A stretch of DNA of 64,000 bases from Stichopus chloronotus (taxonomy: Eukaryota > Echinodermata > Holothuroidea > Aspidochirotida > Stichopodidae), in the NCBI GenBank assembly GCA_021234535.1, contig CM037843.1:36333200-36397199 (forward strand), given 5' to 3'. The translations under genes were made by a program, and so were the position numbers. Shown piece by piece: positions 1-64,000 of this stretch; position 1 is the stretch's first letter; the number at the start of each line of letters is the position of its first letter. The notes under the pieces are model-generated. The model did not search any database, had not been told where the DNA came from, and saw only the letters and a program-made list of their open reading frames with translations.

Positions 1-727
1 TAACTACATGGAGAGAAAGGATGCAAGTCACCAGTAAGCATTACTGATATCAACTGAAGATGAAACACTATTTCATATCATAGCATCAATCAAATGTTGA
101 TCATTATACCAGTTAATTATCCTGTGACAAATTAACACAAAACTGTGGTTTCCATTTTCACTTAAATCATATTTTTATCACTTCCTTTGTGACTTGAGTG
201 ATGTATCTGCTTTAAGGGGATTTCCTAAACTAGTCATTCAGCACAATTGTTACATATCAATGAATCAAACACTGAACAAATGTCACACCACTAACAGGTG
301 TGCAGACAAATGCTGACAAAAACAAGGCCAACAATGTGATCATAACATGAGCAAGTTTCCTTCAAGACATAAACAAAAACTGCTGAGAAAAGACACAACA
401 GCTCTGTCTATCAAACAATTCACAAATCAGTTCTGTCTGTAAATTCTTAAAGATTGAGACATAATTTTGACACTTGACTCTAAATGTCAGGCCAGAATCA
501 GCTGAAACATAACATGTTTGTCCTGGTAATATCATCTACAACCATTGTCAACTTAACTGGAACAGTTCTTGAGCATGTTCCAACAAACAGATGAGAGTAG
601 TTTGAGGCTAACATTTCAATGACAGATTCTGGAATCACTGTGTTAAGTTGTGCAGCAGGCTGAAATGCCTCACTGTGTTGTCAAATATGGATATAATAAC
701 GGCAAAAGCAGTTTAGAGAACACCTAC

Positions 728-781
728 CTGATCTTTTTTTGCTACTCCATATGGTCCAAGGAAAAGGCCTGGAATTATCTC
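728..781 (-). CDS. STYX: STYX exon: EIIPGLFLGPY
   Basis: 54 bp, 18 codons, phase 0 at both ends. Encodes the conserved first strand of the dual-specificity phosphatase fold (I-x-P-G-L-F-L-G-P-Y). Acceptor CATCTCAAG, donor GTAGGTGTTC. The next exon must lie left of the window or within 1-727, where I found no match. Confidence 0.75.
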
Positions 782-1149
782 CTTGAGATGAAAAAGGTGA
801 TGTAAATTGAAAAACAAAAAAAAAAAAACAGATCGTTATATTTCTGAGACAATACCACAGTCAGTGATTCCACAACTAATTCCGCTTTGAACTAGCAACT
901 GTGTTATGTGACACACACATCCATAGGAGATGAATGTAAAAACCATGAGGTACAGAAATTGTAGGATACGTTCATAATGCAAAATTCCGCTGAAGGTCAC
1001 ACTCCAGGAAGAGTCACGGTTTTCAAACTCAGACAAAGCAATTTTTCATCCAAATGTAACGGTATTGTCATTCTACTTCACTGTGTAGTCTCTGCACAGT
1101 AACTTACCTGCATGTCTCTTCGCTTAGCATATCTCCTTCCAAGTACATC
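728..1149 (-). CDS. STYX: STYX-like pseudophosphatase, two 5' exons (partial gene)
   Basis: Two minus-strand exons, 1108-1149 and 728-781, join in phase 0 to read RRYAKRRDMQ followed by EIIPGLFLGPYGVAKK. This fits the start of STYX proteins, where a ...RREMQ segment runs into EILPGLFLGPYSSAMKSK. Borders are good: acceptor TTTTCAG and donor GTAAGT for the first exon, acceptor CTCAAG and donor GTAGGT for the second. Family knowledge: STYX is a catalytically dead dual-specificity phosphatase that binds phosphorylated partners such as ERK. The inactive active-site loop would lie in exons left of position 1, so I cannot check it. The start-codon exon, expected at higher coordinates, was not found. 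A related DUSP-family gene remains possible. Confidence 0.72.
1108..1149 (-). CDS. STYX: STYX exon: ...RRYAKRRDMQ
   Basis: 42 bp, 14 codons, phase 0 at both ends. Acceptor ATTTTCAG and donor GTAAGTTACT on the minus strand. RRDMQ aligns with RREMQ of vertebrate STYX just before the phosphatase-like fold. Confidence 0.68.
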
Positions 1150-2684
1150 CTGAAAATAACAAAATACTGAGCTCCTTTGGCATGGTTCTTATTGACTATC
1201 CAAGGAAATAAGGAGGGAACTAAAAAGTCCTTCCTGGTTCACACCAGATTTGCAAAACAGAAATTAAAAATGTTCATGCTTGATAACTGTGTAATAGGTT
1301 TACGAGCAGTGAAACTTATATTCGAACTGGACAGTATGCCATTCAATTGGAATCAAATTGTGTAAACAGTGCTGAAATTGACAGTGAGAAATTGAAAGTG
1401 AGATTTCATTTGGTTGAAGTTCATGGACCATCACATGAAATCTGGTTTTCTGTCAAAACTTACGTCATTAAAGGTAATTAATAAACTCAATTGTCTCTTT
1501 TGTTTTGCCATGAAATTGCTCCTGCTATAGTTTGCAATGATTACAACCTTGGGAAAATTCTTTGCCAAATTCTAGTCTTTTGCTTCAGATGCTCAAAACA
1601 ACAACTAAATTTGGAATAAAGCAATATCTGATTTGGTTCTCTGAAGGGCAACCTTAGGACTAAATGTGGTCATCTTTAAGACATGTCAGAAGTCTCAATG
1701 AAAGAAATAAACCTTCACTTGTTCACTGCTGTATATACTGTACATTTCAGGGCTATAATACATTCATTACTTTAGTATGAAACCCTACTCAACTTTAAAA
1801 GCTGGTAACATGTGCACAGGTCTACATGACTGGGGAAATAAAAATTGGAGAGTACATAAATTTAGGGGACTGCAGTAGGCTTTTACAACTGGCATCCACT
1901 CTAAATCCAGGCTGCATTGGCTGTGACCCATATTGAAAAATAACAGAGGTCAACAATTGTACAACACACAATTACATCTTAGTAGTGAGTGCCTACTCCC
2001 ATTTTGAGTTCTAGGTGCTTTCAATGTCAGGCATGGAATGCATTGAAAACATCTAACCCTGTGCCTTGTCAAGTGGCAAGATATGGACACAAGAACCAGT
2101 CTGCAATAAACTTGACACAGCTAAGAGGAGATGGTACTCAAAATATTTTTCCAGGCTTTGCATGTAATTATCAGCTAAAAAAAGCCTCTGTGGCTGTTTT
2201 GGCTACACTGCACAATATCATTGCTATGCAGTAACATATGATCTGGAAAATCATTGTTTCCTGTATGAAATCATCAATAAAGACGGTCATGACTTGCTTC
2301 TTCATTAGATAAAGATGAGTGCATATATGCCAGTCACGAGCCAAATTTTCTGTAATCTGTGGAGTACGGTCTGACAGTTCAGTGACATACAGACCTGTCT
2401 ATGATGCACTTACTGCCTGCATCGCACCAATGAGACAATGGAAAAGATGGACTTCAATAATAACAAAATTAGATAAAGACTGCATCAGGGGAAAATTTTT
2501 GCATGTTCTACATTGAAATGCCACCAAGAGAGTTGCTTATGGACAACTTATGTTCAAAAAGTAAGCACTTTTCTGTTTGTGGAAAGTTAAGAGGGAGAGT
2601 AAAAGTGGTAAATGACTGATTACACAGTTACTTCCCTTTTGAGTAGACTATAACTAGCATATGCTACTACATGTATTGATCTAG
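1150..2684. other. No gene supported; intron or 5' region of STYX
   Basis: AT-rich unique-looking DNA. Short open frames of 60-80 codons occur on the plus strand (1989-2234, 2319-2516) but match nothing I know and lack convincing splice borders. The first STYX exon may lie here or further right. Confidence 0.5.
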
Positions 2685-2897
2685 GCAAAAGCAGGACACA
2701 GCAGCAGTGACTTTGTCATACTGAAATGGTTTCCAAGCAAAAATACGTATGCTGGCAAAACCTTTGCAAAACTATGTACACAAGTTTGGACGACTTCCAC
2801 TCTGCAAAGTTCTTGGTGGGAAATCAGAAGCGCGATTGATCGTGCTCCTCGGTTGGAATTTATTGGCACTATTGAGCACGATCCTGCCCATCAAAAG
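2685..2897 (+). CDS. Unrecognised candidate internal exon
   Basis: A 213 bp plus-strand segment is open for 71 codons between an acceptor (TTGATCTAG) and a strong donor (AAG/GTAAGCAC). Both borders are phase 0. The translation has ordinary protein composition, with clustered tryptophans (LQSSWWEIRSAIDRAP) and an ending LEFIGTIEHDPAHQK. I do not recognise the family. No partner exons could be fixed; a short plus frame starting MECRSQQFF at 3799 is one possibility. It could be an exon of a gene overlapping STYX on the other strand, part of a transposon protein, or chance. Confidence 0.3.
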
Positions 2898-5800
2898 GTA
2901 AGCACTGATGTATGCCCTCTTGTAACAAGGTATACATACTGTTATTCAGAGAGTGAATATGAAGTCAAAGACACAGTGCTTGTGGATGTATATTGTGCAT
3001 CAAGATAGTTATTTTGAGATAGAAGGTGCAGTTGTATACACAGTGACTGTGACTCTACAGTACATCAGTGGTGTGTGCTACTGTACAGGGAGGTTGTATT
3101 TTGCAGTTGTACCCTACATTGCAATAAAACATGTTGTAGTTCTAACTTTCTAGAGACTAAACCCAACTAAGGTCTAAGTTTTGCCTTAGGCCTAGCCAAT
3201 ATTTGGACACCCTCGTCCCTCAAATGGTCTTTGTTACACTTAGGCTAGTGACTTACACTAGTGCATCAATTCCATGGATTACTGTAGGCTATAGACCTAG
3301 TAGTAGTCGTACAATTATGACCAGTGAACACATAGGCCCCTAACCCAGAAAAGCACGATAGGATTAAGACCTAGGTTTGGCCTATAGGCCTCTTACTTTA
3401 GTATGCCTAGGCTATATAGCAGCAGGCCTAACTAGTAAAATAACGTTTGCTTATGCCCTGACGTTAACTGTCACTAGCCTAAGTCAAGTGTTAGTGACTA
3501 TCTTAGTTCTTACATCTTCTTCAACACTGTTGGAAATACTTGGGAAATTCGGATATTGCGAACAATCCATCTTTTCGATCTTCCTTGCGAAACAGTTCTA
3601 ACAACCTGTCTTACGCTCTATCCTTCATGACGAAAATTGTCGTTGGTAACAGTCGAGGAGATACTCGGTGTCTTATACGTTACTGTGTAAGTACCATCGA
3701 GGCAATGTTTATCTAGATCTAGATTACAACATACGTAGCACGTAAAACAAACACGGTATTTTCCCTTGTGACATTTTTGGCAAGTATATCACTTAGATAT
3801 GGAGTGCCGTTCACAACAATTTTTCACGAAGTCTTGTGATGAGGATACATCTCGTCCGGAACGTAGGGAGGTGCGAAGGAGGAGGAAGTGTGAAAAGGGA
3901 AAGGGAAGGTCACTGACACAAAAATGAACTAAAAAATTACCAGAAAGCAAAAGCGTAAGGTTGAAGTTACTATAATTAGGGCCTACATATCACTGCAGTG
4001 GCTCCACCAGACTTTCTTGGCTTAGACGGGGGAGCGGGGTGAGAGTGGCAAAGCATTGAAGTGGTGGTGCGGGGGGGGGGGGGAGGGGGAAAGCGGTAAT
4101 TATGCCTAAGCGGAGCACCACCATCGGATGGTGCGTGGCACACAGAGGTAAAAAGTCCTTTCAGACTGCATGAAATGACACTTTCCAGTTTCTCTCACGT
4201 TAACTAAATTTCATCTCACATAATTTCTTTATGTTTTAGAATAGGCCTACACTTCCCAACATGTACTTCCCCAGTATACGGGTGGTATATTACATAGGAT
4301 GATAGGAGAACTTCATAAATGTGCAATTCATTGATGGATATCAAAATGTAATTATCATTTAGGCAGTGAGCCAAAGGGGGGGGGGGTGTTAGGATTAGTG
4401 TAGGTTGGTCATAAAGATTCACGTTCACCACTAAATCACCTGTGCTGCACGTCCCTCTTATTCGTATTACACAATTTGGTAGTCAATCTTTGGCTGTATT
4501 GTACCTGTGGCCTACTGTAGAAACGACTGTTTTAGTTCTAATTTTGCACACGTCTCCATCAGTTGTAGGAATTGCACACGTCTCTATTTGTAGAAACTGC
4601 ACGCATCTCTGTTTGTGGGAATTTAGTGTCTACATATACTGCTTCCAGATTTACCATTTTAGGTTGTTGTTTTACTAGGCTGGGCTCAAAGTATACGCAA
4701 ATTCTGTAACTATCATCAATCTCAAGTTGCGCATTTTAGTTTTTCTTTTTTTTTTCCAGTGGTTGATGAAGAGGTTTAACAGCTGCGAGAAGATGCTGTA
4801 GAACTGGGGCTATGAATTTTTGTGATCTTACGAAATCATCTGTACGCGTTTAATCGTTTATTTAAAGTCTCATAATCTGACATTATTTTTAAATAGAGTA
4901 AACTATCACAAACCCAAAGTGTGTAATTACCGGAAGAGGCATATTTTAGAAGTTGGAAGACAAATGTAGGCCATTTCATCTTCATGTGTCAAACGGTTGT
5001 TTATTTCTGACATGAAAAACATTAAAGTTTTTCAGTCAATTTGCAGTAGTCCCTTTGTGCAAAATGTTCTGGTGCAACGATCACTACCTGCTTTTTTTGT
5101 CATTTTGAAATTAAAAATGGTTGTATCACCTTGGAATAAAAGTCTTGTTTAGAGAGATCTTGTGTAGTCAAGAAATATTACATATACTGTACATTATAAG
5201 TATACATTATGTAAGTTTTTCTTAACTACTTCCCTCCCCTTTTCCTCCTCGTATTTCTGTTTTGTATGATCGTTAATTGTTTCTTTAATTTTGACTTTTT
5301 GTGTTAATTTTGTAACCTCATGTTTTGTATTGTTAATGGAAATAAAGTGAACAAACAAAACAAAAAAATTCTCTAAAACACTGAGAAGGTGGGCACATCT
5401 TGACATATTGTGCAGTGGTTTTCAGAAAAAAAAAACAGACTCATATGAGAGAATGACATGACAAATAATACAGCAATTATATTATCAATGAATATTACAC
5501 TATTATGTATTGAGTGATGGATAAACTACTACAATTTATACAGCTTAGAAATATCCTGTGAAGGTGTGGGTTGGACCCTTTTGAAAACACGTGATATCAT
5601 GCTGTTTTGTTTACTCTATAGGGCATGTGATACCAGATGAACATAATCCAAAAGATTCTCACTTAATGTACTTACAACAGGAATTGACATGAGTTTCACG
5701 TGTAACTGGTATGACGTAAACAGCACGACTATTGAAATTTGAGTGATGTTGTCTTAGTGGTCACTTAAGCTTGATTCCGCGACGTCCCGAATAATTCATT

Positions 5801-7004
5801 TTCGAAAAATCTTCGTTTATATAGGATACTTAGTTTGAAAACGTTCATAATCAACACTTTCAGGATAAGTAGATTTCTACTTCATTAATTTGGACATTTA
5901 CTGTCGAGTGAAACAGCTGTTTTGTGGTTATATGTTCACATTCCCTTTGGCATTTCCTCGTTTCTTTCAAGCAACTTTGTTACGCTCAATGATAAGCTCA
6001 AAATTATCCTTGACCAATATCATGCCATTCCTAAGGAAATCTTACGTGCCATATCATGTATTAAAAATACCCAAAATTCGTTTTCTTAAAATTTTCAATT
6101 ATTTTTTTTTTAGGCCTTCTTGTCAAATAGTGGCCTGTAAAAAAAATGATGGTCATTATATTTTTGTATTTGCATACATGCACTTGCCTAAAATGTCCAA
6201 TATTTCCCACTTCTCCCAGTTTTTTTGTAATTACTGGAATAAAATCTAATTCAGGACAAGCTGCACAATTGCTACGGGTTAAAATTTATCACGTTTGTAA
6301 TTAGTGGTAAGTGATAGTTGGCTTCTTCATTGGAACCCATGGCAGTACTTGAAACAATCCTCCATATCATGTACTGGGAATACCGAAAAACCTTTTTTAA
6401 AAATTTTCATATATTTTTTTACGTGCCAAATATTAGTCTGAATTTTTATACTTTTTTTCTGGTTATATTTGTATACATTTGCCTGAAATGTCCTATTACT
6501 TCGAACAAGATCTGCATATTATTACGGATTCAATTTTCGCGTCATTTTTACTATTGATGGGTGTTAATTACACTGGAGATGAAGGTAATTTTCTTCATAG
6601 GAATAAAGGACAGCCAGTTTGTATAATTGAGCGCCAATCCTCTTCCTCTTCATTGTCTGCTTTATAGTAACTGCCTATAAGTGTAAGAGGTGTCTTGTGA
6701 TAATTGTGGTAGCCATGTCAACCCTACAACAAGCTGATTAAAGGTTGTGTGACTTGAAAATGACATTTTGGAGTATTCTAGCCTGCTTCAAAACAGTTTA
6801 CAACCTCAAATAGCTTGCATACGTCACGAGAGTGCCATGCGCTGTATACTTCTGTCAAAATGACAAAGCCCTTAAAATTTCCGGTGGGCGGTGGACAGAG
6901 TATCAGCTCACGACATGGAATGTCACCCATCCATTCATTCATTCATTCTATTTTTTGTTTCGATGATAATCATACCTTAGTAATCATGCATACGTGTGTG
7001 TGTA
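2898..7004. other. No gene supported; low-complexity DNA with local repeats
   Basis: Contains AGGCCTA-rich sequence (3160-3480), a poly-G tract (4070-4083), three diverged ~27 bp tandem units around TGCACACGTCTC (4545-4625), and two related AT-rich blocks. In those blocks 6040-6215 resembles 6370-6495, sharing a T-rich run followed by TTTGCCTGAAATGTCC-like sequence. Open frames here are short and rich in Phe/Ile from the T-rich DNA. I see no gene. Confidence 0.5.
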
Positions 7005-7535
7005 AGTGTGACCTTGTTTTCGGGTGGGATCGAGGACCGAAACAATAGATTTTAGGTCCTCTGTAGAAACTTCAATAGATTTCTCCGGTCCTCTGAAGAT
7101 TAGCAATAGACAGTCTATTGTTAAGGTTAGGGTTGAGCAAGAAAAAACAAAAGAAAGCACAATGAGGTCCTCGGAATGAACGGAAAACAAAGCTGTATGA
7201 GTGTGGGTGTGTGTTCATGTGTATGTATGTGTGTGATGTCCTACCTTGCAAACACGATATCTCAAGAAGGCAAGCTTTGACAGATCTCATATTTAGTATG
7301 TAGGTGTACCACATCGAGTAAAAGAACCAAATGTTTTTGATGGAGGTTACAGGTCATTTGGGGTCAACATGAGTCAAATGGTGAAAACCTTGTAAACATA
7401 TGATACCTCATGAAGGAAGCTTACACAGATCTCATATTTTTTTAGGTGCACACTATGAGTAGAAGAACCCTATAGTTTTTTTTTTTTGCGGTCAAAGGTC
7501 ATTTGGGGTCAACAGAGGTCAAACTGAAAAAGGAG
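7005..7535 (-). mobile_element. Inverted copy of the tandem-unit (DR4/DR1) repeat family
   Basis: The reverse complement shows the family's landmarks: TTCTTGAGATATCGTG, a CA-rich tract, and at 7320-7530 two diverged units with TGACC half-sites (GGTCAAAGGTCATTTGGGG on the plus strand). Its ~180 bp segment at 7010-7190 is the inverted counterpart of 40185-40360, including CAATAGACAGTCTATTG. This is the only copy I saw in this orientation. Confidence 0.6.
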
Positions 7536-10112
7536 GGGGTAGTCTTAGGCAGCGGCTGCAGATTTCAGTGAGCGACGTTTTAACTTATGTAGGCAAAGTG
7601 CCAACATCAGTTTGTCGCATAGCATCCAAACATTGTGATATAAATTTACAAGAAAATAACATTTGCTAACCCATTTTCAACATAGGAACTTTCATTAAAA
7701 ACAGGATTTAAAAGATGGAATTTGAGTTGTACTGGCAATCGCCTGGCCGTCTTTGTTCTTGGTCAGTGTTTCAAGGAACAGAAAGTAGGGACAAAATCAC
7801 CTGTCACAAAATCCGAACGAGAACTATGCATTCAAGTTAAAGATATTAGGATATGAAAATTGTCTCGACACTTTTGTTGGCCCAACAAAATTCAGACTCT
7901 CCAAGTAAACGTAGCCACCTACCACTGTTACATAGAAAAGACCAATGGTAATGGATATGAATATTCATGTATGCAAAAATAGGGCTGAAATTTTTTTTTG
8001 TTTTATAGTTACTAAAACATATGTGACTTTCAATGGCAAAATATGGAAAAAATTTTCAACTCATTTTCCAGCTTTTTAAACGGGTTATCGCTATGCAGGA
8101 TAACTCTTTTGACTCTAACTCATGTAGCGCCACCATCCAGTTGGCCTACCAACGTTCCAGGAACTTTTACAATGTAATACCCACATCTTTTCCCTTCTGA
8201 TAGGGGGCCCTTTGCGCCTTTACTTGGGAACTCTTAGGCTCATTGCTACACATATAAATCACATAGTAACCAATGGGTACGACATAAGAAGTTGTATGGG
8301 AACATCACATTAACTCCTATAGGAACAACGTCATAAGTCGTTGAAAATGAAGGTATGTTCATCCCCCTTCCTCGACATTGGCCAACTGTTCCAAGAATAA
8401 ATGAAACAAGAAGCAATTAATCATTATGATTCTTGAATCATCTCAACTTATCTTCTATGTATTAACATTTTTCACACATTGAATCTTATCTCATTGAGAA
8501 ATTGCATGCATAAGATCCATAATTCAAGATTGAGTACATGGGGCTTGGAGTGCAATTTCTGGCCAACTGGAGGGTTTAAAACGACAAAAACCATCTCCGT
8601 TATTACCCACCCCCAGGACGACAGTTAAGGTTGGGGGCGATGAGTCAATTACCGCCCCCCTCCCACAGAAAACCTGGATACCTCTGGTGAATGTCAATTC
8701 TAGTTCTAACCTAATTTGTCTATCAATTTATGTGTTCATTTTTCTCTTGGAATTTCTAATATTCCCCATGAGGAGGAACTGGAATATTCTTTGTATCTTT
8801 TTATAATCTCGACTGTCCTAAAGAAACACATTATGATAGTTTCAAAGATCTGACATTTATTTTCAAAATAATTATAAATATATTCTTAACAATTCGGTGG
8901 TGTCAAATTTCAAGGTTAACGCAGGGAGCTGTTACAACTCCCTGGTTAAACAAGGGTTCAGGTTCAGTTTAAAAAAAAACAAAGACTTTTTGCAATAATT
9001 TGCTGCTGTTACAAGACATTTTTGTAATCTTGAGGCAACTGGGAATCTTTCTTGATCAAAGAAGTCTTTCTTAAAAGGTCATGTGACATGCATCTAGAAA
9101 AGAGCTGGCTTCATCCAGAAGTTGCAGGGTAAAATCCTGAATGACAGTCTGTTGGAATTTTGCTCATATCTATACATATTTTGAGATATGACTTTTCAAA
9201 GTTTGAGGAATATGCAAAACGTGGAGTGTTGACGTGATGACGTAAATGATGTGGAATGTCCCACAGTGTCAGCATTTCTTTTGTTGACCCTTTATTATGT
9301 TTTATTTCATATTAAGTGGGTTTCACATTGGTACAAGATATTTATATGTTTAAAGAAAATGTTCGCAAAATGAACAACCCTGGTCATGTAAAAGTGTCAA
9401 TTGTTCTCAAAGAATAACATAAGACATATCACAGTAGTCCACCTCTTGATGTCACAAATTTGCATACTTAGCCAATGTTTATTCATGATGCAGTTGTGAA
9501 ACAGGAATTCGGTCTGACCATCAGGTAAATAAATAGTATTATCACACTGTGCAAGTGATTTCTGAAGTGATTTTAGAGGAGTTGAAAACAAGATAATTCT
9601 TCTTACATCAGAAGGAAGTTAATCTGTCTCATTAAGTCCCCAGACCATGCCCTCTGAAATTTTAAAACACAACATGCCGTTCATATCTGCCGGGATGCTC
9701 CTTCATAAAGCCAGAAGTGCAAACAAACTTCAAGATGAGGGCTTAAGTGAAAACTCGACCCCATCAGTTACACAACCTCACGATTGTGACACTAAGCAGA
9801 CAGAAGTGAACAAGGTCACAGGACTAACAATATTCTGCTTGTTTTATTTCTCCCACAAACATTACAAAAATGCATTTATTGCAGTTTCATTTCTGTCACT
9901 ACGTTTTTCTTTCATAAGCCTTTGCTTGGTAGTGACGAAGGCTGTAGTCCAAAATCAACAGCACAATTTAGAATTTGACTACACTCTCCAATGACATATC
10001 AACTGATCACTGATACACATATACGGCAAGCAATGCACACAGCACTGGCAGTAGTGAAACCAATAAACGTAATAAGTATCATTTCTAAACTATATCTAGA
10101 GTGCAGTTGCAA
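7536..10112. other. No gene supported
   Basis: AT-rich sequence without recognisable coding exons or tandem structure. The plus-strand open frame at 9647-9994 (115 codons) ends in a hydrophobic Phe/Leu-rich stretch typical of T-rich DNA and matches nothing I know. Confidence 0.45.
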
Positions 10113-10554
10113 CAGGGGTGGCCAACCTTTTTTAATCAAAGGGCCATATTGCCACATATAACTTTATGGCGCACCACATAGGTTGCAAGCCCACCCTCTA
10201 TTACACTTCTCTTTGTACTATTTGTACTGCAAACAGAAAAAAAAAGTGCTGCAGCAGGAGATGAGTAATTTGAAGACTATAGAATTTTAAGAATGAAGTA
10301 AATGTATGGATGCAAGCACAGCTATTACGAAGTATGAAAAACAACAATTTTGGGCATATGTAATCAGTGCAAGACTTGACATCGAAATGGTAATCACAGA
10401 CACTTATGTGGATAATATCTTCATTTCTTTCCTCCTTTTGTTCACTTTTCGTATCCTTTTTCGTTTTTATTTCTGTTCCAAAGTGGACTTGGGGGGCACA
10501 TCAAGGGTCTCTGTGAGCAGCATTTGGCCACAGGCCACAGGTTGGCCACCCCTG
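10113..10554. mobile_element. hAT-like MITE (non-autonomous DNA transposon)
   Basis: A 442 bp element with perfect 16 bp terminal inverted repeats: CAGGGGTGGCCAACCT at 10113 and its exact complement ending at 10554. The sequence just inside (GGGCCATATTGCCAC, and GGCCACAGG at the other end) is typical of hAT elements with CAGGGGTG-type ends. No transposase is encoded. The 8 bp flanks (AGTTGCAA and AATTACAG) do not match, so the target-site duplication has decayed or the element recombined. Confidence 0.75.
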
Positions 10555-13500
10555 AATTACAGTCACAAATTACTGTTGTCGGAGTGAGCATATGTCCATG
10601 ATTTCACAACAGTACGAGTAATCACATGCGACATATCAGAAAATCCCAGCCTACAAGCATATACAACTGCACAGCTACAGAAGACGTTGAGATACTTTGC
10701 GGACAGAAGATCTCTTTTAGTGAAGGGATTATTCTGTGAGGTAGATCACTACAGACAACGTTCATCGATTGGCCATATTGTTATACAAAGTTCTACTATC
10801 ATGTGACAGTCAACCATGAGTGAAACCAAGCAAAGCTGCTCACTGTAAACAGCAAAAATGAGAAGAAAATCAAGTATAAACAATGTACAAATGAACGAGG
10901 GAGTTGTTGATGAATGTGGACGAACACAATGGATGAATATCCAGAGACTGAAGTCATACTACTAGAGCATGTAATGAAGAAATGAACACCAGTCACCCTC
11001 ATCTATGTATAAACTGTAAGAGCACCTTTCATACAGTGAACATTCGGAACATTATCATCAGCATGCTCTGTCTAACATGGCAATACGAAATGTGAATGTC
11101 TTAGCAAAAAAGTCCAAATTACTTAATCTATTAAAAACCAATGTTCTTAATGTTTTTTTTTTTTTGTCCTATTCCACACCTTATCTAATAAGCCACCCTG
11201 ACCATCACCATCCTAAAATGATATCAAATCTGGGTTTTTCACAGCAAAGAAGATGGCAGCAGACAATGTCAATGATAAAACAAAAACCACTGTACTAAGG
11301 TTCAGTGCAGTCATTGCAGTGTCAGATCTTCGAACTCAGGAGTAATCCTGCAGAGCTACGTTAAGTGATCACCAGGAGACATTGGACAGAATTGGCGATT
11401 AATAATTACCTCCCATGAGATAACAAAATTACCCTCAAAAGGTAATTAACCCCTCTGTGCCCCCCCCCCCCCCCCCCCGCTTACCCTAAGTAAAGAACCA
11501 CTGGTCTAAACCTAGCTTTGAATATGACACTGAAAGACAAAAAAAGAAGAGACAAAGCCTAATTTCAATCTGCTCACAGATAGCAAATAAAGTAGAAGCA
11601 AGATCAACACCTGTAGTAATTGCTGAAATGCTCTCAAAACCTAATACTTTTCCTCAACTGGATTATTCATCTTAGAGTAACTCAAAGTCAACATCCAAAA
11701 AGTAAATGATAAGTCATTTTTGTTTATACAGCAACAAAAGAGCAAAATGCAAAAAACAGAAAAGTTAACCAATAACACTTCAGTCCTTGTTATCTTGGAA
11801 ACTGAATTTTGATGGATTGCCAACTGTGTAATTCAGTTTGATTTAACTCACAGCAAACCATCCACAAGGAAAGCAGTAGAACATACTTTATCTTTTTTAT
11901 TCCCCAACAAAAAGGGAATGAAAATTTAATTACATGCTATAATACATACAAAGAATGCAAAATTACTTGTGCAATCAATGAAATTGATTTCCTTTGTTTT
12001 GTGGTATTGAGTTTAAAGTATGAATCTCTATGAATCGCCGATTTGAAATGCTCCTTTCATCAAAACTTACAGGCTGTTCATCCATCAAGCCTACACTGTT
12101 TCTCAACAATGCTCCCACAGTGTTTACACGATAGATGTTCACATACGTGGCTAACAGTGTAGACTAGTCTGTAATCGCAGAGGTCATTTCAGGACCACAA
12201 CAGGTCAATTACGTAAACATCAGGAAACTTTCATTGCAATCAAATGCAACCAAGTAAATTAGAAATTGAATTCAACATCAATCAAACAGACATTAAACAA
12301 AATGGTACTGCAGATCCTGGAGTTGGAAGTCGTTCCAACCACACACTACACGTGACAGCCATACGTGACAGGATGGGGTAAAAGCACAAGTGTCTGAAGT
12401 GTAACTTTCTCAAAGCATGCACTGCCTTGCAACCTTTTTCTGTTTGTCTTTGGCATACAGCTAGTGTCAAACTGACCTGGCAATGCTTACTATGAGGGCA
12501 TCACATATAAAACATCTCTCAGCATAGACAATGCAACTTGTAAATTTTTGTCACAATCTTCAATAATAAGCAGAACATATTTACAATATGTCAAATTCAA
12601 AATGCCAAATCATTTTTGCCTCGTATTTTTCAGACTCAGTCGATGAGCTGTAATAAGAAATGAACAGCGGGCTGCCTTTCCAGTCAAGACATACTCAATG
12701 TTACATTGATCACACATCTGTAATACAAAGCATATCCGACAGATGGAAGGTATCACAAATTTCATTTGCCATCAGAGGCACAAAACGAAGTCGACGGCCA
12801 GGAAAACACAATTTCACAAGAGCTGCAAGCTTAAAGTGGCACAATGGGGTGCTGGCAATTACACGGAATACAACTTATGTTCAAAAACAACTGAAACAGC
12901 ATTGCAACATGTGTGACTTAATGATCATTGAAACTCTCAAACAAAAAAGCTTCCTCCAAATCATAAAAATAAATCTAAAATTTGCCAACAAAATACGAAG
13001 GTTCACTGCTGCATGGTCTTGCACATTCTGAAAGTGATATTGAATAACAAACAAAAAAAAAGAAGAAAACTGTTCAATGAACACCTCATACAACCCTGTA
13101 AACACCCAGTCATTGGCTCAATGTCTGGATTACAATTACCACTGGTTCAAGCACTAAGGCAGCAAAATGACTATAATCTCTCGATCTGAAATAACATGAA
13201 GGTACGCTTAAAGGGCACTTCTAAATATATGGCCGGTTCATAGAGACGAACAAATCTCTCAACTATTCCGGACCAGTCGGACCGTCAGTCCGACTGGTAA
13301 GTCCAACAATGATAGTTTGATGGAAAGTTACTGTTTGTGCAGAAAACCCAGGTCTGTTGGGACACAGGTTCTGAAACTGCTACCTGGATACAAATTACAA
13401 AATACGTTCGCTTGTACATGTGACAAATGACATGTATGCCTTACTATGAACACTCTGTTGTCATGCCCATATGGCAGATACATAGTGCTACAATACTTTG

Positions 13501-14513
13501 CAAAGCAAAATGGGTGTTATGACATCACAATGAACTGGTGCGCTAGCAGAAGTTGCATTTCATTTACCCAGGCATCACACATGATGTTGTTCACTTCAAG
13601 AAGCAAGAGGGTTGTGACTTGGCAACCAGGTAGTAAACGTCGGACAGATAGCTGAGTTACACGGTTTCCCAAGAATGTTAATAGCTTTGGCATTTGGTCA
13701 CAAATTTTGTCACTGTCAACCTATCAACCTTTGAGAAAGTACTAATCAATACCTTTGTACTGGCTACTGGCTACCACAGCAGTGCCGTTACACATCCCCC
13801 CAGTTACACATCCCCATTAGAACGGACAAACTATCACTGCCATATCAAGTCTGTTTTTATAATACACATATTCATGACTGAACTTGTAGATCACTGGAGA
13901 AATCAATCAAAGTCACTGTTTCCCACATTAGCATTTTTTGAAGAACTAAGAACTAATTTGTGTCTGTCAAAAATATGGGGGGTGAGGGGGTCATGTTCAC
14001 TGAAATTATTTGGAAACACTTAGATGATGTATTAAGTAAAAAAACAAAAGATTTTGGAAGAGAAACCACAAAAAATTAAAAATATCACCAAGCATCAGTA
14101 GATTGGTTGTCTTTTTTCTTGTCACTCTTACAGTTTCCCCGTTCCTACTGAAAGGAGTATCAGTTATGTGGCTCTTGCAGATTACATCCTATCATTTATA
14201 TCTGAGACAAAATGCACTGCAATGAATGAGCAAGTAAAAAAAAGGAAAAAGGAAAGCTAACAAGCAATACACCTTAAGTTTAAGTTAAAGAAAAAAAAAT
14301 ACCTTAATCTTTACTATAGTATGGAAGTATGTGCCACAAAATTGAAAATATGGAACAAATCTTGGTGGAATTCTCATCCATGGGGCAAAGGAAGATGTTC
14401 GATCATCTGCAACCGAGGAGAAGGAGGAGATGCAGGTAGAAGGCAAACAGCACTCCCACTTCCTTGATAGATCTCATCCACCTCATGAGTTTTGATTGTT
14501 ATCTTCTTTTACT
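10555..14513. other. Probable TMEM87 3' untranslated/downstream region, no other gene
   Basis: Unique AT-rich DNA directly downstream of the TMEM87 stop on the minus strand. A possible polyadenylation signal (AATAAA on the minus strand) lies near 11893, but I cannot fix the transcript end. A C18-type homopolymer occurs at 11461-11478. The 123-codon plus-strand frame at 12660-13031 looks like chance. Confidence 0.35.
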
Positions 14514-14583
14514 TCAGTCCATTTTGCTCCTTTCAAGATTGGTGACCAGCTCCTCTTCCGAGTCATCCATCATAGATAAAGCG
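14514..14583 (-). CDS. TMEM87: TMEM87 last coding exon (DDSEEELVTNLERSKMD, stop)
   Basis: 70 bp from acceptor GCGTCTACAG to TGA at 14514-14516. MDDSEEELVTNLERSKMD corresponds to LLDSDEERMITHFERSKME, the end of human TMEM87A. Confidence 0.92.
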
Positions 14584-17500
14584 CTGTAGACGCAATCAGA
14601 ATGTAAAAATGCATTGTGGTTTCACTCACGCAACTAGAGTTTTAATTTATCGACATGGGCAGTGCTGAATAGTTAATCAAAGTAGTTAACATGTGAAGCA
14701 TACAAACTGGACTATGGCAAACATTTTAACACTGCCAATGACTCAAATACCGATGGTCTATCCAGTTTTCCATCTCAAAATGGGTTTTCCATCTCCAAAT
14801 AATGCTTGCATGTTCTCAATGGTGCCAAAAAGTTACTAAAAATATTATTAATCCCATAAGGAATCCCATACTGACCTTTGACCTACATGAAAAACAATAT
14901 GCATGTTTACCTTAGTGTGATAAACATACCCACTGATTATGGAGACAGTTCAAGATTCCCGTCTGGAGATATCGCCACTACAAGATATTTGCTTCATCTG
15001 ACTCCTGCTGACCTCAAATGACCTTCGATCTCCACCGCCAATAACAGATGACAATACACCTACATGCTAACTGTGAGATCAGTCAAAGCTCCCATTCTTC
15101 GAATTTTGACTTTACAAGACTTTTTTGTTTGTAATTTTTTACTGCAATTCACACTCTGCAGAAGGTTTTAAATCCTAGTGCAAATATTTATTGTGGTCTG
15201 GTAAAACTTGTCTTTCTACCAAGAAACTCAAGTTTTGGTAAATGCATTGTGAATTGCAAACTTCTACAACCACAACAAGAGAAACCTTTCAAATGAAACA
15301 TGACAACAAACAAAATGTACAGAAAATGCAATTTTGACTTACGAGTCGGCAATAGCTGCAGGAATGTTATCTTCCACCCACTTTAAGTCATCGTCTATTT
15401 CATTGACAGCATTCTGAGGGCTATCTTTCTTCAAATTACGCATTTTCATGCCATCTGAGGGTGAGAGGAGAGGCAAAATTGATACAGACACTTCCTCACA
15501 CATTTGCGCAAAGGCTCAGCGGAACAATGCAAAAGATCTGTTAGGTGTTCAATGAATGTGCAACAATGATTCAGTGACAAACAGGACTCAAAGGCATTGA
15601 TGGATAACACAGTCTCAATCATGTATATGTTTCTCAATACTTATGTTAATTCACAAAATGGGGAAAATTTCAGAAAACAAGTTGAAAACATCTGGAATCC
15701 TTGGTGTGTTTGTGCGATCTTTGGTACATGTCCTGCAAGGATTCCATCGTGGCAAAACATTGTACAAGGCCTGCTAAACAAACACATACTGGGTCGGTTT
15801 AAATCCTACTTTGCTTAACTTTGCTCAATTGCAAAACAAAAGGTAGGAGAGAGGTGAGGGAGAGGATGGGAGATGAGGAAATGGAACTCAACTTTTACAT
15901 CCCTTTCACTATTGTGAAAATGTGTAACCTTTAGAGGTTTCATTTGGTGATGAAATTCACCTGGAGAAAGGTGTAATTTCTCATGAGTTTCCTTAGAAAA
16001 AACAAAAGCTAGATAAATGATGAAATTATGTGCAAGTTTTGACTGTCCACACAACCTGAATAGACCTTCAATCATGGAATAACTTCACTCAGTCATTGTA
16101 AAAAAGCAAACTACTACACCAAATATGCAAATTACAAATGGCTGCGATACATTGACACAAACAGCAAGTTTGTATACACTTAATATAGTTGCTTTCACTT
16201 TTCTCTGCCAGAAACAAAAAAAAGAGAAACTACTTTTTGCTCTTCAAAAAGTACGTATGGATTCATCGGTTGGAAGATTATGCCTACCGTAGACTTTGCA
16301 TTCATTGGTTAAAGCTGTACACTTACTACAGGGTATGCACTTATTGATTGGAAGGGTATACACATACCACAGTGGTCGGGGGAGTTTATTTACCATATAT
16401 CATCTGTTCATTGGTTTGAGGTGAAAACCTACCATAGGCTATGGGTGCCTTGGTTGCAGGTGAAAACCTAACATAGGCTATCAGATTTATCGGTTGGAGG
16501 TGAGTTTACCAGCCATGGGCTATGGATTCATTGGCTGATCCTGTTATACCTACCATAGGCTTCTGAAAGCATTGGTTCCTTGCTACCTTCATCCTGATTT
16601 TCCTCGTCATCTAGGAGAGGCGAGTAAGCGTAACGCTGGTTGTTAATGGATGGTCGGAACAAAACCATAACAGCCACCAATATTACACAGAAGAGTATAT
16701 GCCAAAAAGCATCATCCAGCCATAGTTCATGCCACTTCTAGAGAGGAAAAACAGATATGAAACTATAAAACAGGTCAACCAAAAAAGGCTAGAACCAATG
16801 TTACTGAGAACAAAAATTTCTCATTCCTTACTTGGTAGATGTAACTGCTCCTGATTGTAACTTGACAAAGATGTAAGCCTTTTGAACTTTGGGCATATAA
16901 GTATATGATGAATGGGAATGTAAGAGCGAGAAAAAGTTTGCCTGCATGACTCTATGTACAAGAAATTGCATGAAATTTTCACAGCCATGTTTTTTTTTTT
17001 TGTTAAACATCTCTGAGGCCTTCCATCAACAAACAAAACTGGTACATTACAACGAAAAGAAAAACCATGTATTACTCACAACGATGCATTCATTGAAGCT
17101 GTGTGTCTTCAACGACCAAAGGAAAAAGATGACTGACAAGACTATGCAGAGCAGAAGAGTGTTGGTGAAGTGGCGATACAGCCACAGTTTGACCTCATTC
17201 TGCCTGAGACGCAAAGTCCTGGTAGTGTCGACTAGATTCCTGAAGATGTAATCGATAACTTAAGGAAATAGCGAATGATAGCATTGTCAAACTCACACAG
17301 TTTTCGAAGCAAAAAGGTAAGCTGTGCACCCTCCACCATGGCATTTTATTTCTCCTTGCACTGTGCCAAAGCAGAAAACACAATGTAACTGGGCTCTCTC
17401 ATCTCAATTACTTTCAAATCTAGTTGTGTAAGTGATGGAGTACTTCAATAACCCATGTGACATCTTCTACAGCTGATATACAACCACAATATCACATTGA

Positions 17501-20500
17501 TGTACTCATTTCACATTTTTACCCATTTAGAGGTTAAATATAATCTATGTATGATATATATATAACATTTCGACATGTTCTATTCGGACAACCATTGTGG
17601 AGCATAGCTTTGGGAGTATATTTGATATATAAGACTCTCTGTACATAGACATCAACAGTGTTAACTGATTGTTTAGATGGTATTTCTACATCTCCTCACA
17701 CTAGGAAACTATAGGGATCGTGGGGAAAAAAATGAAATCATTGCAAAGATTTGCTGTTAGACTATCAATCAACATAGACTGAAATTATTTAATTTGTTGT
17801 AACCATTATGTTGTTCATATATATATCAAATATACAACAGCAGTGGTGGGCCTTCACTGGACTGACTAATGACCTTACAACAGCAGTGGGTCTTCAATGA
17901 CCTGATTAATGATGAATAAAACTCAAATGGGGAACCATTTCCTTACCGATCCCCCCCCCCCCAGACATCAAAGTTTCACCCTTCCCACATGAACCTTTTC
18001 AACAGGTTCAAAAAGAAACACAGATGAAACTCTGAAGAAACCCAACAAAAGGATATCCACCAGACTAAAACGGCATCCAACACAGAGAGAGGAAGAATTG
18101 CTGCCACACTGTGATCATACTCCTGGTGAAGGAAAACAAAAGGGGGAAAAAAAATGTAATAAGTTACAAAGCTGAGACTAAATGATGCAAATACCCAACA
18201 TTTAAACGGACATGTAACTTTAGTCCCACATGAACCTTACGGAAGACACGGATGACCTTCTGGCATATACTACGAAACCTCACATGTAATCAACAGAAGG
18301 TCAAGCACATATCTATTCATTAAATGTACTAGACATGGATAGTTATCAGTAAATGTTTCAGGACAACACAAAAAGACTGCCACATTAATGACACCTTACC
18401 AGACACTGTGTAAATATACATAAACAACCAAAAGCAAAGATTTTGCATAGTAAATTACAGGTAGAATTTGCTCAGCAGACTCTGAACATGTGTTTAAAAT
18501 GTTCTGAAGTTCAAACCAACCTGCTTTGAGATACCAAGTTCAGCAATCTGCCAAATGTGCTATCAAATTGTTCAGCTCTTTTAGACACAAAGCTGAAAAA
18601 ATCTCCCGAATAAACGCATACTGGACTTTCACATACTTCAACAAACAACCTTAAAAACCAAGAAAATATTTATTATCTTATATTTGAAATTTACCAATTA
18701 CTTGCTCTTGAAATATTAGTCAATCTAACATCATACTGTTTTCACACTGAAATATTTTTTTCAAAATACTTCAAAACACAATTCCATAGCGACAGATCTG
18801 ACGTGTCAATAACCCAACAATATGCCTCCAATAGATGCTGATATAAGAGTGGTGCTCAGAATGGTTGAGATAAATGCAATACTGTTCCAAAGGTAGAACG
18901 CACAGCTGCTGCTAACCAAATGCACGTGCCATCACAGTGGTCAAGCGTTGCTAGCACATAGAACATGAGATAGCCATATGTAGATCGTTTATCATTTTAC
19001 CTCGACAAGCACCGACAATGTAACAACCTAGCCTACATTCATGACAGCCTCTTGGTCTGTTGCTGTGGTATGATATTGATTTCTACTTGATGAAGACACC
19101 CCTGGTGGATTATGCACTAGCTGCTTGACCTACTATTGACACCATACCTCACCATACCACACCACACCATTAATAACTCACAGTAAATATGGGCAACCTT
19201 TACTCTTGACTAACATGATCATAAAATGATCATCCTTCATCAGAACATTTTTACCATCTGATCTGCTCTTTCTCTCCTTCACCATGCACTTTCTCAAAGT
19301 CAACAGAGCAACTTACATTACTAGTCCGTATGATGGCCTCTGCAGAACTCAGGACCATGTATAACAATCCTGCAGCCATGATGTAATTCAAGTCATTACC
19401 CAATCTTGGTCTGGTGAGAAGGCAGAAAAGTGAAAAGAGATGTACATCAAAAGGTTGTACAAGCCACAGGGTCATATATGAAACATTTTGTACGACAACA
19501 TTTGATAGGAAATGAAATTTTGACAGGTGTCTCTTGTCTGCTAAAGATGTCCATCATGTTGATGGGGAGATAAGGAATCTGCTGCAAGCAGTATCCATAA
19601 ATTGATATGAATGGATTGTATTTATTGCAAGCACAGTGATGAAGAGGTGCCCTTCACTCAAGCGGTTTCAAAAAACCCACACCTGGATGATTACAGTTAT
19701 GAAACAAAGCAACTGTGGGATGATTGGTTGGTTCGACTTTATGAACTTAATAAAAGTCATTCATTTATATTATTTACTAGAATCTATCCCAAGAACAAAA
19801 AGATGATGAGTGACATTCCATGATAACAAATGCATAAATTCTGGGCTCATAACTTTCCTGTCCAACATCCATGTAGCACTTTAGAGGATTTTTATCAGAT
19901 ATATATTGAAATATATCCTCTATTACTGATCACAATACCATCATTGGACACTTTGCAGTGCATATACATTTAATTCAATGTGCACTTCCTCGCACCACAT
20001 ACTGGTTGCAGTAGCTATATTTTTCCCAGCATGGCAGTATGATAAGGATGGAATGTTCACCACTCTACCCCCTATGTGCAGTGGAGACTTGGAGAATGGA
20101 GTCCTACCCTACAAATTCAATATTTCACAATCACATCCAATGAAACAATATGGCGATCTGTCTTTCAAAATGGAAAAAGATTGACACTTCATAAGACTGA
20201 AAGGATACTTCTTTTTATTGGTGAAAAACATGTCTCAATAGCATGTTCTGTTTGGAAATTAAATTGGGGAAAATGTCAGGTCAACCTGTAAACTGAGGGC
20301 GCATATCTGGTACCCAATTTTGCATAATGTTAAAAATCCAGAAACAGGGATATCCCTCACTGGCGAAGTGCTTGTGCGTGTCCCCGTTCCGAGTCCTTCA
20401 CAAACCCACACCCACACATCTGCATGGACACGTTTTCACTTATGCCACCGAACAGAGCCCGACCGTACCCAAGGTCACCTTACCATGGGGTGACCTTGGG

Positions 20501-23500
20501 GTGTCACTACTCATCCTCCCCAAGTGTTTCCATGGCAACTGTTCCCCATGGGTGGACAGTACAAGTGACTTATAATATCTCATCTTAGAGTTATTACGGT
20601 ACTTTGCGTGAGTTACACAGCATTTGGTTCTTGACCAGAATAGTCACCCTTCAAACAGAAATATCTTTGAGTCATGAACAAGATTGACACCGACAAGACA
20701 TCGGTGTAGGCCTGAAGTGCCTGCGATGGAAATCGTCGTTCTCTTTCATTTGAGACACCACTTTTCTTGTCCGAGGGAATATTTCACCGACAAAATCTTC
20801 ATTTCTTCGGAGAATCCATGTTGGTCACTCAAAAGACGAAAATATGATTGCAGTGAGTCTTTGGGGAAAACACGACTTTATAACATTTGTATTTTTTTTT
20901 TTCCTCTCTCTCAAAACTTTTGCGAGTGAAGATTCCACAGTTTATTCCAATATTAGAGATGATAGGTTTGTTTTTTGCACATACCTTGTAATGCCATAAC
21001 CAATGCTGACCACCACTACCAACAGACGAGCCAAAGTTCGCTTCAGACAGGATACCAGCTCAGGAAACAACACCCCTGTTTGACTCTCTGTACCATGGTT
21101 ATTCACGTACTCAAACTCGGCAAAAAATACTGCCTTCTCCACCAAACCTACAAAAAGAAAGCAAACCGACAAGAATTAATTTGCAGAATGACTACACTTA
21201 AGCAAAGACCTATGGCCAACTCAAAACAGATTTGTACTGAGAGAAGAAATTAAAACAATGTTTTTTTTTCAAAACCAGCTCAGGCAAATATCTTGTAAAA
21301 TGATGGGTACCAAATTTTTAGGAAAAGATACAATGTTTCAATAAAAGCAGATGACAAGGAAACAATTTCTTTTACAGCTATACGCAATTAATCAGGAAGA
21401 GACATCAAATAAAGGGTCAGTCTAGATTTTGATGAGAAGGCTGAACAACATTATTTTAGTTGTGATTGAGGGATACTGATTTATGAATAACTAGACACTC
21501 TGTGGTACCGTCTGAGTTTTACAGGAACTTGAAAGAACACTGGTGAACATACTTTATTCTAAAATTAATTGGCTTCTTTACACCATAAAACTCACCACTT
21601 TTGTGTAACTTGTCAAGCAAAGATATGCTGTTGACACTACGATTAGAATAAACTAAAGGGACACTGTCAAATTTGGGGGTGTGCATCTAATCCCTGGGCT
21701 AGCCAACACTCCCCTCTGCTTGAGAAGATGGTTGTTGGAAGAAGTTTGGTACATTCAGTAAACAGGAAATATTCTAGCCAGCACGGCATAAGGCAGCAAC
21801 GTTTCTCAAAGAATTTGCCCAATTACTGCTTAATAGTCACATCTGTACATCTTGAGGGATCACTGCTTGTGCCAGGGAGCATGTGAGTCCATGAATCGAA
21901 GCATGGAAAAACAATTTCAACTGGGCGTGAATCCCTCACCCAAGAATATAACAGCACCAATCCAGATCTGGATGCCCAAAAGATCCTTGTACTGGTAGCA
22001 GAGAAGGAACAACCATGTGAATCCCATGAGGATGTAGAGTCCACACATGATACCGTAGAACTGACGAGAACTGGAGAACGAAAAGACAAATGTGAACATT
22101 AAATGAATTACCACCTTTAAATGTTAACTATAAACAAAACTTCCAAGGAAGGTGAAAGTCAGAGATAGCAGATTACATGTAATAATGATTATCCACAGAA
22201 ATACCAGCTCATAGCGCACTCTGAACGGCAAAATGGACACAGAACACTAGTCTGGTATCGTCAGGCTACTAGTGCCTTAAAAGCCATTGATGAAAGTGCA
22301 GCTGCTGTGCTGAGATAGGTGAGTAATGAGTTAGTAGGTTCAATGAATCTGTAATTGATGGGGCCAGCTCTTGCTTGACTTTTTGGGGCTTCTTAGCCCT
22401 GAATTTGATCCTGAGGTGTGCAAGCACTTTGTGTGGAGTTGATCATCTTAGTGTGGTCAAATAGTCTATTACGTTCTACAATGACACAAGGTTGAAGCAC
22501 TGTATACACAGCAATTAAGTGATGGCCACTCACCCACCCTCCCTCCCCCCAAAGAAAAATGAATGAATGGCCACTCTTAGACGTATATTTTTTCTTCACT
22601 CTGGCAAATCGATAGATTACTGAGTTAATTTCTCCAATACTGTGCAACATCATAATTCCACATTTAGTGGGCCAAAAGATGTGCTTAAATAATCCAGTGA
22701 TTTGGTGAAGAGATAAAAAAGGAAAAGCAAATGAATGACAGTTTAAGCAAGATGACAACATGATCAACTAGTTACTTTGTTAATTCTGCAAATGTCTAGC
22801 AATCTGCTAAAATGTGAAAGGAAATTACAACAGACTTGAACTGTTCAACTATATGACAATTTCATTTATGAAAGTAAGCAGGATTTTAGTCTTTTAATGT
22901 CTTCCACTCCAACTGAGGGCCACCAGCCAAAGGAAACAACCATAAATGAAAACATGAGACTTCAAAATTTCTCCCAAAAATCTTGCTATGCTAAGTCTCT
23001 CTGACTTATGCAGACCCACTGATGCCTGCTGAATACTCGACAGTACATACCCTGTAAAAAAAAATAGTTCACTAGCAACTATGTATGAAATCTGTAATAG
23101 TCACCTACCCATCCTAGAATCTGTTACTAAAAAGAAATTTCAGTTTGATAACTCAACACCATAAAGAACAATCACCTCTGCCAAAAAAAAAAAAAACATT
23201 TGACAAGCTTATAGCACAAACCAAGGGCTGTCAAATGTCCCATCTTTTGGAGGAAATCTTTTGAACTAGTTTGGTATCACCCAAACAGACACATACGCAC
23301 AGAGGTGACAGTTTATTAAAACATACAGAACATACTTAAAATTGATTTACCTGCAACAGTGGATACTGGAAAGCAGACAAGTAACCATGACTCCCTTTCA
23401 TTTCTACTTTAACTGCAAGGAGAAAAAAAATCAAAGGTATAATTTTAAAATAAATGACAGAACAGTATGCAAATGAATGATGTCCTCCACAGACATATTC

Positions 23501-26500
23501 AGTTTCCTGTATCTACTGCTTTTATATCAAAATAATGATGAATTAACATACTATGCATGTTCAGACTGGTATCCTTGTCAGAACTTTGCCTTTAAAGTGT
23601 ACCAAGAATACACATCAGATCATTCAATGAGCGAAGGTATGACAGCATACCAACAACAATGATGAATAAAGCAAACTTAGAAAAACAACGGTGAGATGAC
23701 ATAATAAAAACAACAAAAGAACGTAGCATACTAAAAACAAGAAAGGTTAGACAGCATACCGACAAAAACAACCAAAAAATAGCAAACTAAAAACATCAAA
23801 GGTACGCTAGCATACTAAGCAGAACAAAGATAAGATAGCATACTAAGAACAACAAAGGTAAAATGGCATACCAAGAGGAACAAAGGTAAGATAGCATACC
23901 AAGAAAAAACGGAAATAAAGCCAACTAAGGACGGCAAAGGAAAGGTAGCATACTAAGAACATCAAAGGTAAGCTGGCATACTAACAAAAACAAAGATAAG
24001 ATAGCATACTAAAAACAACACGGATAAGGTAGCCTGCCAAGAACAACAAAGGTGAACCAGAGAGCCAAAAGGCTTTGTGATTCCTTGCTACATGGTTATA
24101 TTATAACAAGCATGAATTATCCACATGACAAGTATGAGATCAACTACAGTTATGTTTCTTGAATCACCATATTAATAAGCCTTTAACCCAAAATGACCCT
24201 TTTTTTTTTACCTAAAATGACATTTGACTTCCATCAAAAGCATTATGGATAACCTACTCAATGTGACCAATCCATACACGAAGTATGACATCAGTCACAG
24301 TTACCCTTCTGGAGATATCGTGTTTTCAAGGTTTTTACAGGTTGACCTCTGGTGACCTCAAATGACCTTTGACCTTGCCAAAAAAACAATAGGAATCACC
24401 TGCTCAATATGACCAATCTACAAACCAAGTATGACATCAGTCACAGTTACCCTTCTGGAGATATCGTGTTTACAAGGTTTTTACAGTTTGACCTCTGGTG
24501 ACCTCAAATTACCTTTGACCTCGATCAAAAACAATAGGGATCTTCTGCTCATTATTACCAACCCACATACCATAAATTACATCACTAATGGTTACCCTTC
24601 TAGGGATATTTTGTTTACACGGTTTTTACAGTTTGGCCTCTCATGACCTGAAATGACCTTTGACCTTGACCAAAAACAATAGGGATCATCTACTCAATAT
24701 GACCAACCCACACACCAAGTATGACATCAGTCACAGTTATGCTCATGGAGATATCGTGTTTACAAGGTTTTTACAGTTTGACCTCTGGTGACCTCAAATG
24801 AGCTTTGACCTTGACCAAAAACAATAGGGATCATCTACTCTATAAGACCAACCCACACACCAAGTATGACATCAGTCACAGTTATCCTTATGGAGATATT
24901 GTGTTTACAAGGTTTTTACAGTTTGACCCCTGGTGACCTCAAATGACCTTTGACCTTGACCAAAAACAATAGGGATTATCTACTCAATATAAACAACTAA
25001 AACACTATGTATGACATCAGTCACAGTTATCCTTCTGGAGATATCGTGTTTACAAGCTTTTTACAGTTTGACCCCTGGTGACCTCAAATGACCTTTTACC
25101 TCAACCAAAAACAATAGGGACCATCTACTCAATATGTCCAACCCACACACCAAGTATGACATCAGTCACAGTTACCCTTCTGGAGATACTGTGTTTACAA
25201 CGTTTTCACATTCTGACCTCTGGTGACCTCAAATGACCTTTGACCTTGACCAAAAACAATAGGGACCTTCTATATCATATGGGCATTCCACATGCCAAGT
25301 ATGAAATCCCTCAGAGTTACCCTTCTTGAGATATCGTGTTTACAAGCAAAGGCATCACATACACACGCACATACGCACACACACGACATCACCATCCCAT
25401 AGATTCCTTGCCTGCCTTCGGCAAGGAATCAAAAAGCATACCAAGAACCACAAACTGAACAAAGGTAAGATACCCTACCAAGAACAACAAAAGTAAGACA
25501 GCACACTAACAACAACATTAAAGATATGATAGCATACCACAAACAACAAGAAAGCCAAGAGGCTTTGTGATTCCTTGCCACTAACATACTTGCATACTGA
25601 GCAAATGTCCTCCTGGAAACTCTGTACTTACACCAAGTGAGATTTCAAAACTACAACAATACTTTGTCTTTGTCTTTTTTATGCTATTTGTCTATCCCAT
25701 TATGTAACCACAAAGCCAAAAGGCTTTGCGTCTCCTTGCCATATGGTTATATTACAACAAACCTGAATTATTCACATGACAAGTATGAGATCAACTACAG
25801 TGATTATTCTTGAAACACCACACTAATAAGCCTTAAAGCCAAAATGACTTTTCACCTCCTCTTAAACACAAAGGGGTGAAAATTGATAAAAATCATCGAT
25901 TCAACATGGGCAATACACATACTCAGTATGAATCCCTCACAACTAACCCTTCTTTAGATAATGTGTTTATTTTGACTACTAAATGCTGAACAACTCAATA
26001 TGAGCAATAGACGTGCAAAGTATGAGATCAATCACAGTTTCTCTTTTTCAAATACAGGAGTTAACATAATTTTGACTTTTGACCTCTGGTGACTCCAAAT
26101 CACCTTCTCAATATGGGCAATCCACATGCTAAATATGAGATGCCCCCCACTCATGTGACCTTTAACCCCCACTACAAACGATAGGGATCATCTACACAGC
26201 ATCACCAACCCACACACCAAGTATGACATCAGTAACATTTACCCCTCTGGAGATATTGCGTTTACAATGTTTTTACAGCTTGATCTCTGGTGATCTCAAA
26301 TGAAATTGAACTTGATCAAAAACAATAGGGATCATCTACTAAGTATGACCAACAAATGCAATAAGTATGACTTCTGTCACAGTTGCCCTTTTGGCAATAT
26401 TTTGTTTACAATGTTTTTATAGTTCGACCTCTGGTGACCTCCAATGACTTTTTGACCTCAACCACAAATAATAGGATTCACCTACTCAGTATGACCATAG

Positions 26501-29500
26501 GTGCAATTGAGAAGGATTTACAACTGAAAGTTAAATTTATGCTAATCCTGTTCGATTTTCTCCGGTGTGATAAGAGTCCCAATTCATAAGGGATGAGTAC
26601 GGCTTAAAGCACACTCTTTCTTTTGTGTGATATATCCAATTTCTAGACAGTATCCAAGTTTATTCACACCTGCTTATATCCTATGAGAAGGATTACTTAG
26701 AACAATGCCTCGATGCCAAGGTTGTTGCCGACAGTCAAGACAGGACTCAAAGCTCACCAATCAAAACAACTGGTTACCTTTTCCGAATCAAGATGGACTG
26801 GCATATAAGAATAAGGTGTAGGGCTTTTGCCATATGCAAATGATTAACATGAACATAAGACTATAATTTACTATTCAATTTTTATCAATTTCTGCAAACT
26901 TTTGCAATTTGTAGTAGGTGTACCCATGTTCAGCAAATTACACATCCTGAAACTGGTCCACTATGATAAACATCAGAAGGCTTCAAAAAGGTGAAACTAA
27001 TTTTCAAGAATAGCGACTGGCAATGTTATAACTATGGACAAAATTTTCCAATGTAACTGACAACAAAGCAGACGACATGAACCCTTTCACGTTAAGACCT
27101 TAATACGTTTGAAGCCCGTTGAATCTGTAAGTGGTGAACAAAGCAGATGTCTTTGGCTGCGACTAGTTAGGGTCAAAGGAAGGAATTAGATGTATCTCCT
27201 TCTAAATCACACCTCACCGGTATGACCAACCACATACTAAATCAGTCATGGTTATGGTCAGTCATGAGAGATCAGTCATGGTTATGGTTAATGAAATTTC
27301 GTGCTTACAAGGTTTTCACATTTTGACCTATAGTGACCTCAAATGACCTTTGACCGCCACCATTTGACTGCCACCAACAACAGTAGGGACCATCTACTCA
27401 ATATGACCAACTCACACACCATGTCTGAAATCAGTAATGATTGACAAAAACACTATTTGGTAAACTTGAACGTAGTTCTTCAGCATTTGACATTCTGCCA
27501 GAAGAAAGCAAAACATGTTTGAAATTGAAGGTACTAGACAAACCTTTAAAAGACTTCATGGATCCCTCATGAACATAAAGCTGAATGATGACAAGGTGGT
27601 TGCCAGCTTCTGCAGTTTTTGCAACACAGGTGGAGCACTCCTGTAACGAATTTGAAAGAGGATGAAGGCCAACTCTGAGTGACATCACAGGTAAAGAACA
27701 GATATCTCAAGTCAAACTCTCAAATACAATTGTTGAGACTGGGGCAATAACATGTTACTTGTATACTAGAGTTAATGGTATCAGTAAGGTTACTTGATAA
27801 TTTATCCGTTCTTTCAACTGTGAGATACTCATTTTTTTTTTCAGTCACTGAGAAAACGCCATCAATCTGAGTGCAATATGCACTTCATACTTTCAATTGG
27901 AAGTTCCTTCCTTAGTTCACAGTCCCACCAAATAAACCAGAAAGCCAAAAGGCTTTGTGATTCCTTGCTACATGGTTATATTATAACAAACATGAATTAT
28001 CCACATGACAAGTATAAGATCAACTGCAGTTATTTTTCTTGATACACTACAAGCCTTCAAGCCAAAATGACCTTTATTTTGGTGACCTGAAATGACCGTG
28101 ACATTTGCGTCCACCAAAAGCAATAGGAATAACCTACCCAGTATGGCCAACCCACACATCAAGTATGACATCAGTCAACATTACCCTTCTGGAGTTAATT
28201 TGTTAGCAAGGTTTGACCTCGGGTGACCTCAAACGACCTTTGACCTCTACCACAAACAAAAGAAGTCTTCTACTTAGTATATACAATCTACACATCAAGT
28301 AAGACATCAGTCAAGGTTAGACTCCTGGAGATATTGTGTTTACACATTTTTACAGTTTCACCTCTGATGACCTCAAATGACCCTTGACCTCAATCAAAAC
28401 AATAGAGATCTTCTGCTCATTATTACCAACACACACCAAGTATTACATCAGTCATGGTTACTCTTCTGGAGATATTGTGTTTTCAAGTTTTTACAGTTTG
28501 ACCTCTGGTGACCTAAAATGACCTTTGCCCTCACCAAAGATGATAGGGATCATCTAATAAGTATGACCAAGCAACACACTAAGTATGACATCAGTCACAG
28601 TTACCCTCTTGGAGATAATGTGTTTACAAGGTTTTCACACTTTGACCTTTGGTGACCTCACATGACCTTTGACTTCCACCAAAATCAAAAGGAGTATTCT
28701 ACTGACTATATACAATCCCCACACTAAGTATGATATCAGTCACAGTTACCCTTCTGGAGATACTGTGTTTAAAAGGTTTTCACAATTTGACTTCTGATGA
28801 CCTCAATTGACCTTTGACCCAAATGACCTTTAAGCTCCACAAAGAAGCAGTGGAGATCTTGAACTCAATATCATTGATATACAAATTGAATATAAGATAA
28901 GTCCAAATTTGCATTCTTGGAGCTACAGTACTTCTAAGATGAAAAAAAAAGACCAGCTTTAGAATATTTTGGCATTACCTCTTTCGTCTTACCGCTGTCA
29001 GTCGATTTATCAGTCTGAAACAAAAATGCAAATTAAAGAAGAAAGCATTTGAATCAAACACAGAGAGAAACTTCGTCACTTCCCTACTGTAGCCATTTTA
29101 AGTCTTACCACTCCATTTCATGGTGTAGAAGTGCCCTTGAGCAAAACACAATCACACATAAAAGAAAGAGCAATATGATGTAAAACTATTTACCCTGAAA
29201 TGAGAAAGCAATCAGGAATTCCATATTTCTTTGCTTCACTTTCCCAAAAAATTACCTTTCAAAAATACAACATAAACCTACAACCTACATGTAGATCTAA
29301 TTTGGCAAATCTGCTCATGAAGGGCATTCTTAAAAGAAAGTAAAATGAGGCATCTGTTTCTCATCCACAGTAGGCTCTAATAGTTCAGTGACATACATCG
29401 CTTTGTAGATAAAACTAATTTTCAACAGAATGTCCATACCCCATCCTTGTTGTCATCTTGTTTCTGAAACATAAAAAGAGAAAAGAGAGTAAAAACATAC

Positions 29501-32500
29501 AAACATGTGAAGCAATGTTACATGTGTCCAAACTGGTTCTAACGGGATCTTCTCGGGCTCATAGCTACAGTATATGCTAGGCCTAAGTTAGTATTGGTAA
29601 CGTAAGTAGTAAATAAGTAGTTCTGAACAGGAGTCACTGTGCTAAATTAATGGTTCGTACGCAGTATTAGCATTTGCTACAACCGCAAATGTAGAAAATC
29701 CCAGCAAATGCAATATCAACCGCTAATGTAGCACACTCAGCTGGTAATGTAGTAAACTCCCTGCTAATGTAAAAAAATCAACAGCTTAGGTAGTAAAATT
29801 GCTCCCCGCAAATGTAGAGCCACCCAACAGCAAATGTAGTTCTACATTTGCAGGGGACGATTTCCATAACATTTGCTGTTGGGTAGTTCCACATTTGCAG
29901 GGAGCTATTTTTACTACATAAGCGGTTGATTTTTCTACCTTAATGGGAGTTAATTACATATGTGGTTGAGTGTGCTACATTAGCAGTCGATACTACACTT
30001 GCTGGGATTTTCTACATTTGCGGTTGTAACAGTATTACGTACACTGTACTTGGCTAGCTAAGTTATGTTGAATAATGCAAACCAAAGAAAACCAGAAAGC
30101 CAAAAGGCTTTGTGATTCCTTGCCACATGGTTATATTATAACAAGCATGAATTATTCACATGACAAGTGTGAGATCAACTGCAGTTACTGGTCTTAAAAC
30201 ACCACACTAATAAGCCTTTAACCCAAATAACCTTTATTTTGGTGACCTCAAATGACATTTGACGTCCACTAAAAGCAATAGGGATCACCTACCCAGTATG
30301 GGGAACCTACACATCAAGTATGACATCAGTCAACATTACTCTTCTGGAGATAATATGCTAGAAAATTTTCACCTCGGGGGACCTCAAACGACCTTTGACC
30401 TCCACAAAAACAATAGGAGTCATCTACTCAATATGACTAACCCACACACCAAGTATGACATCAGTCACACTTACCCTTCTAGAGATACTGTGTTTACAAT
30501 GTGTTTACAGTTTGACTCAGGGTGACCTCAAGTGACCTTTATCTCCACCAAAAACAATAGGGATCATCTACTCAATATGACCAACAAACACACCAAGTTT
30601 GGCATCAGTCGCAGTTACCGTTCTTGAGATATCATGTTTACAAGGTTTTCACATTTTGACCTCTGGTGACCTCAAATGACCTTTGACCTCCACCAAAAGC
30701 AATAGCGATCATCTACTTAATATGACCAACCCACACAATAAGTATGACATCAGACACAGTTACTCTTCTGCAGATACTGTGTTTACAAGGTTTTTCCAGT
30801 TTGACCTCCATTGACCTCAAATGACCTTTGACCGCCACCAAAAACGATAGGGATCATCTACTCAATATGACCAACAAACACACCAAGTATGGCATCAGTC
30901 GCAGTTACGGTTCTTGAGATATCATGTTGACAAGGTTTTCACATTTTGACCTCTGGTGACCTCAAATGACCTTGACCTCTACCAAAAGCAATAGGGATCA
31001 TCTACTTAATATGATCAACCCACACAGTAAGTATGACATCAGACACAGTTACCGTTCTTGAGATATCGTGTTTGCAAGGTTTTCACATTTTGACCTCTGG
31101 TGACCTCAAATGACCTTGACCTCCACCAAAAGCAATAGGGATCATCCACTCAATATGACTAACCCACACACCAGGTATGACATCAGACACAGTTACCGTT
31201 CTTGAGATATCGTGTTTGCAAGGTTTTTCCAGTCTGACCTCCGTCAACCTCAAATGACCTTTGACCGCCACCAAAAACAATAGGGATCATCTACTCAATA
31301 TGACTATCCCACACACCAGGTATGACATCAGACACAGTTACCGTTCTTACGATATCGTGTTTGCAAGGTTTTCACATTTTGACCTCTGGTGACTTCAAAT
31401 GACCTTTGACCTCCACCAAAAGCAATAGGGATCATCTACTCAATATGACTATCCCACACACCAGGTATGACATCAGACACAGTTACCGTTCTTAAGATAT
31501 CGTGTTTGCAAGGTTTTCACATTTTGACCTCTGGTGACCTCAAATGACCTTGACCTCTACCAAAAGCAATAGGGATCATCTACTTAATATGATCAACCCA
31601 CACAGTAAGTATGACATCAGACACAGTTACCGTTCTTGAGATATCGTGTTTGCAAGGTTTTCACATTTTGACCTCTGGTGACCTCAAATGACCTTGACCT
31701 CCACCAAAAGCAATAGGGATCATCTACTCAATATGACTAACCCACACACCAGGTATGACATCAGACACAGTTACCGTTCTTGAGATATCATGTTTGCAAG
31801 GTTTTTCCAGTCTGATCTCCGTCAACCTCAAATGACCTTTGACCGCCACCAAAAACAATAGGGATCATCTACTCAATATGACTATCCCACACACCAGGTA
31901 TGACATCAGACACAGTTACCGTTCTTAAGATATCGTGTTTGTAAGGTTTTCACATTTTGACCTCTGGTGACCTCAAATGACCTTTGACCTCCACCAAAAG
32001 CAATAGGGATCATCTACTTCATATGACCAACCCACACAGTAAGTATGACATCAGTCACAGTTACCCTTCTGGAGATATTATGTTTACAAGGTTTTTCCAG
32101 TTTGACCTCCGTTGACCTCAAATGACCTTTGACCGCCACTAAAAACAATAGGGATCATCTACTCAATATGACTAACCCACACACTAGGTATGACATCAGA
32201 CACAGTTACTGTTCATGAGATATCGTGTTTACAAGGTTTTCACATTTTGACCTCTGGTGACCTCAAATGACCTTTGACCTCCACTAAAAACATTAGGGAT
32301 CATCCACTCAATATGAACAACCCACACACTAAGTATGACATCAGTCACAGTTACCGTTCTTGAGATATCGTGTTTACAAGGTTTTCACATTTTGACCTCT
32401 GGTGACCCCAAATGACCTTTGACTTCCACCAAAAACAATAGGGATCATCTACTCAATACGACCAACCCACACACCACGTATGACATCAGTCATGGTTACC

Positions 32501-35500
32501 CTTCTTGAGATATCGTGTTTACAAGAAGTGTCACATACACACATACACACACACGCAAACCTACACACACCAACCTGACTGCATAGGTTCCTTTGCTGAC
32601 ACAAGGAACCAATAAAAATTCAAACTTCACAGAAGGCGAGATTGTGGAAATAAAATGGACATGCATAACTGTTGAACAGTTTTAGAGATATTTTGGCTGC
32701 GTGACAGGGCATTTTGGTATCACGTTTAACTCCACTTTTCTTTTTGCCACATACAATTAAGTTCAGCTCACCTACACAGGCCTAAACCATTTCAACATGA
32801 GGTGACATCCAGTCCATAAGTGCATTAGTAGTTTGTTTAGGCAGCACACCTCTAATCAAATTATTACAAAACTAAAAGAAAAAAATCCAACAACAATAAC
32901 TTGTGAAGTAGGCCAAAAGCACTCAATAGTTTGTCATCTAATGTTGAGATATGTGCGGTGAACTGTTTTGTGAATTGAAGGCTTAGGCCTCTACAATTTC
33001 AAAGCCACAAACTAAGTTGTACACAGACAATCGGTCACTGGATGGGTAATGGCATTCGGGTACCCCGGGTAAGAACTTTCCACCCAGTGAAAACATTACC
33101 ACATATCAAATCTGCAACAACTTAACCTTCAAAAATAGAACTATAACCTTGATGTAGATCTGATATGGCAAATCTGCTCATGATGGGCATTAATAAAGGA
33201 AAGTAAAATTGCTTGGCATTGACAATAGACTCTAACAGTTATGTGACATACACTTCTTTGTGAATAAAATGAAATTTTCATCAGTTTGTCCATACCTCAG
33301 GGCTTTGATTAGGGCTCTTATTTTCCGCCTGAAGCATAAGAAGAGAAAAAGAGAACTCATCAAAACTTTCATCAACTGAAAAACAGCTGAAGTAAAGAAA
33401 GACTTACTTACTTGGAAGCAAATACCTCAACTTTAAATGTAAAATGAGAGATAAAAGCATCTTAAAACCAAAACACAGAAATGGATTGCGACTGAAATGA
33501 CGTAATTATGAGCAGCTTACACATGAACTGGCATAATGTACTTGGGTAAGGAGATATCAAATCTGCAATCACAAATAACTTTGCTTCACTTTCCCAACAA
33601 AATAACCTTGAAAAATACAACTACAACCTTGATGTTGATCTGATATGGCAAATCTGCTCATGATGGGCATTCCTGAAGGAAAGTAAAATTGTTTGGCATT
33701 GACAATAGATTCTAACAGTTCTGTGACATACACTTCTTTGTGGATAAAATGAAATTTTCATCAGTTTGTCCATACCTCAGGGCTTTGATTAGGGCTCTTA
33801 TTTTCTGCCTGAAGCATAAGAAGAGAAAAAGAGAACTCATCAAAACTTTCATCAACTGAAAAACAGCTGAAGTAAAGAAAGACTTACTTACTTGGAGGCG
33901 AAAATCTGAACTTAAAATGCAAAATGAGAGTTAAAAGCATCTTAAAACCAAAACACAGAAATGGATTGTGATTGAAATGATGTAATTATGAGCAGCTTTT
34001 ACATGAACTGGCATAATGTACTTGGGTAAGGAGATATCAAATCTGCAATCACAAATAACTTTGCTTCACTTTCCCAACAAAATAACCTTGAAAAGTACAA
34101 CAACAACCTTGATGTTGATCTGATATGGCAAATCTGCTCATGATGGGCATTCCTGAAGGAAAGTAAAATTGTTTGGCATTGACAATAGATTCTAACAGTT
34201 CTGTGACATACACTTCTTTGTGGATAAAATGAAATTTTCATCAGTTTGTCCATACCTCAGGGCTTTGATTAGGGCTCTTATTTTCTGCCTGAAGCATAAG
34301 AAGAGAAAAAGAGAACTCATCAAAACTTTCATCAGCTGAAAAACAGCTGAAGTAAAGAAAGACTTACTTACTTGGAGGCGAATACCTGAACTTTAAATGT
34401 AAAATGAGAGTTAAAAGCATCTTAAAACCAAAACACAGAAATGGATTGTGATTGAAATGATGTAACTATGAGTAGCTTTTAAATGATCTGGCATAAAGCA
34501 CTTGGGTAAGGAGAAGTATCATGTTTGGTGTTTTTAATATTTATGATGTTATTAATTGAGACAACTGCACTACATCTGCTGACCTAAGGTGCTGACTGAC
34601 AGGCATCATATACTCAATATTCACACCAGCACACAAAATCAAAGACAACTCCAACCATCTCCCGTTGAGATTTCAAGTATACATGGCTTTCAACGAAAAG
34701 AACAAATGCATTGTGGTTCGGATGATGTCATTATGAGGATTTTTATTATGAATCTGACATGATGACTCATGTGCCACAACTGTATATTATAGACATTACA
34801 CATCCAACAGTTTCCTGTCTTGAGATGCATTTATATTGTATGATATTAGGTGTACAAGTTTGTCACTGCTTGATCCCTGTTGACCTCAAATGAGATATGA
34901 ACTCCTATAAAAGCAATAATTGTCTTGTAGTTAATAGGTTCACCAACATACTAAATACATCTATGCAACCTTCCCTTCTTGAAAAAGCACTTTTACAAAA
35001 TTATATCAAATTGACCCCTGTTGACCCCAAATGACCTTTAAAGCTATAGGGTTCTTCTACTCAATGTGGTACACATACATACCAAATATTAGTGTTTTCA
35101 CTGGGTACTCTGGTACGACAAGGTTCTACCCGGGTAGTCAAATTACTACCTGAGTAGCATTTGCACATATACACGCACAAATAGACAGGCCTAACATTGC
35201 ATTGTCTTGCAGCTGAGTAACAGTATTTTCAAGTTACGCCGCAAAATGTCTCTTTTACTTTCCTTACCATAAACTTGACACTGAAAGAAGTGACAGCTTC
35301 TGTCTTTCTACTGTACCTGATTTGAGTTTAAGTTACATCACAATTGTGTTACAAATCCAACCGGGAACATTTATTTACCAAACATACAGTAACTGTTGTA
35401 TGTGTACAACATAGCCTAAGCTTAAGCCTACACCATGACAATTCTACATAAGAACACACTTGAAACAATCTTCTGAAGAGGCCGAATACATTGTGAAGGC

Positions 35501-38500
35501 CAGCGGGACGATGACAGATCCTTGAGGGACTCCTTCCGTGGGAACAAGTATGGCAGATTCTTTGCCGTTTATGATAACAACTTGTGAGCAGTTTTTTGAG
35601 AAAGATATGAACCAGTTTAAAGCTGTGCCAGATGTACTGTAGCAGTTCTTAAAATGATCAAACGAAAGATTACGATAGATGGTGTCAAATGCAGGAGAGT
35701 AGTCAAGTAAAGGTAAAACAGGTTCACCACCTCACACACATGGAGCTATGCCGTTTCAGCTCTGTAAGCACTCCAAACATGACCGTTCAGATTGTTGTTG
35801 GAGAGATAGCTTTGAATCTAGCAAGAATGTGCACGCTCAGTAGTCTTGGCCAGAAATTCCATATTTGTGGCTGGTCGATAATTCTTTAAGAGGGTTTTTA
35901 ACCAGGTTTTGCTTTCATTATGATGGGTCGAATATGGGTTCGTTTGAGAGAGTTAGGAAAATGGCAATTTTGCAAAGACAAACTAGCAATATTTGATGTT
36001 ACTGGCAGGAGAACATTAATGGATTTCTTTGATAAAAAATTAAGTATAGGATCAAGCTTACTAGATGATGACGGTGATTCCATTATTATTTTCATTAACA
36101 TTTCCTTTGACACAGTTGAGAAACCAGAGAGATTAGAAGATGAAACGTTACTTTTGATCGGAATAACTGGCAAAGACTGGCAAAGATGTACGGCTGTTTG
36201 CGATTTCATCCTCAATCTGCCTGATTTTATTAGAGAAGAAGTCCAAGAACTGATTTGGAAGCACACTACCATCAGAAGCATTAGGTAGAGTAGTTGATGA
36301 CGTGGGCATCGCCAGTTTTTAATTTCATTGAAAAGTTGGCGATAGTTACAATTTAACAATTTTGTGGCCTAGAAGTTTCTTTTGGCTTGTTTTAGTAGTG
36401 CACTATTTTGTCTTTTTTTTTCTCAACGAAAATTTACCAGTCAACTTCCAATTCAGTTCACTGCCAATGAGATTCAGAGCTTTGCAGTTCTTTTCTTTCA
36501 ATGATCTATGTTCATCAGTGAACCAAGGTGAATTTGGTCAGCAGTGAACTGTACGAATCTAAAGTGGAGCATGTTTTTCAAGTAAACCTGACAACACGTC
36601 ATCACATTGATCCACCGACGAATCAAGATCAGGGGCAGGTAAAGTGTTTCAAGGATGATGACAAAATGTCTTCTTGAAATGCTGGGATATTGATTTGACT
36701 AAGCTTGCAGTCTGAATGTCAATCCTATGAGGGGGTGGACGACCAATATGAAGTGAGCAAAGAATGGTAGGTAGGTCAGAAGCCAGGGATTGTGACAGAT
36801 GAACATCAGAGATAAAGGTATCTGATTAACAAGTAATGATTAAGTCTAATGTGTGACCATCACGATGAGTGGGCCCTGAGATATGTTGTGCCATGTGGAA
36901 ATCACCAGGAATCAGCACATATTCCGGCCTGGTGAAGACTGTTTCAATAAAACTTGGATACTCTCTAAGAAATGATGGAAAAAAAAATGGATTGGGAATG
37001 TTTACGATGCATCATCAGCAGCAATCCTGTATCATGAAAGTGTTATTGTTTGCATATAATAGTGGCAGTTGTACCAAAGCTGTATTTCTGGAGTAAGTGT
37101 CACCAAGACAAAACACATTTTGAACAATTTTATGTGGCAAAATACTTTGTAAGTAATGTAGAGTAATTAGATCATCTGAGTTAAGAATTTATTGTTCGCA
37201 GCAACTTGCCATTGAATTTCTAGGCCACAAATGGTGAGTGGGTATGTTAACACAGTCACTGCCCACAAACCCAGCTGAAGCTGCACAAATAAAACCTTTT
37301 TTTTTTTTTTTTTGCGGTGTCGTGATTTCTGTAAATGCGATTGTTGGAAGACATGGACATAAATTATAGCACATGAAAGTTCTTGTTTTTATCACTTTGA
37401 ACACATGGCCAGTACTGCTAGTTCAATAATTACAGGCACTGATGTGCCGCCAATACCGGTACTGATTTTCCTGGTACCGCCCAACCCTACTAAATGTGGT
37501 TTATCAAAATAGCATGTATGATGTTCCTGCATGTGTTCTATAGGACAGTTTACAGGAATTCACAGCTTAACCTAAGCTGATCTCAAATGACTTTTGACCT
37601 CTACAGAAAACAACAGGGTTGGTACATTCCATGTGGTTTGAATTCTTGAGAATTCATGTTTGAAAAAGCATGTTTACAGACATGTGCCTTCATCATGACA
37701 TAGGTTACTACAAGAAATCAAGGAATCCTTGATGCTTGTCAATATAGGCAAAGGCTTGTTTTCAATAACAAGAAAGAAGAACGATCTGCATGAGCTAAAG
37801 TAAGACAATGGATTTGGCAGTTTCCGACAAATATGCAGCTACAAAACACCTACCGGTTCTGCGTCGCGTTTCCTTCGCTACGATGAAACAAAAGAGAAAA
37901 GGAGAAAAAAGCTCAAGTTAACTGATCTGATGGAAAAGGAAGTACAAGCAATATTAACGAGACATGCAGGTTACAGAATCAAGTCTAGAACAAAGCCCTA
38001 TGACCATCAAACTTCCATGTACAAGAAACAAGCAACTGAAAAATGCAACAAATAAAGCTGCATCAGATCTTGAGACAAATGTTTTAGAAGGAAATGCAGC
38101 TGGGAAAAAAGAAACAATATCAGGTAAAAGGTGTAAGAATACCAGGTATATACCTTTTGTCATCACTGGCTCACATGTTACTTTCAACCTCACAGAGGAA
38201 CGACACAAAATACTCTAAAAGATAAGTTCCAGCACTGCGAATGACTATGTGAACAATGACATTTTAAAAGTTTCTGCTGCTGTCACCATGCTGTTTTAAG
38301 ACCCCACAGCAATGTACAGCACAGCATAAATAATGTTTCTTTGCTTAAAGTTGGCATTTCTTTACTACCCTCTTCCACAGTCCCCTCCCAGGCAAAAACC
38401 TTTAGAGCCCCCTGCTCTCTTTCAATCTATGTGGGGTAAAGAGAATGAATGCAACACACCAATTACCACTGAGGTTTTCATGGCGTAAAAAGTCATTATC

Positions 38501-40358
38501 AACTAAACCTGACTGCTTCCCAAATACTGATATATCATACATATATATATAACATGCTATAGTATTTCTCAATTTCACTAGGTTTCATCAACTAGAGATA
38601 TACATCGTGTTTTTAAGGTCCACAGTATCAGTTCTGCCTTTAAACTCAACCTTTAAATTCAAAAGAAATTGAGATTTATTGACTTTATATTGGGAATACA
38701 CATCTCACATATGGCATCTACTATAAATGATTCTTTTTTTTTGAAATGTAATGCTTACAATTTTCTAACTGCATTGACAACTAAAGACCTCAAGGGACCT
38801 TGAAAACCCCAGACAAAGAAAAAAAGAAATACAATGAGAAAACGCACTGTGGTTTCCATGAGGTAACCTACAGTACACTAGCTTATTTGGTTACAGTAAT
38901 TAATACATAAACAATCGGAATTGGACTATGAGAAAAAGATCAGTGGGATTACACACAGGTTTGAGGTCTGTCCAAGCTCCCTTCATAAATTAGAGCAGGA
39001 GTCAATGCTTTATGCTCTCCCAGCAAAATCTCATCGCAATGCATGACATCAATTGCAAATGTTAGAGAAATTCATCATTTTCAACGAAAGTTTTTGTCTT
39101 TTCCAGCACACATTTAATGCCCAGGTTAATGTCCAAGCTCATGTAAAAGCTTCCACTCATGAGATACCATTTACAAGGTCACCAGTGTTTGACCTCAACT
39201 GACTTGAACATCAAATGATACGAACCAAAAACAATGCAGTTCTTGAACTCATCACAAAATATCACCATACTGCTGAGTTTGACCTCTGCTGACCTCAAAT
39301 GACCATTGACCTGAAGAAAAGCTATACAGTTCTTACTAACAATGTAATCCATCAAAAAAAAATCACATTAAATTTAGACTGAGCTTTCACTTTCGAGACA
39401 TCACACTTACAAGTATTCACGGTTTAATATCTTCTGACCTATGATCTTCATCAAACAATATACTCATTTGGTTCATAATATATAGCATACATAAGATCAC
39501 TCCAATGGACTACCAACACACTAAGTTTGAAGTTCCAGCAGCATTCAATTGCTGAGATATCTATCTTAATAGATTTTCAGATTTTAACGTCTGGTGATCT
39601 CAAATGACCTCGGACCTCTGTGGAAAATAATAGGGATAGTCTCTTTCAATGAAGAAACTACACATCAAGTTTGAACTTTCATAATATCCTTCACAGATTT
39701 TCAGAAAGGTAACCTAAAATGACCTTTGGTGACTTCAAATGACCTTTGACCTTGATGAAAAACAATGGGGATCATCTACTTCGACATGTACAACCCACAC
39801 ATTAAGTTTGAAGTTCCAGCAACTTTCCCTTATTGAGATATTTTGTTTCCAAGTTTTCAAACTGTCACCTCTACTGACCTCACATGACCTTTGACCCCAT
39901 AAAACAATGATATTATCTACTCATCAAGGGCTACTAATGTGACAAGTATGACTTGCCAGCAACATTCAGTTGCTGAGAGATATCCCTTAATAGGATTTCA
40001 TACTGTAAGCTCTGGTGACCTCAAATGACCTTTGACCTTCATGACAAAGAATAGGGATTATCTACTTGCAATGGACTGCATACTCATCACCTTTGAAGTT
40101 TGGGAACATTTCCCTTTGTGAGATATTGTGTGTACAAGCAAAGACATCATATATGTAAAAATACGCATACACCCAACTTTGTTTTCCATTCATTCCGAGG
40201 ACCTCATTGTGCTTTCTTTTGTTTTTTCTTTCTCAACCCTAACCTTAACAATAGACTGTCTATTGCTAATCTTGAGAGGACTGGAGAAATCTATTGAATT
40301 TTCTACAGAGGACCTAAAACCTATTGTTTCAGTCCTCAATCCCACCCGAAAACAGGGG

Positions 40359-40391
<33 letters not shown>

Positions 40392-43300
40392 CATCATGAC
40401 CGCACTGATATCCTTGCCTGCCTCCAGCAAGGAAGCAAAAATGTTCATCTTGAAATGTGAAAGCAATCAGAATGCCATGTTGCTTTGCTTCATCTTCCCA
40501 ACACGATTTCCCTTCAATAAAAAACATATGTATGGCAAATCTTCTCAAGATGGGCATTCCTAAAGGAAAGTAAAATGTGGTACCTGTTTCTCATTGAAAT
40601 TAGGCTCTAACAGTTCTATGACCTACACCTCTTTGTAGTTAAAATTAATTTTCAACAGAATGTCCATACCTGGTTCCCTTTGTCACCTCCATTCTGAAAA
40701 ATAAGAAGAGAAAAGACAACTTACATCACAGTACTTGAAAGAAAAGCTTCAAGAAACCATTAAGTTGGTGGTGAATACCTGAACCTTCAATGTAAAATTA
40801 GGGGTAAATATCTTGGAATGAGAATGCACAAATGCATTGTGGTTTCAGTGATGTAATGAGTACATTTCTTTATGAATCTGTCATATTGCATAACATAAGG
40901 ATAACAAAGACACTTGGTCTTTGTAATGTAGCATTAATTTATTGTGTCAACAATTGAGATAAAACAGCTGCATCTCACAATCACTGATGAGTGTTGACCT
41001 TAAGTGATGCGTGACAGGTATCATATACACAACATGCATACTTGCATACTAAAAAAGGACCAAGTGTAGCAAGCTGCTGCCTGTCTTCAGATTCACGATT
41101 TTCCCCAAATTGAGGCAAAAATGTTCACCCTGCAATGTGAAAGCAATCCAAGATGACATATTTCTTTGTTTGCTTCACTTTCCCAACACCATTACCCTTC
41201 TTTACTTCAAAGCTGAAGTAAAGAAGGATAAGCTTTAGAAAATTTTGGCATTACCTCATCGCTATCCCCACTACCGGCCGGTACATCATTTCCATTCTGA
41301 AACAAAATTGAATATTGAATTAGAAATGAAGAACTTGAATCAAACAAAAGAGATACTTTGTCCCTTCCATATAACTCTGTATTCCTAGTCTCACCTCTTC
41401 CATTTTGTGGTGTAGAAAAACCCCTAAATAAAATAGTCATACATAAAAAGAAAGAGCAATATGAGGCAAAGCCTTTTACTCTGAAATGTGAAAGCAATTC
41501 AGAATGCCTTATTTCTTTGCTTCACTTTCCCAACACGTTAATTCCCTTCAAAACTACAAGTAATGTTTTCATACAGCAAATCTACCCAAGGTACAGTGAA
41601 ACCCCATGTAACCAAACCCTGTTTACGCGAGACCCTGATGCGCGAAACACTGTTTACCGGAACGGGCCGTTTGGTTTCGCAAAACTGGTGTCTTCAACAA
41701 GCTATGTAAATTTCAGCTTAGATTTCACATTTTGTCTCTCTGTTTTACTTTTTCGTCCTGCACCAACTTAAATTGCAGTAAAACACACCTATGGTTAATG
41801 TTTATCTCTAATTCCGACCTGAACCAACAAGCTGGAGAATGAATACATGATACATGATGACCCTAATTCTTTTCTCTCTCTTCCTTGTCCATGTAGAGTC
41901 ACAATAGGATAATCAAGTCAATAGCACACCGAAGTGCACTACGACTAGGCTTTTCATACAGAGCCCTGAGTGATTGAAATTTACAAATGCACAGAAGAAT
42001 GTCAATCAGGCTTAAACATAGGGTGTTGGAGTGTTTTGTGTGTGGACTTTGGGCTATCCTAACACTGAGCAAAGTATCGCAACAAAGACGGACATTCATT
42101 GCACCCATTTAAGAAATCCTTCTTCCAAGTTCAATCTAAAAGTAGAACAGCAAAGCCGCTGACTCTCAACACTTCTGGTTATTTCATGTTTCCTTTATAA
42201 GAATGTCCTTGATAAGTTAGAAACACTTCAATTGTGACTGAAGAGACTGACAACAACAATCAGAGAAGTTTGAATCTGGTCGATGTATCTGGTGTTGACA
42301 AAATATTAGACTTCTGTTACTTAGTTCATTTGCGTGCCATCCATTGTTAACAATGTAACATAGTAAACGTACTCATTTATGTCAATTAAACCGTTGTTTC
42401 TAGTTTTGGCTCACCTTCTCTGAAAATGAGATCGGCTAAACCCTTGGGATCAAACCATTGTTCTGAGACAGCTAATTGGGTAATGTTTAATTGACTTAAA
42501 TGATGTTGCTAGGTGAATGCTATTGAACTGGAAGACCTTTGGGCTAACTGAACAGCTTGATCATCCTTCAATTTAGTGGGTCTCACAGTATGAGCATTAA
42601 ATTACATGCACACCTGGCATCTGACATTCTTCTTTTGTACTTCCATCTTTCATGGCGTTCTTCACATCATTCACATCACACACTTGAGTTGAAAACCTCA
42701 ATACTTCTCTGTCCTTCACTATTGAACACTCCAATCACAGCAAATCAAAGAAGGAGCTTAAACAACTACTGTCCACGGCCCACCAATCCAAACAAAGGAT
42801 TGAAGCATCAATAATTTATGCTAGACGATGTGCAAAACTACAGGAAAAGATCTACCTTTCACAGGTTTCAGACCTGTTCTTAGTCACTAATTTGCAAAAA
42901 AGACTTATTGTACGTAATTGTTTCACACCTCTGTGGCCTCATAGACCATAGCATTTTACTACAAAAAATTCAGGCGTTTAACTTTTCCCCATTAAGTCAT
43001 TGTTGGTTTGAATCTTACTTCACTGTGGATTTGTTAATGAAACACTTTCGTCAATTAACCACTTTGTACGGGTGTACCTTAGGTTTCCATTCTCATTCCT
43101 CTGCTGTTTCTTATCTATATTAAAGATCTTGCCTTATGTTTATCCTACTGCTCTTCTGACATGTATGCCAATGACACAACTTTTCACATACGTTTCCAGC
43201 ATAGACGAAATCTCCTTTCAATCAGTTCTTATAATATAAGTAATGGTGCAATGACAACGGAATGGCGATTAACTAGGAAAAGACAAAGCCTATGCTTACA

Positions 43301-46300
43301 TGCAAAATACATACTGAACATAGTTTACCTGATAGTGTATTAAATGTGTGCATGAATGGCAGTGGACTTGAAAATTCTCAGATGAAAAAACTGCTAGGGG
43401 AGTAGGGGTATGAGTTGACTAAAAGCTAATGTTGCATTATCAAGTTGACTATATTTGCAACAAAGTTAGCTCAAAAATAGTTGTGTTAAGATGTATCAAA
43501 CGGTATATTGACATTCCTACCAGGATTTTATATTTTAATGGTTTTATAATGCCAATACTTGAATAATGTGGCCTGGTATGGTCAACATGCTCTAGAGAAA
43601 ACACTGACAGAATTTAGAGGTTATTGAAAAGTGCTGAGAGAGTTCTTTTAGATGTAACACGCAACAAAATATCCTCTGACTTATTTAATACCCTGGGATG
43701 GAAAAAGATTCGAGTAATGTACAAAGAATAGTGTGCTCAAATGGTATATAAATCACTTCACGGCCTCACCCCTAGTTATATGAATGAAATATTTGTGTAT
43801 ACACATTAATTCCATTCACAACTATGGCTTGAGGTCCTCATCGACGGATGCCCTCTACATGTTCAGGGGTAAAACTGAAATACAGAAGAAACAATTTTCA
43901 TACATCGAGGCCAACCAATGGAAGGATCTACCACCACCTACCAGGAAAGCTCCCACTCTGTGAATACTGAATTCTTTTATGAAATGATAATGTTTTATTT
44001 ATCATTTGTATTCTTTTTTTTTACTTTTCTTCTCGGGAAGATACGCTCTGCGTACCATGTCACCCTCCATTAACAAGCTTTAAATAAGTATAAAGAAACT
44101 CCTTCTCTAGTAACATCTTTTGCTTGCATTTATATTAACATGATGGAGAAGTTTGATACACATTGACAATGGACCAAGACACCGACATCATTTTAAAAGA
44201 ATATCAGAAAGTCCAGTTAGTCTGACAATATCTTTACACATGTCATGTACTGAGATAAAACCACACGAGTTTGAATCTTCAACAAACGCTTTTAACTATG
44301 AAAAGAAAGAAATGACACTGAGACAACATAACAATGGTTACTTTTAATATATTATTAAGTGCATGCTACACTTTAGACACCAAATTAAAGATATGTGTGA
44401 GACGCTGTTTATCCAAACTTTTCCGTAATCCAAACAATGTTTGGTACCAACGTGTTCGGATAAACAGGGCTTTTACTGATAAATGTGGCATCTATGTTTC
44501 TCATTGACATGAGGCTGTAACCTTTTGGTGACATAAACCTCTTTGTAGGTTATGATTTTCACCAAGACCTTAAAGTTCTGATTTTCAACAGAATGCCCAT
44601 ACCTCTTTCCCTTTGTCATCTTCATTCTGAAACATAAGAAGAGAAAAGGCAACTCATCAAAACTTACATTACAGTACTTGGAAGAATAGCTTCAAGAAAC
44701 TGTTGATTGGAAGTAAACCTTCAATGTAAAATGAGGAGTAAATATCTTGGAACTGGAATACTCAAAAAAAAGATATATGTGAAACACTGTTTATCCAAAC
44801 TTTTCCGTATAAACAACGTTTGGTACCAACGTGTTCTGATTAACAGGGCTTTTACTGATAAATGTGGCATCTATGTTTCTCATTGACATGAGGCTGTAAA
44901 AGTTTGGTGACATACACCTCTTTGTAGGTTATGATTCTCACCAAGACCAAAAACTTCTGTGACCTACACCTATTTATAAAGAAAACCGGTTTTCAACAGA
45001 ATGCCCATACCTCTTTCCCTTTGTCATCTTCACTCTGAAACATAAGAAGAGAAAAGACGACTCATCTAAACTTACATTACAGTCCTTGGAAGAAAAGCTT
45101 CAAGAAACTGTTGCTTGGAAGTAAATACCTGAACCTTCAATGTGAAATGAGGGGTAAATATCTTGAAACTAGAATGCACAAATGAATTGTGGTTTCAATG
45201 ATGTAATGAGTATTTCATTATGAATCTGGCATATTCCATAATGTGATGCCTCGTTAACGGAGAATGCCAAGGACGAAGACAAAGATATCCCCCAGACATG
45301 AAAGTGAGTGTCTGGGGCCATACGAACCCCAGGGTTCTCCAAGCTAAGGGGTTCTGCCAGCCTGACAGCCTCCACACAGTCAAATGAAGGTCCTGGACCC
45401 TTGGGTGCTGAACCCTGCGCCTGTCCTGAGAAACTACAGTCAGAAGGGTGCAGCTCCACTGGAAGGTCTACCAGCAGATGGAGCAGACTGAGGAAGGCCC
45501 TGGCAGCAAAATCCGCCTGGCACCAGTCCTCCTCGATCTTCTTACTCAGGGGATCCCTAAACATCCCCGAAGCCAGACCCTGTTCTAACCCTTACCTTGC
45601 TCCGAATTTTGTCCGAAACAGAAGGTGGCCTGAACAGGGTCTCCCAGTGACCCTCTAGAACCCTGATCGCACATTCCTGAAGGACAGGAAACCGACATCA
45701 GGGTTGCCTCCCAGCGAGAGTTTCCAGCTGTTTGAGACAGTGGTCATCTACTGGGAACTCCAGTGGGCTTGAGACGACCTTGTTTGTGGCTGACAGGCAC
45801 GAACCTGAAGGTCCTGCTTCGCTACGAGGGGAAGAGTCATAGCCCAGCTTGGAGATGAAAATCTCCACAAACCACGGTATGAATGATGGGGGAAGATCAG
45901 TACCCCTTGGGGAACTATCCTCCTCCGCTGTCACGAGAGGTGGAGCCCCCTCTGCTGGCTCCATCTTCTCAAGCTTCTCATTGAACTTTTCACTGGCGCT
46001 ACATGAACACCTATGCTGGCACTCCACTCAGATAGTGTCATACTCTCATTAATGCTTGTCCCTTCACCTTTTGCCACCCCTCAGCCCTCCGCCAGATGAA
46101 GTTTGGTTATGCCACTTGCTGATTAAACAGTATCTGACGGAACTCAATCAAACGTATATTATATCATTGAATACCATGAGCAAAATTAGGAAATCCACAT
46201 CCGCACCTCTCAGAAAACAAACTGCAGATAATAGGATAATAGGATGGTGAAATTTGAATAAAAGAGAACTGTCACACCCCTTTAAACCCTACCCTTTCCC

Positions 46301-49300
46301 CATATTAAGCGATCATGGCAGAGACCCTTAAAGTAGTTTGCTGCAGACATTTCAGGACCAACATATGGGAGTAAGAAAGGCTACTTACCGGAGATTCACC
46401 CTAGTTTTGAGAAAAGAGAAATGTTAAAGAAAAAACAATTAGTTGTAACATTATACATCACATGTGTATCTCTTGGAAATATCCACACATTTTGAGTCTA
46501 GAGAGACAGATCCCGATTCAATGAGGAAAATCACTGTCGATAAAATCATTTGGACAATCACTCTGTATGTCTGTGTTCCTGTGATGAAAATGTAGGAGAG
46601 TTTGCAACAGGCATCCAGGTACCTCATGTCAAAACCTGGTTCTGAAACTGCTACATGGATCCAGAGTTTCTCTAAGATTCATTATATGTGTGACAAAAGT
46701 CAGAACTCCTCATTGTCCGGTCCATCCATTGTAATATACATTGTGTTAAATATTAATATGCAAAGCAAATTGGCATGTTATTTATATCACTTCACTACCA
46801 ACTTGTAGCCTGACAGAAGTTGTATTTTCAGGTACAGGGTTACTCGAGCAACTATGGATTGTGGGTGCCCGAGTCTTAAGTTTAGACAAACACTTAGTGC
46901 AAACACTAACATTTAGGGCGTACAATTCCCACTCAGCATTCCTTGAGTTCATGACACCTGATTAGTGCACAAAGCCATAGTAAAAGAGTCATCCCTTAAT
47001 GGAGAGGAACTATGCAAGGGCAGTGATTAAGTTAAGTGAAAGTCAGGACGTCTGAGATGAAAAAATGCTCCACAGAACAACCAATTTTTGATACAAGGTT
47101 GTCCTCGGGACCATCAAATTACAATTAGTGCTCCAATCACATTAAAATTTTGCTTTCAAGATCTGGAACATGTGATGAAATCTGGGGATGAATTGCTAAC
47201 AGCACAATGCAAATGTGTTACTGGTACACCAACCTGGAAATACATATACAGTGAGTCATGACGTGACTTTTGGCAGGACAAGTTAATTTTGAAAAGTACA
47301 ACCTCATTTTGCATGCTTGTTGTCCTTTGGACTACAACATGAAAATGTTAAAACTTCAACACTGTATGGTGCTTTAGAATGGTTACAAAAGTTATCACAT
47401 GACATTATCAGTGTACTGGATGTAAGGTTCATCTTTCTGGTCTCAAGAAACAATTTCACATGTCAACCAAAAAAGGAGTACTCACCTCTAAACAGTCTAG
47501 GTATTTTTTTAATGTCTGTTTCCTTACGTAGCAAGTTCCGTTGGTAAGATCATCCTTTGACAATTTCTGAAATGATAAACCACAACACAAACAACAGTAA
47601 AATGAGCTTACAATGGGCCTGACAGAGTGCAACACAATAATTCCATACCAAGGTCTGTAATTCTGCTAAAATAATGCAATTCTATTTTCACTGTAACTAA
47701 GCAAACAGCACAATGCAACATCCACTAAACAATCAGGACCAACTCTGAAAGTTGAAAATGTTATTGTATCAAGTAAAAACACCAAAGTTCTATTAGAACA
47801 AAATCAATGATATTGTTTCAAAACTAAAATGTTTCATAAAATGTCGCACATATCAAGAAAGAAAACTGTATTACATACACTATTGAAGTTCAAATGTTAC
47901 ATGAAATGTTTCATGAAAGAAACAGGTAAGATCGTGTAAAGCTCACTGAAAATTTTAAGCAATGATATTCTGACGTAGTGGGTGTATCTTGAACAGCCTA
48001 ACCATCCTGGTGATTCACATTTCTGTGTTACAGGGAACAAACACCTTCGGGCAAGCTGCTGACTTCAGATTTTTTACAAGAAACATTTAAACAATAACTT
48101 TTTGTTTTGTTCATTGATTCTAGTTACTTTAAAATGTTTAAAGGTTTGGAGTAGCAGAATGTTGGTTTCGTGACAGGTTTTGATCATGGAAATAAATGTT
48201 CTAATTTGAATTTTTAAGGGTTGTGATGCATTCACTATCTGTCACTTTGCAGATTGTTCTTGTATATGCAGGCCTAAGCTTATGCTTTTTCATTGACATT
48301 GAGTGTAGTAAAGGAGGTATACTGTAGGTAAAATCTTCTGGAAACATATTTTTACATACCTTCAACAAATATTGATCATGAGTAAAAGATACAGGCATTT
48401 ATCTACAAGATTTCACGATTTATTTCACTTTTTTGGCAAAGAAAGCATGTGGATGGAGCATTTAAGATACATGTTTGAATGGATTCATTAACTTCTTATT
48501 TTCGGATGTAACCATTTAGAAAACCAAGTGTATGACCTCTACAGTGATCAAAACAAGCATTGTATGCATAAGATAATCCCGGGAGGCAAAAGACAGAAAC
48601 CCTCGGTGAGCTTCATGCCTCTCCCCAGACAGGAAGGCGTGACCCATGCTCAAGCCCAGCTGTGCCCCCAAATTATAGACCAGTTCCTGAAAAGGGTGGG
48701 ATGAGACTTGTCCCAATTAATGACGCAGCCCAATTGCTCAAGCAGGGAGATTGTTGCTCCAACGCTGACTTCCTCTTGGGCTAGGGAATCCCAGAGGATA
48801 ATCCAGTCGTCCAGGTACGCGAAGAGCAGTATGCCTGATGCCAAAGTTCGGCGAAGACTGCCCGCACGACCCGGGTGAACACCCCGGGGGAGCAGTAAGC
48901 CCGAAGGGGAGAGCTGTGAACTTGAACCTCTCCCCAACTTGAATGCCAGAAACTGCTGAGACACTGGAGCTATTGGCACGTGCAAGTACACATCCTTCAG
49001 GTCCAATGACGCTGCCCACATCCCCCTCCGCAGAGTGGGGATGATGAAAGCCGAGGTTTCCATTCGGAACCTCCTTGGCTTTACGTAGTCGGCGTTCAAT
49101 GGCCAGAGATTGGGATTGGTCACCAGGAGCTGATTTCCTCAATCTCCCCAACACGGCAAGTTTAGTGAGAGCTCCATAGCCCAGCTTGGAGGTAATAATC
49201 TCCACAACTGAAGCCAGAAGAGAAGGGAGCAGATTAGTACATCCAGGAGTGCTATTATCTTCCTCCCCATTTGGGGTAAGGTTGCGGTCTCCTGGCCTGT

Positions 49301-52300
49301 TCCTCCATCTCCTCGATCTCGTCATTAAACTCGTCAGAAGTAAGAGGTTTGAACGAGTCGGGGGTGGGGTTCGGCAGCCGCACCATGGGTCACAGGGAGC
49401 TACAGTTGGACGTGAGGTGGTGCCGGAGGCTGCTGATCACTGGTTGAGGGATGAAGGTGGGCCATTTGCTTGGCCACTTCCCCAGCAATCAGAGGACCCA
49501 GCAGACTCGCAAACTGGGTGATCTAGTTTGGGTCTGATGGGTCTGGAAATCACCTAAGACTGTATGATCTGGATTGGGTAGCCCAATCATACACATTGTT
49601 AGAGTCAGGGGAATCCAAACTCTGATGTGTAGAGCCCGATTGAATAGGACTCTGGGACCAGTCAGTCCAGGGTGCACTATTCTGATCACGGTTCCGGGAG
49701 GGATAAAGACGCACAGGGGGCTGCAAACTGCTCCAGCAAGATTTCTGGCAGGATCCAGGCACCCAGGAGCCAAGTCCTGACCACTAGCATCCCAGGAAGC
49801 CTGTGGGAGATCTTCCCGAGGAACATCTTCATCTGCAGCCTCCTAGGGAGGGTCTGAACCCTGCTGTGCCTGCTCAACCTCCCATGGGATGGTACGAGAC
49901 TCGGCTGCCGAAGCCACTGGTTCCTGGCTGGTCTACAGGGCACCAGAGCGCGAAGCTCAGCTGCCCAAAACCTACCCCACCTTCTCTGCCGGCCTAGCCT
50001 TCCTCCCCCTAGACTTGGTTCGAGACTAACCTTTCACAGGCCTAGCCGCGGATCCAGCAGGAACCTGGACTCCTGATGATCCAGGACAGAGGGATCCAGG
50101 ACAGCATCCAGCCGCCCCCCAAACCTCCCCTTGGCCCTGCAGTCAAAAGTGGATCTCTGACCACTGGGCCAGGGAAAAGGACAGGCACCGTTCGCACAAA
50201 TCTTACCACATGCATGAACGGCACAGGGGGCACACAGAATGCGAGTCCTAATCCCTTCTGCCCCTACATTGATTGCATATGGAGCAACGAGGACCAAGAC
50301 AGGGAGATGTGAAGCCAAATCAAGGGGGATGTAACTCTCTAACTAAGAAACCTAGCACCCACAAAACAAACCAACGAGAATTACAAAAGAAAGCTAGGGG
50401 GAACATGTAATTATGGACTACTCATTACGTAACTTAAGAAAAATACCAAAAGCAGACTTGAGGCAAATCGTTACGTGAAAAAGACTAGAATGCAAGATCA
50501 CATTAACAGGGGAATTGCACAATCCCCTAAAGTAAATTGTGAAATTGTGCAATAACAAAAAGTGTAGGCTATGGACTATTAAAGCTGTGCAGCGGCATGA
50601 TAAAAATATCTGTCCTCGGCACACTGTATAAAAACGAAAATTCTTAGACAAAATTCTGTGACAAGATAGGAAAAATTTGAACAGAATTAACAAAGCTACA
50701 AAAAGTAATGATACTAGAAACAAAACACAAGAAACACAGCAGAGAGACACTCGAGGGACTCGAGTGAAAGGAAAAAGTCCTCAGAGGGCGCGGTGCTAGA
50801 ATTAGTTTCGAGGACGATGTGAGCATCCAGGGTCAACTGTATGCATTAGTGAGGCAAGGGGTAGGTATATGTCTATGATGTCTAAAGACTTGCTGAGTAA
50901 AAATGCACATGGATGATACCTTGGGTGTCTCTTTTCAATTTTTTCCAGCATAATTATGGATTAAAATTTTTATTATATGCAACTTTACGAAAAATGATAT
51001 TTGTGTACTGGTATCTAATTATTTCGATAAGAATGTCTGCAATGCCTGGTCAGAATTTTGAATATTTGATACTTTCAATTTTGGTATCTTCATAGGATTA
51101 TTGATACCAATGTTTTCTTTTTCATGTTAACATCAACGACTCCCCCTTGTGTTCTTTTTGCCAAGAAGATAATGAAACTCTGGCACATCTTTTTTTGGTT
51201 TTACCCCTAAACTAAGGTTTTGAGTTGAGACCTGTGCTGTGTGTTTAAGAGAAAACATTCAAATGAAATGTCTGTTCATTTTGGCTACACAGCAAAGGAT
51301 AAGAACTTTTTAAATTTTTCATCTTTAATGCTAAGTATTTCATCCTTATTCATACATAAAACAGTTCAATATCAGATTCAGTGACCATTTATTTCAAAGG
51401 TTTTCACAATTTGCCCTCTGGTAAACTCAAATGACCTTTCACCTCCACCAAAAAAGATAGGGATCATCTACTCAATATGAACAACCAACATACCAAGTAT
51501 GATATTAGCCACATTTACCCATACTGAGATATGGTGTAAACAAGGTTTTTAGAAATTGATCTCTGGTGACCTCAAGTGACCTTTGACCTCCACCAAAAAC
51601 AAAAGGGGTCTTCTCCGCAGTATGGCCAACCCGCACACTAAGTATGAGATCAGTCAAAGTTACTTTTCTTGAGGTATCACATAAACAAGCAGCATCACAC
51701 ACACACACATGACATCACCATTGCATAGATTCCTTGTCTGCCTTTGGCGAGGAATGAAAAACTGGGAGATTTCACAGGCCTGTTATAACCCACATCTGAA
51801 CTTTCCATAAAAAAATGATCACGCCTACCTCAAAGCAGGGTAGAGAAGTGCTGAATGGATGGTAATACTGACAAAAATGTACCTGGTACATTGCAAAAAT
51901 ACTTACAGGAAAGGGTTTCTCGGCTGTACCCTCCATTGTCCTTTTCTCTGAAGGATCATCTTCTTTATCTTGAACACGAATGTACTCTTCAACTGAAAAC
52001 ATGAAATTATGCTGATTGTACAGCGTCTGTAAGAAGTCATAATGACCCTAAAAAGGAAACAAACAAAAATTATGAAAGCAGTGATAGGGCAGTTGACACA
52101 AAAAGATGCTTTTCCATCACATCCCACAAAGCAATGTTTGATGATCATCGGGCAGCAGGAAAGTGCCCACAATTTTTGCAGTGCCGGCAGTGTTCAAGAT
52201 CACAGACTTCATGTCCTATTTTTAAGCCATCATTTGAGCAAATTGATCCTGGCAAGAGTTAACCTCAACATTGATTTACTGTCACTGCATTGTTCTACAA

Positions 52301-55300
52301 ACATATGTCCTACTGTATCTGCAATATCTGTAGATCTGCAAAAACAGGTGCTGACTCTCCTTTCAACTAGGACTATCAGCTCTTTTAATGCGCTATATGA
52401 GGACCTCCAGAAAGTGTATCAAAAATGTTAACTCAACCAACCTGATACAGCTAACAAAATGAAACAAGGCCAAAGGTGTAAGTCTGTAACCTAGAACTGT
52501 TCCTTCTCCAAAAACATGACAAATTCAACAAATTCACGTCCATCTGAAATCCTGAGACTTTCCCAAATTTCATGCTTGCACTTTCTTTATGTGCTCAATC
52601 TTTCTCAATCTTTTGCAACTGGACAATTGGGGGTTGACATTTTGCTTGTTTCACGTCATTGTTTCTTTGTAAATATCGTTTGGAGACTTTTATCAGGAAG
52701 CAAAAAGTTGCATAGCACGTACTTGTCATTAGCGTTGAGCGAGATCGATCTTTCTTCCTCATAATTAAGGAAGACTTGTAGGCCAAGCCTTATGATAGCA
52801 TACACTGATTTTTGGCATACACTAGTTTTTGGCATGATACAGATACATGACTTAAACTGATTTTTGGCACAGACTGATTTCGGCAAACCCTGATGTTTGA
52901 CCGCTGATGAAAGATCGATCTAACAGAATTCATTGATACTGCTCCGAAATTTAAAGCTCCACAAAATATTACACATGTCATGAAAACCAAAGTACATTAC
53001 ATACATTTTTAGGTTCAAATATGCAAAAGTATCTCCTGAATATAAATACAAAAGATTTTGTAAAATATTTCAAAAATTAAAAAAAATTAAAAAAAAAACA
53101 ACCAAATCACATGCTGACGAGTACTGTAGGTAAATAGCCTACAGTAATTACCTCCGTGTTTGAGTATGTGGGATGTAAGGTGGGATGTAAGGTAAATAGC
53201 CTTCAGTAATTACCTCCGTGTTTGAGTATGTATTCATCACCAAAGTGAGCATTAATATTACTGTTGTAGGAATATTCCAGTATCAGCAAATTATATCGTT
53301 ATTTAGATTTGTTTCTGATATCATTTGTGATATGTCCCACACGATAACATCTGTACACTAGGAGACAAATAATGTTTGTCAGAATAAATTTGGATCACAC
53401 ACTAAATAACATATACATTGAAACAAAAAATCAGACCTTAAGATTAAACTTTGATGAACTAGATCTGATTTACACGAAAATAAAAGGGTCATGTCAAAAT
53501 GAATCTTAGGCATGGGCTGTACAATGTCCCTTCTGTACACATAGTTTTACACATTTTTTATTCAGGTGTGCTTTTGTTCCAACTTCCCCCTTTGATACAT
53601 GTGGTGATATTCTTTGGCAATTTAGGGAACAGTGTTCTTGATGTTGTTTGTAACAATTCCTATCACAACAACAATAATTGACATTGCTTCAAATCTGAAA
53701 TGCTACACAAAATGTTACACATGTCATGCAGACCAAACTATACTACATGCACAATTAAAATATCCAAAAGTAGCTCAAGAAAAGAAATGGAAAAGGTCGT
53801 GTAAAATTGTAAACTGTAGATCCTTTCAAAAATTCATATCATAACTTTGTGAGGTATGGAGAATAGCCTCACCACCTCAGTGGAAGCATATTTCAACACC
53901 AAAGTGAACAGCCAACTTTTTTTCAATTGGGGACGTCAGGTTATTTGATGAAACATTAATGTTATATTTTGCTGTTTTGTTTGTATGTACCTGGAGCTTA
54001 GTTGTTAGATTTATGGTCTGAAGTTGTCAGTAAGGCTTCCTTTAAGATCAACACTAAGCCTACTTGAGTAATGTTACGTAGGTCTGTTGAACTACTCTCC
54101 TCGTGTTTCCATGACAAGTGCCATAGTTGGTGCTCATGGTGGTACTCGGGTTATTTGGATGCACACTGGCGTTTGCAATGTTAGCACTGTTTATTTTTAA
54201 CACTTACTGGAATTTTGGAATTGGATAAAAGTTTTATTTCTTCTTTCATGTTTTTTCACAACTATAGATATCACTACTTTGCAAATTTATTACTGTATGG
54301 TCTTGTAAAAACTTATCACAATATATGGCACAACACTGCTTACCATTAATTTATCTTTCTTACACTTATATCAGACTCAAACTTATCCAAAATTGGTACA
54401 TTCCATTAACAAGACCACAGTGGGCCCTGTGGTTCCTTGCATGGGAGATTATTTTGGCTGCAGTCCTTTTATCTTCTATCCTTTACTTATCACATTTTGA
54501 AAAAGTTTGGACCTCATTTTGTCCTTAAGAATGCTGATCAGCCAAACATACTCCACTACCATTACTTACATGAACTAGATGGCAGTATGCTATGTCTTTA
54601 TCAAACTGCTGAAACAGAATGCTGGCTAATGCAGAAACAATCTCTGAAATACTAAATTTTTCCTAAAACTTGAATCAAGGGAGAATGTTCATGACTATCA
54701 GGAACCTGTCTTCCCCCTCTGTTGACCTATATTTTGAAACAGGGAGTAAACGTCTAAATAGCAGGCTGTCCAACACTCTCTGACCTGACTGACCAAGGCG
54801 GAAAGTGATTGACATGAGTAAAGGTGGTTTGCTTTATATTGCGAATGCAAAAAATATGTCAAATGTTGCAAAACTACAGTATACATTGTGAGTCTATTTG
54901 AAGACCTGGATAAAACTCATTCAGCCGCATGCTATGAATAATGGAAGCATAAATGAATGACAGTATAGTCCCATTTGTGGCTGAGAATTCTGATCAGCCA
55001 AAGGCACTGACTATCATGCAGCACTAATATGCAAACCCACAACACTGTAACATAGAATTTGTATAAAAAATATCATGTTGCACAAGGTAACAATTCATAC
55101 CCCATACGACCCACCGAAAGCAGTAGGGGACATCTTCTCAACATGGCAAACATACATCAAGTTTGGTTTTCATCCGACCTCCCCCTGCTGGGCTACAGCA
55201 TGCACATGAAAATGTCACACACACACATGTACACACACCCACACATGTATCACAAACACCACAACCTGACCTACAGTAAGGAACCAAAAATCCATAACAG

Positions 55301-58300
55301 TAGAAACTGTTTGACATTTTTTTCTTTGACTTTCCACAATAGAAGAAAAATGGGTGGCTATACTGTGGGTGTCTCGCAGCCATCGCTGTGCATTTTCAAT
55401 CTTGAGATATCATGTAGCAGTGTTTGACCTCTGATTACCTCAAATGACCTTTGACCTCCAACAAAAATGATCTGGCTTCTTGCACTTGCTGTAAAGTATC
55501 AAGATACTGTGGATTAAAACTTTTCATGATTCCCACCTTGAGATATCATGTAAAACAAGTTTTCAGTGCTTGACCTCGGGCGATCTCAAATGAGCTTTGA
55601 CCCCCTCTCTTAATATAGTGCATCCATGAATTACTGTTCTTCTACTGGATATGGGGCATCTATGTACAAAGGATGAGAACTTTAGGAATTACCGTTCTCA
55701 AGATGTCCTGTAAACAAGGAAAGAAGCACAAACACACACACATACATGCAAACACATGCAATCATGCCTGCAAAAGTTTCTCTTTTCATCAGAATAAAAA
55801 ATGGCAATAAGTTATATCATTCAAATCAGAATAGATAGAAACTTGGTGCATACTTACTACTTCAGCAGTGTTTCCATACAGCCCTTCACATTGTGTGTAA
55901 CGAATCTCCCAGCCAACTGAGTATATTGCATCTTCTGTAGAGTCTGAAGAAAGAAGGATACAAACATATCGATGTAAACAATTTGCAGTGGTCAGAGACT
56001 CATGTACACGGTTTTTCAGCCCTTGCTATCTCATAACCTTGGAGTTGCTTTCACGATTTCCCAAGGATTTCTCAGGATACTTTGAACAATCAGTTCTTTC
56101 ACAAAAACACTGGTAAAATGCCTCATCAATACAAAGCTTTCTCACTCTGAAGAACTTAGCCACCTGAAACAACCTTTCCCTCCCCTTCCCCGACTTTCCA
56201 ATGCAAGACATAAACAACAACACATCAGCATCAATCTATAAACCAAGAATAGAGTCTAACTTACATAGCAAAGTTATTACAATTTGAAGAACCTTTAATC
56301 CACTACTCAAAATAAAAAAAAAACAATTATCTACTCCATTAACAGCAATAATCATTCAAATCAAAGGAAGTGTGTTTTGTCAAAGAAAAAAAAAATCAAA
56401 TAAAACAAATGTACAAACTGAAGGTCTTCAATCCTGAAAAAATCCAAGTGTGCTATAAAATCCATCCATGGATCTGAGGATCAAAAACTGGGAGTACAAG
56501 TACACATAAACATGACAGTTTTAACATTGTCTTGCCATGCTTGTAGCCTGTCTATATGAAAGATATTTTGGACAGTGTATGATATAGTATCTAACTTGTC
56601 TCCTGTTGTGACATTTTTCACAAAAATGTTATGAAAATGCTTTAAATACTATTAGGGTACTTTACTACATCTATCTGATCTATGCAGACCCTCTCATGTA
56701 TCATTTATTTTGTCAAAAGACAAAGAAAACCAGAAAGCCAAAAGGTAAAGTTTGTGATTCCTTGCCACACGGTTACATTATAACAAACATGAATTATCCA
56801 CATGACAAGTATGACATCAACTGCAGTTTCTTGTTCTTGAAACACCACATGAATAAGCCTTTAACCCAAAATGACCTTTATTTTGGTGACCTCATATGAC
56901 ATTTGACATCCACCAAAATCAAAAGGAGTATTCTGCTCACAATATACAATCAACACAACAAGTATGAAATCAGTCACAGTTACCCTTCTGGAGATACTGT
57001 GTTTTGAAAAGTTTATGATTTGACCGCTGGTGACCTCAAATGACCTTTCACGTCAACCAAAAACAGTAGGAATCATCTACTCAATATGAACAACCCATAC
57101 ACCAAGTATGACATCAGTCACAGTTACCATTCTTGCAATATCGTGTTTACAAGGTTTTCATATTTTGACCTCTGGTGACCTCAAATGACCTTTGACCAAA
57201 ACCAAGAACAATAGGGATCATCTACTCACTATGACCAACCCACACACCAAGTCACCAAGTATGAGATCAGTCATGGTTACCCTTCTTGAGATATTGTGTT
57301 TACAAGTGAAGTGTCACATACACACATACACACACACACACACGACATCACCATCGCATTGATTCCTTTTGCTTCCGCAAGGAATCAATAACCAGGATGC
57401 AACAATGCATTGGGGTTTTGATGAATTCATAACATTTAGCCCAATGTTAACAGGAAATGGCTCATACGGAGTTAATGTTAGAACTGCACTTCTATCGTAC
57501 ATGGTACAGACAAGAGACCTAGGGTCCCCAGAGCTTAACGGTGGTGACCCAAGATCATGGCCTCCCACATCAGGTAAACTCGGTGACCCTCATCTATTCA
57601 ATAGGAAAATTAACATATCAAGTATGAAAACTACTGTACCTATATGATTCCAACACTGTGGTATGTGTTGGTCTGTTTCACCTCTGGTTTTTCTCAGTTT
57701 TTCAAATCACCTGTACCGAGCAATCTCAAGTGGATGAGACCTACATCAGACAACAGGAACCCAAACAATAATAAAATTTGGGAGTTCCTGTGGGCTTCAC
57801 GGCACCACACATACCTACAAATATGCTGCCATCTTTTCCAATACACTGTAGATTCACCAGTGTTTGCAAACAAATCAAAATTCCAACCCTTCCTTCACTG
57901 ACCTGGCATTGAAATGGATTGCATTGTGCTTGAAAGCAAGAACAGTTGAGTATACTGGTGTTGTTGCAAGATGAAACTTTTGTGATTGATATTGTGAACA
58001 ACTATCCTGCAATTGCCAAAAAGTTTTGCCATATTGTAGGGGTAAGGGGTAGGTTGAAACCAAAGCACACCTGTAGATCTGAATAAATGTATCTTTAACT
58101 ATGCATTAAAGTGGATTGTGTGCAGTGATTGAACTATACAGCCTAAGTCAAACCATCTGACAGGTAAGGTTTTGACTCCTTGTTTCCAAAAGCCTTAGAG
58201 TACGTGATCTGAATCTCTTCGTCGTATGATTTTCTTTTCTCATTAGTGCACATATGGTATCATGTGGGTCATCGCACAAACTATATAGCAGGTGCAAAGT

Positions 58301-58487
58301 CTCATATGAATTTCACCGGTTGATATTCCAATATTGCAACTTAACAATGCACAGACCTGTAGCACTACAGCAAAGGCTCACCTTTCTGTGGTTCCCCTGT
58401 TGCTTGCTGTTCTTTCGGTGTTTCAATGGAAATACGGACTGGTGTCTCATCAAATAAACTCTTCATAACAGCATGGTAATATTTTCC
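14514..58487 (-). CDS. TMEM87: TMEM87 family Golgi seven-transmembrane protein (25 exons, 5' end missing)
   Basis: Exons assembled on the minus strand, in consistent phase, give a lumenal domain, seven hydrophobic segments and an acidic cytosolic tail. The landmarks match TMEM87A/B: KGSHGYLSA before segment 1, IQIWIGAVIFLG, GLVEKAVFFAEFEYVNN, SIGYGITRPRLG, WWIFRNLVDTTRTLRLR, LYRHFTNTLL, RPSINNQRYAYSPL, DDLKWVEDNIP, and the end LERSKMD. Family knowledge: these are GOLD-domain seven-TM (GOST) proteins of the Golgi, linked to endosome-to-Golgi transport; a channel or mechanosensing role (Elkin1) is debated. Unlike the vertebrate proteins, the lumenal domain is interrupted by a run of eleven candidate microexons. 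One intron is U12-type AT-AC. The signal-peptide exon upstream of GKYYHAV was not found and may lie in 58.5-64 kb or beyond. No second paralogue is visible, so I do not assign A or B. Confidence 0.9.
14865..15080 (+). repeat. Diverged fragment of the DR4/DR1 tandem-unit family
   Basis: Contains GACCTTTGACCTACATGA, TCTGGAGATATCGCC and GCTGACCTCAAATGACCTT, in the order seen in intact units. It lies in the last TMEM87 intron. Confidence 0.55.
15343..15454 (-). CDS. TMEM87: TMEM87 exon, cytosolic tail (GMKMRNLKK...DDLKWVEDN)
   Basis: 112 bp, phases 2-in and 2-out. Acceptor TCACCCTCAG, donor GTAAGTCA. GMKMRN and DDLKWVEDNIP match human GMKMRS and DDLKWVEENVP. If the donor is skipped, TAA follows at once (...IAADS-stop pattern), a potential alternative end. 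Confidence 0.92.
16255..16590. repeat. Degenerate ~40-50 bp tandem repeat overlapping a TMEM87 splice donor
   Basis: About seven or eight units share ATTGGTTGGAGG-like sequence followed by a CCTACCATAGGCTATGG-like block (clearest near 16425-16440, 16467-16482 and 16551-16570). The last unit spans the 3' edge of exon 16554-16737, so its donor, read on the minus strand as CCTATG/GTAGGT, recurs in neighbouring units inside the intron. Confidence 0.6.
16554..16737 (-). CDS. TMEM87: TMEM87 exon, membrane segment 7 and tail start (RPSINNQRYAYSPLL)
   Basis: 184 bp, starts phase 0, ends one base into a codon. Acceptor TCTCTAG, donor GTAGGTAT. Encodes KWHELWLDDAFWHILF, the last helix, then RPSINNQRYAYSPLL and an acidic stretch ending EPMLSEAY, as in vertebrate EPMLKESF. 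Reading through the donor would give a stop ten residues later (RYNRISQ), a possible short isoform. Confidence 0.93.
17080..17247 (-). CDS. TMEM87: TMEM87 exon, loop and membrane segment 6 (IFRNLVDTTRTLRLR)
   Basis: 168 bp, 56 codons, phase 0 at both ends. Begins after the AC end of the U12 intron. Encodes IFRNLVDTTRTLRLRQNEVK and LYRHFTNTLLLCIVLSVIF, both conserved. Donor GTGAGTAAT. Confidence 0.93.
17248..18056 (-). other. TMEM87: U12-type AT-AC intron in TMEM87
   Basis: An 809 bp intron starting ATATCCTTTT (18056 downwards) and ending ...GATTAC (17248). TTCCTTAAG at 17259-17267 matches the U12 branch consensus TTCCTTRAY except at the last base and lies about a dozen bases from the AC. Splicing here restores WW/IFRNLVDTT, in line with WWIF of the human protein. 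Confidence 0.85.
18057..18122 (-). CDS. TMEM87: TMEM87 exon, membrane segment 5, before the U12 intron (LDAVLVWW)
   Basis: 66 bp, 22 codons, phase 0 at both ends. Acceptor CTTCACCAG. The exon ends ...LDAVLVWW immediately before ATATCCTTTT, a consensus U12-type AT-AC donor. Downstream GT donors were tried and either break the frame or insert residues absent from the family. Confidence 0.88.
19317..19410 (-). CDS. TMEM87: TMEM87 exon, membrane segment 4 (RPRLGNDLNYIMAAGLLY)
   Basis: 94 bp, ends phase 0. Acceptor TCTCACCAG, donor GTAAGTTGC. RPRLG is the family's conserved KPRLG turn, followed by a hydrophobic helix. Confidence 0.9.
20468..20500. repeat. Perfect 12 bp inverted repeat (CCCAAGGTCACC)
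   Basis: CCCAAGGTCACC at 20468-20479 and its exact complement at 20489-20500, with a 9-base loop, inside a TMEM87 intron. Each arm contains AGGTCA, so it is also an inverted pair of nuclear-receptor half-sites. It sits in a locally GC-richer patch (20370-20550). Confidence 0.6.
20985..21147 (-). CDS. TMEM87: TMEM87 exon, membrane segments 2-3 (GLVEKAVFFAEFEYVNNHG)
   Basis: 163 bp, acceptor TTTTTGTAG, donor GTATGTGC, phases consistent on both sides. Encodes EKAVFFAEFEYVNN and the third helix LARLLVVVVSIGYGIT, close to human EKAVFYAEFQNI and LARTLVIIVSLGYGIV. Confidence 0.93.
21940..22060 (-). CDS. TMEM87: TMEM87 exon, membrane segments 1-2 (FYGIMCGLYILMG)
   Basis: 121 bp, starts phase 0, ends one base into a codon. 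Acceptor CTCGTCAG, donor GTGAGGG. Encodes the first membrane helix, then YKDLLGIQIWIGAVIFLG, a strongly conserved family signature. Confidence 0.92.
23351..23412 (-). CDS. TMEM87: TMEM87 exon, membrane entry (VKVEMKGSHGYLSAFQYPLL)
   Basis: 62 bp, completing the split codon and ending phase 0. Acceptor CTTGCAG, donor GTAAATC. Matches the V-x-V-x-M-K-G-P-H-G-Y-L-S-A motif that precedes the first membrane segment of this family. Confidence 0.88.
23690..24056. repeat. Minisatellite of ~30-34 bp units (AACAACAAAGGTAAGATAGC)
   Basis: About eleven diverged units with the core AACAAAGGTAAGATAGCATACTAAG. The same unit resumes at 25431-25550, after a 1.4 kb mobile repeat. Confidence 0.75.
24057..25430 (+). 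mobile_element. Complete copy of the DR4/DR1 tandem-unit element
   Basis: Starts with a hairpin head (AAAGCC-type arms, here GAGCCAAAAGGCTTTG) and GTGATTCCTTGC. It continues through ~145 bp units carrying TGACCTCAAATGACCTTTGACC, then TTCTTGAGATATCGTGTTTA and a CA-rich tract, and ends in the hairpin GATTCCTTGC...GCAAGGAATC. No coding capacity. Flanked on both sides by the AACAAAGGTAAG minisatellite, which it appears to have entered. Confidence 0.7.
25431..25550. repeat. Continuation of the AACAAAGGTAAG minisatellite
   Basis: Three or four units (CATACCAAGAACCAC, ACAAAGGTAAGATACCC, AACAACAAAAGTAAGACAGC) match the array left of the inserted element. Confidence 0.65.
25551..26600 (+). mobile_element. 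Truncated DR4/DR1 elements with two heads
   Basis: Head hairpins occur at 25551 (AAAGCCAAGAGGCTTTGTGATT) and again at 25712 (AAAGCCAAAAGGCTTTGC), followed by increasingly diverged units to about 26500. The terminal hairpin is missing. This looks like one copy inserted into or overlapping another. Confidence 0.55.
27225..27430 (+). repeat. Internal fragment of the DR4/DR1 family
   Basis: Contains TTTTGACCTATAGTGACCTC and AATGACCTTTGACCGCCACC. No head or terminal hairpin. Confidence 0.55.
27544..27640 (-). CDS. TMEM87: TMEM87 exon, second half of lumenal domain (HLVIIQLYVHEG)
   Basis: 97 bp, starts phase 0 with ECSTC and ends one base into a codon. Acceptor TCGTTACAG, donor GTTTGTC. HLVIIQLYVHEG corresponds to YIFIVHIGI of human TMEM87A. 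The CSTC pair could form lumenal disulphides. A slightly longer form from an upstream acceptor (CACTCAG) is possible. Confidence 0.78.
27937..28900 (+). mobile_element. DR4/DR1 element, 3' truncated
   Basis: Full head (CCAGAAAGCCAAAAGGCTTT, then GTGATTCCTTGC) at 27937, six or so units, no CA tract or terminal hairpin. It ends just before microexon m11. Confidence 0.65.
28979..29014 (-). CDS. TMEM87: TMEM87 microexon m11 (TDKSTDSGKTKE, 36 bp)
   Basis: 36 bp, phase 0, acceptor TTTTGTTTCAG, donor GTAATGCC. Its flanks are paralogous to those of m4 over several hundred bases, although the peptides themselves have diverged. Confidence 0.68.
29440..29463 (-). CDS. TMEM87: TMEM87 microexon m10 (KQDDNKDG, 24 bp)
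   Basis: 24 bp, phase 0, acceptor TTATGTTTCAG, donor GTATGGAC. Flanks are homologous to those of m5 and m7-m9 (AATCTGCTCATGAAGGGCAT). Confidence 0.68.
29657..30042. mobile_element. Foldback (long inverted repeat) element with internal GCAAATGTAG periodicity
   Basis: Two arms of roughly 180 bp are imperfect complements: ACAACCGCAAATGTAGAAAA on the left pairs with its reverse complement near 30010-30030, and CCCAACAGCAAATG pairs with CATTTGCTGTTGGG near the centre. Within each arm a ~24 bp motif (N-C-C-GCAAATGTAG or GCTAATGTAG) repeats six or seven times. No coding capacity. Confidence 0.7.
30093..32611 (+). mobile_element. Longest complete DR4/DR1 element, ~15 tandem units
   Basis: Head hairpin at 30093, about fifteen units at 144-145 bp spacing (CTCAAATGACC at 30671, 30816, 30961, 31105, 31249), CA-rich tract at 32530-32570, and a terminal hairpin GGTTCC...GGAACC ending at 32611. 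The full 33 bp half-site cluster is intact at 30657-30689, 31958-31990 and 32248-32280. Neighbouring units from about 30.9 to 31.95 kb are much alike, suggesting recent internal amplification. Confidence 0.75.
33296..33328 (-). CDS. TMEM87: TMEM87 microexon m9 (AENKSPNQSPE, 33 bp)
   Basis: Third copy, again 480 bp further. It differs from m7/m8 at one synonymous base (GCG for GCA), while the introns around it have diverged somewhat more. Confidence 0.7.
33776..33808 (-). CDS. TMEM87: TMEM87 microexon m8 (AENKSPNQSPE, 33 bp)
   Basis: Identical to m7, exactly 480 bp away, with the same splice sites. Confidence 0.7.
34256..34288 (-). CDS. TMEM87: TMEM87 microexon m7 (AENKSPNQSPE, 33 bp)
   Basis: 33 bp, phase 0, acceptor TTATGCTTCAG, donor GTATGGAC. 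First transcribed copy of three in a 480 bp tandem triplication. Confidence 0.7.
34850..35100 (+). repeat. Diverged DR4/DR1 fragment
   Basis: Shows TGTTGACCTCAAATGAGAT and TGTTGACCCCAAATGACC at unit-like spacing, without ends. Confidence 0.45.
35460..37000 (-). mobile_element. CR1/L2-like LINE remnant (endonuclease and RT pieces)
   Basis: Minus-strand pieces appear in LINE order. Endonuclease end: ISGPTHRDGHTLDLIITC (about 36840-36890). Linker: WFTDEHRSLKEKN (near 36500). RT start: SSKLDPILNFL...HFPNSLKRTHIRPII (35898-36359). RT core: GTALNWFISF...GVPQGSVIVPLAF (35480-35690). Frame breaks and stops show it is dead. It sits in an intron in the same orientation as TMEM87. Confidence 0.8.
37555..37720 (+). 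repeat. Diverged DR4/DR1 fragment
   Basis: Contains GATCTCAAATGACTTTTGACCTC. A T15-plus homopolymer lies nearby at 37299. Confidence 0.4.
37854..37877 (-). CDS. TMEM87: TMEM87 candidate microexon m6 (RRKRDAEP, 24 bp)
   Basis: 24 bp, phase 0. A long pyrimidine tract (TTTTTTCTCCTTTTCTCTTT) precedes the acceptor ATCGTAG, and the donor is GTAGGTGT. RRKR matches the furin-type consensus R-x-K/R-R, unlike the acidic peptides around it. Flanks are unlike the other microexons, so it may have a separate origin or be a false splice pair. Confidence 0.5.
37964..38218 (+). other. Open frame of unknown nature (84 codons)
   Basis: Plus-strand frame with Lys/Thr/Asn-rich composition ending HVTFNLTEERHKIL. 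I recognise no domain. It may be transposon-derived or chance; the antisense frame is open over the same stretch. Confidence 0.12.
38600..40440 (+). mobile_element. Old, diverged DR4/DR1 element with a 3' insert segment
   Basis: Units with AATGACCTTTGACCTTGATG and TTGAGATATTTTG-like sequence become recognisable from about 39.2 kb. A ~180 bp segment (40185-40360) related to 7010-7190 follows, then (CA)n and the terminal hairpin CCTTGCCTGCCTCCAGCAAGG. The head is not recognisable. Confidence 0.55.
40670..40693 (-). CDS. TMEM87: TMEM87 microexon m5 (NGGDKGNQ, 24 bp)
   Basis: 24 bp, phase 0, acceptor TTATTTTTCAG, donor GTATGGAC. Flanks resemble those of m2, m3, m7-m9 and m10 (GGGCATTCCTAAAGGAAAG and TTTTCAACAGAATGTCC). 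Confidence 0.66.
41255..41296 (-). CDS. TMEM87: TMEM87 microexon m4 (NGNDVPAGSGDSDE, 42 bp)
   Basis: 42 bp, phase 0, acceptor TTTTGTTTCAG, donor GTAATGCC. Its flanks match those of m11, giving a paralogous pair. Gly/Asp-rich and probably disordered. Confidence 0.68.
42560..44000 (+). mobile_element. LINE reverse transcriptase remnant, plus strand
   Basis: Diverged RT landmarks run in order: DHSILLQKIQAFNFSPLSHC (42945-43010), MYANDTTFHI in place of the usual YADDT core (43160), LFNTLGWKKIRVMYKE (43683-43730), and MVYKSLHGLTPSYMNEIF (43741-43795). Stops and frame changes throughout. Opposite in orientation to TMEM87 and distinct from the 35-37 kb LINE. Confidence 0.75.
44603..44626 (-). CDS. 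TMEM87: TMEM87 microexon m3 (NEDDKGKE, 24 bp)
   Basis: 24 bp, phase 0, same acceptor and donor as m2, 408 bp away. Its flanks, including a TTTATCCAAACTTTTCCGT block, are shared with m2, so the pair arose by tandem duplication. Confidence 0.68.
45011..45034 (-). CDS. TMEM87: TMEM87 microexon m2 (SEDDKGKE, 24 bp)
   Basis: 24 bp, phase 0, acceptor TTATGTTTCAG and donor GTATGGGC. It differs from m3 by one residue (Ser for Asn) and lies in a duplicated intron block of about 408 bp. Confidence 0.68.
45205..46060 (-). mobile_element. DIRS-like retroelement, gag-like fragment
   Basis: GC-richer block on the minus strand with fragments such as FVEIFISKLGYDSSPRS and DPLSKKIEEDWCQADFAARA, broken by frame changes. 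VEIFISKLGY recurs as VEIITSKLGY in the DIRS-like element at 48.5-50.8 kb, so both derive from one family. Confidence 0.6.
46389..46400 (-). CDS. TMEM87: TMEM87 candidate microexon m1 (GESP, 12 bp)
   Basis: A 12 bp segment between a pyrimidine-rich acceptor (TTTCTC...AAACTAG) and the donor GTAAGTAGCC. Phase 0 at both ends. It is very short, so it could be a chance pair of splice-like sites, but it sits in the expected position and phase. Confidence 0.45.
47486..47566 (-). CDS. TMEM87: TMEM87 exon, lumenal domain (DDLTNGTCYVRKQTLKKYL)
   Basis: 81 bp, 27 codons, phase 0 at both ends. Acceptor CATTTCAG, donor GTGAGTACT. Contains an N-glycosylation sequon (NGT) and two cysteines (NGTCYV and LDCLE) that could pair with lumenal cysteines elsewhere. 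It is the last ordinary-sized exon before the microexon run. Confidence 0.72.
48500..50830 (-). mobile_element. DIRS-like retroelement remnant with reverse transcriptase
   Basis: GC-rich minus-strand block. From right to left it holds a gag-like region with a Cys/His-rich stretch (CAPCAVHACGKICANGACP, about 50.2 kb), then VEIITSKLGYGA, then RT motifs PNLWPLN, MWAASLDLKDVYLHVPI, ALPFGLTAPPG (another frame), FAYLDDWIILWDS and LGAQLGLSMGHAFLSGER. The SLDLKDAYxHVPI and YLDDW forms are typical of DIRS-type tyrosine-recombinase retroelements. Frameshifts, and a gag fragment joined almost directly to RT, show decay and internal deletion. No recombinase or terminal repeat was found. Confidence 0.78.
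51390..51760 (+). mobile_element. Short DR4/DR1 element with intact 3' end
   Basis: Two to three units (CCTCAAGTGACCTTTGACCTCC), CA tract and terminal hairpin ATTCCTTGTCTGCC...GGCGAGGAAT. Head missing. Confidence 0.6.
51907..52047 (-). CDS. TMEM87: TMEM87 exon, lumenal domain (GHYDFLQTLYNQHNF)
   Basis: 141 bp, 47 codons, phase 0 at both ends. Acceptor TTTTTAG, donor GTAAGTATT. The second half is charged (VQDKEDDPSEKRTMEG). Phase and position fit; sequence similarity to vertebrates is weak, as usual for this part of the lumenal domain. Confidence 0.72.
52500..55030. repeat. Intronic DNA with local duplications
   Basis: A 62 bp tandem pair (GGTAAATAGCCTACAGTAAT at 53129 and 53191), short GATTTTTGGCA repeats (52805-52890), and two related blocks, 52940-53060 and 53690-53800, sharing ATTACACATGTCATG-like sequence. 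No gene recognised. A 129-codon plus frame at 52042-52431, just left, is also unexplained. Confidence 0.4.
55090..55790 (+). mobile_element. Diverged DR4/DR1 element
   Basis: Contains CTACAGTAAGGAACC after a CA tract, then further units (TACCTCAAATGACCTTTGACCTCC at 55437-55460) and a second CA tract at 55735. It probably represents two overlapping copies. It lies just left of the 55.9 kb exon. Confidence 0.5.
55858..55943 (-). CDS. TMEM87: TMEM87 exon, lumenal domain (VGWEIRYTQCEGLYGN)
   Basis: 86 bp, taking two bases of the split codon from the previous exon and ending phase 0. Acceptor TTCTTCAG, donor GTAAGTATG. The W..RY..C pattern corresponds to ITWYLKSADCYNEIY of the human protein, including a conserved lumenal cysteine. 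Confidence 0.78.
56730..57387 (+). mobile_element. Compact complete DR4/DR1 element
   Basis: Head CAGAAAGCCAAAAGG with a small insertion, GTGATTCCTTGCC, three units, (CA)n at 57318-57342 and terminal hairpin GATTCC...GGAATC ending at 57387. At under 0.7 kb it is the shortest copy with both ends. Confidence 0.7.
58382..58487 (-). CDS. TMEM87: TMEM87 exon, start of lumenal domain (GKYYHAVMKSLF)
   Basis: 106 bp, starts phase 0, ends one base into a codon. Acceptor CTTTTCAG, donor GTGAGCC. GKYYHAVMKSLFDETPVRIS aligns with GKNYFSFGKILFRNTTIFLK of human TMEM87A. It is the most 5' exon I could identify; the upstream exon should supply the start codon and signal peptide. Confidence 0.8.
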
Positions 58488-61400
58488 CTGAAAAGACAAC
58501 GTTGCAAATTATGTACAAATACAGATCAAATGATGCTACCATGATGCAATTGCAATCGTCTAAATGACATCATCATGACTGAGTATATCAAACGTATTCT
58601 TCATTAAAAAAAGGCCTGTTGAAAACTAGGGCTGCAACACCACTATATCTCAATACTTCTGATCGTTTTTAATATTAATTTGTAAGGAAATTCTGAATAA
58701 GGCAACAGTAACAGTACTAACTAACAGTAAGTTAGTGTTAACTTAAAATAGGCTCAAAAGGTTGAATGCCACTGAAGCAAGGGAGCAGGAAACGTAAGAA
58801 ATTCATTGAAGGATATGCTCACTGTACGGTCAGCAAATGACTTTGTAAGGCACTTTACACAGCTTTGGCCAAACTTGAACACCATGCTCAAAAAATGCAA
58901 TAAAATCAACCATCAAGAAAGAAGTTGCATGGGAGTAGACTACTGAAGTCTATGGTATCAAAGAAATAAACATGTCCCAAGCTAATGCAGAAGTTGTCAA
59001 GATGTGGTCAATGGATGATGCTGGCAAATCCAGAAATATTCATCCATGACCAATCAACAAAAGAGATATCATCTGGTCACTTCCAGTTTTGACAACTTTT
59101 CTTTGCCAAGTATGATGATGTTCTGTACCCTGGTGAAATTTTACATGAGGGAGGTATGCGTAATGACACTTAGACGTAAGTGTTACCGCACCACTGCAGC
59201 CACCAAGAATATGTGGACATGGAACCTGAAAATGGATAAAATAATCTATCAACCGAAGAAAACGGTAGAGAAGATCACTGGTTCCAAAGCTCAATGTGAT
59301 GGTAAACTAAAGGAAGACCTCTGTTCACTTTTGCAGACTTTCAAAAGGAATAATCTGTAAGATCACAATATCACATAAAATATAGTACAGAGTGTTGGCC
59401 AGTTGGAACAATGATAATGACTCTCTCAGAATTAATTGAAATTGTTGATAGCCTTGTTGTTATATTTTATTGAATATCCTTTTGTTGCTTGCAACTTATG
59501 CATATATATGTGATGTCCCGTTAGTACAGAATTTATGTGACCTTTGCTTTACCGACAAAATTTAGAAAATGATCATTTATATCGACAATGAAGCTGAACA
59601 TACTGGAGTAGCTTTACAGCAGAATTGCCTCTTTTTCATGATTTCCATGCCTCTTTTTTACATGTTTTACCCATGGCTTGTAGAGAAACTTTTTGTGAAT
59701 ATTTTGTCACGAAAGTTACACTCCTGTTATGGAATTTGTAGATCATATTCTTAAAAAATGCAAGCTGTTATGAAATAAACCTCATTATTATGACCCAGAT
59801 TGACTCATCTTAATTATAGCTCTATATCATCTACATCAGGTTACTTGGACTAATTGTCAGATATGGTTCACAGGTCTCCAAAAATACGGCTGCAAATCAG
59901 TGCTTTTAAGACCCTGCATTTGGGAAATACTGAAATTGTCATAAGTGAATGAATTTTGAAAATGTCAAAGTGGAGTGAACTGATCCTGGAAGCTAACAAA
60001 ATCACGCTGCAGCACCGAAATAATTCAGCTACCCAAAAATGCCTGATGACCACTTGCCACGAAATGGCCCAATTATGTACAGCGTCTGTTTTTGCATCAA
60101 GCTGTTTTTGTGAAAAGCTGATGAAATTACCTACCTTACTTCCAAGCAACATTACTGATGTTACACTACTGTATGGCGTATGCACGTAGGCACTTATGTT
60201 AGCCTGCTGTGTAAACTAGCCTAGGCTACTGTAGCTGCAGAACAGTATTATAAATTTTACCACAAAATTTCACACAATTGAAGTGGAGTAATCCTAACAC
60301 CTAAACAGACGAAACCACTAACACAGTAAATGTGACACAATTTCAACTTCAAACCATACCATCTGTGGGTGGAAAGGCATTTTGCATGATTTCTTAAAAC
60401 GGCCCATATGGCACCAAAAATCTTGAACACCCTGAAGGCACCACTACCGTGGTAGTAATAATGTGACATAACATCAACTAAGCAATCTGTAGCAGAATAA
60501 ACATTTGTCATCCTTGCAAAAAGGTATGCCCTGTAGACCACTTCATGGCCTTCAAGTGTCCTTTGATGCCTAAATTTTCTACACTTACTGACAGCTTGTG
60601 CCGTTGCGATATCATGATACCGGCAAACAAAATCGATAAGAGATTTTGCTTCTGATATCGTTTGGTAAGTGACCTAAACAATATCGCAAAAAAGGTCATG
60701 TAAACAAAATATAATCCTTCAGAACTTGATGTTCCACAAGTTAACTTAAAATTCAACATGGATCACAATTCTATTGCTCAGTGAACAGTTGCTACAACTT
60801 ATCAAACAAATGAAACTGACTTCTGATGAATCGGTACACTGTTTGTAGCATGGTGCCTGCATTGGCCTTCATTTCTTGCTAGCTCACAGTATTTGTCTAA
60901 CCTACGTATACATACAGCACACATTGTGCGACACCACTCGTTCATAGAGACCTTATAATACTACCGTATTTAAAAAAAAATTTCCTGTGTTAATGAACTC
61001 CACAGCTGATGTTTGGAGACGCACATAACTGACCTACAGTACTTGCACTTCTCTCAATCCAAGATGTGTTGAGTCAATCCCATGTGAACTAACAGTAACG
61101 TATACTTTATGCTGTACTTCAAGGATGTGAAGAAAGTTTGAGCTTGTTCTGAGTAATGCTACCTTTGTGAGGTGAATAAACAAACGTCAGTGTAAAATTT
61201 CGGTTTTGTTCTATTACTTTTCATACGTATGTTTATTTTCAAAGGTGGATTTTGTTTTCCCCTGTCCTGAACAATCTCCTCCTGTGTATATAGTTCAAAA
61301 AGCTGAGCATGCTCAATGTGAATAATGCATTAAGTTCTGAACTTGTAAGGATGTAAACTTGAGAAGAATGACAAGGCTGAGGTGATGATCTCAACAGCAT

Positions 61401-63306
61401 ACACGATAATCATTCTCCATTTCTATATTTGACAAATTTAGCTTGTGGTGAGCTTTGCCAGATTTTTCAACTCAATTTGTTATAACTTGGAGGTAGAGAA
61501 ACTGAAAAAAGTCCTGGTCAGCTGACATTCAAGTACTGATAATAAAAATGCCTGACTTTGAACAGCAGTCATGTGTGATTTTGACCAAATAGAAAACCTC
61601 AACCAGAGAAGCTTACACTATTTACATGGTGTGAGCAAAGATGGTTTGAGCAGAGATGTTTCTTTAAAATCTGCAACAAAAATATTTTCAACTAGACAGT
61701 ACTGCTGCAGTCACACAAATTTAATGACTATTACTACTGTTACAAAGGAATCAACCTTACCAGTTAGAGCCATTGTTAGAGCCATTGAAATATATAAACT
61801 AGAATGACATCAGGGCCTCGAGCAATGTCAAGTGAAGGACAAATCCTCAGGCCATACGTACATATGTTACATATATGTTTTTATACATCATGTATGCTTT
61901 GATTTAGCCTTCTTTTGCATGGTCTTCTCACTAGTGTCAGGGTGGGGTGGGTGGATCAGTTTGGGCTTTTGTTAGGGTGGGCTGCCTTTTTTTTTTTTAT
62001 AGGGAGTGCCCATTGTCATACCTCTTGGGGATTTTGTGTACTCCCTTTTGCATTATGTACAGTAATCTTTGTGTATATGCTCTTTCTTATTATACCCATG
62101 CATGAACAATAAACTGAACGAAACATATGTAGAGGAAGCAGAAGTGTTTAGGCTCTAATACAGAGCAAGGACGCCACAAAGTTCTGTTCAGCTTCATCAG
62201 TGTGTGAATAGCAAGAATCTTGGACAAAATACCTTGGGACACCCCGCTCCCCCACAACTGCAGCTTCTGGCTTATTTCTACATAATGTAGAAGCACCTTA
62301 GTTTTCCAAGGTATCTGCTATTTCTATGAACACTTGTTCATCTAATTAATATTAATTCAAGTTCAGGGCAAAAAACATTTGTTGGATGCATACCACAGAT
62401 CTTTCTGACTCATGCAAGGTTACCAGAAACAGATGGTTTTGATTTCAGTAAGTTTAAAGCACATGAATGTTATATCCTGTAAAAAATGTTAATTACATTG
62501 AGTCTTGAATTTCTACCTATGAAATAGCCTAATGTTAAAAAAAAAATAGCTGATGTTGTTTATGTTAGGCTACAAAACAAACATTTCACAAAATGTGGTA
62601 AAGACAGGAGAAACAGCATTTTCAGTTAACATTGGAAGCATTTTCTCATACCAGTGCTTACAGGACATACACAAAGCATTCCCAGAGGGTTACTTCCTGG
62701 ACCGCCACCAGGGCATTGTTCCTAAACTTCACCAAGGGCTCTTGTGCAAGCCTCTGGACCCCTCTAGAAGTGGATGGTTTCCCTGTCTCCAGCCCAGCAC
62801 GAAAATTTGTGTAGGCCTTGCTACAACCCTGCTGTGGGTGCACCCAATATTCCCAAGGTTCTTTTTTCCCAGGGTTGATGGGAGTAGGGCACAAGAACTG
62901 GGGCAGACAGACATCTCTGGCTTATGTAGTAGATGTCACCTATTTCTGGCACATTGGGTTCAGAGCTATGGCATCCAAAGTACTGGGGTACTTTATGCAA
63001 AGACAAAAAAAAACACGAAAAAACATAAATTAACCGTCATTAAAGGTATTTATTCATTTAATTACTAGCTTTGCTTCTTGTTCTCAGAACTACATGCATT
63101 TCCACGAAAACCTCACTAAAATTGTTCAATTTGTTTTCTCAAAAAAAAAACAAAAAGAGTTGATATCCTTACCCCCTCCAAATTTTGTTTAATTTCCTCT
63201 TCTTTAAGAAAGAATGTTATATCTTAACCCCTTCAAATTTGCTTTTCTTAATGAAGAAAAATATCTTTTCCTAAGTCCTAAGTTTCCCAATAAGGTACAT
63301 AAACAG
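58488..63306. other. No gene firmly supported; possible site of TMEM87 5' exon
   Basis: Holds diverged plus-strand fragments. One at 59046-59360 reads LVKFYMREVCVMTLRRK...KMDKIIYQPKKTVEKI, reminiscent of a YPGEV-type domain seen in transposon-linked proteins. A 171-codon plus frame at 62553-63068 overlaps open minus frames. No signal-peptide exon leading into GKYYHAV was found on the minus strand. Confidence 0.3.
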
Positions 63307-63750
63307 TTAAAATAAAGGCTTAAACTGGTCGTCCCGTCTGTTTCTCCAGTTGTGGACTCCTATGACCTCTGTTGATGGTTGGTGCTGCAGGTTGTGCCCG
63401 TGGGTAGTGGTAGGTCGACTCCCAAACCAGAAAGCCTGCAAGTGCAAATACGTAACAATTACACACCAGCTATAAAGTCTTATACAAATTTCCACGATTT
63501 CCACTTTCCCCAAAGTAAGATTTGTCTTACTACCTTATAGACCCAAATACAGTTAACATCACATTCCCCAATCTAGTTATCACTCAAACTTGGAACATTT
63601 TACAACTTTTTTAAGCATAGAAACGTCCTCTGTAAATTCTACTCAATACAACACATCAATTTACTCAGTAAAACGCTTTTTTTTGGCTTCTCTCAAAGAC
63701 ACACGAAACACCCCTATTTCTATTCTTAAGAAAATAAAAGTTCTTACCAT
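63307..63750 (-). CDS. Candidate 43-residue gene with intron after the ATG
   Basis: On the minus strand an ATG at 63748-63750 is followed directly by a donor (GTAAGAAC). A 312 bp intron ends ACTTGCAG, and the next exon (63307-63435) reads AFWFGSRPTTTHGHNLQHQP and then VHNWRNRRDDQFKPLF to TAA. A TATA-like AATAAATAG lies near 63840, about 90 bp upstream of the ATG. A short upstream frame (MEPGA) precedes it. No signal peptide or membrane helix; family not recognised. Could equally be an untranslated RNA or chance. Confidence 0.28.
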
Positions 63751-63837
63751 ATAATGGCTTTGCAGGTTGAGTAGTGAGTACAGTACAGGTAGGATGATAG
63801 CTAGTCACGCTCCTGGCTCCATGCAGTGCAAGCCACT

Positions 63838-63846
63838 ATTTATTCT
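63838..63846 (-). promoter_or_regulatory. Possible TATA-like box
   Basis: AATAAATAG on the minus strand in a GC-richer context, about 90 bp upstream of the candidate ATG at 63750. Weak evidence from position alone. Confidence 0.2.
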
Positions 63847-64000
63847 CCTTCCTACAGGCTGAAGCACGAAGTTCCTATCTCTCTCTGCTAAATTGGGAAA
63901 ACCTCACACCGAAGGCAGAATAATATTTTAATGTGCACACGCTAGCTAACTACCAGCTTACCCTCTTCGAAGTCTGAGTCTGTACTGCCCAATAGCACTC

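Follow-up and report, generated by a model that had tools for sequence, protein, structure and literature searches.

An array of in-frame microexons in the lumenal loop of an echinoderm TMEM87 gene, with a candidate furin-type site

We confirmed from the sequence that a TMEM87 gene on the minus strand of the analysed window, a DNA stretch of 64,000 nucleotides, carries a real array of eleven in-frame microexons. The explanation that we consider probable is that the array represents a disordered loop of the GOLD domain which grew by local duplication and would provide a variable, mostly acidic linker, with alternative inclusion and a furin switch as its presumed parts.

The TMEM87 gene and its microexons

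Protein comparison identified the gene as TMEM87 (299.6 bits against human TMEM87A). Its seven-helix part aligned onto residues 205-492 of the human protein and contained the GOST seven-transmembrane domain (PF06814, GOST_TM, E = 9.1e-66), and in the tree the gene joined Apostichopus with 93/93 support and Holothuria with 100/100; judged by these relatives it is holothurian. Our partial reconstruction of the protein has 559 residues and leaves out the C-terminal end. The cysteines equivalent to human C89 and C431 lie in RYTQC and FNEC and are kept in 37/37 aligned relatives. The available text of published papers proposes several roles for TMEM87: a cation channel of the Golgi, part of a mechanosensor, or a factor in trafficking.

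All eleven microexons are stop-free, in phase 0, bounded by AG and GT and of a length divisible by three, so that each could be skipped with the reading frame intact. The outer limits (46400 and 28979), sizes and order of the segments in the initial annotation all fit, its flanking lumenal exons (47566-47486 and 27640-27544) are correct, and the phase and divisibility by three that it gave hold for 11/11 segments. Also as described there, the full set encodes 103 residues (309 nt); its net charge is −11. Among the nine distinct peptides six are net negative, two neutral and one positive, and hydrophobic residues make up 6% of the linker.

Table 1. Exons of the TMEM87 gene and microexons of the array (window coordinates)
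Feature	Position	Strand
Lumenal exon (GKYYHAVMKSLF...)	58382..58487	-
Lumenal exon, RYTQC cysteine equivalent to human C89	55858..55943	-
Lumenal exon	51907..52047	-
Lumenal exon directly upstream of array (KLSKDD...YLDCLE)	47486..47566	-
Microexon, 12 nt, GESP; single copy here, counterpart in second gene	46400-46389	-
Type-A microexon, 24 nt, SEDDKGKE	45034-45011	-
Type-A microexon, 24 nt, NEDDKGKE	44626-44603	-
Type-B microexon, 42 nt, NGNDVPAGSGDSDE	41296-41255	-
Type-A microexon, 24 nt, NGGDKGNQ	40693-40670	-
Single microexon, 24 nt, RRKRDAEP; candidate furin-type site RRKR/D	37877-37854	-
Type-A microexon, 33 nt, AENKSPNQSPE; copy 1 of ~480-bp tandem repeat	34288-34256	-
Type-A microexon, 33 nt, AENKSPNQSPE; copy 2 of ~480-bp tandem repeat	33808-33776	-
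Type-A microexon, 33 nt, AENKSPNQSPE; copy 3 of ~480-bp tandem repeat	33328-33296	-
Type-A microexon, 24 nt, KQDDNKDG	29463-29440	-
Type-B microexon, 36 nt, TDKSTDSGKTKE	29014-28979	-
Lumenal exon directly downstream of array; GNHLVIIQLYV aligns with human TMEM87A from ~residue 174	27544..27640	-
Membrane part (GOST_TM, PF06814)	16554..23412	-
Membrane-part exons	23412-23351, 22060-21940, 21147-20985, 19410-19317, 18122-18057, 17247-17080, 16737-16554	-

Splice signals, duplication and a second TMEM87 gene

Scored with a splice matrix trained on 11 acceptors and 11 donors from the ordinary exons of this gene, the type-A exons stood at the top of the ranking. Six candidates in the array intron scored 20.0 or more, each of a length divisible by three, and none did so on the antisense of that intron, in the other introns (20,720 nt) or on the whole plus strand; the seventh type-A exon scored 19.1 and the next candidate, which lies outside the eleven, 18.3. 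At the weakest threshold the array intron gave 74 candidates (28/23/23 by length modulo three), its antisense 6, the other introns 40 and the plus strand 41. The microexons beginning at 46400, 37877, 29014 and 41296 scored 8.0 to 14.9 and did not stand out, and for these 4/11 the splice score alone was rejected as proof of an exon; within the one at 29014, the donor for an out-of-frame 22-nt exon scored higher (13.1 vs 11.9). Three of the four have homologues in a second TMEM87 gene, and the fourth (37877, RRKRDAEP) rests on a motif also seen in relatives. Folding of eight units revealed no hairpins near the microexons (z-scores −0.94 to 1.61).

The second TMEM87 gene (C15:28.40-28.43 Mb) carries eight in-frame microexons at the corresponding position; six of these have counterparts in the window array, also with other lengths divisible by three. 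No furin-type exon and no counterpart of RRKRDAEP was found in this gene; RX[KR]R words do occur in the raw frames of its intron, and one that was inspected (18813) had no exon by eye.

Nine of the eleven microexons fall into two locally duplicated families, type A (seven copies) and type B (two copies), within a repeat-rich intron. Their splice flanks are conserved: in eight duplicate pairs, compared with gapped positions excluded, with diverged intron trimmed by BLAST and with copies shared between pairs, 11/320 sites differed in the 20-nt flanks (3.4%), 223/2290 in the remaining intron (9.7%) and 42/225 in the exons (18.7%). Because the exons diverge faster than the surrounding introns, the peptides may matter little. 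Every length difference among the copies keeps the frame. In six pairs, 13/14 exon changes fell in nonsynonymous codons, near the expectation under no constraint; positive selection is not claimed, the 13:1 ratio being not clearly past neutrality.

The GOLD loop in relatives and the candidate furin-type site

In the structure of human TMEM87A the loop 145-173 is unresolved. The model of the Apostichopus ortholog P0002 (mean pLDDT 64.8) contains a GOLD domain and a 7TM part, and human TMEM87A accounts for its four best matches in the PDB. Strands lie at 34-128 and 230-264 and residues 132-228 have pLDDT <50, with the array in one loop of a lumenal GOLD beta-sandwich. We read the array not as an insert but as the disordered loop of the family's GOLD domain, broken up into microexons. 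The window gene belongs to the same family (TMEM87A/B, GOST, PF06814; human TMEM87A 8ctj, 8hsi, 8htt and 8kb4), but the loop that is unresolved in the human protein is here divided among 11 microexons, and one of these has a convertase-type site.

We compared the linker in 37 aligned relatives, hand-chosen with several rows per genus from a search in which the query itself contains the motif discussed below, and found lengths of 28-204 residues. Between the same markers, the window linker would measure 117 residues with all microexons in and ~14 with all skipped; since ~14 residues lies below the range of the relatives, complete skipping is probably not the rule, and the array would take the place of the usual linker of the family. 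The tunable lumenal linker of the initial annotation is supported in part: the lumenal side of TMEM87 has a series of phase-0 exons that could give a variable hydrophilic linker, where predicted isoforms of relatives vary. Its estimate of up to 2^11 forms stands for splice forms but not for proteins, which number at most 1,024 because three microexons encode one peptide (AENKSPNQSPE). A short vertebrate linker, also proposed there, suits mouse TMEM87B by eye but not the seven vertebrate rows of the alignment (84-168 residues).

Predicted isoforms X8, X38 and X39 of Apostichopus differ solely by 42-nt units in the linker, and those of Lytechinus variegatus (X3/X10) and of Anneissia differ in this linker only; the linker-only differences amount to 168, 126, 84+39 and 159 nt, and a predicted crinoid pair differs by the loss of a furin-type site. 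The predicted Apostichopus isoforms lead us to infer that inclusion of the microexons varies in the species of the window too. Residues 130-320 of P0001, used as a protein query, matched nothing beyond the four known Apostichopus proteins.

RRKRDAEP, the one basic exon that the initial annotation had set aside, may be the most informative part of the array. Its RX[KR]R motif (RRKR/D) lies in a lumenal, flexible segment, the same ortholog segment having pLDDT <50. Among the 37 aligned relatives the motif occurs within the linker in 26, against 0.76 expected from shuffling (21/30 invertebrate and 5/7 vertebrate rows), and in none within the N-lobe. A wider scan of the first search found it in 38/103 proteins, including eight from fish (P0055, P0074, P0076, P0092, P0096, P0112, P0115 and P0116). 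A second search, mainly of tetrapods and fish, was scanned over the zone lying 40 to 170 residues ahead of the first helix and sorted into groups from protein names; there the motif appeared in 1/116 proteins (mammal 0/53, fish 0/32 with 33 sorted, amphibian 1/28 with 31 sorted, unnamed 0/3), and the site was rejected as a universal TMEM87 feature. With RX[KR]R in only 38/103 and 1/116 proteins, cleavage would be dispensable in many. A wider basic motif was present in the same zone in 24 mammal, 3 fish, 6 amphibian and 0 unnamed proteins, and in most mammals it is ARTQRDG, outside the linker by eye.

In the mechanism that we propose, two microexon types were duplicated locally to give an array in the disordered lumenal GOLD loop, which is found in relatives in some form, and the array would supply a linker of variable length, mostly acidic. 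As one microexon carries a possible furin site, splicing might decide whether the protein gets cut, and inclusion of RRKRDAEP could switch lumenal cleavage. With this exon included, the cut would fall after the first five strands and ahead of the last two strands and the seven-helix domain, and a disulfide equivalent to human C89-C431 would keep both halves tethered in a two-chain form; with it skipped, the protein would remain in one piece, and the remaining microexons would set the distance between the halves. We infer less firmly that this microexon is a splice-controlled proprotein-convertase site. The fuller proposal, in which splicing of a 24-nt microexon decides furin cutting of a Golgi GOST protein, the other microexons space the halves and an old animal TMEM87 site became an echinoderm splicing switch, is tentative and rather doubtful.

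In the available text of the sources on GPR107, a GOST-family member located in the trans-Golgi network, furin is described as necessary for the N-terminal domain (Tafesse 2014; PMC10451959), and that text makes no mention of a splicing switch for this processing. Furin processing is reported for GPR107, whereas TMEM87 cleavage is predicted from sequence alone; the literature examined makes no mention of cleavage of a TMEM87.

Competing readings and known systems

A reading that we take seriously without favoring it is that the microexons are real but their variation is near-neutral, the loop tolerating any hydrophilic sequence while duplicates pile up and are skipped freely, with no regulated purpose. 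The excess of exon over intron divergence (18.7% against 9.7%), the 13/14 nonsynonymous changes, the 28 to 204 residues of linker among the 37 relatives and the repeat-rich intron are all in its favor, but splice flanks tighter than the intron (3.4% against 9.7%), copy-length differences that all keep frame and a convertase-type site recurrent in many relatives' linkers argue against it. It is rather unlikely that the microexons are constitutive, with all or nearly all in every transcript and one long linker without combinatorial splicing. Type-A acceptors do score as high as any of this gene's, and the all-included linker falls within the relatives' range while the all-skipped one falls below it; yet the donors of types A and B are at the low end of the range for this gene, the acceptors at 41296 (3.1 bits) and 46400 (4.8 bits) are weak, and predicted Apostichopus, Lytechinus and Anneissia isoforms differ just in the linker.

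We give almost no credence to the segments being intronic repeats that look spliceable by chance, although 4/11 are unremarkable by splice score and the type-A unit's first 33-56 bases were found at at least 24 further genome places (30 candidates scored). None of the 24 listed places, which do not include the second gene's diverged copies, extends to the exon-bearing part, and the type-A unit was rejected as a dispersed element, these places matching its first 33-56 bases only. Furthermore, the second gene holds counterparts with other lengths divisible by three, and the motif expected from relatives sits in frame in one exon. A role of the array in diversifying antigens or recognition, of the kind suggested for schistosome micro-exon genes, is very improbable: exon anatomy is similar and exon divergence fast, but the remainder of this seven-helix protein is conserved and its human relatives have links to the Golgi, and a linker so poor in hydrophobic residues offers no obvious binding surface.

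The array is real and forms an unusual variant among arrays of symmetrical microexons. According to the available part of PMC4350168, Schistosoma MEGs use very small symmetrical exons to produce many similar proteins through alternative splicing, are apparently platyhelminth-restricted and have most of their coding region in small exons. The window gene shares the series of very small symmetrical exons (11 segments, 12-42 nt, phase 0) but comes from an echinoderm, and its microexons account for 103/559 residues of the partial reconstruction, all in a single loop of a membrane protein that is otherwise conserved. The alternative exons 11/11a at the U12 intron of human TMEM87A/B are, in the available text, another event. 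Neither a loop microexon series in TMEM87 nor a convertase site in many animal TMEM87s was found in print by literature searches and a word search of PMC9711517 and PMC11239671.

Naturally occurring linkers of graded length, with a protease site that can be taken out, would allow a direct test of the TMEM87 loop. The presence of a convertase-type site in many animal TMEM87s, and its absence from the mammalian TMEM87Bs examined, suggests that the protein may be two-chain in many animals.

Vertebrate neural microexons depend on SRRM4, and UGC is expected near their acceptors. Like them, 6/11 window exons are ≤27 nt and in frame; unlike them, most of the window exons arose as tandem duplicates, and all sit in the same loop of a single gene. 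By eye, UGC lies near the acceptor in 3/7 type-A copies of the window.

The microexon array and its duplications

The initial annotation placed eleven in-frame segments between the lumenal exons 47566-47486 and 27640-27544, and all of them were confirmed (309 nt in total, or 103 residues). When the array intron was ranked by splice score, the seven type-A exons headed the list, six at 20.0 or above and the seventh at 19.1, followed by a candidate at 18.3; no candidate at 20.0 or above was found in the controls outside the array. The other four microexons scored 8.0 to 14.9, amid many chance candidates, and need support beyond the splice score; in exon 29014, an internal out-of-frame donor outscores the one assigned. 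The 2^11 forms also proposed hold formally as 2,048 splice forms, but the proteins number at most 1,024 because three exons share one peptide, and the furin exon is present in 512 of these.

We infer that the microexons are used in Stichopus chloronotus. Predicted models of other echinoderms vary in the linker: X8, X38 and X39, the three Apostichopus models compared (numbers up to X39 are source labels), differ solely by 42-nt units (168 and 126 nt), the Lytechinus variegatus pair X3/X10 shows differences of 84 and 39 nt, and the Anneissia pair X3/X4 one of 159 nt, each pair being identical elsewhere. An RHRR site is lost through the Anneissia difference. In P0004, an older model from Apostichopus, repeats of 8 residues, corresponding to 24 nt, can be seen by eye.

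Self-comparison of the array outlined two microexon families and two single exons.

Coordinates of features in and around the two TMEM87 genes (microexons named by start)
Feature	Coordinates	Strand	Remark
Window	C15:36333200-36397199		assembly of 719 Mb
Type-A microexons	45034, 44626, 40693, 34288, 33808, 33328, 29463	-	near-identical flanks; self-comparison
Type-B microexons	41296, 29014	-	self-comparison
Single exon GESP	46400	-	self-comparison
Single exon RRKRDAEP	37877-37854	-	self-comparison
Four related segments	41482-41559, 41112-41200, 40432-40517, 29176-29270	-	
Tandem repeat, ~145 bp	30200-32570		by eye; GGTCAAAGGTCATTTGAGGTC...
Retrotransposon-like stretches	48600-49400 and 35500-36950 (-)		intronic, decayed; by eye
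AT-AC intron, U12-type	17248-18056	-	809 bp
Likely first exon	L016 839-937; C15 about 36398038-36398136	-	just outside window
Second TMEM87 gene	C15:28399998-28432501		stretches L012-L015

A genome search with the 201-bp type-A unit gave 6 matches at the array locus and 24 elsewhere (30 candidates scored), the latter limited to the first 33-56 bases of the unit; the search missed the diverged copies of the second gene and is therefore weak on distant copies. Across eight duplicate pairs, divergence was 3.4% in the 20-nt flanks, 9.7% in the remaining intron and 18.7% in the exons (Mantel-Haenszel z of -4.2 for flanks and +3.6 for exons), an exon excess favoured by reuse of copies across pairs, omission of gapped positions and BLAST trimming of diverged intron. 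Pair by pair, exons diverged more than intron in five and less in three. Among six equal-length pairs, 13 of the 14 exon differences fell in nonsynonymous codons, and comparing the 12-nt exon across both genes contributes a further 4 and 1 to the codon tally. Our reading is that splicing is protected, with the peptide free or diversifying.

The four related segments each finish with the acceptor-like ATTGCTTTCACATTTCAG or a close variant of it, with the AG broken in one, and no donor was seen by eye; they are perhaps a decayed additional microexon type. The ~145-bp repeat also turns up at other places within the array intron and close to the second gene.

A second TMEM87 gene

The duplicate lies ~8 Mb from the window gene on the same contig. 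It is the sister of the window gene in the tree (99/95) with a long branch of 0.76, and the frames compared are open, with a dN/dS of 0.44 over 287 codons. The gene evolves fast. Eight microexons, all in frame (12, 21, 21, 21, 30, 21, 21 and 30 nt), lie between a stretch of 13 residues that matches exon 47566 (E = 0.06) and the counterpart of exon 27640. The splice-score scan of this intron gave 18 partly overlapping candidates at or above 13 (lengths modulo 3 of 12/4/2), of which we retained the ones whose flanks are homologous or resemble one another and dropped others, including the 3n candidate 19433-19468, which lacks such flanks. Two of the eight are type A (21 nt, versus 24 or 33 nt in the window gene), three are type B (21 versus 42 or 36 nt), two of these found via homology, and one is the 12-nt GESP counterpart (75% over 95 bp including flanks). 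For the two 30-nt microexons no clear match was found in the window, nor was the furin-type exon found in this array.

A furin-type site in the lumenal loop

The structure of human TMEM87A leaves residues 145-173 unresolved and contains the disulfides C74-C128 and C89-C431 (PMC9711517). The exon downstream of the array starts a few residues ahead of human residue 174. The AlphaFold model of the Apostichopus protein P0002, whose fold best matches human TMEM87A, has a mean pLDDT of 64.8 and falls below 50 at residues 132-228, flanked by strands at 121-128 and 230-264.

We scanned 121 proteins (120 matches plus the window gene) for RX[KR]R and found it in 38 of the 103 marker-definable lumenal parts, some of them short fragments, versus 2.3 expected from shuffling; the query behind the 120 matches itself held the motif. 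In 37 rows hand-chosen from the 120 and non-independent (three Apostichopus isoforms, two rows for several genera), the linker carried it in 26 versus 0.76 expected (invertebrates 21/30, vertebrates 5/7) and 34 linkers, versus 7.1 expected, had a wider basic motif; RX[KR]R was not found in any N-lobe. The search around frog TMEM87B found it in 1 of 116. The furin-type site is widespread in invertebrates, present in some fish and absent from the mammal TMEM87Bs examined. Just one of the eleven microexons, 37877-37854, codes for it, and this supports that exon as real. In Lates calcarifer, P0092 has the motif; P0236 belongs to the fish group of the frog search, in which the motif was absent from all 32 proteins scanned out of 33. 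Fish perhaps have two TMEM87 genes differing in this site.

Cleavage of the loop would separate five strands from the last two strands and the membrane part, and the severed parts would be held together by the C89-C431 pair, which all 37 aligned relatives retain. The relative GPR107 is reported to be processed by furin (review PMC10451959). With less confidence than for microexon usage, we infer from sequence that the predicted site may be cut and that switching it by splicing may matter. Among the papers listed by literature searches on microexons (with echinoderms, sea cucumbers, tandem exon duplication or furin sites) and on TMEM87A (with furin, cleavage, splicing or glycosylation), no report of the array or of the site was found.

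Gene identity and the U12-type intron

The window gene is a TMEM87 gene: a partial reconstruction of its protein matched human TMEM87A with 299.6 bits without the array, and with the array gave one Pfam match, GOST_TM. Sea-cucumber proteins were the best relatives in the protein search. In a tree built on the membrane part, the gene joined Apostichopus (226/263 identical, support 93/93) before Holothuria (203/263), and we call it holothurian because of this grouping. The N-terminus encoded by the likely first exon resembles that of Apostichopus (E = 0.005).

The U12-type intron begins ATATCCTTTT and ends AC, with a branch-like TTCCTTAA starting 20 nt before its end; a second ATATCCTT was not found between 58487 and 16554. 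A U12 intron with alternative exons is reported for human TMEM87A/B.
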